From Sediminicoccus rosea (lineage in GTDB: Bacteria > Pseudomonadota > Alphaproteobacteria > Acetobacterales > Acetobacteraceae): 64,000 nt of DNA. Made by a program: the position numbers and the translations under genes. The notes beneath the pieces were generated by a model. That model saw nothing but the letters and a program-made list of their open reading frames with translations. It was not told the origin of the DNA and did no database searches. How positions within the stretch are numbered: position 1 is the first letter of the stretch; each line of letters begins with the position of its first letter. Location of the stretch: contig NZ_CP137852.1 of the NCBI RefSeq assembly GCF_033547095.1, forward strand, positions 1,791,501-1,855,500, in the 5' to 3' direction. Below are positions 1-64,000 of the stretch, one piece after another.

Positions 1-1
1 G

Positions 2-715
2 GCGAAAGGCGGCAGTGGCGCGGTCACCTACCGCGAGTTGAGTGAGGGCGAGCAGCAGCTCCTCCTCGTCCTTGGGCTGTTGAAATTCACAGCGCGCGAC
101 GACGCGCTGTTCCTTCTCGACGAACCGGACACTCACCTCAATCCCGTGTGGAGCACGCAATACCTGGATTTTCTGGACCGCTTCATTCGCACGCGGGAGC
201 GGGGCGAGAGCTGCCACATCGTCATGTCATCCCACGACCCTCTTGTCCTCGCGGGTCTGAAGCAAACAGAGGTGCGGATTCTCCGGCGCGATGCAACCGG
301 ACGGCCGATGGCTGAACCGCCGGTCAACGACCCGCGGGGGATGGGCATTCAGGCCATCTTGGCGAGCGATCTTTTCCGCTTGCCGGCGGCTGGACTGGAT
401 ACGGAAACCCAGCGCGAACTGGACACGCAAAGAGAGTTGGCCACGGATCCGAACCTCACGGCCGAGCAGCAGCAGGCTTTGCGCGACGTGACAGACCGTC
501 TCAACCGCAAGGGGTTTTGGCGAAGCGATCGCGATCCGCTCTACCAAATCTTCCTGCAAAAGTTTGTCCCCCGGTGGATGGAGCGAGCGAGGCCCGAATG
601 GCGCGAGGCGGTTCAGCTCACGCCTGAGCAGATGCATGAGCGAGATGCCCTCGCCGACGAGATTGCGGCCGAGATCGCAGAGGAGGTGGCGGCCGAGAGG
701 GCGGCCCGCGCATGA
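2..715 (+). CDS. ABC/AAA-type ATPase, PtuA-like (5' end outside window)
   Basis: This is the C-terminal part of an SMC/ABC-like ATPase; the reading frame is open to the left edge, so the start lies outside. Visible motifs are the ABC signature (LSEGEQQ, from base 38), Walker B (LFLLDEPDTHLNP) and the H-loop (MSSHDPL); the Walker A is not in the window. These are features of the AAA_21/OLD-like ATPases that pair with HNH nucleases in Septu and PtuAB-carrying retrons. The C-terminal ~100 residues are helical and charged. Its TGA overlaps the start of the HNH gene by 4 bp (ATGA), so the two are probably translationally coupled. Role inferred: NTP-hydrolysing sensor or scaffold of an anti-phage complex. 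Other DNA-repair-type AAA ATPases cannot be excluded without the N-terminus. Confidence 0.8.
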   Translation, partial: AKGGSGAVTYRELSEGEQQLLLVLGLLKFTARDDALFLLDEPDTHLNPVWSTQYLDFLDRFIRTRERGESCHIVMSSHDPLVLAGLKQTEVRILRRDATGRPMAEPPVNDPRGMGIQAILASDLFRLPAAGLDTETQRELDTQRELATDPNLTAEQQQALRDVTDRLNRKGFWRSDRDPLYQIFLQKFVPRWMERARPEWREAVQLTPEQMHERDALADEIAAEIAEEVAAERAARA

Positions 716-1599
716 GATACATCGATCTTGATCTACTGGTGGGCCGCACGGACGCGCAGCCGCTCATCGAAGCCGCCGAAGCCGCCCGCCACGCGATCTG
801 TGCCGCAAGCGACGCCTCGGCGCGCAAGGCCCTCATCAATGCCAATCGCGAGCGATGGGTCGCGTTCCGACCGGTTTTTCAAGCGGTGTTTGGCGAGAAG
901 TGCTGGTATACCGAGTCTCGCAATCCCGGCACCGATGACGATGTGGACCACTACCGACCGAAGGGTCGGATCGCCGAAAGGCCAGGGCACGGCGGCTACT
1001 GGTGGGAAGCGCTGCATTGGCGAAACTTCCGCCTGAGCTGCCATCGCGCCAATCGCTTGCGCGAGAACCCGGAAACCGGTGAGACGCACGGCAAGGGTGA
1101 CCGCTTTCCACTCATTGAGGAGCAGGACCGCTGGCGACGGCCTAGCGACGCGTGCCAAGAACGCCCGGCGCTCCTGGACCCGACCGACCCGTCCGATCCA
1201 CCGCTACTCACCTTCGAGATCGACGGGCGTGTGGCAGTCGCGCCGGCCCACGCGAGCGACGCGACGGCTGCGAAGCGGGTCGAAATCTCGCGGATCTACC
1301 TCCACCTCGACTGGCCAGCGTTCGTTACCGATCGGCGCGACCTGTACGCCACTGTGCTGCTGAAGGTGGGAGATGGTGACAAGGCCGATGCGGCGTTTCG
1401 GCGAGGCGAGGCAGGAGCTCGGGATACGCTGAAGGCAGTCGCGCGCGATCTCATCCGGATGGTCCATGACCGCGCCACCTACTCCCGGGCGGCGGTCGCC
1501 TATATCCACCGCTTTGGTGACCGCGATTGGGTCAGGCGCTACGTCCTGCCGCACATCCCGGCGGCTGCTCTGCCAGGCGTCCCGGTGGCCGCTCAATGA
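712..1599 (+). CDS. HNH endonuclease, PtuB/Septu-like (TIGR02646-type)
   Basis: A 295-residue protein with an HNH-fold nuclease core: Cys64 in KCWYTE, the catalytic-type DVDHYRPK around His80, WW at 97-98, WRNFRLSC at 103-110 and Asn114. This layout matches the PtuB family, the nuclease partner of PtuA in Septu and in Ec78-type retrons. The zinc-ligand pairs that are CxxC in many HNH proteins read CWYT and CHRA here, so the second Cys of each pair is absent. It starts inside the stop of the ATPase gene (ATGA), and its own stop overlaps the following methyltransferase start in the same way, which argues for one operon. Expected role: DNA or RNA cleavage on phage infection, gated by the ATPase. 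The function is inferred from family and neighbour. Confidence 0.8.
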   Translation: MRYIDLDLLVGRTDAQPLIEAAEAARHAICAASDASARKALINANRERWVAFRPVFQAVFGEKCWYTESRNPGTDDDVDHYRPKGRIAERPGHGGYWWEALHWRNFRLSCHRANRLRENPETGETHGKGDRFPLIEEQDRWRRPSDACQERPALLDPTDPSDPPLLTFEIDGRVAVAPAHASDATAAKRVEISRIYLHLDWPAFVTDRRDLYATVLLKVGDGDKADAAFRRGEAGARDTLKAVARDLIRMVHDRATYSRAAVAYIHRFGDRDWVRRYVLPHIPAAALPGVPVAAQ

Positions 1600-3185
1600 G
1601 TGGACATGACGCTGCCGCCTCTCTGGTTCGAAAGCTGTGGCAGTATTGCAATGTGCTGCGCGACGACGGCCTCTCCTACCCTGACTACGTCGAGCAGCTC
1701 ACCTACCTCCTGTTCCTCAAGATGTCGGATGAGCAGGGCTCGGAGGCGGTGCCGGCTGATTGCTCCTGGTCGTCGCTCGTCGGTCTCGACGCACCGGCAA
1801 TGCACCGTCACTACTCGGTGGCTTTATCCGCCCTCGGGAGCCGCGGCGGCATGCTCGGGCTCGTGTTTCGCAACGCCAGAAACAAGATTCGCGATCCAGC
1901 CAAATTACGCCTCCTCGTTCTGGACTTGATCGGCACAACGGAGTGGATGGGTCTATCCGCCGACCTTAAAGGCGATGCGTACGAGGGCCTACTAGAGAAG
2001 AACGCGCGGGACACAAAGAGTGGCGCCGGACAGTACTTCACCCCACGTCCCCTCACAGAAGCCGTCGTCGAGTGCATCGACCCGCGCCCCGGCGAGGTGG
2101 TCTGCGATCCGGCATGCGGGACCGCCGGCTTCCTGCTGGCGGCGCAACGGCACATCCAAGCCAGGAACCCCGGGCTGACGCGCGCCCAGAGGCGGCACTT
2201 GGCAACGCGGGCGTTGCGCGGCACTGAGCTGGTCGAGGAGGTCGCGCGCCTGGCCGCTATGAACCTGTTGCTGCACGGCATCTCGGGGGGCGCGGACGAC
2301 GAGTTGCCCATCGTGTGCGAGGACAGTCTGCACCGGCGACCGCAGACTAAGGCGGACGTCGTGCTGAGCAACCCACCGTTCGGAGTAAAGGGCAGCGTGA
2401 CGTACGCGAAGGATGGGCGAAGTACCGGCCGCGCGCTGGACGAGTTGACGATTGTGAGGCCCGATTTCTGGGTTCGTACCGCGAACAAGCAGCTGAACTT
2501 CCTCCAGCACATCTCCAGCCTGCTGAAGCCGGGGGGACGGGCTGCAGTGGTCGTGCCGGACAACGTGCTGTTCGAGGCCGGCGCCGCCGCCGCGGTGCGG
2601 CGTCGTCTGGTGGAGGAGCATGACGTCCACACGCTGCTCCGGCTGCCTACCGGCCTGTTCTACGCGCAGGGCGTGAAGGCGAATGTTCTATTTTTCGACA
2701 AACCAAAAGCTCGGTCAGGACCGTCCAAGCCTGACCTTTGGGTGTACGACCTCCGGTCGGCGAACCGCTTTACCTTGAAGACGAAGCCGTTGCAGCGCAG
2801 CGATCTCGCGGAATTCGTGCGCTTGTATAGGCCCGGTGACACCCAAGGGCGGGCCTCGGCTGACGCCGCGGGGAGCGACATCGGACGATGGCAACGGTTC
2901 AGCAGGGAGGCAATCCTCGCCCACGTCGATTGCCGTCTCGATCTGATGCCCGAAGTGGGCACAGACACCGGCGATCGGTCAGGCACGGACCGGATCGACG
3001 AGATCTCGCGCTTGATCGCAGAGGACCTCGCGCATGCTCTCCGTCACTTGGCCCTTGTGTCGCACAGCACGGTGGCCGTCAAGCGCGGCAAGCCGGATCA
3101 CCAAGGGCCAGATGCGGACGCGCAGGCAGGGACGAAGGCGCAGGCCTCGTCAGCTCGTGGACGCAGCCCCAGAGGGAAGGATTAG
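1596..3185 (+). CDS. hsdM: N6-adenine DNA methyltransferase, HsdM-like
   Basis: A 529-residue class I methyltransferase. An HsdM N-terminal helical domain (residues ~8-120) precedes the SAM motif DPACGTAGFL (171-180) and the catalytic NPPF (259-262). The GQYFTP motif (145-150) is the usual HsdM lead-in. The ATG at 1596 is preferred over an in-frame codon at 1527 because it gives an ATGA overlap with the HNH gene and begins directly with the conserved domain. Type I systems need HsdS for target recognition and HsdR for cleavage. Neither follows: the gene ends exactly where mobile-element debris begins on the other strand. It may be an orphan of a broken type I system, or the self-protection subunit of the ATPase-HNH module upstream. 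Confidence 0.88.
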   Translation: MSGHDAAASLVRKLWQYCNVLRDDGLSYPDYVEQLTYLLFLKMSDEQGSEAVPADCSWSSLVGLDAPAMHRHYSVALSALGSRGGMLGLVFRNARNKIRDPAKLRLLVLDLIGTTEWMGLSADLKGDAYEGLLEKNARDTKSGAGQYFTPRPLTEAVVECIDPRPGEVVCDPACGTAGFLLAAQRHIQARNPGLTRAQRRHLATRALRGTELVEEVARLAAMNLLLHGISGGADDELPIVCEDSLHRRPQTKADVVLSNPPFGVKGSVTYAKDGRSTGRALDELTIVRPDFWVRTANKQLNFLQHISSLLKPGGRAAVVVPDNVLFEAGAAAAVRRRLVEEHDVHTLLRLPTGLFYAQGVKANVLFFDKPKARSGPSKPDLWVYDLRSANRFTLKTKPLQRSDLAEFVRLYRPGDTQGRASADAAGSDIGRWQRFSREAILAHVDCRLDLMPEVGTDTGDRSGTDRIDEISRLIAEDLAHALRHLALVSHSTVAVKRGKPDHQGPDADAQAGTKAQASSARGRSPRGKD

Positions 3186-3521
3186 TTCGCGCGCGAGGCG
3201 AGCACCCGCCGCACTTGCGCCGGCGCCCAGCGGTGCCCTCCGCGCGGCGCGGGAATGCTACGCGCCATAAGGGCCTTGGCGACCTCGGCGAGCGTCGCGG
3301 CGCCGGCGCGCTTCGCCTACTCCACGTAGGGCAGCACCGCGGCGGTGCGGCGCATGGCGTTCTCCACCTGCGCCTTGTTGGCGCGCGCGGCGAGCACAGG
3401 GTCACGCGCGAAGAGGTGCGGGTTGCCGAGCCCAGCGCCACGCGCCTTCGCCACGGGGAGTGCCGCCTTCGTGTGCGCGCTGATCATCCACCTCCTCCTC
3501 GGCGACTGTGGCGAGGATGAT
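3182..3521 (-). pseudogene. Serine recombinase C-terminal remnant
   Basis: On the minus strand the sequence encodes the end of a resolvase/invertase-type serine recombinase. ILATVAEEE is followed, after a one-base frame change near 3488-3500, by MISAHTKAALPVAKARG (from 3487), the typical helix E region. A helix-turn-helix tail ending in PAPRGGHRWAPAQVRRVL follows. An in-frame TAG at 3317-3319 interrupts it, where relatives usually have Gln. The stop codon overlaps the hsdM stop tail to tail. The N-terminal catalytic domain with its serine is missing; IS66 sequence is joined in its place. It is non-functional. Confidence 0.7.
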
Positions 3522-3529
3522 GCCGCCGC

Positions 3530-4043
3530 CTGCCGCGGCGAGCGTCTTGTAGGCGCCGTAGCCATCGCATTGCAGGAGGCCGCGATAGCCGCGCAGCAAC
3601 TCCTTCGCGTGCTCGGCGCCACGGCCCGGCGCGGAATGGAACACCACCGCCGGCGGATCCGTGCCGCCCTAGGGACGGTCGTCGCGCGCGATCGCCCAGG
3701 CATAGCCCTTCTTCGTTCGGCCGCGGCCGGGGTCCAGTACCGGCATCGTGGTCTCGTCGGCGAACAGCCGCGCGGAGCCCAGCAGGATCTCCCGCATGCG
3801 GCGCACGACCGGCATGACTTCGTTCGCCGCCGTGCCGGTCCAGTCGGCCAACACCCCGCGGCCGATCTCGATCCCCTGGCGCGCCAGGATCTACGCCTGG
3901 CGATAGAGCGGCAGGTGGTCGGCGTAGCGCGAGACCAGCACATGCGCGACCGTCGCCTCGGTCGACACACCGCCCTCGATCAGGCGGGCTGGCGCTGACG
4001 CCTGCGGGCGGCGCTGCCAGCCAGGCGCCGAAACCTGACCGCC
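3530..4043 (-). pseudogene. IS66-family transposase (TnpC) fragment
   Basis: The minus strand reads as the middle of an IS66 transposase in one frame. It contains RLIEGGVSTEATVAHVLVSR, YADHLPLYRQ, LADWTGTAANEV, LFADETTMPVLDPGRGRTKK and LLQCDGYGAYKTL. The FADET aspartate and the CDGYGAY aspartate correspond to the DDE-type core. Two in-frame TAG codons interrupt it: 3891-3893, where relatives have Gln, and 3669-3671, where they have Trp. Each is one transition away from the expected codon. The N-terminal zinc/leucine-zipper region and the C-terminal third are absent, and no terminal inverted repeats could be recognised. The downstream end is fused to recombinase sequence. Dead element. Confidence 0.85.
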
Positions 4044-4272
4044 GCCGCCGTGGGATGCATCCAGGCCGAGCACGCGGCTAGCATCGCTCCCATCGCGGCG
4101 CGTCTCGCCACGGCACGCATGCAGGAGCGCACGCTCTCCGATCTCGTGAACCGGGCGTTCGGCCTCACACCCGCCGAGGAAGCGCTGATGTGGAAGGCCG
4201 CGCCGCCGCGCATGCCGATCCCAGCGCCGATGAGCCTCAGCGAGGAGGCCCCCAAACCCGAGAGGGCGCAGC
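4044..4272 (+). pseudogene. C-terminal stub of a large adenine-specific DNA methyltransferase (Eco57I/type ISP-like)
   Basis: The plus-strand frame contains RLATARMQERTLSDLVNRAF followed by GLTPAEEALMWKAAPPRMP. This resembles the end of Eco57I-class or BREX/ISP-type adenine methyltransferases, where a helical tail of the form LVNxAYGLTPEE...LMWxTAPPRMP is common. Everything upstream is replaced by the IS66 fragment. No in-frame stop occurs before the next gene's start, so the exact end is unclear. It looks like the surviving 3' end of a gene destroyed by the element, and shows that the locus once carried another modification or restriction enzyme. Confidence 0.5.
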
Positions 4273-4806
4273 ATGACGCCGGCGTCCCTGCGGGCCGTCC
4301 TCGCGGCTCTCTGGCGCGTCGCGTGGCAGGGCTCGATGCTGATTGGAGCCTCGGCGGGAGCCGTTGCCGCCGTGCTCTATATCGCGGACTTCGCCTTTCC
4401 GAGCCCGGGCGAGGGAGGAACGGCCCCGGCAGACTTCAATGTGGTCATCGGGCTCATTCTGACCGCCGTCACGGTGATCCTTGGGGCGTTGGCCTTGGTG
4501 CTGGCGGTAGCGGCGGTGGTGGGTTACGCGCAGATCAAGGCGGCCGTGGAGCGCACGACGGCAGAGGAAGCCCGGGAAATGACCAAGGCGGTCACTCCGG
4601 ACGGCGCCCGACCCGTGGCCGAGGCTATCGCAAGGGAGACAGCCGCGGCGGTTGCCTCTAGGGTCGCAGGTAACGTGGCCGAAGTGATCGCGGCCAGAAC
4701 CTTCGCCGCAGCCTCTGAGCGGGGCGTTGAACCTTCAAGCGATGGTGACGATCTCAAGAGCGCTGCCGTGGGAGGGGAGGGGGATGCGAAGCCAAGTTCA
4801 GACTGA
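4273..4806 (+). CDS. Small membrane protein of unknown function
   Basis: A 177-residue protein with two predicted transmembrane helices: residues ~15-40 (WQGSMLIGASAGAVAAVLYI) and ~55-85 (VVIGLILTAVTVILGALALV...). An alanine-rich helical cytoplasmic tail follows (AEAIARETAAAVASRVAGNV), likely amphipathic or coiled. No family is recognised. It sits between the methyltransferase stub and the ImmA/IrrE-type gene and overlaps the start of the latter by 23 bp, so the two are probably co-expressed. Two-helix membrane proteins next to peptidases or nucleases in islands are sometimes effectors or immunity proteins, but nothing here demonstrates that. Confidence 0.65.
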   Translation: MTPASLRAVLAALWRVAWQGSMLIGASAGAVAAVLYIADFAFPSPGEGGTAPADFNVVIGLILTAVTVILGALALVLAVAAVVGYAQIKAAVERTTAEEAREMTKAVTPDGARPVAEAIARETAAAVASRVAGNVAEVIAARTFAAASERGVEPSSDGDDLKSAAVGGEGDAKPSSD

Positions 4807-5272
4807 AGCCGCGGCGCTCCTTCCCATGGAGGTGATCCGCGATTTCGCGGATCGAGCGCCCGTGGACCTCGATGCGATGGCCCGTGCCCTCGGTGTGGAG
4901 GTGCGGCGCGACCAAAACCTGCCTGAGAACGTCTCAGGGAAGATCGAACGGCGCCGGGCTGGCGTCGTGGCGACGATCAATGCGTCCCACCTCGCCAACC
5001 GCCAGCGCTTCACCTTGGCGCACGAGTTGGCCCATCGCATCCTGCACAGCGACCTGATTGGCGACGGCATCACCGATGATGGGCTGTATCGCAGCAGCTT
5101 GTCCGACGACATTGAGCGCCAGGCGAATGCCTTCGCTGCCGAGCTGCTCATGCCGGCGCGATTGGTCCGGAAGCTCTACCGCGAGGGGATGAAAGACACG
5201 CCGAGCATCGCGGAGCGATTCGATGTCTCCTACGACGCGGCCAGGGTGCGGCTGCGCGAGCTTTTCGGGTAG
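4784..5272 (+). CDS. ImmA/IrrE-family metallopeptidase
   Basis: A 162-residue M78-type zinc peptidase with the HExxH motif HELAH at residues 80-84 and the downstream acidic helix ERQANAFAAELLMP, which supplies the third zinc ligand. The ATG at 4784 is chosen because it follows a purine-rich run (GGGAGGGGAGGGG); an in-frame codon at 4727 lacks this. ImmA-type proteases cleave phage-like repressors to trigger excision, and IrrE/PprI proteases cleave DdrO-type repressors in stress. No XRE repressor partner is fused or adjacent, which is unusual since many family members carry one. It is the last gene of the island before the tRNA. Confidence 0.88.
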   Translation: MRSQVQTEAAALLPMEVIRDFADRAPVDLDAMARALGVEVRRDQNLPENVSGKIERRRAGVVATINASHLANRQRFTLAHELAHRILHSDLIGDGITDDGLYRSSLSDDIERQANAFAAELLMPARLVRKLYREGMKDTPSIAERFDVSYDAARVRLRELFG

Positions 5273-5446
5273 GACGGGACCGATGATGGTCCGGGCTCCG
5301 GTCCAACCCATAGCCTTCCCCGTTCTCAAGCCACAGCACTGGGCGCTCCCAGGCGGAACCATCCCCCACTATTTCCAGCCAAGTGTGGGAACCATTGTGG
5401 GAACCTGGGGAACGCGGCCCCGAAACCCGCAGAAAACCTATGGTAA
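5273..5446. other. Island-tRNA junction, no gene seen
   Basis: This 174-bp stretch lies between the peptidase stop and the encoded CCA end of tRNA-Ser. Short near-repeats of GTGGGAACC occur at about 5384-5406. I find no convincing gene and no integrase. By position it is where an attachment-site duplication of the tRNA 3' end would be sought, but the partner copy would lie beyond the left edge. Confidence 0.4.
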
Positions 5447-5537
5447 TGGCGGATGAGGTGGGATTCGAACCCACGATAGGCTTTTGACCTATACGCACTT
5501 TCCAGGCGCGCGCCTTCGACCACTCGGCCACCCATCC
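5447..5537 (-). tRNA. tRNA-Ser: tRNA-Ser (anticodon GGA), CCA encoded
   Basis: The minus strand folds as a class II tRNA. The acceptor GGATGGG (5537-5531) pairs with the 3' strand ending ATCC, then a G discriminator at 5450 and an encoded CCA at 5449-5447. The anticodon loop CTGGAAA gives GGA, reading UCC/UCU serine codons. A long variable arm and a T-arm with GGTTCGAATCC are present. Its 3' end faces the defence island at lower coordinates, the usual orientation for a tRNA used as an integration site. Confidence 0.95.
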
Positions 5538-5582
5538 AGCGCGCCCCTCCTTAAGGCGGCTCGCGCCCGTGGGCAAGCGGGG

Positions 5583-5783
5583 TCAGAAATCGCTCACCCG
5601 GCCCTTGCGTTCCCAGTCATTGTAGCGCGTGGGTTCGGGGCCAGCGGGACCGCCTTCCTCGACCGCGGCGGGTGCCGCCGGGCGCGGCGGGCGGTTGATC
5701 GGCGTCAGCGGCGGCGCGCTGCGCGGCTTGCCCGCGGGCACGGCCACGGGAGAAGGTGAGGGGGTCTTTTCTTCATCGCTCAT
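5583..5783 (-). CDS. DUF1674 protein, succinate dehydrogenase assembly factor 4-like
   Basis: A 66-residue protein. A low-complexity Pro/Ala-rich N-terminal half is followed by the conserved DUF1674 C-terminus RYNDWERKGRVSDF. The family (Sdh8/SDHAF4) helps load flavinylated SdhA in mitochondria and is widespread in alphaproteobacteria, where its role is assumed to be similar. A longer reading frame exists upstream, but the ATG at 5783 gives the usual family length; the upstream frame is antisense to htpX. It is divergent from htpX, with about 36 bp between the two starts. Confidence 0.85.
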   Translation of the reverse strand: MSDEEKTPSPSPVAVPAGKPRSAPPLTPINRPPRPAAPAAVEEGGPAGPEPTRYNDWERKGRVSDF

Positions 5784-5819
5784 GATGCCGATGTGGGATG
5801 GCACAGGGATTCGCGAAAG

Positions 5820-6734
5820 ATGCTCAAGACCTTCATCCTCCTGGGCGCCCTCACGGCGCTCTTCATGGTGGTGGGCTACGCCCTCGGCGGCGAGGCGGGC
5901 GCCACCATGGCGCTGCTCATGGCCGGCGGCATGAACCTCTTCGCCTGGTGGGGCAGTGACCGCATGGTGCTGCGCATGCACAACGCCCAGCCCGTGACCG
6001 AGGCCGAGGCGCCGCAGCTCTACCGCATGACGGCCGATCTCGCCGCGCGCGCCGGCATGCCCATGCCCGCGCTCTACATCATCCATGAGGACCAGCCCAA
6101 CGCCTTCGCCACCGGCCGCAGCCCCGAACGCGGCGCCGTCGCGGTCAACACCGGCCTGCTCGACCTGATGAACCAGCAGGAGGTGGCCGGCGTGATCGCG
6201 CATGAGCTGGCCCACATCAAGAACCGCGACACGCTGATCATGGCGGTGACGGCCACACTCGCCGGCGCCATCGGCTTCCTCGCGCAGTTCGCCTTCATGA
6301 TGGGCCGCGGGCGGGAGAACCGGCCCAACCCCATCGCCATGATCCTGATGGTCATCCTCGCCCCCATGGCCGCGATGCTGGTGCAGATGGCCATCTCCCG
6401 CGCGCGGGAGTTCGAGGCGGATGCGGAAGGGGCACGCATCTGCGGTGATCCCTCCTGGCTCGCCAACGGCCTCGCCAAGCTCGAGCGCGGCAAGATCGGC
6501 CATGTGAACCAGACAGCCGAGGCCAATCCCGGCAGCGCCCACATGTTCATCATCAACCCGCTCTCCGGCCTGCGCATGGACCGCCTCTTCGCCACCCATC
6601 CGCCGACGCAGGAGCGCATCGCGCGGCTGATGGCACTGGGCGGCATGTCGCCCCCGCGCGGCGCGCCGGCGATGGCCGCCCCGCGCGGCGCCTCGCCCTG
6701 GTCGGCGCCGGCCAAGCGCAACCCTTGGGCATGA
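5820..6734 (+). CDS. htpX: Zinc metalloprotease HtpX
   Basis: A 304-residue M48 inner-membrane protease. Two N-terminal transmembrane helices (residues ~4-20 and ~28-45) precede the cytoplasmic zinc site HELAH (128-132), two further hydrophobic helices (~140-160 and ~175-195), and the third-ligand region ISRAREFEADAEGA. The C-terminus has the usual HPPTQERIARL. HtpX degrades misfolded membrane proteins alongside FtsH. The start at 5820 gives the standard beginning MLKTFILLGALTALFMVVGY; an in-frame ATG nine codons upstream is less conserved. A near-perfect palindrome (TGCCCGGGcCCCGGGCA, 6746-6762) follows the stop but has no U-tract. Confidence 0.95.
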   Translation: MLKTFILLGALTALFMVVGYALGGEAGATMALLMAGGMNLFAWWGSDRMVLRMHNAQPVTEAEAPQLYRMTADLAARAGMPMPALYIIHEDQPNAFATGRSPERGAVAVNTGLLDLMNQQEVAGVIAHELAHIKNRDTLIMAVTATLAGAIGFLAQFAFMMGRGRENRPNPIAMILMVILAPMAAMLVQMAISRAREFEADAEGARICGDPSWLANGLAKLERGKIGHVNQTAEANPGSAHMFIINPLSGLRMDRLFATHPPTQERIARLMALGGMSPPRGAPAMAAPRGASPWSAPAKRNPWA

Positions 6735-6856
6735 GGGGCGACGCCTGCCCGGGCCCCGGGCAAAGCCCCCGGTTCTGACAAGGACGTAATCCTTTCCGGG
6801 CTGTCGCTCCCGGTGCCGCATGGCATGCTGCCCGCTGCATTCATGCAGGAGGCGAC

Positions 6857-7945
6857 ATGTTCCGCAGGGGTTTGGCCGCGCTGCTCGGCGCCGGATTGAT
6901 CAGCAGCGCTGGCTGGGCGCAGACCGCGACCCCCGCCGTCCCGGCCCCTATTCCGCCGGGGCCGCGCATCGCCATCACGGCGGTGACGCAGCCGCTGCCG
7001 ACGCAGCCGCAATACATCCTCGTGGATCAGCGCCTGATCCGCGACGGCCTGCGCGAGCGCAGCGGCGGCCGCATCGAGGTGACGCTGGCGAGCCATGCGG
7101 AGCGCAACCTGGGCGGCGCCGAGATCGTGCGCCTGGTGCGCGCGGGCCAGGCCGAAATCGGCGCGGGCACGCTCTCCACCCTCTCGGGCGACGTGCCGAT
7201 CCTGGACGGCGTGGACCTTTCGGGCCTGGCGCCCGACATCGCGCTGGCGCGGCGCATCGCGGATGCGATGACGCCCGTCGCCAACCGTGACCTGGAGCGC
7301 TTCGGCACGCGCATCCTGGCCATGTATCCCTTCCCGGCGCAGGTGGTGTTCTGTCGCGCGCCCTTCACCTCGCTCGCCGATCTGCGCGGGCGGCGGGTGC
7401 GGACCTTCGGCAACAGCCTGGTGGATTTCTTCAACGCGGTGGGCGCGCAGCCCACCTCCATCGGCTTCCCCGAGGTCTATTCGGCGCTGGAGCGTGGTGT
7501 GGTGGATTGCGCCATCACCGGCACCGGCTCGGGCGTCGCGGCCCGCTGGCCCGAGGTTTCCACGCATATCAGCGACCTGCCGGTCGCCTGGGCCGTCGCC
7601 GCCTATATCGTGAACGTCGCCTGGTGGAACCGCCAGGATCCGGCCGTGCGCGCCCTGCTGGAGCAGACCTTCCGCGAGGTGGCGGATGCCCAATGGGCGC
7701 TCGGTGCCGCCGCCACGCGCGACGGCATTGATTGCGCCATCGGCAACCGCGAGGGCTGCCGCATCCACACGCTCGCGACGCGCCCGATGACCGAGGTGAA
7801 GGCCACCGACGCCGACCGCACCGAGACGCGCCGCATCTTCGAGCAGGTGGTGCTGCCCGGCTGGGTGCGCCGCTGCGGCGCACGCTGCGGCGAGATCTAC
7901 AACCAGACGGTCGCCCCGCTCACCGGCGTTCGGTTCGGCGGCTGA
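6857..7945 (+). CDS. TRAP transporter periplasmic binding protein (DctP-type)
   Basis: A 362-residue protein with an N-terminal signal peptide (MFRRGLAALLGAGLISSAGWAQ) and a DctP-fold body. The conserved core around DLRGRRVRTFGNS (residues ~175-190) contains the Arg region that holds the ligand carboxylate in this family. A good ribosome site (GGAGG, 9 nt upstream) supports the start. It delivers an organic acid to the DctQM permease encoded just downstream. The ligand cannot be read from sequence. It is the first gene of a likely operon that runs into the HyuAB and beta-oxidation-like genes. Confidence 0.9.
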   Translation: MFRRGLAALLGAGLISSAGWAQTATPAVPAPIPPGPRIAITAVTQPLPTQPQYILVDQRLIRDGLRERSGGRIEVTLASHAERNLGGAEIVRLVRAGQAEIGAGTLSTLSGDVPILDGVDLSGLAPDIALARRIADAMTPVANRDLERFGTRILAMYPFPAQVVFCRAPFTSLADLRGRRVRTFGNSLVDFFNAVGAQPTSIGFPEVYSALERGVVDCAITGTGSGVAARWPEVSTHISDLPVAWAVAAYIVNVAWWNRQDPAVRALLEQTFREVADAQWALGAAATRDGIDCAIGNREGCRIHTLATRPMTEVKATDADRTETRRIFEQVVLPGWVRRCGARCGEIYNQTVAPLTGVRFGG

Positions 7946-7947
7946 GC

Positions 7948-8541
7948 TTGCTGCGCGCGGCAAGCCTGCTGCGCCGCGGGGTCGCTGGCCTCGCGGCGCT
8001 GATGGCCTGGGCGGCGGGCTGGAACTACGTGGCCTGTGCCCTCTTCATCACGGGTGACATCATCGGGCGCAACGCCTTCGGCGTGTCCTCCGCCGCGACG
8101 GTCGAGGTCACGGGCTACATGCTGGCCTGCGGCATCGCCTGGGGCCTCGCGCATACGCTGGCCTGCCGCGCGCATATCCGGGTGGATGTGCTGCTGATGC
8201 GCCTGCCCATGCGGTGGCGCGCGCCGCTGCATGTCTTCTCCCTGCTGCTGCTGACGGTCTTCGCCGTCTTCGTCGCCTGGGCCGCCTGGGCGCTGGTGGA
8301 TGAAAGCGCGCTCTTCGACGCGCATGACAATTCCGCGCTGCGCGTGCCGCTGGTGATCCCGCAGGGCATCTGGGCCGTGGGGCTTTCCGCCTTCGTGCTC
8401 ATGTGCGCCGTCCTGCTGCTGGAATCCGCGCTGGCCCTGCTGCTGGGCGCGGGCGCGCGGCTGGATGGGCTGCTCGGCTCCCGCACCCTGGCCGATGAGA
8501 CGGAGGAAGCGCTGGAAGCGGTCGCGATGGCGCGCAAATGA
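7948..8541 (+). CDS. TRAP transporter small permease (DctQ-type)
   Basis: About 197 residues with four hydrophobic helices (around residues 15-40, 48-70, 90-112 and 130-155), the DctQ pattern. The reading frame extends far upstream inside dctP, but the homologous part begins at 7948, where a TTG lies two bases after the dctP stop (TGAGCTTG). A later ATG at about 8002 would remove part of the first helix. DctQ bridges the binding protein and the DctM channel. It overlaps dctM by 4 bp. Confidence 0.85.
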   Translation: MLRAASLLRRGVAGLAALMAWAAGWNYVACALFITGDIIGRNAFGVSSAATVEVTGYMLACGIAWGLAHTLACRAHIRVDVLLMRLPMRWRAPLHVFSLLLLTVFAVFVAWAAWALVDESALFDAHDNSALRVPLVIPQGIWAVGLSAFVLMCAVLLLESALALLLGAGARLDGLLGSRTLADETEEALEAVAMARK

Positions 8542-9902
8542 TCGCGATCGTCTTCCTGCTGGGCCTGCTCGGCGTTCTGGTCGTGGCGGCCGCCGCCGGC
8601 GCCCAGGCGCTGCCCATCGCCGAGATCCTGATGCTGATCGGCGTTTTCATCATCTTCTTCAGCTCGGGCGTCTATATCGCCGCCGTGCTGGGCGTGCTGG
8701 CCTTCCTGACCGGCTTCATGTTCAGCGACCGGCCCTGGTGGAATTTCGCGGGGCAGACGCTCTGGGGGCCATCGTCGAACTTCGTCCTCGTCGCCGTGCC
8801 GCTCTTCCTCCTCATGGGCGAGATCCTGCTGCGGGCGGGGCTGAGCGACCGTCTCTATCGCGCGCTGAACATCTGGCTGAACCGCCTGCCGGGCGGCCTG
8901 CTGCACACCAACATCGTGAGCTGCGCGGTGTTCAGCGCCATCAGCGGATCGAGCGTGGCGACGGCGGCCACCATGGGCTCGGTGGCGCTGCCCTATTTCC
9001 AGGGCACGGCCTACAACCAGCGCTGGGTGCTGGGCTCGCTGGCGGCCGGCGGCGCGCTCGGCAACCTCATCCCGCCCGGCATCACCTTCATCATCTACGG
9101 GCTGATCACCGAGACCTCGGTCGGCCAGCTCTACATCGCCGCACTCCTGCCCTCGATCCTGGTCACCGGCCTCTTCCTGCTGCTGATCGCGGCCCATGGG
9201 CTGCGCCACCCGATGGAGAAGCCGCCGCCGCTGCCGCTTGCCATGAAGCTGGCCGCGCTGCGCGACCTCGTGCCCACCATGCTGCTCATCTTCCTGGTGC
9301 TCGGCTCGATCTATGCCGGCTGGGCGACCCCGACGGAAGCCGCGGCACTCGGCGTCACGGGCGCGATGTTCTTCGCGGCGCTGGAGCGCAAGCTCTCCTT
9401 CCGGATGCTGCACGCCTCGGCCGAGGCCACGGCGCGCAACACCGCGCTGCTCGGCCTCATCATCTTCGGCGCCTATCTGCTGAACTACATCCTGACAACC
9501 ATCAACGTGCCCCAGGCGCTGGCCGGCCTGATCGCGGACCTGCCGCTGCCGCCCTGGGCCATCATGCTCTGCATCATCGGGCTCTATTTCGCGCTCGGCA
9601 CCTTCATGGAGGGCTTCTCCATGATCATCACCACGGTGCCCGTCGTCTTCCCGATCGTCGTCGCCCTTGGCTATGACCCGATCTGGTTCGGCGTGATCAT
9701 CACCATGCTGGTGGAGATCGCGCAGATCAGCCCGCCCGACGGAACCGTGATGTATGTGCTGCAGGGCATGCGCCGAAAACCGGGGCCGATCACCGACGTC
9801 TTCGTGGGCGTGATGCCCTTCCTGCTGGCCTATCTGGCGGCGGTCGGGCTCCTGCTGATATTCCCCGAGATCGCGCTCTGGTTGCCGCGAATCCTCTCCT
9901 GA
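8538..9902 (+). CDS. TRAP transporter large permease (DctM-type)
   Basis: A 454-residue integral membrane protein with about 12 hydrophobic segments and DctM hallmarks: the SGSSVATAATMGSVALPYF segment (residues ~136-155) and the ALGNLIPPG turn. The DctM subunit is a sodium-dependent, elevator-type secondary transporter that imports the substrate captured by the DctP protein. The start lies in an ATGA overlap with dctQ. The next gene is another binding protein of a different class, 17 bp after the stop. Confidence 0.95.
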   Translation: MIAIVFLLGLLGVLVVAAAAGAQALPIAEILMLIGVFIIFFSSGVYIAAVLGVLAFLTGFMFSDRPWWNFAGQTLWGPSSNFVLVAVPLFLLMGEILLRAGLSDRLYRALNIWLNRLPGGLLHTNIVSCAVFSAISGSSVATAATMGSVALPYFQGTAYNQRWVLGSLAAGGALGNLIPPGITFIIYGLITETSVGQLYIAALLPSILVTGLFLLLIAAHGLRHPMEKPPPLPLAMKLAALRDLVPTMLLIFLVLGSIYAGWATPTEAAALGVTGAMFFAALERKLSFRMLHASAEATARNTALLGLIIFGAYLLNYILTTINVPQALAGLIADLPLPPWAIMLCIIGLYFALGTFMEGFSMIITTVPVVFPIVVALGYDPIWFGVIITMLVEIAQISPPDGTVMYVLQGMRRKPGPITDVFVGVMPFLLAYLAAVGLLLIFPEIALWLPRILS

Positions 9903-9919
9903 CCCTTCGGAGCCTCTTC

Positions 9920-10891
9920 ATGTTCAGACGCATGCTTCTCCTCGCCGCCGCGCTTGTCGCGTCTCCCGTCCTGGCGTCCGCGCAGGCGCCGCAGCCGGGC
10001 TTCGAGCGGCCGATCCGCATCATCATCCCGATCGCGCCCGGCGGCGGCACGGATGTCTTCGCCCGCCTGCTGGCGGAGATCGTGGGCACCTCGCTCGGCC
10101 AGCCCATCGTGGCGGAGAACCGGCCCGGCGCCTCCTCCACCATCGGCACGCAGTTCGTGGCCGAGCAGCGGCCCGATGGCACCACGCTGCTGTTCACGGC
10201 GAATGCGCCCATCACCGCGGCCCCGCATGTGATGAATGTGCGCTACACGCTGGACCAGCTGGACCCGATGTTCATCGTGGGCCACACCGGCTTCACCCTC
10301 TGTGTCCGGCAGGACAGCCCGATCCAGAACGCGCAGCAGCTCATCGCCGCGATGCGCGCCGCGCCGGGCCGCTTCACCTACGGGACCGATGGCGTGGGCG
10401 GGAACATGCATCTCGCCGCCGAGCGCGTCTTCAAGGCGCTGGGCATCGAGGCGACGATGGTGCCCTTCCAGGGCGCGGCGCAGACGCTGACCGCCTTCTC
10501 CGGTGGCCATATCGACCTCTATGGCGGCTCCATCGCGGTCGCCATGCCGGCCATCCGTGATGGCCGTGCGCGCTGCCTGATCCTGACCCAGCGCGCCCAG
10601 CACCCGGAGGTGCCGACCGGCTCCGGCCTCGACGCGCTTGGCATCCCGAATGAGGAGACGCTGATCTGGTGGGGCATGCTGGCGCCGAAGGGCCTGCCGG
10701 CCGACCGCCGCGCCGCGCTGATGACGGCCTTCGAGGCCGCCTGGCGCACCGAGCGCTTCCAGACGCAGCTCGCCCGCTCCGGCGTGACCCCGCAGTTCCG
10801 GGACAGCGCCGCCTCGGCCCAGCTGATCAACGGGGAGAGCGAGGCGCTGGGCCGCGTCGCGCGCCAGGTCGGCATCGAGCGGCAGCGCTGA
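9920..10891 (+). CDS. Bug/TctC-family tripartite tricarboxylate-type binding protein
   Basis: A 323-residue periplasmic protein with a signal peptide (cleavage after ASAQ, residue ~22). The Bug-family PIRIIIPIAPGGGTDVFAR segment opens the mature domain, where the PGGGxD loop binds the carboxylate ligand. The family is hugely expanded in Burkholderiales and Roseomonas-type Acetobacteraceae. No TctA or TctB genes accompany it; the neighbours are a TRAP permease upstream and hyuA two bases downstream. It may feed a distant TctAB pair or act in ligand sensing. The ligand is probably related to the substrate degraded by the following enzymes. Confidence 0.9.
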   Translation: MFRRMLLLAAALVASPVLASAQAPQPGFERPIRIIIPIAPGGGTDVFARLLAEIVGTSLGQPIVAENRPGASSTIGTQFVAEQRPDGTTLLFTANAPITAAPHVMNVRYTLDQLDPMFIVGHTGFTLCVRQDSPIQNAQQLIAAMRAAPGRFTYGTDGVGGNMHLAAERVFKALGIEATMVPFQGAAQTLTAFSGGHIDLYGGSIAVAMPAIRDGRARCLILTQRAQHPEVPTGSGLDALGIPNEETLIWWGMLAPKGLPADRRAALMTAFEAAWRTERFQTQLARSGVTPQFRDSAASAQLINGESEALGRVARQVGIERQR

Positions 10892-10892
10892 G

Positions 10893-12926
10893 ATGGAGAC
10901 CCGCCCGGTTCGCATCGCCGTCGATATCGGCGGGACTTTCACCGACCTGCAGATCCTCGATGCGCGCCAGGGCCGGGTCGTCGCCTGGAAGACGCCCACC
11001 ACGCCGGCCGACCCCTCCGAGGGGCTGATGACCGGCGTGTGCGAGGCCGCGGAGCGCTTCGGCTTCGCGCTCTCCGATGTCGGCATGCTGCTGCATGGCA
11101 CGACCATCGCGACCAATGCCGTGCTCGAGCGCAAGCTCGCGCGCGGCGTGCTGCTGACCACGGCGGGCTTCGAGGATGTGCTGGAGATCACCCGCCATTT
11201 CCGGCGGGACGTGTACGGCCTCGCCCCCGACCCGCTGCCCTGCCTGATCGAGCGCGACATGCGCCTCGGCGTGGCCGAGCGGCTGCGGGCCGATGGCAGC
11301 GTGGAGACGCCGCTCGGCGATGTCTCCGCCGTCATCGCGCGGCTGAAGTCCTTGCAGCCCGAGGCCATCGCGATCGGCCTGCTGCACGCCTATGCCAATC
11401 CGGCGCATGAACTGGCGCTGCGCGATGCCGTGCGGGCCGCGCTGCCGGATGTGCCGGTCAGCCTCTCCAGCGAGATCAGCCCCGAGATCCGCGAGTATGA
11501 GCGGCTTTCCACCACGGTGCTGAACGCGCTGCTCATGCCCGTGGTGCAGCGCTACCTGGCACGGCTGGAGGCGCGGGTGGGGGAGGGCGGCTTCGCGCCG
11601 CGCATCTTCCTCGTGCAGTCCAATGGCGGCATGTGCAGCCTGAGGCGCGCGGCGGAACAGCCGGCGCGACTGCTGCTCTCCGGCCCCTCGGGCGGCGCGC
11701 TGGCGGCGGAGCGTCTCTCGCGTCGCCTCGCGCGCCCCAACCTCGTCGCCGTGGACATGGGCGGCACCAGCTTCGATGTGAGCGTGGTGCAGGATCACCG
11801 CATCGGCCTCGTCACCCAGGGCGAGGTGGACCGGCTGCCGGTGCGCCTGCCCATGGTGGAGATGCGGACCATCGGCGCGGGTGGCGGCTCCATCGCCGCC
11901 GTGGATGCCTCGGGCCGCCTCACCGCCGGGCCACGCTCGGCCGGTGCGCGGCCGGGCCCGGTCTGCTACGGGCGGGGCGGCACCCAGCCCACCGTGACCG
12001 ATGCCAATGCCGTGCTCGGCCGCTTCGACCCGGATTTCTTCCTGGGCGGCGCCATGGCGCTGGAGCTGGACGCGGCGCGCGCCGCCATGGCGCAGCATGT
12101 GGGCCAGCCGCTTGGCCTGCCGGTCGAGGAGGCGGCAGAGGGCGTGATGCGCGTCACCAACGTCAACCTCGCCGCCGCCGTGCGGCTTTCGCTGTTCGAG
12201 AAGGGGCTGGACCCGCGCGACTTCGCGCTGCTCTCCTTCGGCGGCGCGGGCGGGCTGCACGCCACGGAAGTGGCGGATGAGCTCGGCATCACCGAGGTGA
12301 TCTTCCCGCGCGAGCCGGGTACTCTCTCCGCCTATGGCATCCTGTTTTCCGACCTGGTGCAGGACCTCGCCCGCTCCCGCCTGCTGCCGGCGGAACCGGC
12401 GGCGCTGCCGGCCATCACCGCCGCCATCGCCGAACTCCGCGCCGAGGCGGTGGCGCGGCTGGATGCGGATGGCGTCCCGGAGGAGATGCGCGCCATCGAG
12501 GTCTCGGCCGACCTTCGCTATCACGGCCAGGCCTTCGAGCTGCTGGTCCCCTGGCCCGAGGCGCCGGACCTGCCTGCCTTGCTCACCCGCTTCCACGCCG
12601 AGCACCGCGCCCGCTTCTCCTACGCGGCCGAGGACGAGAAGGTGGAGATCGTGACGCTGCGCATGTCGGCCATTGGCCGCCTGCCCAAGCCGGCCGAGGC
12701 CGCGCCCACGCCGCCCGCCACGCGCACGCCCCCCGGCACGCGCCAGGTCTGGCAGCAGGGTGGCGCGGCCGCTTGGCCGGTCTGGCGGCGCGAGGCGCTG
12801 CACGGCGCCGATGTGATCGAAGGCCCGGCCATCGTGGAGGAGGCCTTCGCCACCCATGTCATCTCCGCCGGCTGGCGCGCGGGGCTGGACCCTGAAGGCG
12901 CCGTCATCGCGAGGAAAATCGCATGA
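10893..12926 (+). CDS. hyuA: Hydantoinase/oxoprolinase family, subunit A
   Basis: A 677-residue member of the HyuA/5-oxoprolinase/acetone-carboxylase family. The N-terminal ASKHA-like phosphate loop VDIGGTFTDLQ lies at residues ~10-20. A second nucleotide-binding element VAVDMGGTSFDVSVV lies around residues 284-300, with FGGAGGLHATEVA further on. The family hydrolyses ATP to open cyclic amides or to activate ketones for carboxylation. It ends with an ATGA overlap onto hyuB, so the subunits should be made together. The true substrate is unknown: hydantoins, oxoproline or a ketone are all possible. The downstream MaoC and dehydrogenase genes favour processing of a carbonyl or acyl substrate. 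Confidence 0.9.
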   Translation: METRPVRIAVDIGGTFTDLQILDARQGRVVAWKTPTTPADPSEGLMTGVCEAAERFGFALSDVGMLLHGTTIATNAVLERKLARGVLLTTAGFEDVLEITRHFRRDVYGLAPDPLPCLIERDMRLGVAERLRADGSVETPLGDVSAVIARLKSLQPEAIAIGLLHAYANPAHELALRDAVRAALPDVPVSLSSEISPEIREYERLSTTVLNALLMPVVQRYLARLEARVGEGGFAPRIFLVQSNGGMCSLRRAAEQPARLLLSGPSGGALAAERLSRRLARPNLVAVDMGGTSFDVSVVQDHRIGLVTQGEVDRLPVRLPMVEMRTIGAGGGSIAAVDASGRLTAGPRSAGARPGPVCYGRGGTQPTVTDANAVLGRFDPDFFLGGAMALELDAARAAMAQHVGQPLGLPVEEAAEGVMRVTNVNLAAAVRLSLFEKGLDPRDFALLSFGGAGGLHATEVADELGITEVIFPREPGTLSAYGILFSDLVQDLARSRLLPAEPAALPAITAAIAELRAEAVARLDADGVPEEMRAIEVSADLRYHGQAFELLVPWPEAPDLPALLTRFHAEHRARFSYAAEDEKVEIVTLRMSAIGRLPKPAEAAPTPPATRTPPGTRQVWQQGGAAAWPVWRREALHGADVIEGPAIVEEAFATHVISAGWRAGLDPEGAVIARKIA

Positions 12927-14545
12927 GCTTGGGACCGATCGAGATCGAGGTCATCCGCAACGCGCTGAACGCCGCGGCGGCCGAGATGGACGTCACCGTC
13001 TGGCGCACCAGCCGCAGCACCATCGTGCGCGAACTGCTCGACTACTCCACGGCGGTGTTCGACGCCGAGGGCTGGAACCTCGCGCAATCCGCGCGCATCC
13101 CGGGCCATCTGAACTCGATGAGCCACGCGCTGCGCGAGTTGCTGGCGCACCATGTGCCGAGCGGCGAATGGGGCGAGGGCGATGTCGTCATCACCAACGA
13201 CCCCTATTGCGGCGGCCAGCACCTGCCGGACATCCTGGCCTTCAAGGCGGTGTTCCACGAAGGCCGGCGCATCGCCTTCGTCGGCACGCTCTGCCACCAC
13301 ATTGATGTGGGCGGCCTTGCCGCCGGCAGCTACGCCGCCAAGGCCACCGAGATCTTCCAGGAAGGCCTGCGAATCCCGCCGGTGAAGATCATCGCGAAGG
13401 GCGTCCGCAATGACGGCGTCTGGGCGATGATCCGCCAGAACATCCGCAAGCCCGACCTGCTGCTGGGCGACCTCTCCTCGCAGCTTGCGAGCCTCGACGT
13501 GGGTGCCACCGCCATCCTGCGCCTCGCCCGCCGCTATGGCGCGGATGCGATGCTGGAAGCGGGCAACCGCATCCTCGCGATGAGCGAGGCCGGCATGCGC
13601 GCCGCCATCGCCCGCATGCCCGATGGCACCTATGAGTTCGAGGATTTCCTCGATGATGACGGCATCGCGCTCGGGGTTCCCATCCGCCTGCATGTCGCCG
13701 TCACCATCACGGGCGATACGGCGAGCGTGGACCTCTCCGGCTGCGGGCCGCAGGTGGCGGGGCCGACCAATGCGACGCTCGCCAGCACCAATGCGGCGGT
13801 CATGTTCTCGCTCATGTGCTGCGCCGATCCCTCGCTGCACATGAGCGCCGGCTGCTACCGCCCGATCAGCGTGGTGGCACCCGAGGGGCTGGTGGTGAAT
13901 GCGCGCCATCCGGCCCCCGTGGCGCATCGCGTGGCCGTCACGCACCGGCTGCTCAACGCCATGATGGGCGCGCTGCACCAGGCGGTGCCGGACATCATTC
14001 CCGCCGCCTATTACGGCAACAGCTACGTCACCACCTTCCAGACGGTCGCCGAGACGCGCGAAGTGCTGGTGGAGATCGAGATCGGCGGCTCGGGCGGGCA
14101 TCCGGCGAAGGATGGCGTGAACGCCTATGCGTCGGGGATGCACAACAACAGCAACATCCCGATCGAGATGATCGAGGCGCAGATGCCGCTCACCATCATG
14201 CGCTACGGGTTGCGCAATGGCAGCGGCGGGGCGGGGCGCTTCCGGGGGGGCTTGGGCCTCATCCGCGAATGGCGCATCGACAGCCCGGCCTGCTTCTTCA
14301 CCAGCAACATGGACCGCTTCGACCACGCGCCCTATGGCCTGGCCGGCGGCGGCCCGGCGGCCAAGGGTGCGCTGGTGTTGCGACGCGATGGGGTGGAAAG
14401 CCCCATCCCGCCCAAGACCGACAACCTGCCACTTCGCGCGGGCGATGTGGTGCGGCTCGAGACCTCGGGCGGCGGCGGCTTCGGCCCGCCCGCCGAGCGC
14501 ACGCCGGAAGCGGCCGCGCATGACGCCGCGATGGGCTACCTGTGA
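12923..14545 (+). CDS. hyuB: Hydantoinase/oxoprolinase family, subunit B
   Basis: A 540-residue HyuB homologue with the family's metal-binding region. SARIPGHLNSMSHAL (near residue 55) and DVVITNDPYCGGQHLPDI (about residues 88-105) contain the Asp/His ligands, followed by CHHIDVGGL. The Gly-rich FRGGLGLIREW segment near residue 440 and a terminal GGGGFGPP are typical. Together with HyuA it forms the ATP-dependent hydrolase or carboxylase. Its stop overlaps the GTG start of the MaoC gene (GTGA). Confidence 0.92.
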   Translation: MSLGPIEIEVIRNALNAAAAEMDVTVWRTSRSTIVRELLDYSTAVFDAEGWNLAQSARIPGHLNSMSHALRELLAHHVPSGEWGEGDVVITNDPYCGGQHLPDILAFKAVFHEGRRIAFVGTLCHHIDVGGLAAGSYAAKATEIFQEGLRIPPVKIIAKGVRNDGVWAMIRQNIRKPDLLLGDLSSQLASLDVGATAILRLARRYGADAMLEAGNRILAMSEAGMRAAIARMPDGTYEFEDFLDDDGIALGVPIRLHVAVTITGDTASVDLSGCGPQVAGPTNATLASTNAAVMFSLMCCADPSLHMSAGCYRPISVVAPEGLVVNARHPAPVAHRVAVTHRLLNAMMGALHQAVPDIIPAAYYGNSYVTTFQTVAETREVLVEIEIGGSGGHPAKDGVNAYASGMHNNSNIPIEMIEAQMPLTIMRYGLRNGSGGAGRFRGGLGLIREWRIDSPACFFTSNMDRFDHAPYGLAGGGPAAKGALVLRRDGVESPIPPKTDNLPLRAGDVVRLETSGGGGFGPPAERTPEAAAHDAAMGYL

Positions 14546-15009
14546 GTTTCGACCCGCGGGAACATCGCCTGGCGCCGCAGCGCTGGTTCGAGGATTTCAC
14601 CCTGGGCGAGCAGTTCCGCCTGCCCAGCCGCACCATGACGGAGGCGATCTTCCTCGCCTTCCAGGCCGCCAGCGGCGACAACCACCCGGTGCATTACGAC
14701 GTGGAGTTCTGCCGCGCGCGCGGCATGCCGCACATGCTGGCGCACGGCTTCCAGGTGCTGATCCAGACGGCGGCCGGGGCGGGGATGCTCCCCTTCATGA
14801 TCGAGGACAGCCTCAAGGGTTTCCTGGAGCAATCCAGCCGCTTCCTGCACCCGGTATTTGTCGGCGACACGCTCTACGCGACGCTCACCGTGGACGAGCT
14901 GACGCCCGGCCGCACCACCGGCGTTCTGGGCCTGGCCTCCACGGTCCATAATCAGGCGGGCGTCTTGGTGATGGACGGAAAGCAGCGCTACCTTCTCCGC
15001 AAGCGGTGA
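14542..15009 (+). CDS. MaoC-like hotdog-fold dehydratase
   Basis: A 155-residue protein with the R-specific enoyl-CoA hydratase signature. FxxGDNHPVHYD (residues ~36-49 region, AASGDNHPVHYD) carries the catalytic Asp-His pair, with FCRARGMPHMLAHGF after it. It starts with GTG overlapping the hyuB stop. The reaction is reversible hydration of an enoyl-CoA. Position between HyuAB and a 3-hydroxyacyl-CoA dehydrogenase suggests consecutive steps in catabolism of the compound brought in by the TRAP system. Confidence 0.88.
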   Translation: MSFDPREHRLAPQRWFEDFTLGEQFRLPSRTMTEAIFLAFQAASGDNHPVHYDVEFCRARGMPHMLAHGFQVLIQTAAGAGMLPFMIEDSLKGFLEQSSRFLHPVFVGDTLYATLTVDELTPGRTTGVLGLASTVHNQAGVLVMDGKQRYLLRKR

Positions 15010-15055
15010 CATGAGCGGGGGCGATGGCTCTCGGCCGCACCCAGGGAGGACACAC

Positions 15056-16036
15056 ATGCCAAAGCAACTCCGCGTCGCCGTCATCGGCGCCGGCACCATG
15101 GGCCATGCGCTGGCCCTGGTCTTCGCCATGGGCGGCCATCACGTGCGGTTGACCGATGCCAGCGAAGCCACGCTCGCCCGCGCCCAGGTGCTGATGGAAA
15201 AGGCGCTCGCCACGCTGGAGGAGGTGGGCGAGGCGCCCAGGGGCTGGGGCAGCGCGCAGCTTGCCCAGGCCTGCACCCGCCACGCGACGCTGGAGGAATG
15301 CGTCGAGGGCGCGGAACTCATCGTCGAGGCCATCGTGGAAAACCCCGAGGCCAAGCGCGACCTCTATGCCCGGCTCGATGCCTGTGCCCCCGCGAATGCG
15401 ATCTGGGCCAGCAACACGAGCTACTTGGATGTGTTTCCGCTCATGCCCGTGCATCGCCTGAAGCGCGCGCTGATCGCCCATTGGTACACGCCGCCTTATC
15501 TGGTGGACCTGGTGGACCTCGTCCCCCATGCCGAGACGGAGGAGGCGGTGCTGCAGGAGGTGAAATCGGTGATCGAGGCGATGGGCAAGGTTCCCATCGT
15601 CATGCGGAAATTCATCCCCGGCTACATCGCCAACCGCATCCAGGCCGCCGTCCAGGCCGAGGTGCAGATGCTGATCGATGAGGGCTATGCCACGGCGCAG
15701 GAGGTGGATGCGGCGGTGCTGCACGGCATCGGGCTGCGGCTGAACATCATCGGCGTCATGGCCAAGGCGGATTTCACCGGGTTGCCGATGCTGCAGCACG
15801 CCTTCCGCAACAAGATGTACACGCCGCCCGAGGACAAGGGCGGCAGCGCCAGCATGGATGCGCTGGTGGCCAAGGGCATGGGCGGCGTGATGGATGGCCG
15901 CGGCTATTACGACTGGGAAGGCCGCCCGCCCGCCGAACTCTTCGAGGAGCGCGACCGCAAGCTCATCCAGCTCAAGCAGAGCCTCCGCAAGATCGGCTAC
16001 ATGGCGGGCTTCGACGTGAAGGCGAACAAGGCATGA
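15056..16036 (+). CDS. 3-hydroxyacyl-CoA dehydrogenase family protein
   Basis: A 326-residue NAD-dependent dehydrogenase. The Rossmann motif VIGAGTMGHALALVFAMGG lies at residues ~9-28 and the catalytic-region pattern IVEAIVENPEAK follows. An SNTSYL segment and an HWYTPPYLVDLVDLV helix correspond to the substrate His/Glu region. The C-terminal 3HCDH domain occupies ~185-290. The ATG at 15056, preceded by GGGAGG, is used rather than an in-frame codon at 15011. It probably oxidises the hydroxyacyl product of the MaoC-type hydratase. It overlaps the SDR gene by 4 bp. Confidence 0.9.
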   Translation: MPKQLRVAVIGAGTMGHALALVFAMGGHHVRLTDASEATLARAQVLMEKALATLEEVGEAPRGWGSAQLAQACTRHATLEECVEGAELIVEAIVENPEAKRDLYARLDACAPANAIWASNTSYLDVFPLMPVHRLKRALIAHWYTPPYLVDLVDLVPHAETEEAVLQEVKSVIEAMGKVPIVMRKFIPGYIANRIQAAVQAEVQMLIDEGYATAQEVDAAVLHGIGLRLNIIGVMAKADFTGLPMLQHAFRNKMYTPPEDKGGSASMDALVAKGMGGVMDGRGYYDWEGRPPAELFEERDRKLIQLKQSLRKIGYMAGFDVKANKA

Positions 16037-16794
16037 TCACCTACGACCTCAAGGGCAGGACGGCGCTGGTCACGGGTGGCGCCTCCGGCATCGGCCTCGC
16101 CACGGTTCGCTTGCTGGCGAAGAATGGCTGCAAGGTCGCCATCAACCACCTGGCCGGTGATCCGCGCGGGATGGAGCAGGTGGCTGCGCTGACCGCCGAG
16201 GGCTTCGACGTCATCTCCGCGCCCGGCAATGTCGGCGATGCCGCGGATGGCCCGCGCATGGTGGACCAGGCGGCGGCCGATCTCGGCCGCCTCGACTTTC
16301 TCGTGAACAATGCCGGCACGCCGGGCACCCGCACCACCATCAAGCCCACCGAGCTGGACCGGTTGACGGAGGAGCTTTGGGCCGCCGTGATCGAGGTGAA
16401 CCTGCTCGGCGTGTTTCGCTGTTCCAAGGCGGCTGCGCCGCACCTGAAGAAGACGCGCGGCGCCATCGTGTCGGTCGCCTCCATCGCGGGTATCAACTCG
16501 CCCGGCTCCTCCATGGCCTATGGCGCGACCAAGGCGGGCGTGATCTCGCTGACGAAGAACCTCGCGCGCGGGCTGGGGCCGGAGGTGCGCGTGAATGCCA
16601 TCGCCCCCGGCGCCGTGAATTCCAGCTGGACGGTGGAATGGAGCAACGAGGAACGGGCCAGCTCGATTGATGGCGCGGTCCTCAAGCGCCGCTGCGAGCC
16701 GGAGGACCTGGCCGAGGTGATGGTCTTCCTGCTGGCGGGTGCGGCCATGGTGACGGGCCAGACCATCGTGGTGGATGGCGGGCTGACGCTGTAG
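16033..16794 (+). CDS. SDR-family oxidoreductase
   Basis: A 253-residue classical short-chain dehydrogenase with the cofactor motif TGGASGIG (residues ~14-21), NNAG (~92-95), the catalytic Ser around SVASIAG, YGATK (Tyr and Lys, ~160-164) and the C-terminal TGQTIVVDGG. It is the last gene of the block that starts with the TRAP system; the stop is 3 bp from the convergent MocR gene. It likely reduces or oxidises a hydroxy or keto intermediate of the same pathway. The substrate is not readable from sequence. Confidence 0.92.
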   Translation: MITYDLKGRTALVTGGASGIGLATVRLLAKNGCKVAINHLAGDPRGMEQVAALTAEGFDVISAPGNVGDAADGPRMVDQAAADLGRLDFLVNNAGTPGTRTTIKPTELDRLTEELWAAVIEVNLLGVFRCSKAAAPHLKKTRGAIVSVASIAGINSPGSSMAYGATKAGVISLTKNLARGLGPEVRVNAIAPGAVNSSWTVEWSNEERASSIDGAVLKRRCEPEDLAEVMVFLLAGAAMVTGQTIVVDGGLTL

Positions 16795-16797
16795 CGC

Positions 16798-18252
16798 TTA
16801 CGCCTTGGTCAGGCACGCGGCGAGCGACTTCGCCGCCCAGCGCAGCGCCCCCGGCTCATGGCCGGTGAAGCCCAGCATCAGCCCCTGCTGCGGCGGCGCG
16901 CTCAGATACATGGGGCTGACCGCGCGCGCGATGATGCCACGCGCGGCGGCGGCGGCCGCGACCTCGGTGTCCGCCAGCCCCGGGCGCAGCCGCGCGATCA
17001 GCTTCATGCCCTGATCGGGCGGTTCCACGCTCAAGGCATCGCCGCATTCGCGGGCCAGCGCCTCGACCAGCGCATCGCGCGCGATGCGGTAGCGCTGGCG
17101 CATGCGGCGCAGATGCTGGGCGAAATGCCCGCCTTCCAGGAAATCGGTGACGACGCCCTCCTGCAGCGTCGCCGGGTGCCAATCGGCCAGCAGCCGCGCC
17201 GCCAGCACCGGTTGGAGCAATTCCGCCGGCAGCACGGCATAGCCCAGGCGCAGCCCGGGAAAGAGCACCTTGCTGAAGGTGCCGATATAGATGACGCGCC
17301 CGCCCTCATCCACGCCTTGCAGCGACGCCAGGGGACGGCCGGCATAGCGGAACTCGCTGTCGTAGTCGTCCTCGATCACCCAGGCGCCGGAGGCGCGCGC
17401 CCAGGCCAGCAGCTCCATCCGCCGCGCCATGGAAAGCGTGACGCCCAGCGGATATTGCGAGGAGGGCGTGACATAGGCGAGCCGCGCATCGGGTGCAGCC
17501 GCCACGCCCGCGCCCACCACCAGGCCCTGCCCATCCACCGGCACGGGGATGATGCGGGCACCCGCCGCCGCCATGGCGGCGCGCACGGCGGGGTAGGCCG
17601 GGTCCTCCAGCCAGGCGGCGTCGCCCGTCGCCAGCAGCACGCGCAGAACAAGCCCGATCGCCTGTTGCGCGCCGGAGGTGATGACCACCTGTTCCGGCGT
17701 GCAGCGCACGGCGCGGGCCGCACCGAGATAGGCCGCGATGGCCGCGCGCAGCGGATGCGCGCCCTGCGGGTCGCCATAGCCGAGCATGCCGGGGTCGGGC
17801 GTGTGCAGGCGGCGCAGGGTGAGCTGCCGCCAGATGCGCGCGGTGCGTTCATCCCAGGCGGTACGGCCGGTGTTGAAGGGCGCGGTCCCTGGCTGCGCCA
17901 TGTTCGGGATGGGCGCCGCCACGGGAGCGGGAATGGGGGGCGTGGCCGTGCTGGGGGCGGGCCGCGCCTCCAGCCCCTCCGGCAGGTCGCGTGAGACATA
18001 GCTGCCCGCGCCGGGCCGGCCCGCGATGAAGCCTTCCGCCAGCAGCTGCTCATAGGCCGCGACCACGGTGTTGCGTGCCACGCCCAGTCGCTGCGCCAGC
18101 GCGCGCGTGGCCGGCAGTCGCGCGCCCGGCGGCAGCACGCCGCCCAGGATGGCGCGGCGCAGCTCCAGATAGAGCTGGCGCAGCAGCGGCGCGCCGCCCG
18201 CGCGGTCGAGGCCGAGCAGCAGCAGGTCCGGCAGGTCGGGTGGGGCGGCCAT
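16798..18252 (-). CDS. MocR/PdxR-like GntR-aminotransferase transcriptional regulator
   Basis: A 484-residue chimera. An N-terminal winged-helix GntR domain (residues ~12-80, with ALAQRLGVARNTVVAAYEQL as recognition helix) is joined to a fold-type I aminotransferase domain. PLP-site elements include SGAQQAIG, IEDDYDSEFRY and GTFSKVLFPGLRLGY, where the Lys forms the Schiff base. MocR proteins sense PLP or amino compounds and usually control the divergent gene. Here that gene encodes a PNPOx-fold protein, consistent with vitamin B6 or amine metabolism. The intergenic region holds matching repeats that could be its operator. Confidence 0.93.
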   Translation of the reverse strand: MAAPPDLPDLLLLGLDRAGGAPLLRQLYLELRRAILGGVLPPGARLPATRALAQRLGVARNTVVAAYEQLLAEGFIAGRPGAGSYVSRDLPEGLEARPAPSTATPPIPAPVAAPIPNMAQPGTAPFNTGRTAWDERTARIWRQLTLRRLHTPDPGMLGYGDPQGAHPLRAAIAAYLGAARAVRCTPEQVVITSGAQQAIGLVLRVLLATGDAAWLEDPAYPAVRAAMAAAGARIIPVPVDGQGLVVGAGVAAAPDARLAYVTPSSQYPLGVTLSMARRMELLAWARASGAWVIEDDYDSEFRYAGRPLASLQGVDEGGRVIYIGTFSKVLFPGLRLGYAVLPAELLQPVLAARLLADWHPATLQEGVVTDFLEGGHFAQHLRRMRQRYRIARDALVEALARECGDALSVEPPDQGMKLIARLRPGLADTEVAAAAAARGIIARAVSPMYLSAPPQQGLMLGFTGHEPGALRWAAKSLAACLTKA

Positions 18253-18272
18253 GCGGCAGGGGAGCGCGGATT

Positions 18273-18353
18273 GGACCAGTCATGCAAGCCGGAATTGGCT
18301 CTCCCCTGGGACCATTCCGCGCGGTGTGATGCCGCCATCACGCATCCCAGGGG
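18273..18353. promoter_or_regulatory. Putative MocR operator/promoter region with direct and inverted repeats
   Basis: In the 109-bp divergent gap, GGACCA occurs twice in the same orientation (18273-18278 and 18309-18314, 36 bp apart). There are also two inverted repeats: CCCCTGGGA (18303-18311) with TCCCAGGGG (18345-18353), and GTGATG (18326-18331) with CATCAC (18336-18341). Direct repeats in the divergent promoter are usual for MocR regulators. The outer inverted repeat ends nine bases before the PNPOx start, so it could instead act in the mRNA leader. Confidence 0.5.
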
Positions 18354-18361
18354 GCCATCCC

Positions 18362-19078
18362 ATGACCGATTCCACCCACTTCCCCGTCACCGAGCGCAAC
18401 AAGGTGCGCCGCCTGCATGAGCGCGGCCGCTACGACCGGGAGAGCGTCTACGCCATCCTCGATGCCGCGATGCTCTGCCACATCGCCTACATCATCGACG
18501 GCCAGCCCTATTGCACGCCCACCGCCTTCTGGCGCGAGGGCGACAAGCTCTACTGGCACGGCTCATCCGCCAGCCGCATGCTGCGCGCGCAGAAGCCGGG
18601 CCTGCCCGTCTGCCTCACCGTCACGCATCTCGACAGCCTGGTGCTGGCGCGCTGCGGCTTCAACCATTCGGTGGACTACCGCTCGGCCATGTGCTTCGGC
18701 CAGGCGCACATCATCGAGGACCTGGACGAGAAGGCGCGTGCGCTGGACCTGATGATCGACCGCTTCTACCCCGGCCGGAACGCCGAGCTGCGCCCCAGCA
18801 CGACGCAGGAGCTGAAGGCAACCATGGTGGTCGGCATGGAGATCGAGAACGCCTCGGGCAAGATCCGCAGCAAGGGCGTGGGCGATGAGGAGGAAGACTA
18901 CGCCCTGCCCATCTATGCCGCGCGCTTCCCCGTGACGCAGGTGATCGGCGCGGCCGAGCCCTGCCCGCGCATGCCCGCGGGGGTTCCGGTCCCGGCGGGC
19001 CTTGCGGGTTTCACCCCCGGTCGTAGGCTCGATGAGATCATGAGCGAGAGCTACAGAACCACCTATGGCGACAACTGA
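18362..19078 (+). CDS. Pyridoxamine 5'-phosphate oxidase-like (split-barrel FMN) protein
   Basis: A 238-residue protein of the flavin split-barrel superfamily. The N-terminus matches the group that starts with T(E/D)RNKVRRxxERGxYD and continues with a strand such as MLCHIAYIIDGQPYCTPT, then LYWHGSSASRMLR. These proteins bind FMN or similar cofactors; the activity is often unknown. The ATG at 18362 is chosen because conserved sequence starts there; a longer frame begins at 18251. It is divergent from the MocR regulator, its probable controller, and overlaps the amidase start by 14 bp. Confidence 0.85.
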   Translation: MTDSTHFPVTERNKVRRLHERGRYDRESVYAILDAAMLCHIAYIIDGQPYCTPTAFWREGDKLYWHGSSASRMLRAQKPGLPVCLTVTHLDSLVLARCGFNHSVDYRSAMCFGQAHIIEDLDEKARALDLMIDRFYPGRNAELRPSTTQELKATMVVGMEIENASGKIRSKGVGDEEEDYALPIYAARFPVTQVIGAAEPCPRMPAGVPVPAGLAGFTPGRRLDEIMSESYRTTYGDN

Positions 19079-20471
19079 CCTGGCCACCGCTTCGGCGGTC
19101 GAACTGGCGGCACTGGTGCGCGGCAAGCGCGCCTCGCCGCTCGAGATCACCGAGGCGGTGCTGGAGCGGATCGCTGCGAAGAACCCGGGCCTCAACGCCT
19201 TCGCGGCGCTGGACGAGGAAGGCGCCCGCGCCGCCGCCCGCGCGGCGGAGGTCGCCGTGATGCGTGGCGAGGAACTCGGGCCGCTGCATGGCGTGCCGGC
19301 GACGATCAAGGATGTGCAATCCATCGCGGGCCTGCCCACGCGGCGCGGCTCGCGCCTCACGGACCCGGCGCCGGCCGAGGCGGACTCGCCCGTCTCGGCG
19401 CGGATGCGCAGGGCGGGCGCCATCCTGCTCGGCAAGACCACCAGCACCGAGCAGGGCTGGACCGCGGTGAGCGACAGCCCGCTCACCGGCAGCACGCATA
19501 ATCCGTGGATGCACGGGCGCACGGCGGGTGGTTCCTCCTCCGGCGCGGCGGCGCTCTGTGGCGCGGGCTGCGGTCCGCTGCATCTCGGCACGGATGGCGC
19601 GGGCTCCATCCGCATCCCCGCGCATTTCTGCGGCGTGGTGGGCTTCAAGCCGACCTATGGTCGCGTGCCCTATGTGCCCGTGCCGAACAATGGCGCGCTC
19701 TCCCATGCCGGGCCCATCACGCGCAGCGTGGAGGATGCGAGCCTGATGTTCTCCGTCATCGCGGGGCCTCATCCGCTGGACCACACCACCCTGCCGGATC
19801 GCTTCGCGTCCGGGATCGAACCGGGCGGCCTCGCGGGCCTGCGCATCGCCTATAGCCCCGATCTCGGCCATGCCCGCGTGGACCCCGACGTGGCGGTGGC
19901 GGTCGCGGAGGCGGTGCGGAAGCTGGAAGGCATGGGTGCGATCGTCGAGCAGGTGACGCCGCCCTGGGGCCCCATGGGCCCCGCGCTGGAGCGCGACATG
20001 TGGGGCTTCGGCATGCGCCCCTTCCTGGCGAAGACGCCCGAGGAAGCGGCGCAGATGGACCCCGGCCTTGTCGCCTGCACCGAGGATTATCGCCATTTCG
20101 GCTTCATGGACGCGCATGCCGCACAGGGCCGCCGCATCGCCTATGCGGCCCAGGTGAACAGCTGGTTCGAAGCGGCGGGCTTCGACCTGCTGGTGACGCC
20201 CAGCGCCTCCGTCGCCGCCTTCGAGGTCGGCCGGCAGATCCCCGCACATTGGCCGCAGCACCCTTGGGACTGGCTCGTCTGGGCGGAATTCTCCTACCCC
20301 TTCGACCTTTCGCATGGCCCGGCGATTTCCGTCCCCTGCGGCCTCAGCAAGGAGGGCCTGCCGGTCGGGCTGCAATTCGCGGGGCCGCGCCTCGCCGATG
20401 CGCTGGTGCTGCGCGCCGGCGCCGCCTTCCTCGCCGCCCATCCCTTCGAGATCACGCCCGCCCGGGCGTGA
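19065..20471 (+). CDS. Amidase signature family hydrolase
   Basis: A 468-residue amidase with the Ser-cisSer-Lys triad. The Lys lies in PATIKD (residues ~79-84), the cis-Ser in the GGSSSGAAAL loop (~154-163) and the nucleophile Ser in GTDGAGSIRIPA (~174-185). The family hydrolyses diverse linear amides; GatA function is unlikely because no gatB or gatC is adjacent. The start overlaps the PNPOx-like gene. Under the likely control of the MocR protein, it could deaminate an amide nitrogen source. Confidence 0.92.
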   Translation: MATTDLATASAVELAALVRGKRASPLEITEAVLERIAAKNPGLNAFAALDEEGARAAARAAEVAVMRGEELGPLHGVPATIKDVQSIAGLPTRRGSRLTDPAPAEADSPVSARMRRAGAILLGKTTSTEQGWTAVSDSPLTGSTHNPWMHGRTAGGSSSGAAALCGAGCGPLHLGTDGAGSIRIPAHFCGVVGFKPTYGRVPYVPVPNNGALSHAGPITRSVEDASLMFSVIAGPHPLDHTTLPDRFASGIEPGGLAGLRIAYSPDLGHARVDPDVAVAVAEAVRKLEGMGAIVEQVTPPWGPMGPALERDMWGFGMRPFLAKTPEEAAQMDPGLVACTEDYRHFGFMDAHAAQGRRIAYAAQVNSWFEAAGFDLLVTPSASVAAFEVGRQIPAHWPQHPWDWLVWAEFSYPFDLSHGPAISVPCGLSKEGLPVGLQFAGPRLADALVLRAGAAFLAAHPFEITPARA

Positions 20472-20509
20472 GGACGGGCCGCATCATCGCGCCGGATGGA
20501 TAGCCGCCC

Positions 20510-21775
20510 ATGGACGACCTGGCCGGAGTGATCCTGCGCCTGATCGGCGCCTTTTATGCGGTAGGGGCGGTCTTCGGCCTGCGCCGCTGCGCGATGGACC
20601 TGCTGATGACGCGCGCCCTCGCGGCGCTCAGCGCGGCCGATCCGGCCGAGACGCGGGCCGAGGCGCGGCAGATGGCCTTCTACATCGCCCAGATCCTCCT
20701 CGTCGGCCTGGGTGGCATCGCGCTGCTGGCCCTGCTCGACCTGGCGCTGCCCATCTTCCTCGCCTCGATCGGGCTGCAGGCGCTCTATGCCTGGGTCATC
20801 GGGCCGCGCCTCGGGGATCTCGGTGATCCGCCGGGATCACCCGAGCGGGCGCGGCGGCAAGGGAGCCGGGTGCTCTTCGTCGTCGTGACCTTGCTGGTGG
20901 CGGGGGCGGCCCATGCCGGGGTGCTGCGCGGATGGCAGGCGGCGCCCTGGCCGGCGCTGGCCCTGGCGGCGCTGCTCGCGCTCGCCCTGCTCCTCTATGC
21001 GGCCCGACTGTTGCGCGGCATGCCAGGGGCGCTGCCGGCCGCCGATCCCGGCGCCTCTCCCCCGATGGAGGAGGCGGGGCCCCTGGATGACGCGCCCGCG
21101 CCGCTGCATGACGAACGGCTGCGCACGGCCTCCTTCATCCTCTCTCCATCCTGGAATGAGGGCGGCCTTTTCGAGGCGACCACCCGTCGCCCGGTCTTTT
21201 CCGACCTGCCCGAGGACATGCTGACCGAGGCCGACCGGGATGCGATCCGGCATTGGCTCGGCGTGTTCCGCGAGGTGGCCGACCCGGCCGATCCGCGGCG
21301 CTGCGGCTTCAGCGCGCCGGACGGCGCGGCCCGCATGGCCAGCGAAGGGCAATGGGTCTTCGAGCAATTGGCCGCGCGCCTCGCCCCTTGCCCGCTGCGC
21401 TTCGAGCCGGTGCCCTGGCCGCGCCTCTCCCGCCATGGCGCGACGGCGGTGCGGCTGATGGCGGAACAGCAGATGGACGCACTCTGGCTGTCGGACGGGC
21501 AGGGGCAACAGCCCATCAACCCGCAGGAATTCGGCCTCTCCTGGAAACTCGCGCTCGACATCCATGTCTGGGCGCTGGATTTTGACGCGGGGACCGGATG
21601 GGACGGGCCGGATGGCGCGCCGCGCTGGACCGAGGCCGAGGCGGCGGCGCATGAGGCCGAGGGGCTGCGCCTGGCACAGCGCCTGGCGCTGGAATTGGCG
21701 GCCACGGGCCGCGGCCACCTGCCCGTCAGCTTCTGGTCGGAGAGCGAAGTGCGGGCGATCCCGATCAGGCCGTGA
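20510..21775 (+). CDS. Membrane protein of unknown function
   Basis: A 421-residue protein I cannot assign. About five hydrophobic helices fill the N-terminal 170 residues (~5-27, ~62-85, ~88-105, ~123-142, ~148-170). A Pro/Asp-rich linker with PPMEEAGPLDD and a soluble ~230-residue domain follow. The soluble part is rich in Trp and acidic residues (FILSPSWNEGGLFEAT, FGLSWKLALDIHVWALDFD). The protein looks like a membrane-anchored cytoplasmic domain. It stands alone between the amidase (39-bp gap) and the convergent CodA-like gene (11-bp overlap of ends). Confidence 0.85.
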   Translation: MDDLAGVILRLIGAFYAVGAVFGLRRCAMDLLMTRALAALSAADPAETRAEARQMAFYIAQILLVGLGGIALLALLDLALPIFLASIGLQALYAWVIGPRLGDLGDPPGSPERARRQGSRVLFVVVTLLVAGAAHAGVLRGWQAAPWPALALAALLALALLLYAARLLRGMPGALPAADPGASPPMEEAGPLDDAPAPLHDERLRTASFILSPSWNEGGLFEATTRRPVFSDLPEDMLTEADRDAIRHWLGVFREVADPADPRRCGFSAPDGAARMASEGQWVFEQLAARLAPCPLRFEPVPWPRLSRHGATAVRLMAEQQMDALWLSDGQGQQPINPQEFGLSWKLALDIHVWALDFDAGTGWDGPDGAPRWTEAEAAAHEAEGLRLAQRLALELAATGRGHLPVSFWSESEVRAIPIRP

Positions 21776-23090
21776 CGAAGGCGTCCAGCTCACGCCAATC
21801 GGGCGGCGTCGCGTCGCTCACGCGCCCCCCGCGTAGCACCACCCGGTCGGATTGCGGGCGGGAGAGCAGTTCCGTCATGTGCCGTGCGTGGAACAGCACG
21901 ACATCGGCCGGCGCGCCCACGCGGAGCTGGCCCGCTTCGAGGCCCATGGCCGCCGCCGGCTCCGCCGTCACCGCGCGCGGCCAGTCGGCGAAGGGGTGGT
22001 CGAGATGCAGGATGCGCGTGGCCTCGCGATAGACTTCCAGCATGTCGAGGTCGCCATAGGCATAGAAGCCATCGCGCGTGTTGTCCGAGGCGAGCGAGAC
22101 GGGAATCCCCGCCGCCCGCATCTCCTGCACCAGTGTCACGCCCCGCCAGCGCGGCGTGCGGCCCGGCGCGCGGTCCTGGAGATACATGTTGCACATGGGC
22201 AGGACGACGACGCGCATGCCCGCCTCGGCCATGAGCGCGATCGTTTCGCGCTGATGCGCCTCGGGCTGCAGGGTGAGCGCGCAGCAATGGCCCACCTGGA
22301 TGCGGCCCCTGAACCGGCGGCGCAGCGCGGTGGCGGCGATCTCGCGCAGGGCGCGCGCGCCGGTCTCGCCGCTCTCGTCCACATGCAGGTCGAGGTCGAG
22401 GCCACGCGCCTCGGCCAGGGCGAAGAAGTGGTCCAGCATGGGCTGGAAATCGGCGGGCAGGGGCGCTGCGAAATCCCCGGCGAGGCGCGTGACCATGCCG
22501 AGCACGCCGCCCGATTGCGCCACGATATCGGCCAGCGCCTCGCCCTCCGCGCCGAGAAAGCGCTCGAGCGGCGCGATGGAGCAGAGCTGCAGCGTGATCC
22601 GCCCGGCCCAGGCCGCGCGCAGCCGGGTGAAGAGCGGCCAGCTCATCCGCGCCAGCGGCAGGTAGCTGTCCAGATGGGTGCGGATCGCCGTGGTGCCGTG
22701 TGCGAAGGCCGCGCGCAGGGCGAAATCGGCGCGGGCCTCCATCTCGGCCTCGGCCCAATGGGCGTCCCGGTCTTCCATGACGGAGCGGACGGCGCCGGCG
22801 AAATCGCCCGTGGGATTGGGCGCGCGCTGCCAGATCTGGCCCTTGTCCAGATGGGTGTGGGCGTCCACGAAGCCGGGCCAGAGCTGGCCGCCCTCCAGGC
22901 TCGGCGCATCCGGCGGCGCGGTGCCGAGGGGGGCGATGGCGGCGATGCGCCCATCCTCCACGCGAAGATCGAGGCGCAGCAGCCCCTCGGCATCCATCGG
23001 GCCGGGTGGGGTCGCAACCAGCGCGGCGGGCGCGCGGGCATCGCGCAGCCAGAAGCGCGCGCCCTGGATGCGGGAGGCGAGGGGCCTCAC
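21765..23090 (-). CDS. CodA-like amidohydrolase (cytosine deaminase family)
   Basis: A 441-residue metal-dependent hydrolase. The metal-binding HTHLDKGQ (residues ~77-84) is the cytosine-deaminase variant of HxH. Further conserved pieces are the DLHVDESGE strand, VGHCCAL, and the final metal Asp in SLASDNTRD. CodA homologues deaminate cytosine, isoguanine or related N-heterocycles. It starts with GTG overlapping the hpnM stop by 4 bp, so it may be co-transcribed with that hopanoid gene despite an unrelated role. The reverse end overlaps the upstream unknown gene's end. Confidence 0.88.
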   Translation of the reverse strand: MRPLASRIQGARFWLRDARAPAALVATPPGPMDAEGLLRLDLRVEDGRIAAIAPLGTAPPDAPSLEGGQLWPGFVDAHTHLDKGQIWQRAPNPTGDFAGAVRSVMEDRDAHWAEAEMEARADFALRAAFAHGTTAIRTHLDSYLPLARMSWPLFTRLRAAWAGRITLQLCSIAPLERFLGAEGEALADIVAQSGGVLGMVTRLAGDFAAPLPADFQPMLDHFFALAEARGLDLDLHVDESGETGARALREIAATALRRRFRGRIQVGHCCALTLQPEAHQRETIALMAEAGMRVVVLPMCNMYLQDRAPGRTPRWRGVTLVQEMRAAGIPVSLASDNTRDGFYAYGDLDMLEVYREATRILHLDHPFADWPRAVTAEPAAAMGLEAGQLRVGAPADVVLFHARHMTELLSRPQSDRVVLRGGRVSDATPPDWRELDAFVTA

Positions 23091-23677
23091 CCGCCCAGCA
23101 GCCGCGCCGTCCGCGCCTGCAATTCGCGGGTGACGCGCTCAGCCCCGCCCTCGCGGATCAGCGTGGTGAATTCGGCGCGGCGGGAGGCCAGCTCGCTGAT
23201 CGTGCCCGTCAGATAGATGTCCACGATGCGGGGCGGATTGCCGCGCAGCAGGTAGGAGAGCAGGACCGGTTCCTGCCCGCCGGTGCGGTTCAGCGTGGTC
23301 CGCACCAGCGTATCGCCATTGGGCTGGGTCTGGGTGCCGGTGGTGGCGAAGCTCTCGCCCGAGAAGCCGTCGAAGCGCGCGGCATAGGTGGCGATGGACC
23401 AGCGGGTGAAGGCCTCGGTCAGCGCGGCTTGGTCGGCGGGTGAAAACCCGGTCCAGGGCGGGCCGACGGCGATACGCGTCATCGCCGCCAGGTCGAAGGC
23501 CTGGGACATGACGGGGCCCAGGCGGTCGAAGCGGCCGCGCACGCCCAGGCGCTGCGCGTCGCGCATCACGCCGAGGAGCGCGGCATGGAAGCGCTCCACC
23601 ACCTCCGTCGCAGCGGATTGCGCCAGGGCGGGCAGGGGGGCCAGCGGGGTGAGCAGCAGGATTCGGCGAGCGATCAT
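23087..23677 (-). CDS. hpnM: Hopanoid-associated MlaC/Ttg2D-like protein HpnM
   Basis: A 196-residue exported protein: signal peptide (MIARRILLLTPLAPLPALAQ), then an MlaC-type lipid-binding domain. FSPADQAALTEAFTRWSIATY and the LSYLLRGNPPRIVDIYLTG region correspond to the conserved MlaC core. In hopanoid clusters this gene is called hpnM and is thought to help move hopanoids or phospholipids across the periplasm. A longer frame begins upstream, but the ATG at 23677 gives a proper signal peptide. It is divergent from hpnA, 92 bp apart. Confidence 0.85.
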   Translation of the reverse strand: MIARRILLLTPLAPLPALAQSAATEVVERFHAALLGVMRDAQRLGVRGRFDRLGPVMSQAFDLAAMTRIAVGPPWTGFSPADQAALTEAFTRWSIATYAARFDGFSGESFATTGTQTQPNGDTLVRTTLNRTGGQEPVLLSYLLRGNPPRIVDIYLTGTISELASRRAEFTTLIREGGAERVTRELQARTARLLGG

Positions 23678-23769
23678 GGGCCGCCTATAGCCGTTCGGGG
23701 CCGCGGGCGGAATCGCCAAGCGGCCGCGCCGCATCTGGACCGCGGGCGGCGCCTCGGCCACAAGGCCGC

Positions 23770-24768
23770 ATGCCGCCCACCACCATCCTGCTGACCGGCG
23801 CCACCGGCTTCCTTGGCGCCTCCCTCGCCCGCGCACTGCTCGCCCAGGGGCATGCGGTGCGCGCCTTGGTGCGCCCCCAGGCGCCGCGCAAGGGGCTGGA
23901 GGGGCTGGATATTTCCTATGCCCTCGGCACCGTCACCGACCAGAAGAGCCTGATCTACGCCATGGCGGGCGTCGGCGGCGTGATCCATGCGGCGGCCGAT
24001 TACCGCATCTTCGTCCCCAATCCCGGGCAGATGCGCGAGACCAATGTGATCGGCACGGCGGCGGTGATGCAGGCCGCACTCGAGGCCGGCGTGCCGCGCA
24101 TCGTCCATGTCTCCTCGGTCGCCACGCTGCGCCCGCGCGCCGACGGCACCCCGGCGACGGAAGCGGACGCCGCCACGCCCGAGGAAGCGATCGGCCCCTA
24201 CAAGCGCAGCAAGACCGAGGCCGAGCGCGTGGTGGAGGCGATGGTGGAGCGCGGTGGCCTGCCCGCCGTCATCGTGAACCCCTCCACCCCGATCGGCCCC
24301 TATGACGTGCGGCCGACGCCGACCGGCCGCGTCATCCTCGAAGCCGCGCTGGGCCGCATGCCGGCCTATGTGGAGACCGGGCTGAACCTCGTCCATGTCG
24401 CGGATTGCGCGGCGGGGGTGGTGGCCGCCCTCGACCATGGCACGCCCGGCGAGCGGCACATCCTGGGCGGCCAGGATGTGAGCCTGGCCGAGATGCTGCG
24501 CTTCATCGCGGCCGAGCGCGGCCACCGCCCGCCCATCCGCCTGCCCCGCGCGCCGCTCTTCCCGCTCGCCTGGATGGCGGAGACCATGGCGCGCTTCACG
24601 GGCAAGGAGCCGATGCTGACGCTCGACGGGCTGCGCATGGCCGGCCACCACATGTTCTTCTCGGCCGAGAAGGCGAAGCGCGTGCTGGGCTTCCAGGCCC
24701 GCCCCTGGCAGGAGGGCGTGCGCGACGCCATCGCCTGGTTCGAGCAGGCGGGGATGCTGAAGAAATGA
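23770..24768 (+). CDS. hpnA: Hopanoid-associated NAD-dependent sugar epimerase HpnA
   Basis: A 332-residue extended SDR with the Rossmann motif LLTGATGFLGASLARALL (residues ~8-25). The Tyr-Lys pair lies in GPYKRSK (~140-146) and the sequence TVNPSTPIGPYDVRPTP-like (VNPSTPIGPYDVRPTPTG) is characteristic of HpnA. The enzyme is linked with modification of the hopanoid side chain or sugar head group. Its stop overlaps the start of hpnB by 4 bp, so HpnA and HpnB are coupled. Confidence 0.9.
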   Translation: MPPTTILLTGATGFLGASLARALLAQGHAVRALVRPQAPRKGLEGLDISYALGTVTDQKSLIYAMAGVGGVIHAAADYRIFVPNPGQMRETNVIGTAAVMQAALEAGVPRIVHVSSVATLRPRADGTPATEADAATPEEAIGPYKRSKTEAERVVEAMVERGGLPAVIVNPSTPIGPYDVRPTPTGRVILEAALGRMPAYVETGLNLVHVADCAAGVVAALDHGTPGERHILGGQDVSLAEMLRFIAAERGHRPPIRLPRAPLFPLAWMAETMARFTGKEPMLTLDGLRMAGHHMFFSAEKAKRVLGFQARPWQEGVRDAIAWFEQAGMLKK

Positions 24769-25886
24769 TCTGGCTGGCCTTGGCCGCCGCCATCGCCTGG
24801 GCCGTGCTGCTGCTCGGGCGTGGGATGTTCTGGCGCGCCCGCGACGATGACCGCGACGCCGCCCGCCTGCCGGCCCCCGCCCATTGGCCCGAGGTGCAGA
24901 TCATCATCCCCGCGCGCGACGAGGCCGAAACCATCGGCGCCACCGTGCGAAGCCTCGCGCGGCAGGATTATCCGGGGCGCTTTTCCATCCTCGTCGTGAA
25001 TGACCGCAGCCGGGATGCGACCGGCGCGCTGGCCCGCGCCGCCGGCGCCGAGGTGCTGGAGGGGCAGGGCCGGGCGCCCGGCTGGTCCGGCAAGCTCTAC
25101 GCCCTGCAGCAGGGCCTCCAGGTGGTGGCGGGGCGGGGGCACGAATTCCTGCTCTTCACCGATGCCGACATCACCCACGCGCCGGACAGCCTGCGCCGCC
25201 TGGTGCAGCGGGCCGAGGCGGGGGGGCTGGACCTCGTCTCGCTCATGGCGCGGCTGCGTTGCGAGAGCTGGGCCGAGCGCTGGATGATCCCGGCCTTCGT
25301 CTTCTTCTTCCAGATGCTCTACCCCTTCCGCTGGTCCAACGACCCGGCGGCCCGCACCGCGGCAGCGGCGGGGGGCTGCGTGCTGCTGCGGCGCGATGCC
25401 TTCGAGGCGCGGGGCGGCCTGGCGCCCATCCGTGGGCGCATCATCGATGATTGCGCCCTGGCCGGGCTGATGAAGTCCGGCGGCTCGGCCATCTGGCTGG
25501 GCCTGACCGAGCGCGTGCGGTCCGAGCGGGCCTATGAGGGCATGGGCACGATCCGCGCCATGGTGGCCCGCACCGCCTATGCGCAGCTCGGCTACAACCC
25601 GGCCCTGCTGCTGGGCATGGTGCTCGCCATGGGGCTGGTCTTCCTGGCGCCGCCGCTGCTCGCGCTCTTCGCCACGGGGGCGGCGAAGTGGCTGGGCCTG
25701 GCCGCCTGGTGCGCCATGGTGGTGGCCTTCACGCCCATGCTGCGCCGCTTCGGCCTGGCGGCGGAGCGGGCCATCCTCCTCCCGCTCATCGCGCTGGCCT
25801 ATCTTGTCTTCACCCTCGATTCCGCCTGGGCGGAATGGCGCGGCCGGGGTGGGGTCTGGAAGGGCGAGGCCTTGTCGCGCGAATGA
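24765..25886 (+). CDS. hpnB: Hopanoid biosynthesis glycosyltransferase HpnB
   Basis: A 373-residue GT2-type membrane glycosyltransferase. An N-terminal helix is followed by the GT-A fold (IIIPARDEAETIG, LVVNDRSRDAT), the DxD-like FTDADITHAP (about residues 130-139) and a catalytic-base region IIDDCALAGL. Two or three transmembrane helices close the protein (~280-345). HpnB is found next to hpnA and shc in hopanoid producers and is proposed to add a sugar to a hopanoid precursor. It is followed by a strong hairpin before shc. Confidence 0.92.
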   Translation: MIWLALAAAIAWAVLLLGRGMFWRARDDDRDAARLPAPAHWPEVQIIIPARDEAETIGATVRSLARQDYPGRFSILVVNDRSRDATGALARAAGAEVLEGQGRAPGWSGKLYALQQGLQVVAGRGHEFLLFTDADITHAPDSLRRLVQRAEAGGLDLVSLMARLRCESWAERWMIPAFVFFFQMLYPFRWSNDPAARTAAAAGGCVLLRRDAFEARGGLAPIRGRIIDDCALAGLMKSGGSAIWLGLTERVRSERAYEGMGTIRAMVARTAYAQLGYNPALLLGMVLAMGLVFLAPPLLALFATGAAKWLGLAAWCAMVVAFTPMLRRFGLAAERAILLPLIALAYLVFTLDSAWAEWRGRGGVWKGEALSRE

Positions 25887-25910
25887 AGTCGGGGCAACAC
25901 ACGCGCTTGC

Positions 25911-25950
25911 ACCCTTCCGGCATGGGCCCGAAATGCCCTATCGGAAGGGT
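25911..25950 (+). promoter_or_regulatory. Hairpin in the hpnB-shc gap
   Basis: ACCCTTCCG (25911-25919) is exactly complementary to CGGAAGGGT (25942-25950). Inside this, ATGGGC (25922-25927) can pair with GCCCtAT (25935-25941) leaving one bulged T. The result is a 40-nt hairpin with a short GAAA-containing loop. No U-run follows (CAAGAGA), so it is not a classical terminator. It could stabilise or attenuate the shc transcript. Confidence 0.55.
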
Positions 25951-26001
25951 CAAGAGATTCGCTTCCGGACCAGGAGCAAGGGATATCGCGACTTGAACAT
26001 C

Positions 26002-28026
26002 ATGCCGAACCTGACATCGGGGGCGCCCGCGCACCCGAATGCGGGGCATGACGGGCAGGCCGGTGACCCGCTGGACCGGGCGGTGGCCGCCGCCGCGCGC
26101 CACCTGCTCCAGCGCCAGCGCCCTGACGGCCACTGGGTCTTCGAGCTGGAGGCGGATGCGACCATCCCCTCCGAATACCTCATGCTGCACCACTTCTTCG
26201 GCCATGTTCAGCCGGAGAAGGAGGCGCGGATCGGCCGCTACCTGCGCCGCATCCAGGCCGAGCAGCGGGCCAATGCCGGCGGTGGCTGGCCGCTCTTCCA
26301 TGGCGGGCCGCTCGACATCTCCTGCTCGGTGAAGGCCTATCTGGCGCTGCGCCTGATCGGCGACGCGCCGGATGCGCCGCACATGATCGAGGCGCGGGAC
26401 GCCATCCTCGCCGCCGGCGGGGCCGAGCGCAGCAATGTCTTCACCCGGGCGGCGCTCGCGCTGTTCGGCGCGGTGCCCTGGCGCGCCGTGCCGATGATGC
26501 CGCCCGAGATCATGCTGCTGCCGCGCTGGTTCCCCTTCCATGTCAGCAAGATCAGCTACTGGGCACGGACCGTGCTGGTGCCGCTCACCGTCGTCATGGC
26601 GCGCCGCCCGGCGGCGCAGAACCCGCGCGGCGTGACCATTGACGAGCTGTTCCGCACGCCGCCCGAGCAGGTGAAGGACTGGCCCGGCGGCGCCCACCAG
26701 GCCGAGCCCTGGGCCTCCCTCTTCAAGGCGCTGGACGGCGCCCTGCACCGCGCCCGCATGCTCTTCCCGCGCAACCACCGCGCCCGCGCCGAGGAGGCCT
26801 GCGAACGCTTCGTGACCGAGCGGCTGAACGGCGAGGACGGCCTGGGCGCCATCTACCCCGCCATGGCCAATGCGGTGCTGATGTATCACTGCCTGGGGGT
26901 CGCCCAGGATGACCCGCGCATGATCACCGCCTGGGCCGCGATCGAGAAGCTGGTCGAGGAACGCGGCCCACAGGGAGAGCTGGGGGAGACCTATGTCCAG
27001 CCCTGCCTCTCGCCGGTCTGGGACACGGCGCTGGTCAGCCACGCGCTGCTGGAGGCGGGCGGCGAGGCCGAGCGCGAGGCGGTGGGCCGTGGCCTCGATT
27101 GGCTGCTGTCCAAGGAAATCCGCGATGTGCGCGGCGACTGGGCCTGGAAGCGGCCCAATCTCGAGCCCGGCGGCTGGGCCTTCCAGTATGAGAACGCGCA
27201 TTACCCGGATGTGGACGACACCGCCGTGGTGGTGCTGGCCATGGACCGCTACCGCGCCACGGCGCCCGCCGACACCGGCCTCGACGGCGCCATCCAGCGC
27301 GCGACGGACTGGACGGTGGGCATGCAGTCGCGCGGCGGCGGCTGGGGCGCCTTCGACGCCGACAACACCTTCCACTACCTGAACCACATTCCCTTCGCCG
27401 ACCACGGCGCGCTGCTCGACCCGCCCACGGCGGACGTGTCGGGCCGCTGCCTCGCCATGCTGGCGCAGCTCGGCCGGGGCGAGGACGCCGCCTCCAAGGC
27501 CGCCATCGAATATCTGCTGCGCGAGCAGGAGGCCGATGGCTCCTGGTATGGCCGCTGGGGTGTCAACTACATCTACGGCACCTGGTCCGCCGTCACCGCG
27601 CTGAACGCCGCCGGCCTGCCGCCCGAGCATGACGCGATGCGCCGCGCCGCGGGTTGGCTGGTCAAGAACCAGAACCCCGATGGCGGCTGGGGCGAGGATG
27701 GCATGAGCTATCCCGCGCGCGGCGGCACGCGGCCCGATCCGCGCGTGCCCGCCCCTTCCTCCGCCAGCCAGACGGCCTGGGGCATGCTGGCGCTGATGGC
27801 TTGCGGCGAGGCAGGGCACGAGGCAGTGAGCCGCGCGGCCGCTTGGCTCATGGAGCGGCAGAAGGAGGATGGCGACTGGCCGGAGGAGGACTACACGGGG
27901 ACCGGCTTCCCGCGCGTGTTCTACCTTCGCTACCACGGCTACCGCCGGATCTTTCCGCTCTGGGCGCTGGCGCGGCTGCGCAACCTGCGCGCGTCCAACA
28001 CCCGGCGTGTGAGCTACGGGCTTTGA
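26002..28026 (+). CDS. shc: Squalene-hopene cyclase
   Basis: A 674-residue terpene cyclase that folds squalene into hopene and hopanol at the membrane surface. The protonating acid motif DVDD lies at residues 403-406. Many QW repeats are visible (for example QRQRPDGHW, GGWGAFDA, QEADGSWYGRW, QNPDGGWGE, QKEDGDWPEED), and the WARTVLVPL segment lines the channel. The ATG at 26002 has a weak ribosome site; an in-frame TTG at 25993 lies 10 nt after AGGG and is a real alternative. A longer frame reaches into hpnB but is unlikely. With hpnA, hpnB and hpnM it forms a partial hopanoid cluster; squalene-forming hpnCDE are not in the window. Confidence 0.96.
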   Translation: MPNLTSGAPAHPNAGHDGQAGDPLDRAVAAAARHLLQRQRPDGHWVFELEADATIPSEYLMLHHFFGHVQPEKEARIGRYLRRIQAEQRANAGGGWPLFHGGPLDISCSVKAYLALRLIGDAPDAPHMIEARDAILAAGGAERSNVFTRAALALFGAVPWRAVPMMPPEIMLLPRWFPFHVSKISYWARTVLVPLTVVMARRPAAQNPRGVTIDELFRTPPEQVKDWPGGAHQAEPWASLFKALDGALHRARMLFPRNHRARAEEACERFVTERLNGEDGLGAIYPAMANAVLMYHCLGVAQDDPRMITAWAAIEKLVEERGPQGELGETYVQPCLSPVWDTALVSHALLEAGGEAEREAVGRGLDWLLSKEIRDVRGDWAWKRPNLEPGGWAFQYENAHYPDVDDTAVVVLAMDRYRATAPADTGLDGAIQRATDWTVGMQSRGGGWGAFDADNTFHYLNHIPFADHGALLDPPTADVSGRCLAMLAQLGRGEDAASKAAIEYLLREQEADGSWYGRWGVNYIYGTWSAVTALNAAGLPPEHDAMRRAAGWLVKNQNPDGGWGEDGMSYPARGGTRPDPRVPAPSSASQTAWGMLALMACGEAGHEAVSRAAAWLMERQKEDGDWPEEDYTGTGFPRVFYLRYHGYRRIFPLWALARLRNLRASNTRRVSYGL

Positions 28027-28113
28027 CGAACGGAGGGGCTGCGCCCCTCGAACCTGGCAAGGTGAGAACCTGCTTGGTTTTCATCAGGTTCCTGCAACTC
28101 CGACCAGGGTTCC

Positions 28114-29289
28114 ATGAACGCCTTTGACGTCCTGATCATCGGTGCCGGCGCCGCCGGGCTCATGGCCGCCATCCGGGCGGGGCAGCGCGGGCGGCGCGTG
28201 CTGGTGCTCGACCATGCCGAAGCCCCGGGCAAGAAGATCCTCATCTCGGGCGGCGGGCGCTGCAACTTCACCAACCGCGACATCCGGCCCGAACGCTTTC
28301 TCTCCGCCAATCCCGCCTTCGCCCGCTCGGCCCTCGCGCGCTACACGGCGCGGGATTTCCTCGCGCTGATCGAGAAGCACCGCATCGCCTGGCACGAGAA
28401 GACGCTGGGGCAGCTCTTCTGCGACGGCTCGGCCCGGCAGGTGGTGGCCATGCTGCTGGCCGAAGCCGAGGCGGTGGGCGTGGAGATCCGGCTGGAGACG
28501 CGCGTCACCGACATCACGCGCGGCACCGACTTCACCGTGACCACCGATCGCGGCGCCTTCACCGCGGCCGCGCTGGTGCTGGCGACGGGCGGCCTCTCCA
28601 TCCCCAAGATGGGCGCCACCGGCTTCGCCTATGACGTGGCGAAGCGCTTCGGGCTCGGCCTCGTGGAGCGCCGTCCCGGCCTCGTCCCCTTTGCCTTCGG
28701 CGGCGAGGAACTGGCGCTGATGCAGCCGCTGGCCGGCGTCTCCCTGCCCATCCTGGCGCGGGCGGGCGGGGCGAAATTCCCGGAGGCGATGCTCTTCACC
28801 CATCGCGGCCTCTCGGGGCCCGCAATCCTGCAGATCAGCTCCTACTGGCATCCGGGCGAGGCCATCACGCTCGACCTTCTGCCGGGGCAGGATGCGATCT
28901 CCCTGCTGCTGGCGGCCAAGCGCGCCCGCCCCAAGGCGGAACCCCGCACGGCGCTGGGCGAGCTGCTGCCCGCGCGCCTGGCCCAGGCCCTGGCCGAGCG
29001 GCATCTGCCGGGGATGCGGATGGCCGACCTGCCGGACCGCGCGCTGACGGGCCTCGCCAACCTGCTCAAATCCTGGCGCCTGACGCCCGCGACGACGGAG
29101 GGCTACGCCAAGGCGGAGGTCACGCTCGGCGGCGTGGACACGGCCGCGCTCTCGCAGCAGACGATGATGGCCAAGGCCGTGCCCGGGTTGTTCGTGGTGG
29201 GCGAGGCGGTGGACGTGACCGGCTGGCTCGGCGGCTACAATTTCCAGTGGGCCTGGGCGAGCGGTTGGGCGGCGGGGGAAGCTGCCTAG
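28114..29289 (+). CDS. BaiN/HI0933-type NAD(P)/FAD-dependent flavoprotein
   Basis: A 391-residue flavoprotein of the YhiN/HI0933 family. The FAD dinucleotide motif is VLIIGAGAAGLMAAIRAG (residues ~6-23), followed by GKKILISGGGRCNFTNRD (~44-61). A second conserved patch is VLATGGLSIPKMGATG, and the C-terminus ends with DVTGWLGGYNFQWAWASG. Activity is poorly known; some relatives reduce bile-acid enones, others are proposed redox enzymes. It follows shc after an 87-bp gap that contains a stem-loop (GAGGGGC tgc GCCCCTC, 28033-28049) and is followed by tRNA-Leu. Confidence 0.9.
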   Translation: MNAFDVLIIGAGAAGLMAAIRAGQRGRRVLVLDHAEAPGKKILISGGGRCNFTNRDIRPERFLSANPAFARSALARYTARDFLALIEKHRIAWHEKTLGQLFCDGSARQVVAMLLAEAEAVGVEIRLETRVTDITRGTDFTVTTDRGAFTAAALVLATGGLSIPKMGATGFAYDVAKRFGLGLVERRPGLVPFAFGGEELALMQPLAGVSLPILARAGGAKFPEAMLFTHRGLSGPAILQISSYWHPGEAITLDLLPGQDAISLLLAAKRARPKAEPRTALGELLPARLAQALAERHLPGMRMADLPDRALTGLANLLKSWRLTPATTEGYAKAEVTLGGVDTAALSQQTMMAKAVPGLFVVGEAVDVTGWLGGYNFQWAWASGWAAGEAA

Positions 29290-29330
29290 GCGGCGCCTTG
29301 GGTTGGCGGGCGGCGAGGCGCCAGACGGAA

Positions 29331-29417
29331 TGGTGCGGGCGGTCGGAATCGAACCGACACTCTGTCACCAGAACCGGATTTTGAGTCCGGCGCGTCTACC
29401 AGTTCCACCACGCCCGC
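29331..29417 (-). tRNA. tRNA-Leu: tRNA-Leu (anticodon CAA), CCA encoded
   Basis: The minus strand gives acceptor GCGGGCG (29417-29411) pairing with CGCCCGC, an A discriminator at 29334 and encoded CCA at 29333-29331. The anticodon loop CTCAAAA gives CAA, reading UUG leucine codons. A long variable arm and a T-arm GGTTCGATTCC fit a class II tRNA. Neighbouring genes look resident, with no sign of integration here. Confidence 0.95.
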
Positions 29418-29463
29418 GTGCTGCCAGTCCTACACGCCAGGGCGGCGCGCTTCAACACCCCGG

Positions 29464-30948
29464 TCAGGCCACGCGGCGGCGCGCGAGCAGCGGCCAGAGC
29501 AGCGCGCCCAGCGTCATCGCCCAGAGCGCGATGGAAACCGGCGAGGCCAGCAGCGCCATCACATCCCCATCCGAGAGCGACATGGCGCGGCGCAGATTGT
29601 CCTCCAGCATGCGCCCCAGCACGAAGCCGAGGATGATCGGCACCAGCGGCACATCCAGCTTGCGGAACACCCAGCCCATGATGCCGAAGCCGATGGCGAG
29701 AAGCAGGTCGAACGCCGAATTGCTGGCCGCATAGACGCCCGCGAAGCTGAGCGCGAGCACGCCCGGGTAAAGCACCCAGGCCGGCACGGTGAGCAGCCGC
29801 GCGAAGATGCCGACCAGCGGGAGGTTCAGCAGCAGCAGCATGCAGTTGCCGATATACATGGAGGCGATGAGCCCCCAGGCCACCTCGGGCTTCTGCTCGA
29901 ACAGCAGGGGCCCCGGGGTGATGTTGTACATCAGCAGCGCGCCGAGCAGCACGGCGGTGGTGCCTGAGCCCGGAATGCCGAGCGAGAGCATGGGCACGAG
30001 GTTGCCGATCTGCGCCGCGTTGTCCGCCGTCTCGGGTGCGGCCACGCCGCGCATGTCGCCCTGGCCGAGTTTTCCGTTCGTCTCGTTGAGCCGCTTCTCG
30101 GCCGTGTAGGAGAGGGCGCTGGCAACGGAAGCGCCGGCGCCCGGCAGCACGCCGATGACGAAGCCGATGCCGGTCGCGCGGAACATGGCGGGGATGCAGA
30201 AGAGGATCTCGGCGAAGGTCAGGCGCTGGCCGTGGCCGAGCTTCGCGGCCTCGGCGCGGATGCGGGTCTCGATCAGCAGCAGGATCTCGCCGATGGCGAA
30301 GAGCCCGATGGCGAGCACGGTGAAGTCGAGCCCGCCCAGCAATTCCATCGAGCCGCCGGTGTAGCGCTCGACCCCCGTGCCGGAATCGATGCCGATCATG
30401 GCGAGCAGGATGCCGAGGCACCCCGCCGCCCAGGCCTTGGGCGCGGAGCCGCCGCCGACGGCGCCCAGGAGCGAGAGCGCGAAGGCGATCAGCGCGACAT
30501 AATCCGCCGGCGAGAAGGCGACGGCGACGCGCGCGAGCGGCACCGAGAGGAAGCTCATCAGCACGACCGCGATGGTCGCGCCCACGAAGCTGCCGATGCC
30601 CGAGATGGCGAGCGCCGCGCCCCCGCGCCCCTGCTTGGCGAGCGGATGCCCATCCAGCGTGGTCAGCACCGCCGAGGGCTCGCCCGGCATGTTCAGCAGG
30701 ATCGCCGTGATCCGCCCGCCATAGCCCGAGCCGTAATAGACCGCGGCCAGCAGGATCAGCGCCGATTCCGGCGGCAGCTTCAGCGCCAGGCAGAAGGGCA
30801 GCAGCAGCGCGATGGCATTGAGCGGCCCGATGCCCGGCAGCACGCCGATGGCGGTGCCGATGATGCAGCCGATCAGCGCGAGGAAGAGGTTGGTGGGCTG
30901 GAGCGCCACGGCGAAGCCGCCGCCGAGCGCCGCAAAGGTTTCCATCAT
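29464..30948 (-). CDS. tctA: Tripartite tricarboxylate transporter large permease TctA
   Basis: A 494-residue protein with 10-12 membrane helices and the TctA signature segments: GTAIGVLPGIGPLNAIALLL (residues ~26-45), YGSGYGGRITAILLNMPGEP, and a second half repeating the pattern in LPGAGASVASALSY and SLGIPGSGTTAVLLGA. It imports a carboxylate using an ion gradient together with TctB and TctC. The longer frame reaching 31227 is antisense noise inside tctB; ATG at 30948 overlaps the tctB stop by 4 bp. The end lies close to tRNA-Leu. Confidence 0.95.
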   Translation of the reverse strand: MMETFAALGGGFAVALQPTNLFLALIGCIIGTAIGVLPGIGPLNAIALLLPFCLALKLPPESALILLAAVYYGSGYGGRITAILLNMPGEPSAVLTTLDGHPLAKQGRGGAALAISGIGSFVGATIAVVLMSFLSVPLARVAVAFSPADYVALIAFALSLLGAVGGGSAPKAWAAGCLGILLAMIGIDSGTGVERYTGGSMELLGGLDFTVLAIGLFAIGEILLLIETRIRAEAAKLGHGQRLTFAEILFCIPAMFRATGIGFVIGVLPGAGASVASALSYTAEKRLNETNGKLGQGDMRGVAAPETADNAAQIGNLVPMLSLGIPGSGTTAVLLGALLMYNITPGPLLFEQKPEVAWGLIASMYIGNCMLLLLNLPLVGIFARLLTVPAWVLYPGVLALSFAGVYAASNSAFDLLLAIGFGIMGWVFRKLDVPLVPIILGFVLGRMLEDNLRRAMSLSDGDVMALLASPVSIALWAMTLGALLWPLLARRRVA

Positions 30949-31373
30949 GCGCCGAGGAATCCTTTCGGCAGCGGCAGGTCCAGCACGCGGTCGAACAGCG
31001 CCCAGAGCACCGCACTGGTAAGGAGCCCGGTGCCGATGGCGGCGAGCGGCCGTGCACCGAACAGCAGCGCCACGCCGATCGCCAGCAGCGCCGTTGCCAC
31101 CAGGAAGCCGAGCGGGACCAGCAGCAGCGCATAGCCCGCCATGACCAGGACCAGCAGCGGCGGCGCGGCCAGGCGCTCGGGCCGCTCGAAGGCGGGCCCG
31201 CGCGGGATGAGCAGCAGCGCGCCACACAGCCCCATCAGCAGTGCGACCGTCGTGGGGAAGGCACGCGGGCCCAGCGGGTCGGCCGCGAAGGGCACTTCGA
31301 GCGACTGCGCCGACCAGATGGCGAGCGCCGCCAGCGCCATCAGCGCGAGGCCGAGCGCGCGCCCGGCGGTCAT
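30945..31373 (-). CDS. tctB: Tripartite tricarboxylate transporter small subunit TctB
   Basis: A 142-residue protein with four hydrophobic helices (about 5-22, 41-57, 70-88 and 90-130 with a break) as usual for TctB. The GPRAFPTTVALLM stretch after the first helix matches the family pattern of a conserved Pro/Phe-Pro. It partners TctA in the membrane. The order on the minus strand is tctC, tctB, tctA, a complete set, unlike the orphan TctC-type gene near 10 kb. Confidence 0.9.
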   Translation of the reverse strand: MTAGRALGLALMALAALAIWSAQSLEVPFAADPLGPRAFPTTVALLMGLCGALLLIPRGPAFERPERLAAPPLLVLVMAGYALLLVPLGFLVATALLAIGVALLFGARPLAAIGTGLLTSAVLWALFDRVLDLPLPKGFLGA

Positions 31374-31446
31374 GGCCTGCCGCCTCGCGGCGCTGCGCGC
31401 CAGTGCCTCGCGGCCCCCCGGACCTGCCGGCAGCGCCTGTCGGCGG

Positions 31447-32439
31447 TCATTGGCTCTGCGTCACCAGCCCGACCTCGCGCGCCAGCTGCCGGAACTCGGC
31501 GGTGCGGCGCTTGGCGAGCTCGGCATATTCGGCGCCGACCAGGTTGAACTCGAAGAGGCCCTGCGCCGCCCGCGCCTCGGGCCAGGCCGGGTTGGCCTGC
31601 AGGCGGCGCAGCGCCTCCACCCAGAAGTTGTAGGCGGCATCGGGCATTTGCGGCGGGCCGTAGAAGCCGCGGACGATGGGCCAATCCACCTCCACGCCCT
31701 GCTCGCGCGCGGTCGGCACCTGCGCCAGCGCGCCGGGCAGGCGCTGCGCCGACAGCACGGCGAGGAGGCGGATCTCGCCCGCCTCGAACTGGCCGCGCAC
31801 CTCGGAGGCATCGCCGGGGAAGACCTGGATGTGGCCGCCCAGCAGCGCCGCCATGGCCTGGCCGCCACCCTCGAAGGGCACGTAGCGCATGCGGCGCGGA
31901 TCGGCGCCCGCCGCGCGCGCCACCAGCGCCGCCTTGTGCCAGTCCTGGCTGCCCACGGCGCCGCCGGCGCCCATGGGCACGCTCGCCGGGTCGGCGCGCA
32001 GCGCGGCCATCAGCTCGGCCAGGCTCTGGAAGCGGCTGTCCCGCCGCACCGCGATCACGCCGTAATCCGCGCCGATGGCGCCGATCCAGCGCACGTCATT
32101 CTCGGCGAAGCGGCCGAAGCGGCCCTGCGCCATGTTCACCCAGGAGCCGGTGGAGACGGCCACGATCACATTCGCATCCGCGCGCCGCTGCGCGTTGATG
32201 TGGTTGATGGCCACCGCCCCGATGCCGCCCGGCATGTTCTGCGTGCGGATCGGCTGGGTGACGATGCCCGTCTCGTTCAGCATCCGCGTCGTCAGCCGGC
32301 AGGTCAGGTCGAAGCCACCGCCGGGGGCGGCGGGCGCGATGCATTCGGGGTTCTGGGGGGTGAAGCCCCCCGGGATACCCTGCGCCTGGGCCGCAAGCGG
32401 CATGAGGGCGGTGGCGGCAATCAGCGCGCGGCGTTGCAT
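31447..32439 (-). CDS. tctC: Bug/TctC-family binding protein of the complete TTT system
   Basis: A 330-residue periplasmic binding protein: signal peptide (MQRRALIAATALMPLAAQAQ) and Bug-type body with the PAAPGGGFDLTCR ligand loop (residues ~35-47). The ATG at 32439 is used because it begins the signal peptide. It precedes tctB by 73 bp and is the likely first gene of the operon. Substrate unknown; the nearby oxidase and amidohydrolase genes point to carboxylated nitrogen compounds, but that is only suggestion. Confidence 0.92.
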   Translation of the reverse strand: MQRRALIAATALMPLAAQAQGIPGGFTPQNPECIAPAAPGGGFDLTCRLTTRMLNETGIVTQPIRTQNMPGGIGAVAINHINAQRRADANVIVAVSTGSWVNMAQGRFGRFAENDVRWIGAIGADYGVIAVRRDSRFQSLAELMAALRADPASVPMGAGGAVGSQDWHKAALVARAAGADPRRMRYVPFEGGGQAMAALLGGHIQVFPGDASEVRGQFEAGEIRLLAVLSAQRLPGALAQVPTAREQGVEVDWPIVRGFYGPPQMPDAAYNFWVEALRRLQANPAWPEARAAQGLFEFNLVGAEYAELAKRRTAEFRQLAREVGLVTQSQ

Positions 32440-32533
32440 GTGGTTCTCCCCGATCGGGCCGCGCCAAGACGTGCCGCGCGGCCCATGATTTTCCATTCCC
32501 TCCTGGGGGATTCAGCGTGGGCTTGCAAGCATG

Positions 32534-33844
32534 TCAGGCCAGCACCCGGTCCACCCGGTCCCGCAGGCGATACCAGCCGCCGACGATGGGCAGGAACCAG
32601 TCCGGATTGCCGTCATAGAAGGCGCGCGTCGGGAAGTGCAGGCTGTCGAGCGCGAAGCCCGCATTGGCCGCGCCCGCGATCTTCAGCGCGGCGTTGTGGC
32701 CCATCCAGCTCGCCATCGCGACGCCGCTGCCCTGGCAACCGGCCGCATAATGCACGCCATCCTCCACGCCCAGATGCGGCAGGTAGTCGAAGGTGAAGGC
32801 GACATTGCCGGTCCAGGCATGGGTGATGCGGACATCCTTCAGCTCGGGCAGCACCTCCAGCATCATGGCGTGGAGCGTGGGTGCCGCCTCTTCCGGCGTG
32901 CTCGGCCCGAAGCTCGCCCGGCCGCCCCAGAGGATGCGCTTCCCGTCCGGCGAGGGGCGGTAGTAGTTCAGCACGCGCTTCGTGTCGCTGATCATGTGGC
33001 GGTGCGGGAAGATCCTGTTGATCCGCTCCTCGCCCAGTTCCTCGGTCGCGATGATGTAGCTGCCAATGGGCATGAGCCGCTTGGTCAGCCAGGGCATCGG
33101 CCCGCCGCGGCTATAGCCGTTGGTCGCCATTAGCACCGCATCCGCCCGCATCTCGCCCCGCGTGGTGACCAGGCGGAAGCCGCCCGCCTCCTTCACCGTC
33201 GCCGTCACGCGCACCTGGTCCACCAGATGCGCGCCCAGGCGCTCGGCCGCGGCGGCGAGGCTGCGCGCATATTTGCCCGGGTGCAGGCTGCCCGCGCCCG
33301 CCGCATGCAGGCCGCCATAGTAATGGTCCGTCGCGACGAAGCCCCGCACGCCGGCCTTGTCGATCATCGTGGCCGAATCGCCGCTGATCTCCTCGATGCG
33401 GGCGCGGTTGCCGGCCAGCGTCGCCAGGTGCTTGGGCGTGTAGGCGCCGACGAAGCGGCCGCTGCGGACATAGTCGCAATCCAGCTGCTCGCGCGCGATG
33501 AGTTCCTCGATGAAGGGGAAGCTTGCGCCGCAGGCCCGCGCGATCTCGGTCGCGCGTTCCTCGCCGAAATTCTTGGTCAGCGGCCCGCGCGCCACCTTGA
33601 GCCCGCCCGAGACCATGCCGCCATTGCGCGAGGAGGCGCCCCAGCCGATGCGCTCGGCATCCAGCACCGTCACCTCATGGCCGAGGCGCCGCAGCGTGAG
33701 CGCCGCGGACAGTCCGGTATAGCCGCCGCCGACGATGGCGACGCGGCAGCGTTCCGGCAGCGCATTGTCGCGCTGGGGCGGCTCGGCCGCCTCCCACCAA
33801 TAGGGCCTGGCCTGGAATCCGGGGGCGAAGATGCGGTCGCTCAT
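32534..33844 (-). CDS. FAD-dependent oxidoreductase, DAO family
   Basis: A 436-residue D-amino-acid-oxidase-fold enzyme, PuuB/OrdL-like. The FAD motif VAIVGGGYTGLSAALTLRRLG lies at residues ~34-54 (written here only in part: GGGYTGLSAAL), followed by the usual GWGASSRNGGMVSGG and a C-terminal GCQGSGVAMASWMG. Such enzymes oxidise secondary or primary amines, for example gamma-glutamylputrescine or N-methyl amino acids. It is divergent from the amidohydrolase-ABC transporter operon (about 120 bp apart) and could process the imported compound. A longer upstream frame is antisense to that operon. Confidence 0.9.
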   Translation of the reverse strand: MSDRIFAPGFQARPYWWEAAEPPQRDNALPERCRVAIVGGGYTGLSAALTLRRLGHEVTVLDAERIGWGASSRNGGMVSGGLKVARGPLTKNFGEERATEIARACGASFPFIEELIAREQLDCDYVRSGRFVGAYTPKHLATLAGNRARIEEISGDSATMIDKAGVRGFVATDHYYGGLHAAGAGSLHPGKYARSLAAAAERLGAHLVDQVRVTATVKEAGGFRLVTTRGEMRADAVLMATNGYSRGGPMPWLTKRLMPIGSYIIATEELGEERINRIFPHRHMISDTKRVLNYYRPSPDGKRILWGGRASFGPSTPEEAAPTLHAMMLEVLPELKDVRITHAWTGNVAFTFDYLPHLGVEDGVHYAAGCQGSGVAMASWMGHNAALKIAGAANAGFALDSLHFPTRAFYDGNPDWFLPIVGGWYRLRDRVDRVLA

Positions 33845-33965
33845 GGCATTGCCCAAGGCTTCGGCATGCGGGGTCTCCCTCTGCTGTGCGGCGAGCGTGC
33901 CACGACGCACGCGCCCCGCGAAAGGCCCGCCTGCGTGGTTGACGCGCTGGCAAGGCCGCGTGAGC

Positions 33966-35636
33966 ATGAAAATCGCATCACGAAAGAGGGCCGGGTTGAG
34001 CGCAGACATCATCTTCACGGGCGGCAGCGTCTTTCGGGGCCTGCAGGGCGGCATGGCCGAGGCGCTGGCGGTGACGGGCGGGAAGGTGATGGCGGTGGGC
34101 AGCACCGCCGAGATCGAGGAGTTGGCAGGGCCGCGGACGCGGCGCGTGGCGCTCGACGGGCGGCTCGCGATTCCCGCCTTCCACGAGGCGCATATGCACC
34201 TGCTGCCCTTTGGGCTCGGCCTCTCCATGGTCAACCTCCGCGCCGAGGAGGTCCGCACGCTGGAGGAAGCCCGCCGCCGCCTGCGCGAGGCGGCGCAGGC
34301 CACGCCCAAGGGCCAATGGGTGATGGGCTGGGGCTATGACCATGGCGCGCTCGACATCGGCCGCCACCCCACGGTGAGCGAGCTGGATGCGGCGGTGCCC
34401 GATCACCCGCTGCTGATCATGCGCACCTGCGGCCATATGGGGGTCGCGAACAGCGCGGCATTGCGCGCCGCCGGCATCGGCCACAACACGCCCGACCCGG
34501 AAGGTGGCGTGATCGAGCGCCGGGGCGGCGCGCTGACGGGCCTGATCCAGGAACGCGCGCTCAGCCTGATCAAGGCCGCCATGCCCGAGCCTGACGAGGC
34601 GCGGATGGTGAACGCCATCGAGGCCGCCGGCCGCCGCCTCGCCTCGCTTGGTTTCGCGTCCGCCACCGACATGAATGTGGGCATGAGCGGCGGCCTCGCC
34701 GAAATCGCCGCCTTCGAGCGCGCGGCGCGCGAAGGGCGCTGCCTGCAACGCATGTGGCTGGTGCTGGCCGGCAACCCCGAGGGCATCGCGGATGCGGCCT
34801 GGGAGGGCGGGCTGCGCCCCTGGAAACCCGGCGATGACCTGGATGCCGCGCTGCGCTGGGGCGCGGTGAAGGTCTTTGCCGATGGCAGCGCGGGCGGGCT
34901 CACCGCCGCCTTCTTCGACCCCTATCTGCAAGAGGCCGGCGGCGGCACCGGCGTCTTCACCTTCCCGACCGAGACCATCCACGCGTTGCTGAAGAAGTTC
35001 CATGACCAGGGCTGGCAGCTCGATATCCACGCCATCGGCGATGCCGCGATCGAGCAGGTGCTGACCGGGATGGAGGAGGCGGGTGCCGCGCCCGAGCGCC
35101 GCCACCGCATCGAGCATTGCGGCTTCGTGACGCGCGACCAGCGCCGGCGGATGAAGGCGCGCGGCATCCTGCCCGTGCCGCAGCCCGTCTTCATGTATGA
35201 GTTCGGTGACCTCTACCTCCGCAACCTCGGCCGCGCCCGCGCCGAGGCCGCCTATCCGATGAAGACCTGGCTGGAGGAGGGCCACCACCCCTCGGCTTCC
35301 TCCGACAGCCCGGTCTCCACCGTGGAGCCCTGGCCCAACCTCTTCACCATGGTCACGCGCCAGACCAACCGCGCCACCATCCTCGGGGCCGAGGAACGGC
35401 TCTCCATCCAGGAGGCGCTGCATTGCTACACCTGGTGCGGCGCCTACAGCAGCTTCGCCGAAGGCGCGCGCGGTACGCTGGAGCCGGGGATGGACGCCGA
35501 CATCGCCATCCTCAGCCAGGACGTGACCGCGCTGGCGCCGGAGGAATATCTCGGCGTGCGCTGCGACGTGACGTTGCGCGGCGGCATCGCCATCCACGAC
35601 CGGCATGACGAGCTCAGCCGCGAGGGATTCGCCTGA
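33966..35636 (+). CDS. YtcJ-like amidohydrolase
   Basis: A 556-residue metal-dependent hydrolase (amidohydrolase 3 family). The first metal site reads PAFHEAHMHLLPF (residues ~56-68), later His ligands appear in DIHAIGDAA and IEHCGF, and the catalytic Asp in ASSDSPVST. Family members act on amides, formamides or N-acyl amino compounds. ATG at 33966 is used; a TTG at 33996 after a purine run is an alternative. Its stop lies in the start of the permease gene (TGATG), tying it to the transporter. Confidence 0.87.
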   Translation: MKIASRKRAGLSADIIFTGGSVFRGLQGGMAEALAVTGGKVMAVGSTAEIEELAGPRTRRVALDGRLAIPAFHEAHMHLLPFGLGLSMVNLRAEEVRTLEEARRRLREAAQATPKGQWVMGWGYDHGALDIGRHPTVSELDAAVPDHPLLIMRTCGHMGVANSAALRAAGIGHNTPDPEGGVIERRGGALTGLIQERALSLIKAAMPEPDEARMVNAIEAAGRRLASLGFASATDMNVGMSGGLAEIAAFERAAREGRCLQRMWLVLAGNPEGIADAAWEGGLRPWKPGDDLDAALRWGAVKVFADGSAGGLTAAFFDPYLQEAGGGTGVFTFPTETIHALLKKFHDQGWQLDIHAIGDAAIEQVLTGMEEAGAAPERRHRIEHCGFVTRDQRRRMKARGILPVPQPVFMYEFGDLYLRNLGRARAEAAYPMKTWLEEGHHPSASSDSPVSTVEPWPNLFTMVTRQTNRATILGAEERLSIQEALHCYTWCGAYSSFAEGARGTLEPGMDADIAILSQDVTALAPEEYLGVRCDVTLRGGIAIHDRHDELSREGFA

Positions 35637-36577
35637 TGCTGCGCCATGCCCTGACCCGCATCGGCCTTGCCATTCCCGTCCTCTTCGGCGTGCTGCTGAT
35701 CGGCTTCCTGCTGATGCAGGTCGTCCCGACCGACCCCGCCACGGTGCGCGCCGGCCCGCAGGCCACGGCCGAGATCGTGGCCGCCATCCGCACCGAGCTC
35801 GGGCTCGATGAGCCCATCTGGGTGCAGTTCGGCATCTATCTGGGCCGCCTCGCGCAGGGCGACCTGGGCGTTTCCATCATCAACAACGTGCCGGTGACGC
35901 AGGAATTGGGGGCCACGATCGGCCCGACCATGGAGCTGATGTTCGCCTCGCTCCTCTGGTCCATCCCGGCGGGCATCTTCCTCGGCACCATCGCCGCCTA
36001 TTGGCGCGGCTCCCTGCTCGACAAGGGCATCATGGCGATCAGCGTGGCGGGCGTCTCGGTGCCGGTCTTCTTCCTGGGCCTCGTGCTGATCTGGTTCGTG
36101 GGCTTCCAGTGGCAGCTGCTGCCCTTCACCGGGCGCGGCGGGCCGCTTTGGACCATGGACGGCATCCGGGCGATCATCCTGCCCGCGGTCACGCTCGGCG
36201 GCGTGCTGGTCGGCCCGGTGGCACGGATGACGCGCACCGCGGTGGTGGACACGCTCTCGGCCGACCACGTCCGCACCGCCCGTGCCAAGGGCCTCTCCGA
36301 GCGGCTGGTCGTGCTGCGCCACGCGCTGCGCAACGCGCTGATCCCGGTGGTCACGCTGATCGGCCTGCAGATCGGCTTCCTGCTCGGCGGCGCCGTGGTG
36401 ACCGAGACCATCTTCTCCTGGCCCGGCGTGGGGCGGCTCGCCGTCGGCGCCATCCTCTCGGCCGATTTCCCGATGGCGCAGGGCACCATCATCGTGCTGA
36501 GCGCCGGCTTCATCCTGATCAACCTGACGGTGGACCTGCTCTACGCCGTGCTCGACCCGCGGGTGCGGCAGTCATGA
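35636..36577 (+). CDS. ABC peptide/opine-type permease (DppB-like)
   Basis: A 313-residue permease with six hydrophobic helices and the DppB/OppB hallmarks: LLIGFLLMQVVPTDPA at the first helix, and the cytoplasmic EAA-like loop with TVSADHVRTARAKGLSE-type sequence (TLSADHVRTARAKGLSER, around residues 205-222). It pairs with the following DppC-like permease. Gene order amidohydrolase, B, C, A, amidohydrolase, D, F is that of dipeptide/opine/glutathione importers carrying catabolic enzymes. The ligand is unknown. Confidence 0.93.
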   Translation: MLRHALTRIGLAIPVLFGVLLIGFLLMQVVPTDPATVRAGPQATAEIVAAIRTELGLDEPIWVQFGIYLGRLAQGDLGVSIINNVPVTQELGATIGPTMELMFASLLWSIPAGIFLGTIAAYWRGSLLDKGIMAISVAGVSVPVFFLGLVLIWFVGFQWQLLPFTGRGGPLWTMDGIRAIILPAVTLGGVLVGPVARMTRTAVVDTLSADHVRTARAKGLSERLVVLRHALRNALIPVVTLIGLQIGFLLGGAVVTETIFSWPGVGRLAVGAILSADFPMAQGTIIVLSAGFILINLTVDLLYAVLDPRVRQS

Positions 36578-37446
36578 GCGCCACGACCGTGACCCCGGCC
36601 ACGCCCGAAGCACCGCGCCGCCCCACGCCGCTGCGCATGCTGCTGCGTGACACGGGCGGCGCCATCAGCCTCGTCTTCGTGCTGCTCATCATCGCCGCCG
36701 CCCTGCTCGCGCCCTGGCTCGCCCCGCGCGATCCGTTCGAGACGGACCTGATGGCGATCATGCAGCCGCCCTCGGCCGAATACTGGTTCGGCACGGATGG
36801 GCAGGGCAGGGACATCTTCTCCCGCATGCTCTACGGGCTGCGCATCACGCTGGGCATGGGCCTCGCCTCGCTCATCGCGGGCGGGTTGCTGGGGGCGCTG
36901 ATCGGCTTCCTCGCCGCCTTCTACAAGCGGGTGGACGGGCTGCTCATGCGCCTGATGGACATCCTGCTGAGCTTCCCGGCCATCCTCTTCGGCCTGGCGC
37001 TCGCCGCCATCTTCGGGCCCGGCCTCACCTCCGTGATCATCGCGCTCGCCATCGCCACGGTGCCGCTCATGGCGCGTATCGTCCGCAGTTCCGCGCTTGT
37101 CGTGATGGGCCTCGACTACATCGAGGCGGCGCGCGCCATCGGCATGAGCGATGCGCGGCTGATCGCGCGCCACCTCGCGCCCAACTGCCTCTCCGCCATC
37201 TTCGTCTTTTCCACCCTGCGGCTCGGGCAGGTGATCCTGCTCGGTTCGGCGCTGTCCTTCCTCGGCCTGGGCGCGCAGCCGCCGCTGGCGGAACTGGGGG
37301 CGATGGCGGCGCAAGGCCGCAACTTCCTCTTCATCGCGCCGCATATCAGCGTGATCCCCTCGCTCGGCATCTTCGTGATCGTGCTGGCCTTCAACCTGCT
37401 GGGGGATGCGCTGCGTGACGCGCTCGACCCCCGGCTTCGTATCTGA
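36574..37446 (+). CDS. ABC peptide/opine-type permease (DppC-like)
   Basis: A 290-residue permease with an N-terminal helix (~28-48), the conserved FGTDGQGRDIFSRMLYGLR periplasmic segment (residues ~72-90) and four to five further helices. The EAA loop reads LDYIEAARAIGMSDARLI (about residues 190-207). These features are diagnostic for DppC/OppC. The start overlaps the DppB-like stop by 4 bp. Nine to eighteen bases separate it from the binding-protein gene, which has its own GGGAG site. Confidence 0.93.
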   Translation: MSATTVTPATPEAPRRPTPLRMLLRDTGGAISLVFVLLIIAAALLAPWLAPRDPFETDLMAIMQPPSAEYWFGTDGQGRDIFSRMLYGLRITLGMGLASLIAGGLLGALIGFLAAFYKRVDGLLMRLMDILLSFPAILFGLALAAIFGPGLTSVIIALAIATVPLMARIVRSSALVVMGLDYIEAARAIGMSDARLIARHLAPNCLSAIFVFSTLRLGQVILLGSALSFLGLGAQPPLAELGAMAAQGRNFLFIAPHISVIPSLGIFVIVLAFNLLGDALRDALDPRLRI

Positions 37447-37464
37447 ACATAGGGAGTGATGACG

Positions 37465-39069
37465 ATGACTCACATGTGGAAGCGCATGGCGCTGGGTGGC
37501 CTCGCCGCCCTCGGCCTCGCCGTGACGGCGCAGGCGCAGACCCAGCCGCGCAACCAGATCACCATCATGCGCGAGATCGACAGCGACCGTTACGATCCGC
37601 ACCGCTCCACCGCGCTGGCCGCCGGCGAGGTGCTGACCATGCTGAGCGACACGCTGGTCAGCATGGATTTCGACATGCGGACCATCCGTCCCGGCCTGGC
37701 CGAGCGCTGGGATGTCTCACCCGATGGGCTGACCTACACCTTCCACCTCCGCAGCGACGTCACCTTCTGCGACGGCAAGCCCTTCACGGCGGCCGACATG
37801 GCCTTCAGCCTGAACCGCTGGATCGGCCGCACCACGCCCCGCGTGGCCTCGCCCGTTGCCTGGCGCGCGGGCAATGTGAAGGAGATCCGCGCGACCGGCC
37901 CGCACACGCTGGTCTATGAGCTGAACGAGCCCTTCGGCGAGCTGCTCTCCCAGCTCACCCTCTTCTTCGGCTCGGCGATCGATCCCGCCACGGTCGAGCG
38001 CCTGGGCGACAATTTCGGCGTGCAGGGCTTCAACGGCACCGGCCCCTATTGCTGGGGCAACTGGACGCCGCGCAATGAGATGGTGCTCACGCGCCACCCC
38101 AACTACCGCTGGGGGCCGCCCGCCCTCGAGAATCGCGGCCCCGCGCATGTCGAGCGCATCGTCTGGCGCGTGATCCCCGAGGCCGCGGCCCGCGTGGCCG
38201 CGCTCCAGGCCGGCCAGGCGGATGTGACCAACTACATCCCCGAGGCCTTCTGGGACGCGATCCGCCGCGTGCCGACCGTCACCACCTCGCAGCAGCCCAA
38301 CTACTTCTGGGACTTCTTCATGGGCTTCAAGGTGGACAAGCCCGTGGTGAGCGACGTCGCGATCCGCCGCGCCGTGCACCAGGCAGTGAATCGCGAGGGC
38401 CTGGTCCGCGCCGTCTGGTCCGGCCATGCGGAAGTGGCGCGCAACATCGTGAACCCGCGCGCGCCCGACTATGACGCGCAGTCCGACGCCATGGTCCCCG
38501 CCTTCGACCAGGCCTCCGCCCGCCGCACGCTGGACGAGGCCGGCTGGCGCATGGGCCCGGACGGCATCCGCGTGAAGGACGGCCAGCGCGCCACCTTCCT
38601 GCTCTATGGCATCAACACGCTGGTGAACCAGCGCTCGGGAGAGATCATCCAGCAGGCGCTGCGGCAGGTCGGGATCGAGATGCGCGTCCAGCTGTTTGAC
38701 GCGACGGTCGCCTGGGGGCGGCTCGCCACGCAGGAATTCGATGCCTTCTTCCTGAGCTACCCGTACCTCTCGGCGACGGATGCGCTGAACCTCTACTGGC
38801 ACAGCCGCAACCGGCCCACGCCCAACCGCATGAACTGGGCGAACCCGCAGACCGATGCCTGGCTGGAAGGTGCGCGCCGCGCCATCGACCCGGCTGAGCG
38901 CGCGACGCTGGCCGCCAATATCCAGCGCCAGCTGGCGCAGGAGGCGCCCTGGCTCACGCTCGCGCGCAGCCAGATGGTGGTCTTCGCCAACCAGCGCGTC
39001 ACCGGTGCGCGGGCGCATGGCCTCTATGGCATCGGCATCTACAAGGGCCTGGATCTGAGGGTGCGCTGA
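37465..39069 (+). CDS. ABC peptide/opine-type substrate-binding protein (DppA/SBP_bac_5)
   Basis: A 534-residue extracytoplasmic binding protein. The start is set at the ATG 8 nt after GGGAG; earlier GTG and ATG codons at 37456 and 37459 overlap that site. A signal peptide (KRMALGGLAALGLAVTAQAQ) is followed by the SBP family 5 body, with the DPHRSTALAAGEVLTMLSD region and the signature-like LAERWDVSPDGLTYTFHLR. It selects the ligand for the importer. It lies between the permeases and the second amidohydrolase, 3 bp from the latter. Confidence 0.92.
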   Translation: MTHMWKRMALGGLAALGLAVTAQAQTQPRNQITIMREIDSDRYDPHRSTALAAGEVLTMLSDTLVSMDFDMRTIRPGLAERWDVSPDGLTYTFHLRSDVTFCDGKPFTAADMAFSLNRWIGRTTPRVASPVAWRAGNVKEIRATGPHTLVYELNEPFGELLSQLTLFFGSAIDPATVERLGDNFGVQGFNGTGPYCWGNWTPRNEMVLTRHPNYRWGPPALENRGPAHVERIVWRVIPEAAARVAALQAGQADVTNYIPEAFWDAIRRVPTVTTSQQPNYFWDFFMGFKVDKPVVSDVAIRRAVHQAVNREGLVRAVWSGHAEVARNIVNPRAPDYDAQSDAMVPAFDQASARRTLDEAGWRMGPDGIRVKDGQRATFLLYGINTLVNQRSGEIIQQALRQVGIEMRVQLFDATVAWGRLATQEFDAFFLSYPYLSATDALNLYWHSRNRPTPNRMNWANPQTDAWLEGARRAIDPAERATLAANIQRQLAQEAPWLTLARSQMVVFANQRVTGARAHGLYGIGIYKGLDLRVR

Positions 39070-39072
39070 ACC

Positions 39073-40506
39073 ATGACCATCACGCTCATCAAGAACGCCG
39101 ATCTCGTCGTTGCCTGGGACGAGAGCGAGAAGCGCCACGCCTACCTCCCCGGCGGCGATGTCGCCTTCGAGGATGGCGTGCTGCGCTTCGTGGGCCGCGG
39201 CTATGAGGGCACGGCGGATGTGGAGATCTCGGGCACGGGCCTCATGGTCATGCCCGGGCTGGTCAACATCCACTCGCACCCGACCAGCGAGCCGATGAAC
39301 AAGGGGCTGATCGACGAGATCGGCTCCCCCGGGCTCTACAACTCGTCGCTCTACGAGTTCATGCCGATCTTCCGCTCCGATGCGGAAGCCATCCCCGACT
39401 GCGTCCGCGTGGCGCTGTCGGAACTGCTGCTCAGCGGCGTCACCACGCTGGCGGATCTCTCCATGGCCCATCCGGGCTGGCTGGATCTGCTGGCCGAGGC
39501 GGGCATGCGCGTCTGCATCGCGCCCATGTTCAAGTCGGCGCGGTGGTTCACCAAGAACGGCCACGTCGTCGAGTATGAGTGGGACGAGGCAGCGGGCGTG
39601 AAGGCGATGGAGGAGGCCTTCGCCCTCATCCAGCGCGCGGAACAGCACCCGAGCGGCCGCCTCTTCGGCATGGCCTGCCCCGCGCAGATCGACACCTGCG
39701 CGCCCGAGCTGCTGCGCGACAGCCGCGCCGAGGCCAAGGCGCGCGGCCTCTCCTGGCAGATCCACGCGGCGCAATCCGTGGTGGAGTTCCACGAGATCAC
39801 CCGCCGCCACGGCTTCACCCCCATCCAGTGGCTGCACGAGATGGGGCTGCTGGATGAGCGCGCGGTGATCGGCCACGGCATCTTCCTGGATGACCACCCG
39901 AGCACGCCCTGGCACACCAAGCGCGACCTCGACATCCTGGCCGACACCGGCACCACGGTCGCGCATTGCCCGACGGTGTTCGCCCGGCGCGGCATCACCC
40001 TCAAGGATTTCGGGCGCTACAAGCGGCGCGGCGTCAATCTCGGCGTGGGCACCGACACCTATCCGCACAACCTGCTGGATGAGCTGCGCCTCGTCGCCTA
40101 CCTCGCCCGCACCCAGGCGAATGACCCGCGCACCATGACGACGACCGACGTCTTCGACGCCGCCACCATCGGCGGTGCGCGGGCGCTCGGCCGTAACGAC
40201 ATTGGCCGCCTCGCGGTCGGCTGCCGCGCGGATTTCGTGCTGGTGGACGCGACGCATCCGCGCATGCAGCCCAACCACGACCCGGTCCGCGCGCTGATCT
40301 ACGCGGCGGGCGACCGTGCCGTGCGCGACGTCTATGTGGATGGCATCAAGGTGGTGGGTGACGGCCAGGTGCTGACCATGGACTTCAAGCAGGCGGCGCT
40401 GAACCTCAGCGAGGCGCAGAAGCGCATCGTCGCCCGCGCGCCGCAGCAGGACTGGGCGCACCGGCCAGTGGACAAGATCGCGCCGCCGACCTTCAAGTGG
40501 CTGTGA
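39073..40506 (+). CDS. AtzA/TrzA-like amidohydrolase (deaminase family)
   Basis: A 477-residue metal-dependent hydrolase of the guanine deaminase/atrazine chlorohydrolase group. The metal HxH lies in [15 protein letters not shown] (about residues 67-81), with the third His in WQIHAAQS, the His/Glu region [12 protein letters not shown] and the metal Asp in [14 protein letters not shown]. Members deaminate purines, pterins or melamine-type heterocycles. Sitting inside the importer operon, it probably acts on the transported compound after the YtcJ-like enzyme or in parallel. Confidence 0.88.
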
Positions 40507-40513
40507 CGGGGGC

Positions 40514-41496
<983 letters not shown>

Positions 41497-41500
<4 letters not shown>

Positions 41501-42570
41501 GCGGCATGAACCGTTCCGCCGATGGCGGCGCGCTGCTGGAGGTCGAGAACCTCGCGAAGCACTATCCCATCCGCAGCGGGCTGATCCTGGCGCGCGAGAT
41601 CGGCCGGGTGCGGGCGGTGGATGGCGTCTCCTTCACGCTGCGCCGCGGTGAGACGCTGGCGCTGGTGGGGGAGAGCGGTTGCGGCAAGTCCACCACCGCG
41701 CGCCTCGTGCTGCGGCTGATCGAGCCCAGCGCCGGCTCCGTCCGCTTCGAGGGCACCGACATCACGAAGCTGGAGGGGCCGACGCTCAAGGCCTTCCGCC
41801 GCCGCGCGCAGATCGTCTTCCAGGACCCCTACGCCTCGCTCAACCCGCGCCTCACCGTCGGCCAGACCATCAGCGAGCCGCTGGAGGTGCATGGCATCGG
41901 CGATTCCGCCTCGCGCCGCGCGCGGGTGGAGGAGTTGCTGCGCCTGGTGGGCCTTGCCCCCTATCAGGCGGCGCGCTTCGCGCATGAATTCTCGGGCGGG
42001 CAGCGCCAGCGCATCGGCATCGCGCGCGCCCTCTCCACCGAGCCGGACCTCGTGGTCTGCGATGAGCCGGTGAGCGCGCTCGACGTCTCGATCCAGGCCC
42101 AGGTTGTGAACCTGCTGCGTGATCTGCAACAGCGGCTGGGCTTGTCCTACCTCTTCATCGCGCACGACCTGGCGGTGGTGAAGCATGTGGCCGACCGCAT
42201 CGCCGTCATGTATCTCGGCCGCATCGTGGAGATTGCGGAAAAGCGCGAGCTGTTCCGCAACCCGCGCCACCCCTATACCCGCGCCCTGCTGGCCGCGATT
42301 CCGCATCCGGACCCCGCGCGGCGCGGCCGCGTGCAGCCGCTCGGCGGCGACCTGCCGAGCCCGCTGAAGCCGCCCTCCGGCTGCCGCTTCCACACGCGCT
42401 GCCCCTTCGCCATCGAGCGTTGCCGGCACGAGGAACCCGCCCTGACGGATGGCGTCGCCTGCCACCGCGATGGCGAATTGCCGTCGCATGGCCTCGATTT
42501 CTCGGGTGGGCTGACGGAGAAGGCGGCGCGGCGCATGGCGCTCTACGCGCAGGGCAGCGTGGCGGGCTAG
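41497..42570 (+). CDS. ABC importer ATPase (DppF-like)
   Basis: A 357-residue ATPase with Walker [10 protein letters not shown] (residues ~57-65), Q-loop [15 protein letters not shown], signature [15 protein letters not shown], Walker [13 protein letters not shown] and H-loop IAHDLAVV. The C-terminal motif [14 protein letters not shown] mirrors the partner subunit. It is the last gene of the operon; its end overlaps the convergent sensor kinase gene by 4 bp, with no room for a terminator. Confidence 0.95.
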
Positions 42571-43940
42571 CCCGCCGGCAGCCGCAGCGTCACCGTCATC
42601 GCGCCCGGCGCGGTGGGGCCGAGCTCCAGCGCGCCGCCGACCTCCTCCAGGATTTCCCGCGCGATGGCGAGGCCGAGGCCGGTGCCCGGGCCCGCCTCAT
42701 CCAGCCGCCCGCCGCGGCGCAGCGCCTCCGCATGGCGCTCGGGCGGAATCCCCGGCCCGTCATCCGTGACCGAGAGGGCGAGGCGGCCCGGCGCCTGGCG
42801 CAGCGCGATCCGCACCCGCGCGCTGGCGAAGCGCGCGGCATTCTCCATCACGGCGCCCAGCGCCTCGGCCAGGTCATCCTCATGGATGGCGGCGAGCGGG
42901 CCGGGCTCGCCCTCCATCACCCAATCCAGCCTTGCGCCCTCCGCCGTGCGCGCCAGCACCGCGATCAGGCGCCGCGCCACGCGCAGCGGCTCGGCGCGGT
43001 CACCGCGGCCGCGCAGCGCGCGACGCGCGCGGGAGAGCTCGCGCTCCACATGGCGGCGCATCGCCTCGGCCGCCTCGCCCACGGCGGCCGCCGTCTCGCG
43101 CTGTTCGGCCGCCTCCATGGGCCATTCCAGCCGCTCGGCCTCCGCCAGCAGCACCTGGATGGGCGTCTTGAGCCCATGCGCGAGATCCCCCGCGCGGGCG
43201 CGCGCCGCCGCCACGTCGCGCTCGCGCTGCGCCAGCAAGCCGTCGAGCTCGCGCGCGAGGGGCAGGATCTCGCTGGGGAATCCTTCCTCGCCCAGCCGCG
43301 CCGCCTGGCCTGAGCCGATGGCGGCCAGCCGCGCCCGCATCCGCCGCAGCGGCGCGAGGCCCACGGCCACCTGCGCGCCGAAGGCCGCCAGCAGCGCGAA
43401 TGCGATGACGCCGAGGAAGGGCAGCAGGTCGCGCCGGAAGTCGGCCGCCGCCGCGCGCAGCTCGGCCGCGTCCCGCGCCGCCAGCACCACCAGCCGCTCG
43501 CCGCCCAGCCGCGCCGGCATCGTCACCGGCAGGCGCAGCGCCAGCAGCGCCTCGCCGCCCGGGCCGGGCAGGGGAAAGAGCGTCTCGTTCATCGGCGCAT
43601 CGGCGGGCGGGGCCAGCGTCGCATCCCAGAGCGAGCGCGATTGCAGCAGCGGCGCCCCGCCCGCGGCGCGCGAGACCTGCCAGTAGAAGCCCGAGAGCGG
43701 CCGGTCATAGCGCGGATCGCCCGGTGGCGCGCTGAGCGTCCAGTCGCCGCCGGGCATCGCGCGGTCGAGCTGCGCGGCGATCCCCTCGGCCAGGGCGGAG
43801 AGTTCCCGCGCCAATTGCCGCTCCGCATGGCGTTCGAACAGCAGCGAGAGCCCCGCCGTCGCCGCCGCCAGCGCGAGGCCCGCCGCGACCAGCCCGGCCA
43901 GCAGCAGCCGCAGCCGCAGCGAGCGCGCCCAGCCGCTCAA
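42567..43940 (-). CDS. Sensor histidine kinase, PhoQ-like
   Basis: A 457-residue membrane kinase. Transmembrane helices lie at ~10-33 and ~172-195 and enclose a ~135-residue periplasmic sensor. Then come HAMP, the H-box [14 protein letters not shown] with His255, N-box ENAARFAS, G1 DDGPGIPP and G2 GTGLGLAI. The H-box with HGLKTP is the PhoQ-type variant. It starts in an ATGA overlap with the response regulator. A partner set with PepSY proteins recalls systems that sense metals or envelope conditions. Confidence 0.94.
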
Positions 43941-44602
43941 GCCGGCGCCATGGCCAGCGCGTAGCCGAGGCCACGCCGGGTCTCGATCACCTCGCCGCCG
44001 AGCTTGCGGCGCAGGCGCAGCACCAGCGCCTCGACGGCATTCGCATCGCGCGCATCATCATCGCCATAGAGCTGCTCGACGATCGCGCCGACAGAAACCG
44101 CCTCGCCGGGGCGATGGGCCAGCAGGCTGAGGAAGCGCCATTCCAGCGCCGAGAGCGCGACGGGAATGCCATCCAGCCGCACCTCCTTCAGGCGCGTGTC
44201 GAGGCTGAGCCGCCCCGCCTCGATCACCGGCGAGCCGAGGCCCGCCGCGCGGCGCAGCAGGGCGCGCACGCGGGCCAGCAATTCCTCGATGCGGAAGGGC
44301 TTGGGCAGGTAGTCATCCGCGCCGGCATCAATGCCCTCCACCCGCTCGGACCAGGCGCCGCGCGCCGTCAGCACCAGCACGGGCATGTGTCGCCCCTCGG
44401 CGCGCCAGCGCTTGAGCACGGCGAGGCCATCCAGGCGCGGCAGGCCGAGGTCGAGCACAGCCAGGGTGTAGTCCTCGGTCTCGCCGCGGAACAGCGCCTC
44501 CTCGCCATCGCCCACCAGGTCCACGCGGTAGCCCGCCGCCTCCAGCGCGCGCTGCACATGGGCGGCGATGCGGGGATCGTCCTCGGCCAGCAGGATGCGC
44601 AT
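43937..44602 (-). CDS. OmpR/PhoP-family response regulator
   Basis: A 221-residue regulator with receiver acidic pocket LAEDD (residues ~6-10), phospho-acceptor Asp51 in VLDLGLPRLDG, switch Thr in VLTARG and Lys in YLPKPF. The winged-helix DNA-binding domain covers ~130-218, with DANAVEALVLRLRRKL as recognition segment. The ATG at 44602 is preferred to a TTG at 44605; it gives a one-base overlap with the PepSY gene. Likely binds the phased CTGACGG boxes upstream of the operon. Confidence 0.95.
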   Translation of the reverse strand: MRILLAEDDPRIAAHVQRALEAAGYRVDLVGDGEEALFRGETEDYTLAVLDLGLPRLDGLAVLKRWRAEGRHMPVLVLTARGAWSERVEGIDAGADDYLPKPFRIEELLARVRALLRRAAGLGSPVIEAGRLSLDTRLKEVRLDGIPVALSALEWRFLSLLAHRPGEAVSVGAIVEQLYGDDDARDANAVEALVLRLRRKLGGEVIETRRGLGYALAMAPA

Positions 44603-44928
44603 CAATCCTCCACCTTCAGGATGCGGCCGGTCGCGGCATCCACCTGCAGTTCGCGCCGCCGCCCGCCGCGCGTCAGCACCTTGATCTCATAGACGAAGAC
44701 GCCGTCATCCTCGTCCAGCTCCACGCCGATCACCTCGCCGCCCAGCTGCGGCCGCACCAGGGCAAGGATCTCGGAAAGCGGGCGGATGCGGCCCTCGGCG
44801 ATGGCGCGGCGCACACGCTCCTGCTCCTCGCGGCGGCGGCGTCCATCGGCGCGGGCCGGCTCGGCCGCGAGCAGCAGGGGCAGGGCCCCGGGCAGGCCGA
44901 GGAGGGCGCGGCGAAATATCACCCGCAT
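44602..44928 (-). CDS. PepSY-domain exported protein
   Basis: A 108-residue protein with an N-terminal signal segment (RALLGLPGALPLLLAAEPARA) and a single PepSY domain. LSEILALVRPQLGGEVIGVE and the tail ELQVDAATGRILKVED are typical. PepSY proteins bind or inhibit peptidases, or act as accessory modules to sensor kinases. It is the first gene of the PepSY-regulator-kinase operon and ends overlapping the regulator start. A second PepSY gene lies across the divergent promoter, so the sensor may monitor a shared periplasmic factor. Confidence 0.85.
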   Translation of the reverse strand: MRVIFRRALLGLPGALPLLLAAEPARADGRRRREEQERVRRAIAEGRIRPLSEILALVRPQLGGEVIGVELDEDDGVFVYEIKVLTRGGRRRELQVDAATGRILKVED

Positions 44929-44945
44929 CTCCTACAGGGAGCCTG

Positions 44946-44984
44946 CTGACGGAATCCTGACGGCCGGGCGCGGCAGCCCGTCAG
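44946..44984. promoter_or_regulatory. Putative response-regulator boxes (CTGACGG repeats)
   Basis: In the divergent gap between the two PepSY genes CTGACGG occurs at 44946-44952 and again at 44957-44963, an 11-bp period. Its exact reverse complement CCGTCAG sits at 44978-44984. Direct repeats one helical turn apart are the usual binding pattern for OmpR/PhoP regulators. The site would allow autoregulation and control of the right-hand PepSY gene. Confidence 0.6.
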
Positions 44985-45056
44985 GGCAGGGCCGCTAGAC
45001 ATCATCCCACACCCACCGGATCGGCCGGCGCGGTGACAGACGGAAAGAACCACTCC

Positions 45057-45380
45057 ATGCGCAAGACGCTCCTTCTCGCCGCCCTCGCCGCCAGCATCGC
45101 CGCCGGCCCGCTGGCCGCGCAACCAGCCACCACCCGCTTCGCCGACATCGCCGCCCGCCTGGAAGGCCAGGGCTTCCAGATCCAGGAGATGGAGCGCAAG
45201 CGCGGCCGCTTCGAGGTGAAGGCGATGAACGCCGAGGGCCAGCGCATCAAGCTCGAGGTGGATGCCACCACCGGCGCCATCCTGCGCCAGGATCTGCGCC
45301 AGCGCGACGGTCATCGCGACGGCCATCGCGACGGCCATCGCGACGGCCATCGCGACGGCCAGCGCGATAGCCAGCGCTGA
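45057..45380 (+). CDS. PepSY-domain exported protein with HRDG repeat tail
   Basis: A 107-residue protein: signal peptide (MRKTLLLAALAASIAAGPLAAQ), PepSY-like domain (ARLEGQGFQIQEMERKRGRF ... KLEVDATTGAIL) and a C-terminal charged tail made of RDGH repeats. The ATG at 45057 starts the signal peptide; a GTG at 45033 adds eight residues without one. The His/Asp-rich tail could bind divalent metals, which would suit a PhoPQ-like setting, but this is inference. It diverges from the two-component operon. Confidence 0.82.
   Translation: MRKTLLLAALAASIAAGPLAAQPATTRFADIAARLEGQGFQIQEMERKRGRFEVKAMNAEGQRIKLEVDATTGAILRQDLRQRDGHRDGHRDGHRDGHRDGQRDSQR
45303..45374 (+). repeat. Six 12-bp tandem repeats coding for RDGH/RDGQ
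   Basis: Unit CGCGACGGCCAT starts at 45303 and repeats every 12 bp six times. Copies 2-4 are identical, copy 1 has one change, and copies 5 and 6 end in CCAG. Because 12 is divisible by three the array keeps frame and can change length by slippage, giving a variable His/Asp-rich tail. Confidence 0.95.
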
Positions 45381-45394
45381 TCGGGGCGGCGGCG

Positions 45395-45577
45395 ATGCAC
45401 CTCCTCCTCGATCCGACGGGCGCGCGGCTGGTGCTGTTTCTCCTCGCCCTCGCCGTGGCGCCGCTGGTCCTGATGATGCTGGATCGGCGCCGCCGGGAGG
45501 GGGGCAACGCCGCCCGGCGCGGCCAGGCGAAGCGGGCCTGGGCGCCGCTGGCCTGGGCCGCGGCCCAGGGGGGCTGA
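45395..45577 (+). CDS. Possible small single-span membrane protein
   Basis: A 60-residue frame with one strong hydrophobic helix (LVLFLLALAVAPLVLMMLD, residues ~12-30) followed by a basic stretch (RRRREGG) in the positive-inside sense. It begins 14 bp after the PepSY stop. The ribosome site is weak and the family is unknown, so this may be a chance frame in GC-rich DNA. Same orientation and spacing as the PepSY gene argue mildly for it being real. Confidence 0.35.
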   Translation: MHLLLDPTGARLVLFLLALAVAPLVLMMLDRRRREGGNAARRGQAKRAWAPLAWAAAQGG

Positions 45578-45622
45578 CGGCCCCCTATGCCAACCGGGCC
45601 GGGCCCGCTTAACCTCCGGCCC

Positions 45623-46804
45623 ATGACAACATCCGCTTCCCTGGCCATCGTCGCCCCCCGCCAGATGATCATCGGCGGGGGCAGCCTTTCCCGCCTCGGC
45701 GATCTTCTCAAGCAATTCGGCTTCTCGCGCCCGCTGGTCGTCACCGACCCCTGGATGCAGAGCAGCGGCACGGTCGAGAAATGCCTCGCACCGCTGCGCG
45801 CGGCCGGCTTCGCGCCCGTGGTGTTCCACGAGACCGTGCCCGATCCGACCGACACGGTGATCGCGGCCGGCGTCGCCGTGCTGCAGGCGGGCGATTTCGA
45901 CGTGCTGATCGGCTTTGGCGGCGGCAGCCCGATGGACACGGCCAAGGCCATGGCGATCCTCGCCGCCGCCCCCGCCGGCACGCCGATGAGCGCCTTCAAG
46001 GTGCCGGTCGCGGCCGACAAGGCGGCGCTGCCCGTCATCTGCATCCCCACCACCGCCGGCACGGGCAGCGAGGCGACGCGCTTTACCGTCATCACCGATG
46101 TGGCGCGGGACGAGAAGATGCTCATCGCGGGGCTCGGCGCCCTGCCGCTCGCCGCCATCGTGGACCATGACCTGACCCGCACCGTTCCCGCCCGCACCAA
46201 GGCGGATACCGGCATCGACAGCCTGACCCACGCGCTGGAGGCCTATGTCAGCAAGCGCGCCAACCCCGTCTCGGACATGTATGCCGAGCGCGCGATGCGG
46301 CTGATCGGCCCCCATCTGCGGCGCGTCTACAAGGACCCCGCCGATGACGCGGCGCGCGAGGCGATGATGCTGGGCGCCACGCTGGCCGGCCTCGCCTTCA
46401 GCAATGCGAGCGTCGCGCTGATCCATGGCATGTCGCGGCCCATCGGCGCGCATTTCCATGTGCCGCATGGGCTGTCCAACGCCATGCTGCTGCCGGCGGT
46501 GACGGGGTTCGGCCTGAACCACGCACTGCCGCGCTATGCCGAGGCCGCGCGCTGCATCGGCTGCGCCGCCCCCTCCGACGCCGACCAGGTGGCGGGTGCG
46601 AAGCTGATGGAGGAACTGCGCGCCCTGAACCACGAGTTGGAGGTGCCGAGCCCGGCGGCCTATGGCATCGCGCAGGCCAAGTGGAACGCGCTGCTGCCGG
46701 TGATGGCCGAGCAGGCGCTGGCCTCCGGCAGTCCGGGCAACAACCCGCGCGTGCCCGATGCGGCGCAGATCATGGAACTCTACGTGGAGGCCTTCGGGGC
46801 CTAG
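45623..46804 (+). CDS. Iron-containing alcohol dehydrogenase
   Basis: A 393-residue group III alcohol dehydrogenase. The NAD-binding GGGSPMDTAKAM segment lies around residues 107-118, and the TTAGTGSEAT loop follows at ~150-159. Metal ligands are expected in DTGIDSLTHALEAY (Asp/His) and HGMSRPIGAHFHVPHG (His residues ~274-289). The ATG at 45623 starts conserved sequence; an upstream in-frame codon at 45587 adds a Pro-rich stub. Likely oxidises a primary alcohol, diol or hydroxy acid; no operon partner. Confidence 0.93.
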   Translation: MTTSASLAIVAPRQMIIGGGSLSRLGDLLKQFGFSRPLVVTDPWMQSSGTVEKCLAPLRAAGFAPVVFHETVPDPTDTVIAAGVAVLQAGDFDVLIGFGGGSPMDTAKAMAILAAAPAGTPMSAFKVPVAADKAALPVICIPTTAGTGSEATRFTVITDVARDEKMLIAGLGALPLAAIVDHDLTRTVPARTKADTGIDSLTHALEAYVSKRANPVSDMYAERAMRLIGPHLRRVYKDPADDAAREAMMLGATLAGLAFSNASVALIHGMSRPIGAHFHVPHGLSNAMLLPAVTGFGLNHALPRYAEAARCIGCAAPSDADQVAGAKLMEELRALNHELEVPSPAAYGIAQAKWNALLPVMAEQALASGSPGNNPRVPDAAQIMELYVEAFGA

Positions 46805-46814
46805 GCCTTCGGGG

Positions 46815-47999
46815 CTAAGTCCTGGACGCGTGGGGCTTCGCCGGGCGGGCCAGCCCCTCGGCGCTGCGCCAGCGCTGGTTCCAGGCCGGCAGGGCCGCCA
46901 CCGGCAGGGGGCGGCCCATCAGGAAGCCCTGCGCGCGCGCCACGCCCAGCACCCGCAGCGTGCGGAGCAGCGCCGGGGAGGAGACACCCTCCGCCGTCAT
47001 CACCAGCCCGCGCCGCGCCATGCGCAGCACCTGGTTGCGCGCCCGCGCCGATCGCGGCAGCGACTGCACGAGCGAGCGGTCGAGCTTGATGCCGGCGAAA
47101 TCCAGCCGCAGCAGGCGCTGGCGCGGATCATCCAGCAGGTAGTCATCCATCAGCACGCCATGCCCCGCCGCCTTCAGTCGCCGCAGCGTGCGCGCCATGC
47201 GCGAGAGGTCGCGCACCGGCGCCGTCTCGGTCAGCTCGATCATCAGGCGCTGGCGCGGAAAGCGGGAGCGGCGGAGCTGCTGCCCGAGCCAGGCCACCAC
47301 GTCACGCTTGTCCAGCTCGGGCGCGGGCAGGTTCACCGAGACGGGAATGTCGATCCGGGCCGGCAGGCGGGACATGTCCCAGGCGGCGATGCGCGTCACG
47401 GCCGCGGCGAGCGGGCGGGAGAGGCCCATCTGCTCCATGGCCGGGATGAAGTTCACCGGGGTCAGCGCCACCGGCTCGCTCCGCCAGCGCGCCAGCGCCT
47501 CGACGAGAACGAGGCGGCGCGTGCGGACATGGATGATCGGCTGGTAGCGCAGCAGCAGGCTGTTGCCCTGCAGGCCCGCCTGCAGTCGGTTCGAGTTGCG
47601 GCTGGCGCGGTTCGCGTCATGCGCCAGGTGCCGCGTGCCGCCGAGCAGGCCGCGCAGGAAGGCGCCATCCTCCGAGAGCGCCGCCTCGGGCGTCAGCAGG
47701 GAGATGATCGCCGCGGGCGAGGCCTCGGCCATGGCATCCACCAGCGATTGGTCGATCGGCAGGTCGCCATCCTCGAGGATGAGATGCGAGAAGCCGCTCA
47801 CGCTGGTGACGACGGCGCGCAGCACCTCGCGCTGGGTGCGGAGCACGACGGGCGGCGGCGCGCCCAACTCGGCGACAGCGGCCTGGGTGGCGTTGATCAG
47901 GCCGGGGTCGCAGGCGAGGACCAGCACAGGGCCGGGCGGGCGCGGCTTGGGCGCGGGCGTCGGCCCTCCACTGGCCCGAGGTGTCTCAGAAAAAGTCAA
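46815..47999 (-). CDS. EAL-domain protein (c-di-GMP phosphodiesterase or sensor) with divergent loop 6
   Basis: A 394-residue cytoplasmic protein: a receiver-like N-terminal domain (~24-115) that lacks an obvious phospho-acceptor, then one EAL domain. Metal/catalytic positions are kept: EAL 167-169, Asn223, Glu255, Asp285-Asp286, Lys305, Glu337 and Gln357. The loop-6 motif, usually DFGTGYSS, reads DYLLDDP (286-292). That loop is linked with catalysis and dimerisation, so activity may be weak or lost. No GGDEF domain is attached. It is alone, minus strand, between the alcohol dehydrogenase and secDF. Confidence 0.9.
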   Translation of the reverse strand: MTFSETPRASGGPTPAPKPRPPGPVLVLACDPGLINATQAAVAELGAPPPVVLRTQREVLRAVVTSVSGFSHLILEDGDLPIDQSLVDAMAEASPAAIISLLTPEAALSEDGAFLRGLLGGTRHLAHDANRASRNSNRLQAGLQGNSLLLRYQPIIHVRTRRLVLVEALARWRSEPVALTPVNFIPAMEQMGLSRPLAAAVTRIAAWDMSRLPARIDIPVSVNLPAPELDKRDVVAWLGQQLRRSRFPRQRLMIELTETAPVRDLSRMARTLRRLKAAGHGVLMDDYLLDDPRQRLLRLDFAGIKLDRSLVQSLPRSARARNQVLRMARRGLVMTAEGVSSPALLRTLRVLGVARAQGFLMGRPLPVAALPAWNQRWRSAEGLARPAKPHASRT

Positions 48000-48116
48000 A
48001 ATATCGGCCGCTCTTCTCTGAATTTGAGACTAGCCGATTCCGGCCGTGAATCCAAGAGTCGCGTCGGCCCGCGGCGCCGCGAGGGTGTGCCAGCGCACAT
48101 CCCCGCGGCCCATGTC

Positions 48117-50696
48117 TCAGCGGATGGCCGTCTGCCCCTTCGGCGCCACCGGCTCCAGCTCGCCCCGCCGCAGCGAGTTGCGCCCGCTGAACAGCACGAT
48201 CGGCGCCGCGATGAAGACGGAGGAGGAGGCCGAGATGAAGATGCCGAACACCATCACCCAGGCGAAGCCGGCCAGCGTGTCGCCGCCGAACAGCGCCAGC
48301 GGCAGCGCTGAGAGCAGCAGCGTGACCGAGGTGCCGAGGCTGCGGTTCAGCGTCTCGTTGATCGAGAGGTCCACCAGCTCCTGCAGCGGCATCGTCTTGA
48401 ACTTGCGGAGGTTCTCCCGCATGCGGTCGAACACCACGACCTTGTCGTTCGCGCTGAAGCCGATGACGGTGAGGATGGCGGCGATGGTCGTCAGGTTGAA
48501 CTCGATCTGGAACAGGACCATGAAGCCGATGGTCTTGGTGGTGTCGAGCAACAAGGTGCTGATGGCGGCCACACCGAACTGCCATTCGAAGCGCACCCAG
48601 ATATAGATGAGCATGGCGATGAGGCTGAGGCCGAGCGCCATCAGGCCGCCGCGGAACAACTCGTCCGAGATGCGGTTGCCGACCGCCTCCACGCGCATGA
48701 TGCGGATGCCGGGTGCCGCCGCTTCCAGCGCGCCGCGCACCGTGCTGACCACCTGCTGCGTCTGCCCCTCCTGCGGGGGGGCGGGGACGCGGATCAGCAG
48801 CGTGCTCTCGTCGCCGAATTGCTGCAGGCCGACATCGCCCACGCCGAGCGTCGCGGTCGCGGCGCGCAGGGCGTTGATGTTGGCCGGCCCCTGGGTGCGG
48901 ACCTCCATCACGATGCCGCCCTTGAAATCGATGCCCTTCTCCAGCCCCGGATAGAAGGCGCCGACCAGCGAGGCGGTGGACAGCACGCCTGAGATGATGA
49001 GGCCCGCGACGGCGCCGCGCATGAAGGGGATCTTCGTCACATCGGGGCAGAGCCGGAACAGCGGCCGCGCCAGCCGCTGGAAGAAGCCGAGGCCCGGCTT
49101 CTCCAGCACCGGCAGCTCCTTCGGGCGGCGCCAGCGATACCACCAGACGACGAGCAGGCGGGTCACCACCGTCGCCGTCCACATCTGCACGATGGTGCCG
49201 ATGGCGACCGTGACGGCGAAGCCCTTCACCGGGCCGGAGCCGAAGCCATAGAGGCAGGCCATGGCGATCAGGTTCGTCAGGTTCGAGTCGAGAATCGTGC
49301 CCGAGGCCTTGGTGTAGCCGATCTCCAAGGCGTTGATCGGTGACCTGCCGTTCTTCACCTCTTCCCGGATTCGTTCATTGATCAGGATATTGGCGTCGAG
49401 CGCGGTGCCCAGCGTCAGCACGATGCCCGCGATGCCGGGGAGCGTCAGCGTCGCTTCCAGCAGCGAGAGGAAGGCGATCAGCAGGATGATGTTGATGGCC
49501 AGCGCCACATTGGCGAACCAGCCGAACAGGCCGTAGGCGAAGCCCATGTAGAGGAAGACGAAGGCGACACCCACGGCGAGGCTGATGATGCCCGCCCGGA
49601 TGGCGTCCGCCCCCAGCTCGGGCCCGACGGTCCGTTCCTCGACCACGGTCAGCGGCGCGGGCAGGGCGCCCGCGCGCAGCAGCACGGCCAGGTCGTTGGC
49701 GGTGCGGACGGTGAAATTGCCCGAGATCTGGCCGCGGCCGCCGGTGATGGGCTCGCGGATATTGGGGGCGGTGATCACCTTCTCGTCCAGCACGATGGCG
49801 AAGGGCCGGCCCACATTGGCGCGGGTGATCTCGCTGAAGCGACGGGTGCCGACCGAATCGAAGGTGAAGTTCACCACCCACTCGCCGGTCCGGCTGTCCT
49901 GGCTGGCGCGGGCATCGGTCAGGTTCGCGCCATCCACCTCAACGCGGCGGCGCACGGCATAGCGTTCGCCGGCGCGCTCGCCGTTCAGGAACATGATGCC
50001 GGGCGGCGGCGTCGGGGCCTGGGTGTTCACCGCCTCGTCCAGCAGGTGGAAGGTCATCCGCGCGGTGCGGCCCAGCAGGTTCTTGATGCGGTCCGGGTCC
50101 TCGACACCGGGCAGCTGCACCAGGATGCGGTTCAGCCCCTGGCGCACGATCGTGGCTTCCACCACGCCCGTCTCGTCGATGCGACGGCGGACGATCTCGA
50201 TGGACTGCTCGACGGCATTGGTCGCCTTGGCGCGCAGCCCGGCCTCGGTGACGGTCGCCGTCAGCAGGCCCTCGGCGTTGATGCTGACCTCGATGTCGGG
50301 CTGCTGGGCGCCGCCGCCGACATTCACGGGGTTGGCGAGTTCGCGCACCACGCGCAGCGCGGCGTCCCGCTGGCCGGGCTCGGTGATGCGGAGCGACATG
50401 CGCCGCTGGTCGGGCTGGGCTGAGAGGCCGGTGTAGGAAATGCGCGGATTGGCCTGGGTCATGCCCCGCCGCGTGCCCTCCACCAGGCCCTCCAGCCGCT
50501 CGCGCAGCAGGACGGAGGTGTCCACCTCCAGCAGCAGGTAGGAGCCGCCGCGCAGGTCGAGGCCGAGCGCGATCTGCCGCACCGGCACCCAGTCAGGGAA
50601 GGCCGAGCGGGGCAGCAGGTTGGGCAGGCTGACCAGCGTGCCCAGCAGGCAGACGAAGATAATGGCGGCCGTCTTCCAGCGCGCGAAATACATCAT
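48117..50696 (-). CDS. secDF: Fused protein translocase subunit SecDF
   Basis: An 859-residue single polypeptide carrying both SecD and SecF. The SecD half (~1-530) has the first transmembrane helix, the periplasmic P1 domain (GLDLRGGSYLLLEVD near residue 45) and five helices containing TLGTALDANILINERIREE. The SecF half (~545-859) restarts with a helix, GIDFKGGIVMEV and the VIGFSANDKVVVFDRMRE segment. SecDF uses proton flow to pull exported proteins from SecYEG. Two adjacent ATGs are possible starts. No yajC is adjacent within the window. Confidence 0.97.
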   Translation of the reverse strand: MMYFARWKTAAIIFVCLLGTLVSLPNLLPRSAFPDWVPVRQIALGLDLRGGSYLLLEVDTSVLLRERLEGLVEGTRRGMTQANPRISYTGLSAQPDQRRMSLRITEPGQRDAALRVVRELANPVNVGGGAQQPDIEVSINAEGLLTATVTEAGLRAKATNAVEQSIEIVRRRIDETGVVEATIVRQGLNRILVQLPGVEDPDRIKNLLGRTARMTFHLLDEAVNTQAPTPPPGIMFLNGERAGERYAVRRRVEVDGANLTDARASQDSRTGEWVVNFTFDSVGTRRFSEITRANVGRPFAIVLDEKVITAPNIREPITGGRGQISGNFTVRTANDLAVLLRAGALPAPLTVVEERTVGPELGADAIRAGIISLAVGVAFVFLYMGFAYGLFGWFANVALAINIILLIAFLSLLEATLTLPGIAGIVLTLGTALDANILINERIREEVKNGRSPINALEIGYTKASGTILDSNLTNLIAMACLYGFGSGPVKGFAVTVAIGTIVQMWTATVVTRLLVVWWYRWRRPKELPVLEKPGLGFFQRLARPLFRLCPDVTKIPFMRGAVAGLIISGVLSTASLVGAFYPGLEKGIDFKGGIVMEVRTQGPANINALRAATATLGVGDVGLQQFGDESTLLIRVPAPPQEGQTQQVVSTVRGALEAAAPGIRIMRVEAVGNRISDELFRGGLMALGLSLIAMLIYIWVRFEWQFGVAAISTLLLDTTKTIGFMVLFQIEFNLTTIAAILTVIGFSANDKVVVFDRMRENLRKFKTMPLQELVDLSINETLNRSLGTSVTLLLSALPLALFGGDTLAGFAWVMVFGIFISASSSVFIAAPIVLFSGRNSLRRGELEPVAPKGQTAIR

Positions 50697-50787
50697 GACG
50701 AGACGAGGCCCTGACCTGAATTCCGGCGGAACATGACGAGGGGGAGGGGGGGATGCAAGCCTTGCCGGGAATTGTTAGTCCAGCGCC

Positions 50788-51729
50788 ATGAAATCGCTCA
50801 AGATCGGCGTCTTTGGCGCCGGCCATTTCGGCCGCTTCCATGCCCTCAAGCTGCGCGGGGCGGCGCGGGCCGCGCTCGCTGGCCTGCATGACCCGGACCC
50901 GGCCCGGGCGGCCCTGGTGGCGGGCGAGGCCGGCTGCCAGGCGCTGACGGCCGAGGCGCTGATGGCGGCCAGCGACGCCATCGTGATCGCCACCCCCACC
51001 CTGCACCATGCCCGCCTGGCCGAGCAGGCGCTGCGGGCCGGCCGGCATGTCTTCGTGGAAAAGCCCATCACGGCGACCCTGGCCGAGGCGGATGCGCTGA
51101 TCGCCCTGGCCGCGGCCGAGGGGCGGGTGCTGATGGTGGGCCAGATCGAGCGCCATTCCGCCGCCATCCGCACCCTGCGGGAGAATCTGGGCGGCCGCCG
51201 GCTGATGGCGCTGGAGGCGACGCGCGTCGCCCCCTTCCGGCCGCGCAGCCTGGATGTCTCGGTCGTGCTGGACCTGATGATCCACGACCTGGACCTCATC
51301 CTCTCCCTGGTGCCCGCGCCGCTGACCGAGGTGCGGGCGGTGGGCGGCCCGGTGATGACCAACCTGCCTGACTGGGTGGTGGCGCAGCTGCGCTTCGCCA
51401 ATGGCGCCCAGGCCCAGGTGACGGCGAGCCGCGTGGCCGTGGGGCTGGAGCGCAAGCTGCGCGCCCTGGGGCCGGAGGGCGAGATGCGGGTGGATTTCAT
51501 GGCGCGCAGCCTGGAATTCCTGGCACCCGATGGCGGCCAGGGCGTGGAGAACATGCCCGGCTGGAGCCTCGTGCGCCGCAGCTGGACCGACCACGACAGC
51601 CTGGAGGCCGAGCAGGCCGCCTTCATCGCCGCCATCCTGGACGGCGTGCCGCATGAGGCGAATGGCGCGCAGGGGCGCGCCGCGCTGGATGCGGCGCTCA
51701 GGGTGGAGGCGGCGCTGGCCGGCGCCTGA
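50788..51729 (+). CDS. Gfo/Idh/MocA-family oxidoreductase
   Basis: A 313-residue NAD(P)-dependent dehydrogenase. The Rossmann motif is IGVFGAGHFGRFHALKL (residues ~6-22) and the hallmark EKPITATLAEAD carries the cofactor-near Lys (~91-102). A C-terminal GFO_IDH_MocA barrel contains the DLMIHDLDLIL helix with the likely catalytic His. The substrate is usually a sugar, inositol or amino-sugar derivative; there is no operon context to narrow it. Confidence 0.92.
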   Translation: MKSLKIGVFGAGHFGRFHALKLRGAARAALAGLHDPDPARAALVAGEAGCQALTAEALMAASDAIVIATPTLHHARLAEQALRAGRHVFVEKPITATLAEADALIALAAAEGRVLMVGQIERHSAAIRTLRENLGGRRLMALEATRVAPFRPRSLDVSVVLDLMIHDLDLILSLVPAPLTEVRAVGGPVMTNLPDWVVAQLRFANGAQAQVTASRVAVGLERKLRALGPEGEMRVDFMARSLEFLAPDGGQGVENMPGWSLVRRSWTDHDSLEAEQAAFIAAILDGVPHEANGAQGRAALDAALRVEAALAGA

Positions 51730-51738
51730 GCCCGGCCG

Positions 51739-52053
51739 CTACTGGCGGCGGACGATGATCCGGATCGGCCCGGGCTCGATGCCCATCTTCCGCAGGCGGC
51801 GGCGGCGCCACCAGAGGGAGACGGCGGCGATGGCGCCGGCGCCGATCACGACCGGCAGCAAAAGCCCGATGAAGAAGATGGCGACCGCCACCAGCAGCAG
51901 CCCGCCCGCCGCGATGGCGACGAGCATGGCGATGCCTCCCATCCGCGCGAGCAGGAGGTTGAGACCGCTGGGCTTCGGCGCTTCCCGGAATTCGCCATCA
52001 GGCGTCATGTCCAGCACCGGCCGAGGGTGCATCGGATCGTTCATGCCCCCCAT
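51739..52053 (-). CDS. Small membrane protein of unknown function
   Basis: About 104 residues, with a Pro-rich N-terminus (HPRPVLDMTPDGEFREAPKP) and two hydrophobic helices close together (~35-57 and ~60-82), then a basic tail RRRRLRKMG. The start is uncertain: a GTG at 52068, and ATGs at 52053 and 52044. 52053 lies four bases after GAGGGG. No family is recognised. It is convergent with the Gfo/Idh gene and divergent from otnK. Confidence 0.6.
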   Translation of the reverse strand: MGGMNDPMHPRPVLDMTPDGEFREAPKPSGLNLLLARMGGIAMLVAIAAGGLLLVAVAIFFIGLLLPVVIGAGAIAAVSLWWRRRRLRKMGIEPGPIRIIVRRQ

Positions 52054-52160
52054 GTTGCCCCTCGCCACCCGCGCTTCAAGCCCTGCGCTCGCCCTGCGCC
52101 GTGGCGTGTTTGCGGGGGCGGGCGGCTCGGCTTACATCACGCCTGATTGAGGAGATCCCC

Positions 52161-53423
52161 ATGCCGCTGCTCGGATGCATCGCCGACGACTTCACCGGCG
52201 CGACCGACCTCGCCAGCACGCTCGTCCGGCAGGGCATGCGCGCCGTGCAGGTGATCGGCGTGCCAACCGGGCCTTTGCCGGAGGCGGATGCCGTGATCAT
52301 CGCGCTCAAGTCCCGCACCATCCCGGTGGGCGAGGCGGTGGCGCAGTCGCTCGCCGCCTGCGAGGCGCTGCTGGCAGCGGGTGCGAAGCAGATCCTCTTC
52401 AAATACTGCTCCACCTTCGACAGCACGGAGGCGGGCAATATCGGCCCGGTGGCCGAGGCGCTGCTGAAGCGCCTCGACGGCGGCTTCGCCATCGCCTGCC
52501 CGGCCTTCCCGACCAATGGCCGCACCATCTACCAGGGCCATCTCTTCGTCGGCCCCAACCTGCTGAACGAGAGCGGGATGGAGAACCACCCGCTCACGCC
52601 GATGCGCGACGCCAACCTGGTGCGCGTGCTGGGACGGCAGAGCGAGGGCAGCGTCGGCCTCATTCCCTTCACCGTGGTGGAACAGGGGGCGGCGGCCATC
52701 CGCCACGAGGTGACGCGGCTGCGCGATGCCAATCGCCGCTTCGCCATCGCGGATGCCATCACCGACGCGCATCTCATGGCGCTGGGTGAGGCCTGCGCGA
52801 ACCACGCGCTGATCACCGGCGGGTCGGGCATCGCCATGGGGCTGCCGGAGAATTTCCGCCGCGCCGGGCTGCTGCCGGCGCGCGCGGATGCGGGCGCGCT
52901 GCCGGAGGTGGGCGGGCTGTGCGCCGTGGTCGCCGGCTCCTGCTCGCGCGCCACGCTCGGGCAGATCGGCCTCGCGCGGGACCAGGTGCCGACGCTGGAG
53001 CTGGATGCGCTGGCGACGCCCGACGCCGCTACCCTCATCGGGCAGGCACGCGACTGGATGGCGGGCAAGCTCGACGCCGCGCGCCCCATCGTCATCGCCG
53101 CCTCCGGCACGCCGGAGCGCGTGGCCGCACTCCAGGCCAAGCTCGGCCGCGAGGCGGCCGGCGCGCTGGTGGAGGAAGCGCTGGCCGGCATCGCGGCGGA
53201 TCTCGTGGCAGCCGGCGTGCGTCGGCTCGTGGTGGCGGGCGGCGAGACCTCGGGCGCCGTGGTGCAGCGCCTGGGTGTCGAGGCGCTGCGCATCGGCGCC
53301 GAGATCGACCCCGGCGTGCCCTGGACGCATGCGACGCCCGCGACCGCGCCCGAGGGCATGCACCTCGCGCTGAAGAGCGGCAACTTCGGCGCGCGCGACT
53401 TCTTCCTGAAGGCCTTCTCCTGA
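52161..53423 (+). CDS. otnK: 3-oxo-tetronate kinase OtnK (DUF1537 family)
   Basis: A 420-residue four-carbon acid sugar kinase. The N-terminal domain starts LLGCIADDFTGATDLAS and continues with FKYCSTFDSTEAGNIGPV; the C-terminal nucleotide-binding part has VVAGGETSGAVV. The ATG at 52161 is preceded by GAGGAG; a longer frame begins at 52101. It phosphorylates 3-oxo-tetronate or a related C4 acid, and the product is decarboxylated by the OtnC-type enzyme encoded 2 bp downstream. Confidence 0.93.
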   Translation: MPLLGCIADDFTGATDLASTLVRQGMRAVQVIGVPTGPLPEADAVIIALKSRTIPVGEAVAQSLAACEALLAAGAKQILFKYCSTFDSTEAGNIGPVAEALLKRLDGGFAIACPAFPTNGRTIYQGHLFVGPNLLNESGMENHPLTPMRDANLVRVLGRQSEGSVGLIPFTVVEQGAAAIRHEVTRLRDANRRFAIADAITDAHLMALGEACANHALITGGSGIAMGLPENFRRAGLLPARADAGALPEVGGLCAVVAGSCSRATLGQIGLARDQVPTLELDALATPDAATLIGQARDWMAGKLDAARPIVIAASGTPERVAALQAKLGREAAGALVEEALAGIAADLVAAGVRRLVVAGGETSGAVVQRLGVEALRIGAEIDPGVPWTHATPATAPEGMHLALKSGNFGARDFFLKAFS

Positions 53424-53425
53424 CC

Positions 53426-54046
53426 ATGCGCGAGGAAGACCAACGCCAGCTCCTGGTGAGCCTCGGCGCCTCGCTCTTCGCGCGCGGCTTCAGCGTGGGC
53501 AGCGCGGGCAACATCAGCGTGCGTCTGCCCGACGGCTACCTCATGACGCCGACCAACTCCTCGCTCGGGCGGCTCGAGGCGGCGCGCATCAGCAAGCTCG
53601 ACCTGGAGTGGCGGCATGTCGGCGGCGACAAGCCGACCAAGGAGGTCTTCCTCCACCGCGCCTTCCTCGACGCGCGGCCCGATGCGGGGGCGGTGGTGCA
53701 CCTGCACTCGACGCACGCCACCGCCATCTCCTGCCTGGAGGAGGCGGTGATCCCGCCGCTGACACCCTATTTCGTGATGCGCGTGGGGCGCCGGCTGCCG
53801 CTCATTCCCTATTACCGGCCGGGCGATGCGGCGATGGAGCCCGCGATCCACGCAGCCGCGCGCGAGGCCAAGGCCGTGCTGCTCGCCAATCACGGCCCGG
53901 TGATCTGCGGCCCGACTCTCACCGATGCGGTGAACGCGGCCGAGGAGCTGGAGGAGGCCGCGCGCCTCGCCCTCATGCTCCGCAGCCTCAACCCCCGCCT
54001 GCTGACGCCCGCGCAGGTGGATGATCTTCTCAACACCTTCGGATAA
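53426..54046 (+). CDS. otnC: Class II aldolase-like 3-oxo-tetronate 4-phosphate decarboxylase OtnC
   Basis: A 206-residue zinc-dependent class II aldolase/adducin fold protein. The GSAGNISVRLPDG loop (residues ~26-38) binds substrate phosphate, HLHSTHA (~92-98) provides two zinc His, and LANHGPVICG (~153-162) provides the third. It follows otnK directly, the expected pairing for converting C4 sugar acids into dihydroxyacetone phosphate. The isomerase OtnI and dehydrogenase partners are not next to it, so the pathway must be completed elsewhere. Confidence 0.93.
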   Translation: MREEDQRQLLVSLGASLFARGFSVGSAGNISVRLPDGYLMTPTNSSLGRLEAARISKLDLEWRHVGGDKPTKEVFLHRAFLDARPDAGAVVHLHSTHATAISCLEEAVIPPLTPYFVMRVGRRLPLIPYYRPGDAAMEPAIHAAAREAKAVLLANHGPVICGPTLTDAVNAAEELEEAARLALMLRSLNPRLLTPAQVDDLLNTFG

Positions 54047-54055
54047 GGATTTTCC

Positions 54056-54640
54056 ATGGATCGCATCGCCCCCACCGAGCATCCCGTGCTGCCCGCCATC
54101 GCGGCGCGCTGGAGCCCGCGCAGCTACCTCGACACGCCGGTCACCGACGCGCAGCTGCATGCGGTGCTGGAAGCCGGGCGCTGGGCCGCCTCGGCCTACA
54201 ACGAGCAGCCCTGGCAGTATCTGGTGACGCGCAAGAATGTGGAGCCCGAGGCCTATGCCAAGCTGGCGGCCTGCCTCGTGCCCTTCAACCAGGGTTGGAT
54301 CGGCCAGGTGCCGGTGCTGATGCTGGCCTGCGCGCGGCTGAATTCGGCCGGCAACGGCAAGCCCAACGCCTGGGCGCATTACGATGCTGGCCAGGCGAGC
54401 GGCTCCATGGCGATCCAGGCCGCGGCGCTCGGCCTGCAGCTGCACCAGATGGCGGGCTTCGACGCGGCCGCGGCGCGCGCGGCCTTCAACATCCCCGAGG
54501 ATGTGGCGCCGATCGCGGCGATGGTGCTGGGCACGCCCGGGCCGGCCTCGGCCCTGCCGGAGCAGCTGGCCCAGCGCGAGACGGCGCCGCGCGTGCGCAA
54601 GCCGGCGAAGGAGCTGTTCTTCTTCGGCCAGTGGGGCTGA
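54056..54640 (+). CDS. Nitroreductase-family flavoprotein
   Basis: A 194-residue FMN-binding nitroreductase fold. The N-terminal ARWSPRSYLDTPVTDAQL holds the Arg-Ser FMN phosphate contact. EAGRWAASAYNEQPWQYLV (about residues 40-58) is the conserved helix that contacts FMN, and a glycine-rich C-terminal segment with MVLGTPG follows. Typical activities are reduction of nitroaromatics, quinones or enones with NAD(P)H. It lies 9 bp after otnC but its role in that pathway is not evident. A shared terminator hairpin lies past its stop. Confidence 0.9.
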   Translation: MDRIAPTEHPVLPAIAARWSPRSYLDTPVTDAQLHAVLEAGRWAASAYNEQPWQYLVTRKNVEPEAYAKLAACLVPFNQGWIGQVPVLMLACARLNSAGNGKPNAWAHYDAGQASGSMAIQAAALGLQLHQMAGFDAAAARAAFNIPEDVAPIAAMVLGTPGPASALPEQLAQRETAPRVRKPAKELFFFGQWG

Positions 54641-54651
54641 CACGCCCATAG

Positions 54652-54679
54652 AAAAAGGCGCCACCCGGTGGGTGGCGCC
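54652..54679 (-). terminator. Rho-independent terminator of the histone-like gene
   Basis: A perfect 10-bp stem (GGCGCCACCC 54657-54666 with GGGTGGCGCC 54670-54679) and a three-base loop. On the minus strand the stem is followed by a run of five U, so it terminates the histone-like transcript. On the plus strand the tail is only UUCGUU, giving weaker termination after the nitroreductase. Confidence 0.9.
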
Positions 54680-54707
54680 TTCGTTCCGGACCCGAAGGTC
54701 CGCCTGA

Positions 54708-55277
54708 TCAGCTGGACGACGAGTCGGTCGCGGGAGCGGGCGCCGGAGCGGCCGCGGCGGCCTTCTTGGCGGCGCGCGTCGCAGCGGCCTTCTTTGCGGC
54801 CTCGGCGCGCTTCGGGTCCTTCGCGGGAGCGGCCTTCTTGGCAGCGGGCTTCTTCGCGGGAGCGGCCTTCTTGGCGGGAGCGGCCTTCTTGGCAGCCGGC
54901 TTCTTGGCGGCGGCCTTCTTCGGCGCGGCCTTCTTGGCGGGGGCGGCCTTCTTGGCAGCCGGCTTCTTGGCGGCGGCCTTCTTCGGCGCGGCCTTCTTGG
55001 CGGGGGCGGCCTTCTTGGCAGCCGGCTTCTTGGCGGCGGCCTTCTTCGGCGCGGCCTTCTTGGCGGGGGCGGCCTTCTTGGCAGCCGGCTTCTTGGCGGC
55101 GGCCTTCTTCGGCGCGGCCTTCTTGGCAGGCGCGGCCTTCTTGGCGGCGGGCTTCTTCGCGGCGGCGACGCGGCCACGCGCGGTGGCGGGCTTCTTCGCG
55201 GTGCGGCGGGCGCCGGCGGCAACGGCCATGGCTTGCGCGCGTGGCGCCACGTCGGGGGTTTCGGTCGTGTCGGTCAT
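54708..55277 (-). CDS. Histone H1-like Lys/Ala/Pro repeat protein
   Basis: A 189-residue, very basic protein made almost wholly of KKPAAKKAAPAKKAAPKKA-type repeats, with a short N-terminal leader (MTDTTETPDVAPRAQAMAVA). It resembles the C-terminal tail of eukaryotic linker histones and bacterial proteins such as Hc1/HctB-like, AlgP and BpH1-type repeats. It probably binds DNA nonspecifically and affects nucleoid compaction. The second ATG, 55277, is favoured: it lies 6 nt after AGGAG, while the first lies only 3 nt away. The region upstream holds a sigma-70-like promoter and 23-bp repeats. Confidence 0.88.
   Translation of the reverse strand: MTDTTETPDVAPRAQAMAVAAGARRTAKKPATARGRVAAAKKPAAKKAAPAKKAAPKKAAAKKPAAKKAAPAKKAAPKKAAAKKPAAKKAAPAKKAAPKKAAAKKPAAKKAAPAKKAAPKKAAAKKPAAKKAAPAKKAAPAKKPAAKKAAPAKDPKRAEAAKKAAATRAAKKAAAAAPAPAPATDSSSS
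54898..55149 (-). repeat. 63-bp in-frame tandem repeats in the histone-like gene
   Basis: GGCTTCTTGGCGGCGGCC recurs at 54898, 54961, 55024 and 55087, an exact 63-bp period with near-identical units, about four copies. Each unit codes for 21 residues. High identity between copies suggests recent expansion; copy number is likely to vary between strains. Confidence 0.93.
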
Positions 55278-55640
55278 CATGTTCTCCTTGCGCTATGGCG
55301 CATCGGTTGGGTTGGACTTACTGGCCGCGGCGGCATCGCGCCGCGACGGATGGCAGAGTGTTCGAACAGGCGAAGATCATCGTCGTGAGGAACCCTTGCG
55401 CTGATCCGCGCAACCGCCTGGATGCGGGCTGACCACTGTGATCACCCATCGCCCGGCGGAGGCTTGCGCCCTCCTCCCGCAGAGGCCGGAATTCCGTTCC
55501 GGCTAACCTCATCGAGGTTTCCCCCTTCCGTCCGCCGCTCGCCCTGCTCCGCGATCGCGATGCCAGGCTCTCCATCTCTCGCGTGATGCGCGGCGGTCAG
55601 AGCGTGGTACGAATCGCGCGTCAATGCGTGCGTGGGCAAC

Positions 55641-55669
55641 GCTATCGGAATGCGCGACTTGCGTGTCAA
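55641..55669 (-). promoter_or_regulatory. Predicted sigma-70-like promoter upstream of the histone-like gene
   Basis: On the minus strand a perfect TTGACA (55669-55664) is followed after 17 nt by GATAGC (55646-55641), a weak -10. The 30 bp upstream are AT-rich for this genome (ending in a run of T/A at 55692-55699), like an UP element. The start would be near 55634, leaving a ~355-nt leader before the histone-like gene, or a separate small RNA. Confidence 0.5.
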
Positions 55670-55704
55670 ACACATTCTGCTTTTGTGGCGAGAATTTTTG
55701 CGTC

Positions 55705-55842
55705 GTGCGTCCAGCGCGCATCAGCGGTTGCGTCCAGCGCGCATCAGCGGTTGCATCGAGCGCGGATCATCGGTTGCGTTCAGCGCGCATCAGACGATGC
55801 GACCAACGCGCACCAAAAGATGAATCCAGCGCGCGTCGAAGT
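55705..55842. repeat. Six 23-bp tandem repeats, non-coding
   Basis: Unit TGCGTCCAGCGCGCATCAGC(GGT) begins at 55705. Units 1 and 2 are identical; units 3-6 (55751, 55774, 55797, 55820) drift progressively but keep the 23-bp spacing and the AGCGCGCATC core. 23 is not a multiple of three, so the array is not a coding repeat. It lies immediately upstream of the predicted minus-strand promoter. There are no unique spacers. Confidence 0.92.
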
Positions 55843-55937
55843 CAGCGCGCAGTGCGCAGCGCGCATCCGCGTGAGCGTCGCGCGCATCACGTCGCCGGCC
55901 GCCTTGCGCATCGCGCGCGCCCCATCGCGACCTTGCG

Positions 55938-55967
55938 AAAAGGGCCGCCCGGTCTCCCGGGCGGCCC
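55938..55967 (-). terminator. Rho-independent terminator of gltA
   Basis: A perfect 11-bp GC stem (GGGCCGCCCGG 55942-55952 with CCGGGCGGCCC 55957-55967), loop TCTC, followed on the minus strand by UUUUC. It lies 29 bp after the gltA stop. Confidence 0.88.
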
Positions 55968-55995
55968 TTCGCGTCAACGCATCGCGGCGCGGCGT

Positions 55996-57117
55996 TCAGC
56001 GCTTCGGCACCGGCCGCTGCTCGACGCCGTTGTAGAGCGAGAGCGGGCGGATCAGCCGGTTGTCGGCGCCCTGCTCGAAGACATGCGCGGCCCAGCCGGT
56101 GATGCGGCTGCACACGAAGATCGGCGTGAACATCGGGATGTCGAAGCCCATCAGGTAGTAGGCGGGGCCCGCCGGGAAATCGAGGTTCGGGTGGATGTTC
56201 TTCTCCGCCAGCATGACGCGCGCCAGCACGGCCGAGGTGTTCATCCAGCGCTTGTCGCCCACCACCTCCGCCATGATCTCGGCGTATTTCTTCATGGTCG
56301 GCACGCGGCTGTCGCCGTTCTTGTAGACGCGGTGGCCGAAGCCCATGACCAGCGCCTTGTGGTCGAAGCGCTCGCGCAGCCAGGCTTCCGCCGCCTCGGG
56401 GGAGGGGATCTCCTTCAGCATGTGCATCACGGCCTCATTGGCGCCGCCATGCAGCGGGCCCTTGAGTGCCGCGATGCCCGCCGTGATCGCGCCATGCAGG
56501 TCCGCCATGGTCGAGGTCACCACCCGCGCCGCGAAGGTCGAGGCGTTGAAGGTGTGCTCGGCGTAGAGGATCATCGAGACGTCGAAAGCCTTGATGACCT
56601 CGGGCTGCGGCACCTTGCCGAAGACCATGTTGAAGAAGTTCTCGCAGAAGGGCAGCGAGGGATCGGGCGCGATGGGCTCAAGGCCCTTGCTCAGCCGGTT
56701 CGTCGCGGCGACCGCGGTCGGGATCTTCGCCAGCAGGCGGATCGCCTTGCGGCGCTGCGCGGCGTCGCTGATGTCGCCCGCCTCGGGGTCTTCCATCCCC
56801 ATGAAGGAGACGGCGGTGCGGATCGCGTCCATCGGGTGCGCGTCCTTCGGGAAGTCGCGCAGCACGCGCATCAGCGCGGGCGAGAGGGCGCGCTGCGAAC
56901 GGCCCTCGGCCTGGAAGGCTGCCAGCTGCTCGGCGGTCGGCAACTCACCGTTCCACAGCAGGTAGGCGACCTCGATGAAGCTGGAATTTTCGCAGAGGTC
57001 CTGCACGGCATAGCCGCGATAGGTCAGGCTGTTGGTCTCGGGCATCACCTTCGAGACGCTGGATTCATCGGCATAGACGCCAACGAGCCCTTTGCGGACT
57101 TCGATCTGTTCGGCCAT
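55996..57117 (-). CDS. gltA: Citrate synthase (short, type I-like)
   Basis: A 373-residue citrate synthase, the shorter bacterial form shared by citrate and 2-methylcitrate synthases. Conserved catalytic parts are GPLHGGANEAV (His), the VMGFGHRVYKNGDSR segment (His and Arg) and NLDFPAG (Asp). No prpB or prpD is near, so the TCA-cycle role is favoured over the methylcitrate cycle. The ATG at 57117 is preceded by GAGGA; a TTG at 57138 is in frame but lacks a site. Its first ~45 codons and upstream region are repeated at 57.72-57.95 kb. Confidence 0.94.
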   Translation of the reverse strand: MAEQIEVRKGLVGVYADESSVSKVMPETNSLTYRGYAVQDLCENSSFIEVAYLLWNGELPTAEQLAAFQAEGRSQRALSPALMRVLRDFPKDAHPMDAIRTAVSFMGMEDPEAGDISDAAQRRKAIRLLAKIPTAVAATNRLSKGLEPIAPDPSLPFCENFFNMVFGKVPQPEVIKAFDVSMILYAEHTFNASTFAARVVTSTMADLHGAITAGIAALKGPLHGGANEAVMHMLKEIPSPEAAEAWLRERFDHKALVMGFGHRVYKNGDSRVPTMKKYAEIMAEVVGDKRWMNTSAVLARVMLAEKNIHPNLDFPAGPAYYLMGFDIPMFTPIFVCSRITGWAAHVFEQGADNRLIRPLSLYNGVEQRPVPKR

Positions 57118-57213
57118 GGCATTCCTCATCTTGGGCAAGATCGGTTTCTTGTGCGGTGCAGCTTAAGCGCGCGGGCGCGCCTGTCCATGGGTGCGGCCTA
57201 TCGTGGGGATCGG
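56982..57213. repeat. Segmental duplication, copy A (gltA 5' end plus divergent promoter)
   Basis: About 232 bp running from inside gltA (from GGAATTTTCGCAGAGG) through its start and on to GTGGGGATCGG at 57213. It reappears almost unchanged at 57722-57952. Differences are scattered substitutions and one deleted base in copy B. After the repeat each copy continues into a related secreted-protein gene, so the original duplicated unit was larger. Confidence 0.95.
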
Positions 57214-57279
57214 CGGAACCGACTTGCGGAGGGCATATGGCTCGGGCAGCTTGCACAATGAAGCGACGAGGAGACGGCC

Positions 57280-57690
57280 ATGCTGCGATACTCGGGCGCG
57301 CTTGCCCTGGGCTTTGGACTCCTTGCGGGCCCGGCCGAAGCGACCACCATGGGCCCAGGGACAGACATCCGCGGCCCCGGATCCGACTGTATAGCGAGCG
57401 GACGGATGAGTATCGTCGGCTTCCAATCCACGCACGTTCCCAGCTCTCAAGGGATGTCGGCGGGCTACTACATCTACAGGGTGACCCTTCGCGCAAACCA
57501 GGCGGTGACGCTTGGGAGGGTCGCATTGGCAAACCACATGCGGATGACCAACCAACCGCCGCCAGCAAATCCCGTCGACCTGCCGTCTGGTCAACAGGTG
57601 GCGGTAGGGCTGGGCCAGCGGTCTGGAGGGCCCCTGAATCATGAGTACATGCGCCAGAACATCTTCATTGCCTGTTTTCCAAGAGGGTGA
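57280..57690 (+). CDS. Small secreted protein, paralogue A
   Basis: A 136-residue exported protein: signal peptide (MLRYSGALALGFGLLAGPAEA), then a mature part with two cysteines, one near the start (GPGSDC) and one at the end (IACF), which could form a disulfide. Shared blocks with the gene at 58019 are GPG..DCI, Y.VTLRA, DLPSGQQVAVGLGQRSG and the final AC. The ATG follows GAGGAGACGGCC. The family is unknown to me. It diverges from gltA across the duplicated region. Confidence 0.8.
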   Translation: MLRYSGALALGFGLLAGPAEATTMGPGTDIRGPGSDCIASGRMSIVGFQSTHVPSSQGMSAGYYIYRVTLRANQAVTLGRVALANHMRMTNQPPPANPVDLPSGQQVAVGLGQRSGGPLNHEYMRQNIFIACFPRG

Positions 57691-57721
57691 ACGGGTCGAC
57701 AGGGCGCGCCATCCATGACGT

Positions 57722-57952
57722 TGGAATTCCCGCAGAGATCCTGCACGGCATAGCCGCGATAGGTGAGGCTGTTGGTCTCGGGCATCGCCTTCGAGACGCG
57801 GATTCATCGGCATAGACGCCGACCAGCCCTTTGCGGACTTCGATCTGTTCGGCCATGGCATTCCTCATCTTGGGCAAGATCGGTTTCTTGTGCGGTGCAG
57901 CGTAAGCGCGCGGGCGCGCCTGTCCATGGGTGCGGCCTATCGTGGGGATCGG
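57722..57952 (-). pseudogene. Truncated gltA copy (segmental duplication, copy B)
   Basis: The minus strand repeats the first ~45 codons of gltA (MAEQIEVRKGLVGVYADES) plus its leader. One base is deleted just after YADES (near 57798), which shifts the frame. The homology stops at 57722 in mid-gene. It cannot make citrate synthase, but the intact leader may still drive transcription in both directions, including the secreted-protein gene at 58019. The rest of the 328-bp gap (57691-57721 and 57953-58018) holds only that gene's leader, with a GGAG at 58007. Confidence 0.93.
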
Positions 57953-58018
57953 TGCAATCCGCCTTGAGCCGCCTTCCGGCTTTGGCATGCTCACCACACC
58001 GCATCAGGAGAAGCCAAG

Positions 58019-58396
58019 ATGCTTCGTGCCACCGCCGTCCTCGGCCTCACTCTCGGCCTTTTCGCCGGTACGGCCGCGCAGGCGCAGACCGGCCCCGGCC
58101 GGGGCGATTGCATCTCCAACGGAATGGTCCGGCTCGGCGCCTTCACCGCCGAGCCGGTCGTGACGGAGCGTGGCGTTGATCCCAACGCCTTCGCCTATGC
58201 GGTGACCCTGCGGGCGACGCAGCCCCTCGGCTCGGTCATCGTCATCCTCCGGATCGTGAGTTCCGCGGTCATGACCTCCGAGGTCGAACTGCCGGTGGGC
58301 CAGGATGTCCGTGTGGCGCTTGGCCGCCGGTCAGGTCCGCGCATTCCGGACGCCGAGCTGCGCAGTTCCCTTCGCGTCGCCTGCACGCTGGCCTGA
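58019..58396 (+). CDS. Small secreted protein, paralogue B
   Basis: A 125-residue exported protein: signal peptide (MLRATAVLGLTLGLFAGTAAQAQ), then GPGRGDCI and a C-terminal VACTLA, again two cysteines at the two ends of the mature domain. YAVTLRATQ, ELPVGQDVRVALGRRSG align with the paralogue at 57280. It has diverged more than the flanking duplicated DNA, which suggests either an older duplication with later gene conversion of the promoter side, or faster protein evolution. Function unknown; a beta-rich periplasmic or surface domain is plausible. Confidence 0.8.
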   Translation: MLRATAVLGLTLGLFAGTAAQAQTGPGRGDCISNGMVRLGAFTAEPVVTERGVDPNAFAYAVTLRATQPLGSVIVILRIVSSAVMTSEVELPVGQDVRVALGRRSGPRIPDAELRSSLRVACTLA

Positions 58397-58584
58397 GGCC
58401 TGCCCGGATCCAGCGGGCGCCGATGCAGGCCCTCCGCATCCGGCGTGAGCCGGCGATGCGCGCCGGCAGCGCGCAATCCTCGCCCGGATGGGTTGGCGGG
58501 CGCGCTTCACGCGCCTAGCCTTGCGCCCGGGATGACGCCGTGCCCGGTGCCTCGTGGCACGGCAAGGTTGGGGAAGACGCAAGC

Positions 58585-59958
58585 ATGGCCTTTGATCTGG
58601 TGGTGCGCGGCAGCCTGGTGCTGGCCGATGGGGTGCTCGAGAACGGCTATGTCGCCATCACGGGCGGCGTGATCGCCGCCATCGGCCAGGGCAGCCCGCC
58701 CGCCGCCGCCGAGGTGGTGGACCATCGTGGGAAGCTGGTCTTCCCGGGCCTGGTGGATGGCCACATGCACACCAGCAGCAGCACCGGCTGGCCGGGAATC
58801 GAGGGCGCCTCGATGTCGGCTGCCGCCGGCGGTGTTACCACCTGCGTGGACATGCCCTATGACGTGCCGCGCCCGGTGACCGATGCCGGCATCCTCGCCG
58901 AGAAGATCCAGGTGGTGAATGCCACCTCCCATGTGGACATGGCGCTCTACGGCACCATCCGGAAGGATGGCGGCGTGGAGGAGATCGCGGGCCTCGCCGC
59001 CGGCGGCGTCTGCTCCTTCAAGCTCTCCACCTATGAATATGACGCGGTGCGCTTCCCGCGCATCAACAACACCATGATGGTCGAGGCCTTCGCCGAGATC
59101 GCGAAGACCGGCCTGATGGTCGGCATCCACAACGAGGATCAGGAGATCGTCGAGGGCGCCATCGCCGCTGCCAAGGCCACCGGCCGCACCGACCCGATCA
59201 TGCATGCCCGCACCCGCCCGCCGCTCTGCGAGACGATGGCGGATCTCGCCATCTTCGAGATGGCGCTGGAGACGGGCGCCCATGTCCATATCGCCCATTC
59301 CAGCCTGGCGCGCGGCTTCGACCTCGCCGAGATCTTCCGCAAGCAGGGCGGCAAGACCTCGGGCGAGGCCTGCATCCAGTACCTCTGCATGACGGAGGAG
59401 GACCTCGTCCGCCTCCAGGGCTTCGGCAAGTGCAACCCGCCCTTCCGCACGAAGGATGAGGTGGAGCGCATCTGGGCCAGCATCGCCGAGGGCAAGGTCG
59501 CCTATGTCTCGACCGACCATGCGCCCTGGCCCCGCCACCGCAAGGAATACACGGGCGACATTTTCGCGGTCGGCGCCGGCCTGACCGGCTTGCAGAGCTT
59601 CGCGCCGCTGATGTTCACCCTGCTGGCCCAGCGCGGCCTCCCGCCCACGCTGATGGCCAGCCTCTGCGCCGAGCGGCCGGCGAAGTTCCATGGCCTCTTC
59701 CCCAAGAAGGGCGCCATCCGCATCGGCTGCGACGCCGATCTGCTGGTGATGGAGGAGGGCGAATTCACCTTCGACGCCCGCGACATCCAGGACCGGGAGG
59801 ACGCCAAGTGGTCGCCCTATGACGGCATGGCGATGAAGGCGCGCGTCGCCGCCACCTATCTGCGCGGCGGCTGCATCTGGGACGGGACGCGGGTCCTGGC
59901 CCGCCCGGGCACCGGGCGCTTCGTGCCGCGCCAGCATCGCGAGACCTTCACGGGCTGA
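58585..59958 (+). CDS. Allantoinase/dihydroorotase-like amidohydrolase
   Basis: A 457-residue cyclic amidohydrolase. The metal HxH is in VDGHMHTSSS (about residues 57-66), a likely carboxylated Lys in CSFKLSTYEYD (~147), further His in GIHNEDQE and HIAHSS, and the catalytic Asp in STDHAPWPRH. This pattern fits allantoinase and hydantoinase-like enzymes better than PyrC. The ATG at 58585 starts the conserved FDLVVRGSLVLADG; the frame extends to 58540. It precedes mtnP by 72 bp; a purine/ureide catabolic role is possible. Confidence 0.88.
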   Translation: MAFDLVVRGSLVLADGVLENGYVAITGGVIAAIGQGSPPAAAEVVDHRGKLVFPGLVDGHMHTSSSTGWPGIEGASMSAAAGGVTTCVDMPYDVPRPVTDAGILAEKIQVVNATSHVDMALYGTIRKDGGVEEIAGLAAGGVCSFKLSTYEYDAVRFPRINNTMMVEAFAEIAKTGLMVGIHNEDQEIVEGAIAAAKATGRTDPIMHARTRPPLCETMADLAIFEMALETGAHVHIAHSSLARGFDLAEIFRKQGGKTSGEACIQYLCMTEEDLVRLQGFGKCNPPFRTKDEVERIWASIAEGKVAYVSTDHAPWPRHRKEYTGDIFAVGAGLTGLQSFAPLMFTLLAQRGLPPTLMASLCAERPAKFHGLFPKKGAIRIGCDADLLVMEEGEFTFDARDIQDREDAKWSPYDGMAMKARVAATYLRGGCIWDGTRVLARPGTGRFVPRQHRETFTG

Positions 59959-59959
59959 C

Positions 59960-60022
59960 GCTCCCCGGGTGGTTGGCGGGAAGGCGGGGCGCCGGTATGG
60001 ACGTCCCGTCACCACCCGGAGC
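59960..60022 (+). promoter_or_regulatory. Leader hairpin predicted to cover the mtnP ribosome-binding site
   Basis: GCTCC (59960-59964) pairs with GGAGC (60018-60022), and GGGTGGT (59967-59973) with ACCACCC (60011-60017), giving a 12-bp stem with a two-base CC bulge. The 3' strand contains GGAG (60018-60021), 9 nt before the mtnP ATG, so folding would hide the ribosome site. The 37-nt loop is GC-rich and may fold further. Confidence 0.5.
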
Positions 60023-60030
60023 GCCTGCCC

Positions 60031-60918
<888 letters not shown>

Positions 60919-60919
60919 G

Positions 60920-62638
60920 CTACTCCACCAGCGCCCCGTCGCTGAAGCGGATGTGCCGGCTGTGGTATTCCGCCACGGCCGGGCGGTGCGCGATGGAAAA
61001 GATCATCGCCCCGGGCAGCCGCTCCGCCAGCACCTCGTAGAGCGCGCGCTCGCCCGCCGGGTCCAGGCTCGCCGTCGCTTCGTCGAGGAAGAGCCAGTCG
61101 GGCTTCAGCAGCAGGGCGCGCGCCAGCGCCACGCGCTGCTGCTCGCCGCCCGAGAGGAGCTGTGACCAGGCCTCCTCCAGGTCGAGCTTCGGCGCCAGGT
61201 GCGAGAGGCCGGCATCGGAGAGCGCGGCCGCGATCGCGTCATCGCTGAAGGCATCGGCGGCGGCGGGGTAGCACAGCACGCGGCGCAGCGTGCCAAGCGG
61301 CAGGTAGGGCCGCTGCGGCAGGAAGAGGGCGCGGCCGCCCTCCGGCGTCTCCAGCCGCCCATGCCCGAAGGGCCAGATGCCCGCCAGCGCGCGGAACAGG
61401 GTGGATTTGCCGCTGCCCGAGGCGCCGGTCAGCAGCACGCGCTCACCCGCGCGCAGTTCCAGCGCCGCGTCTTCCAGCAGAACGCGGCCATCGGGCAACC
61501 GCAGGTTCAGCCCTTCGAGGCGGATGAGGCCTGGCGCGCCCGTGGCCGCGCGCATGCCCTCGCCCTCGTGCGCGGCGGCCCGCGCCGCGTCCAGCGCATC
61601 GCGGAAGCCGGTGAGGCGCGTCACCGTCGCCCGCCATTCGGTCAGGCTTGCGTAATTATCCACGATCCAGGAGAGGGCGCCCTGGACCTCGCCGAAGGCC
61701 TGGGCCGTCTGGGTCAGGCCGCCCAGCGGGATGCGCCCGGCGAAGAAGGCGGGGGCGGCGACCACGAAGGGAAACACCGTCGCCACCTGGGTGTAGCCGG
61801 CGGTGAAGAAGGTGAGGCGCTTGGTCGCCACCATCAGCGCCCAGAAATTCTCCATCAGCGCCCGGAAGCGAGTGACCAGCGCGCCGCGCTCCTCCGCCTC
61901 GCCGCGATGCAGGGCGACGCCTTCCGTGCTGTCGCGGAAGCGGACCAGCGCGTAGCGGAAATCCGCCTCCACCTTCTGCTGGTTGAAGTTCAGCCGGGTC
62001 AGCCGCCGCCCGATCAGGTGGGCGAGCCAGGTGCCGAGCGCCGCATAGAGGATGGCGATCCAGACCATGTAGCCGGGGATGGTGATGCCCAGGATGGTCG
62101 CCGGCCCGGACAGCGCCCAGAGCACCAGGAGGAAGGAGAACAGCGTCACCACGCTGCGCATCAGGCCGAGGCCGAGTGTGAGCGTCTCGTCCACGAACAG
62201 GCGCGCATCCTCGGAGAGGCGCTGGTCCGGGTTGTCCGTGCCGTAGCTGGTCAGCGCCATGCGGTAATAGGCGCGGTCCGAGAGCCAGCCCGCCAGCAGC
62301 GTCTCGGTTGTCCAGCGGCGCCAGCGGATCTGCAGCGCCTGGCGCAGGTAGATGGCGTAGACCGCGATGAGGATATAGGCCGTGGCGATCCAGACGAAGC
62401 CCGGCATCAGGCCGCTCTCCGTCTGCTTCCAGGTGAAGAGCAGGGCGGAGAAGGCCTCCGCGTCGCGCGCCTCCAGCGCGTTGAAGAACTCCCGGTTCCA
62501 GTAGGAGAGCATGACCGACATCGCGACCAGGGCGAGATTGAGCCCGACGACGACGGCGAGCAGGCCGCGCGCGGCCCAGCGTTCCTCGCTGCGCCAATAG
62601 GGCAGGGCGAGCGAAAGGGCCTCGCGGATGGCCGTCAT
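60920..62638 (-). CDS. ABC transporter with SbmA/YddA-type membrane domain fused to ATPase
   Basis: A 572-residue half-transporter. An ABC_membrane_2 domain (~10-330; six helices, with LSYWNREFFNALEARD near residue 40 and the RWRRWTTE coupling region) precedes an ATPase with Walker A LTGASGSGKST (~405-415), signature LLSGGEQQR and Walker B WLFLDEATASLD. This class includes YddA and the BacA/SbmA relatives that move peptides, vitamin B12 or long-chain acyl compounds. The ATG at 62638 overlaps the glycosyltransferase stop by 4 bp, so the two genes are coupled. Confidence 0.92.
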   Translation of the reverse strand: MTAIREALSLALPYWRSEERWAARGLLAVVVGLNLALVAMSVMLSYWNREFFNALEARDAEAFSALLFTWKQTESGLMPGFVWIATAYILIAVYAIYLRQALQIRWRRWTTETLLAGWLSDRAYYRMALTSYGTDNPDQRLSEDARLFVDETLTLGLGLMRSVVTLFSFLLVLWALSGPATILGITIPGYMVWIAILYAALGTWLAHLIGRRLTRLNFNQQKVEADFRYALVRFRDSTEGVALHRGEAEERGALVTRFRALMENFWALMVATKRLTFFTAGYTQVATVFPFVVAAPAFFAGRIPLGGLTQTAQAFGEVQGALSWIVDNYASLTEWRATVTRLTGFRDALDAARAAAHEGEGMRAATGAPGLIRLEGLNLRLPDGRVLLEDAALELRAGERVLLTGASGSGKSTLFRALAGIWPFGHGRLETPEGGRALFLPQRPYLPLGTLRRVLCYPAAADAFSDDAIAAALSDAGLSHLAPKLDLEEAWSQLLSGGEQQRVALARALLLKPDWLFLDEATASLDPAGERALYEVLAERLPGAMIFSIAHRPAVAEYHSRHIRFSDGALVE

Positions 62639-64000
62639 GCGGGGGGCTCCGGAATGCGGGAGAGAAGATCGAGCGCGCCGGGATGGCCGGGCGCGATGCG
62701 CAGCGCCTGGGCGGCCAGCAGCCGGGCCGTCGCGCGATGCTCCTGCCCGAGGGCGAGGCGGGCGGCGGCCAGCATGGCCTCGGCGCTGTTCGGCGGCAGT
62801 CGGGCCACCTCGCCCTGCGCTTCGGTCACATGGGGGGCGTGCTGCCAATAGGCCTCGCGCCGCGCCTGCATGCCCGCCAATTCACGCTCGACGGCAAGGC
62901 GCAGGGCCGGCCGCAGCGCCTCGGGCAGGGCGGCGAGGGCCGGGCGCATGGCGCGGGCATAGCTGCGATAGAGGAAATCCGGGTCATGCGCCGCGGTCTG
63001 CGCCCCTTCCCAGATGCGGTAGCAATAGAGGATCTCGGGCAGGCATTCGATGTGCAGGCCGGCGAGTGCCGCCGCCTGCAGGAATTCCCAATCCTCGAAA
63101 TAGGCGCGGTCCAGCGTGAAGCCGCCCATGCGGTCCCAGGCGGTGCGGCGCATGAACATGTTGGCGTCGCCCATGCCGTTGCGAAACACGCCCAGTGCGG
63201 AATTTGGGCCGGTCGGGATCCAGCCGATGGGCCGCGCGCTGCGGTGGCGCGGCGGCGGGCCGGCACCGCGGAAGGATTGCATCTGGCAGGTGAGGATATC
63301 GGCGCCCGAGCGGCGGGCGGCGGTGACGAAGGTCGAGACCTCATCCGGCCAGGCGGCGTTGTCGTCATCCATGAAGAGCAGGAATTCGCCCCGCGCCGCC
63401 TCCGCCGCGCGGTGGCGCGTGATGCCCTGCCAGGAATTCTCCGCGTTGCGCAGCAGCGTCCAGCCGCGCGCGGCGAAGCGCGGGGCCAGCGCCGCATGGA
63501 AGCGCTGTGCGGCGGGGTCGGTGCTCGCGTCATCCACCAGGATGAGTTCGAGGTGGGGGTAATCCTGCGCCTCGATGGAGGCGATGGCGTGGGCGAGCGG
63601 CCCGTGCCGGTTGAAGGCTGCCATGCAGACCGAGACCAGCGGCTGGCCGCTCAGCACCGGCGGCGCGGTCAGCGGCGCCAGCGCCTCATGCCAGTCGAGC
63701 CAGAGCCGGCCGGCCGCCTCGGGCGTGATGGCGGCGCGGCCGGGGGCGGCGCCCTCGGTCAGCGCGCGGCCCAGCGCCGCGGCCAGGGAAGCGGGGTTGC
63801 GCGGATAGAGCAGGCGTGCGCGATCCGCCTCGGCCACCAATTCACCGATGCCGCCGACATCGGGCGCCAGGAGGGGCAGGCCGGCCGCCAGGCACTCCAG
63901 CACCACATAGGGCGCGTTCTCCATGCGCGACGCGATGACGGCGAGCCGCCCGGGCTCGGCCAGGTATTCGCGCGCCTGGTGCGGGTCGAGGTCGTTCACC
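62635..64000 (-). CDS. Bifunctional GT4-GT2 glycosyltransferase (5' end outside window)
   Basis: The frame is open to the right edge, so only the C-terminal ~454 residues are seen. They start with the end of a GT-B (GT4) enzyme: ASRMENAPYVVLECLAAGLP and DVGGIGELV, the sugar-nucleotide loop. A complete GT2 domain follows (VCMAAFNRHGPLAHAIASIE, LILVDDASTD, the DxD FLFMDDDNA, and EDWEFLQAA), then a ~70-residue alpha-helical/TPR-like tail. It probably builds a surface polysaccharide or glycoconjugate. Co-translation with an SbmA/YddA-like exporter is unusual. Confidence 0.88.
   Translation of the reverse strand, partial: VNDLDPHQAREYLAEPGRLAVIASRMENAPYVVLECLAAGLPLLAPDVGGIGELVAEADRARLLYPRNPASLAAALGRALTEGAAPGRAAITPEAAGRLWLDWHEALAPLTAPPVLSGQPLVSVCMAAFNRHGPLAHAIASIEAQDYPHLELILVDDASTDPAAQRFHAALAPRFAARGWTLLRNAENSWQGITRHRAAEAARGEFLLFMDDDNAAWPDEVSTFVTAARRSGADILTCQMQSFRGAGPPPRHRSARPIGWIPTGPNSALGVFRNGMGDANMFMRRTAWDRMGGFTLDRAYFEDWEFLQAAALAGLHIECLPEILYCYRIWEGAQTAAHDPDFLYRSYARAMRPALAALPEALRPALRLAVERELAGMQARREAYWQHAPHVTEAQGEVARLPPNSAEAMLAAARLALGQEHRATARLLAAQALRIAPGHPGALDLLSRIPEPPA

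What the first reader, a model, noticed from the sequence alone, without database searches (positions are those of the whole stretch)
2..3185. Overlapping ATPase - HNH nuclease - N6 methyltransferase module (candidate new defence type)
Seen: three genes joined by two ATGA overlaps, encoding an ABC-type ATPase, a PtuB-like HNH nuclease and an HsdM-like methyltransferase. Known: Septu is PtuA-PtuB, with no methyltransferase, and type I systems use HsdR, not an HNH protein. Inference: methylation could mark self DNA while the ATPase-HNH pair cuts foreign DNA, a restriction-modification variant of Septu. The alternative is chance juxtaposition of PtuAB and an hsdM fragment.
Basis: partly seen in the sequence, partly recalled or inferred. 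Interest (0 to 1): 0.8.

Follow-up and report, generated by a model that had tools for sequence, protein, structure and literature searches.

The report
Methyltransferase-gated Septu nuclease without HsdR
A DNA-marking enzyme of the type I restriction kind is welded, in one operon, to an ATPase-nuclease pair otherwise known from the Septu and retron anti-phage systems; the same set recurs in distant bacteria, often without the usual type I cutting subunit, so it looks like a real defence system that uses DNA marks to hold back or fire a different nuclease.

Summary
In the host genome the window's three genes are the tail of a five-gene overlapping operon: wHTH regulator, HsdS, PtuA-like ATPase, PtuB-like HNH protein, full-length HsdM. 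A scan with an HNH alignment kept 80 loci: 49 of the 51 with complete context have PtuAB together with HsdM and HsdS, and 24 of those 49 have no HsdR in reach. The window sits in a 13-locus lineage (Alpha-, Gammaproteobacteria, Actinomycetota) with no HsdR seen at the locus in any member (nine have complete context). HsdS carries an extra C-terminal, probably winged-helix, domain; in three cyanobacteria HsdS and PtuA are one polypeptide. Target-recognition regions of HsdS are swapped while ATPase and nuclease stay nearly constant. The modelled HNH protein matches chains of Septu and retron PtuAB complexes. Best reading: HsdMS is the self-marking sensor and PtuAB the effector, comparable to PrrC inside hsd loci or RT-msDNA on retron PtuAB. 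Whether PtuB cuts DNA or tRNA is unresolved. New variant of a known kind; a 2024 preprint on embedded defences could not be read.

The parts
1..715 (+). 3' part of the PtuA-like ABC ATPase gene (whole gene G000:C1:1790542-1792215, 557 aa)
   Evidence: PADLOC PtuA PDLC00293 E=1.2e-166; Pfam AAA_21 E=3e-22; LSEGEQQ, LFLLDEPDTHLNP and (upstream of the window) YYSGPSDRL shared by all six or nearly all six aligned relatives
712..1599 (+). PtuB-like HNH nuclease, 295 aa
   Evidence: PADLOC PtuB E=9.3e-67; no Pfam family; model pLDDT 94.3, its ten best PDB hits are chains of Septu and retron complexes; H80, N105, N114 invariant and D79 at least 90% conserved in 48 rows
1596..3185 (+). HsdM-like N6-adenine methyltransferase, 529 aa, full length
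   Evidence: N6_Mtase E=2.7e-64, HsdM_N E=9.9e-8; PADLOC MTase_I E=3.7e-162; motifs DPACGTAGF and NPPF

Best explanation
An HsdMS-PtuAB defence system. HsdS (two target-recognition domains) and HsdM make a type I modification enzyme that methylates the host's recognition sites. PtuA and PtuB form an ATPase-nuclease effector that is tethered to HsdMS, most likely through the extra C-terminal winged-helix-like domain of HsdS touching the SMC-like PtuA. Steps shown here by sequence: operon, conservation, extra HsdS domain, natural HsdS-PtuA fusion, target-region swapping, lineages with no HsdR at the locus. Steps inferred: methylation by this enzyme itself; HsdMS keeps PtuAB quiet while sites are methylated and unchallenged; unmethylated or disturbed HsdMS complexes (incoming phage DNA, or phage anti-restriction proteins) switch the ATPase and release PtuB, which cuts nucleic acid (DNA or tRNA) and stops the infection. 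In loci that keep HsdR, PtuAB would be a second line in the manner of PrrC; in the window's lineage it would be the only effector encoded at the locus.
For: 49 of 51 complete-context loci, found with an HNH alignment, have HsdM+HsdS+ATPase on the same strand within 7 kb; in an even sample of 398 genomes of the phylum the ATPase occurs in 3 (own included) and HsdS and HNH flank it in 3 of 3. HsdS C-terminal domain: strong hits (E<=4.3e-15) only in those 3 genomes, although HsdS-family genes occur in 189 of 398. HsdS-PtuA fusions in Nostoc, Leptolyngbya and Microcoleus. Target-region swapping with a constant effector, e.g. L063/L066: A 0.99, B 0.99, M 0.94, S 0.66; and L009/L066: A 0.96, B 0.92, M 0.89, S 0.41. 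Window clade of 13 rows, none with HsdR, on ATPase and HsdM trees (SH-aLRT 100 each). PtuB-like fold. PrrC170 is described as HsdR, HsdS, PrrC, HsdM, by that listing the same slot as here.
Against: No experiment exists. 25 of 51 complete-context loci keep HsdR, so PtuAB is not simply its substitute. This genome has two further type I loci with HsdR (C2 and C1:2.776 Mb), and 22 of 33 genomes with an HsdR-less locus have an HsdR-like match elsewhere, so help in trans is not excluded there. Two of 51 loci lack HsdM/HsdS (L068, L087). The seed rows of the scan were all HsdMS-linked, so the 49 of 51 holds for this subfamily, not for PtuAB at large. PtuB types are swapped between loci with similar ATPases (L009/L011: ATPase 0.82, HNH 0.34), so the nuclease is not strictly co-inherited. 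The winged-helix model of the HsdS domain is only moderately confident (pLDDT 71.9 overall, pTM 0.52; no PDB hit below E=0.001).
Confidence: 0.6

Rival explanations
1. Restriction by DNA cleavage: PtuAB replaces HsdR as the cutting arm; HsdMS recruits it to unmethylated sites and PtuB cuts that DNA.
For: Loci without HsdR form lineages; target-region swapping is what a methylation-read system should show; Septu PtuAB of E. coli ATCC25922 is reported to act on DNA (statement in PMC11555353, passages).
Against: The same PtuAB type also accompanies HsdR (L009 versus L054/L058: HNH 0.78 and 0.73 identical, HsdR present in the latter two), where a DNA-cutting arm already exists; two PtuAB pairs cut tRNA-Tyr. 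PtuA shows no helicase or translocase motor domain among its Pfam hits.
Confidence: 0.3
2. PrrC-like guard: PtuAB is a latent tRNase held inactive by HsdMS and released when phage anti-restriction proteins or foreign DNA disturb HsdMS; abortive infection.
For: PrrC is encoded inside hsd loci (HsdR, HsdS, PrrC, HsdM as listed) and is held inactive by its R-M enzyme (passages); Septu EcB88 and retron-Eco7 PtuAB cut tRNA-Tyr; 25 of 51 loci keep HsdR; the second contig of this genome has an AAA_13 protein in the same S-[ATPase]-M slot.
Against: In loci without HsdR there is no restriction activity at the locus to be inhibited, so the trigger must be HsdMS itself. PtuB here is only remotely related to solved PtuB chains (best profile match E=0.0015), so their substrate need not be shared.
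Confidence: 0.4
3. Unrelated neighbours: a Septu pair sitting by chance in a type I locus whose HsdR was lost, here perhaps through the IS66 remnant behind HsdM.
For: An IS66 remnant lies directly downstream of HsdM; defence genes cluster and defences embedded in other systems are known.
Against: 49 of 51 linkage in many phyla (by record titles), HsdS-PtuA fusion, an HsdS domain that goes with the ATPase, and no HsdR seen at the locus in any of the 13 members of the window's lineage.
Confidence: 0.05
4. HsdMS serves mainly as an epigenetic or regulatory methyltransferase and PtuAB works alone as ordinary Septu; the operon only co-regulates them.
For: Shared operon with a wHTH regulator; orphan methyltransferases are common (review passages).
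Against: Fusion of HsdS to PtuA and an HsdS domain that goes with the ATPase argue for physical coupling.
Confidence: 0.15

Closest known systems
Septu type I (PtuA-PtuB)
   Same: Same ATPase and HNH families, similar nuclease fold; HNH D-H and N residues kept.
   Different: Septu as described is a two-gene system; here PtuAB lies with HsdM and HsdS in 49 of 51 complete-context loci, PtuB is larger (295 aa against 205-250 residues for the ten matched chains) and below the NCBIfam TIGR02646 cut-off (28.7 against 52.15 bits).
Type I restriction-modification (HsdRMS)
   Same: HsdM and two-domain HsdS; target-region swapping in relatives.
   Different: No HsdR at the window's locus; PtuAB added; HsdS has an extra C-terminal domain.
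EcoprrI/PrrC and PrrC170 loci
   Same: An ABC-ATPase-driven nuclease encoded inside an hsd locus (HsdR, HsdS, PrrC, HsdM as listed in the methods of PMC11555353, passage).
   Different: PrrC is one protein with a HEPN nuclease domain (PMC3710099 passages); here two proteins, ATPase plus HNH.
Retron type I-A (Ec78/Eco7)
   Same: PtuA and PtuB effector pair attached to a separate regulatory module (titles, passages).
   Different: The module there is reverse transcriptase with msDNA; here HsdMS. No RT among the operon's proteins.
MADS (methylation-associated defence system)
   Same: HsdM-like MAD2, AAA ATPase MAD3 and HsdS-like MAD5 models give sub-threshold matches.
   Different: All far below the cut-offs (103.6 of 720, 34.1 of 420, 44.4 of 400 bits); the other mad genes were not searched for.

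Membership tests
Septu type I | PtuA-family ABC ATPase | tested here: met
   PDLC00293 over residues 1-549, E=1.2e-166
Septu type I | PtuB-family HNH nuclease with D-H and N residues | tested here: met
   PDLC00330 E=9.3e-67; H80, N105, N114 invariant in 48 rows; fold match to Septu and retron complexes
Septu type I | stand-alone two-gene unit | tested here: not met
   inside an overlapping HsdS-A-B-HsdM operon; 49 of 51 relatives likewise lie with HsdM and HsdS
Type I restriction-modification | HsdM with motifs I and IV | tested here: met
Type I restriction-modification | HsdS with two target-recognition domains | tested here: met
   Methylase_S, two stretches, E=8.3e-12; Specificity_I E=7.8e-82
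Type I restriction-modification | HsdR encoded at the locus | tested here: not met
   none in the 19 kb of L005; none seen at the locus in the 13 members of the lineage, nine of them with complete context
Type I restriction-modification | ATP-driven DNA translocation and cleavage | not testable with these tools
   needs biochemistry
PrrC-containing type I locus | ATPase-nuclease encoded in the hsd operon between hsdS and hsdM | tested here: met
   order S-A-B-M here; PrrC170 gene list
PrrC-containing type I locus | HEPN anticodon-nuclease domain | tested here: not met
   no such domain among the Pfam hits of the five proteins; nuclease is HNH
Retron type I-A | reverse transcriptase and msDNA beside PtuAB | tested here: not met
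   no RT among the five operon proteins
MADS | NCBIfam MAD2/MAD3/MAD5 models above cut-off | tested here: not met

The most novel reading that the evidence does not exclude
A widespread HsdR-less type I-like immune system in which the methylation state read by HsdMS directly gates a Septu nuclease through a dedicated HsdS adaptor domain (in cyanobacteria through covalent fusion): PtuAB would be a plug-in effector that evolution has attached to at least three control modules (alone, RT-msDNA, HsdMS), with the ATPase as constant hub between exchangeable specificity, methyltransferase and nuclease parts.
Probability: 0.5. Interest if true: 0.78.

Novelty: new variant of a known kind. Interest (0 to 1): 0.62.

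Why it matters
It would show that the type I modification enzyme can act as a methylation sensor for a nuclease other than HsdR, join PrrC, retrons and Septu under one logic (one ABC-ATPase nuclease effector, exchangeable sensors), and explain loci that annotation software would split into 'Septu' plus an 'incomplete type I R-M'. The HsdS adaptor domain and the natural HsdS-PtuA fusion make the sensor-effector contact directly testable.

Tried and rejected
HsdR absence genome-wide: my first profile (A4, built from HsdRs of relatives) found no match at E<=1e-10 in 20 of 40 genomes or records, but at E<=0.001 it also missed a genuine HsdR in the host's own genome (C1:2.776 Mb). I therefore repeated the search with HSDR_N and T1R_D3 and claim only what all three support: 11 of the 33 genomes searched by all three (plasmid records and own genome apart) have no hit, four of them among the 11 window-clade genomes; several are incomplete MAGs. 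T1R_D3 itself missed the HsdRs of two of the three HsdR-bearing genomes added as a check. I did not map the HsdR hits of the other genomes to contigs of my loci.

A round-2 HsdS profile was contaminated by the fused HsdS-ATPase proteins and labelled ATPases as HsdS; rebuilt without fusions, whose counts I use.

That the label 'HsdR present' follows the HsdM tree better than the ATPase tree is not supported: 10 against 12 changes on the same 70 loci, both far below 200 shuffles (minimum 17 and 18).

The upstream open frame (L005 7560-7891) looked to me, from memory, like a broken toxin gene of a toxin-antitoxin pair; its two pieces, searched apart, match no Pfam family (a first attempt used the wrong frame for one piece). 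Not claimed.

Weak hits to the HsdS C-terminal domain (31 of the 34 genomes, E from 4.6e-6 to 9.1e-4) are probably background: I scanned one (L135), which is an HU protein; four others sit in 393-473 aa frames that match none of my HsdS, ATPase, HNH, HsdM or HsdR profiles; the rest were not scanned.

In one search the five 'HsdS without PtuAB' include two (L013, L022) that do have a distant ATPase next to HsdS but no HNH gene found, so they are imperfect negatives.

The single-sequence viral-contig scan with the HNH protein found nothing. In the class sample of 385 genomes one further HNH relative besides the own genome appeared (G091, L007); its 3.6 kb stretch shows HNH and ATPase but ends before any HsdS could be seen.
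Full report
What is there. The window is G000:C1:1791501-1855500. I fetched 19 kb around its start (L005; window position = L005 position minus 11000). The operon, with L005 coordinates: wHTH regulator 7897-8310 (HVO_A0114, Pfam E=9.6e-20), HsdS 8307-10052, PtuA-like ATPase 10042-11715, PtuB-like HNH 11712-12599, HsdM 12596-14185. Every junction overlaps: GTGA, an 11-base overlap, ATGA, ATGA.

Identity. PADLOC models: Specificity_I E=7.8e-82, PtuA E=1.2e-166, PtuB E=9.3e-67, MTase_I E=3.7e-162. Pfam: Methylase_S in two stretches, AAA_21, N6_Mtase; nothing for the HNH protein. NCBIfam places the ATPase nearest to TIGR04435 'restriction system-associated AAA family ATPase' (98.3 bits, cut-off 300) ahead of retron PtuA (50.4, cut-off 500), and the HNH protein below the TIGR02646 cut-off. 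So the pair is of the Septu/retron kind but a distinct subfamily. The HNH protein, modelled from 48 rows, has mean pLDDT 94.3. Its ten best PDB matches are chains of Septu (8eea) and retron complexes, by their lengths and titles the HNH chains; only the first has E below 0.001, and TM-scores on the query are 0.40-0.50, this protein being larger. Over the collected set, Walker A, Walker B and SEGE patterns are present in 83, 84 and 82 of 86 ATPases, the KCWY-like and DH-PK-like HNH patterns in 86 and 83 of 91, and the [ND]PP[FYW] motif in 81 of 81 HsdM; my motif I pattern fits only 42 of 81, the window's HsdM among them.

Is it chance? In plasmids, the five records whose match covers at least 80% of the ATPase all have a restriction S subunit and an HsdM gene beside it: Roseomonas, Pantoea, Pseudoalteromonas (two), Vibrio. 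I used the HNH proteins of these five and of the window as an alignment to scan one genome for each of 84,980 species; 149 relatives were confirmed and the tool kept the best 80. As the seed rows were all HsdMS-linked, the result describes this subfamily. By profile searches on open frames, 51 of the 80 have full context (at least 9 kb left and 5 kb right of the HNH gene); 49 of these 51 have HsdM (within 7 kb), HsdS (6 kb) and ATPase (4 kb) on the same strand; 25 of 51 have HsdR within 11 kb, 24 have HsdM+HsdS but no HsdR, two have no HsdM/HsdS (L068, L087). The other 29 loci run into contig ends and were not counted. In an independent even sample of 398 genomes of the phylum, the ATPase (E<=1e-40) occurs in three (own included) and in all three HsdS and the HNH gene flank it. 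In one of them (L163) the ATPase frame is split; HsdM lies outside the short stretch held for the two non-own cases. In a class sample of 385 genomes the HNH protein hit the own genome and one other, whose stretch is too short to judge.

Two chassis, with and without HsdR. Orders among the 49 are mostly (R)-M-S-A-B and (R)-S-A-B-M. On an ATPase tree of 85 rows the window falls in a clade of 13 (SH-aLRT 100), all S-A-B-M, with no HsdR seen at the locus in any; by record titles it spans Alpha- and Gammaproteobacteria, Paractinoplanes, Conexibacter and Amycolatopsis. Nine of the 13 (own, L008, and seven of the 80) have complete context; L043-L045 have under 9 kb on the left and L041 only 2 kb on the right. 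The HsdM tree gives the same 13 (SH-aLRT 100) and a second, 12-row group with no HsdR in M-S-A-B order (SH-aLRT 100; L086 partial). On 70 loci common to both trees the label changes 12 (ATPase) and 10 (HsdM) times against a minimum of 18 and 17 in 200 shuffles, so presence of HsdR is clustered but has changed often. These are quick trees with several long branches and flagged composition bias. The HsdR profile and two divergent HsdRs of the host genome gave no hit in any of the 51 loci called HsdR-less (46 of the 80, own, four plasmid loci). Genome-wide, by three HsdR profiles together, 11 of 33 genomes with an HsdR-less locus have no match; the other 22 have a match to at least one, from full HsdR to weak helicase-like. 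The four plasmid records have none, but their chromosomes were not searched. The host genome itself has two other type I loci with HsdR.

Physical coupling. Three cyanobacterial loci encode HsdS and PtuA as one open frame of 1079, 1126 and 1092 residues, with HsdS at residues 2-527 / 8-567 / 5-519 and ATPase from about 531 / 575 / 544. HsdS of these loci has an extra C-terminal segment ('L..AGkpL..qeL...AGY....iE.FyL.LR'). A profile of the last 105 residues, trained on 40 loci, finds 37 of 39 held-out HsdS and none of five HsdS from loci without PtuB (two of which have a distant ATPase); that stretch includes some generic HsdS sequence. The narrower 82-position profile gives strong hits (E<=4.3e-15) in exactly the three genomes with the ATPase, out of 398, while HsdS-family genes occur in 189 of 398; 31 further genomes give weak hits, the one I scanned being an HU protein. 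The domain is modelled as helix-helix-helix-strand-strand, a winged-helix topology, with moderate confidence (block pLDDT 76-88 over residues 31-80, lower at both ends). Its best PDB matches are largely winged-helix proteins without significant E-values; one (4i99, rank 25, E=0.12) is the kleisin winged helix bound to an SMC ATPase head, a suggestive but weak parallel for docking on SMC-like PtuA.

What is selected. In close relatives the effector is nearly constant while HsdS target regions are replaced: L063/L066 have ATPase 0.99, HNH 0.99, HsdM 0.94 (L063 HsdM is cut by the contig end), HsdS 0.66, with 0.94-0.98 identity in the first target region, 0.18-0.24 in the second and 0.64-0.74 towards the C-terminus; L009/L066 have ATPase 0.96 but only 0.18-0.32 and 0.16-0.30 in the two target regions, with 0.74 in the centre and 0.64-0.72 at the C-terminus (50-column windows; region borders are my reading). 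L066 and L009 have no HsdR in reach (L009: whole record); L063 has only 4.5 kb to its left. Swapping of recognition domains is the mark of systems in which methylation state decides a response; it is hard to explain if HsdMS were an idle neighbour. PtuB types and HsdM types are also exchanged between loci with similar ATPases, making the ATPase the constant hub. Distances of ATPase against HsdM, HsdS and HNH correlate (Spearman 0.54, 0.56, 0.56; 500 permutations at most 0.19; 76 loci), which also reflects general relatedness.

Mechanism. PrrC, a nuclease with an ABC ATPase, is encoded inside hsd loci (HsdR, HsdS, PrrC, HsdM as listed for PrrC170; methods passage of PMC11555353), is held inactive by its R-M enzyme and is released when phage anti-restriction acts (passages of PMC3710099 and PMC12707154). 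PtuAB of retron-Eco7 and of Septu EcB88 cut tRNA-Tyr, whereas Septu of E. coli ATCC25922 was reported to act on DNA (passages of PMC11555353 and PMC13096335). I therefore commit to HsdMS as sensor and self-marker and PtuAB as its effector (my odds: coupling about 0.9, gating by HsdMS about 0.6), with tRNA cleavage slightly favoured over DNA cleavage because the same PtuAB type also occurs where HsdR already supplies DNA cutting (L009 against L054/L058). In loci without HsdR the trigger must be HsdMS at an unmethylated or blocked site, not loss of restriction.

Known or new. Embedding of defence genes in type I loci is established (DarTG2 and general remarks in PMC12255303, passages; PrrC), and association of Septu with Hma is on record (PMC8565338, passages). 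A 2024 preprint on embedded defences is cited there and could not be read; it may list Septu within type I loci. In the listings of nine searches of the paper library I saw no paper that describes HsdMS-PtuAB without HsdR; the HsdS domain and the HsdS-PtuA fusions were not searched for by name. I file it as a new variant: a Septu effector on a type I modification enzyme. It fails a defining feature of Septu (stand-alone pair) and of type I R-M (HsdR), so it is a member of neither in the strict sense, while its layout is that of PrrC-type loci.

Noticed in passing
G000:C2 (L129: 15772-16869, then 2-2044, 2031-3248, 3248-4453, 4393-6069): A 16.9 kb contig of the same genome carries a second type I locus, HsdR (running off the contig end) - HsdS - AAA_13 protein (PF13166, E=4.8e-11) - HsdM: again an ATPase gene in the slot between hsdS and hsdM.
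   Followed up: partly
G000:C1:2776000-2784472 (L130): A third type I-like locus with HsdR (HSDR_N, SWI2_SNF2, T1R_D3), HsdS-like and N6_Mtase proteins, including a 672 aa frame that matches both N6_Mtase and Methylase_S.
   Followed up: partly
window 3405-4274, minus strand: Degraded IS66 transposase pieces (PF03050 in three separate frames) directly behind HsdM.
   Followed up: yes
L005 7897-8310 and L008 7820-8245: HVO_A0114/MarR-like wHTH gene overlapping the start of hsdS, kept in the Roseomonas haemaphysalidis plasmid; probably the operon's regulator.
   Followed up: partly
L039 5995-6629: A Phd/YefM antitoxin and PIN-domain pair lies at the start of hsdS in Neorhizobium; a Fic protein (L011) and an FRG-domain protein (L010) lie upstream elsewhere.
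   Followed up: no
L013 4325-9707; L022 6341-11695: HsdM-HsdS-ATPase loci with a distant relative of the ATPase (107 and 119 bits) and no HNH gene found: possibly a further effector swap on the same plan.
   Followed up: no
L091 3080-4915: In Acinetobacter nosocomialis the M-S-A-B cassette sits just downstream of a gene that reads like glmS (recalled from its start, not tested), the attachment site of Tn7-like elements.
   Followed up: no
L015-L020: Contigs of the IMG/VR viral collection carry (R)-S-A-B-M or (R)-M-S-A-B cassettes, so the system may travel on viruses or satellites (or these contigs are host DNA).
   Followed up: no
L068, L087: The two complete-context loci without HsdM/HsdS: Tengunoibacter (ATPase-HNH only) and a Verrucomicrobia MAG (HNH only).
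   Followed up: no
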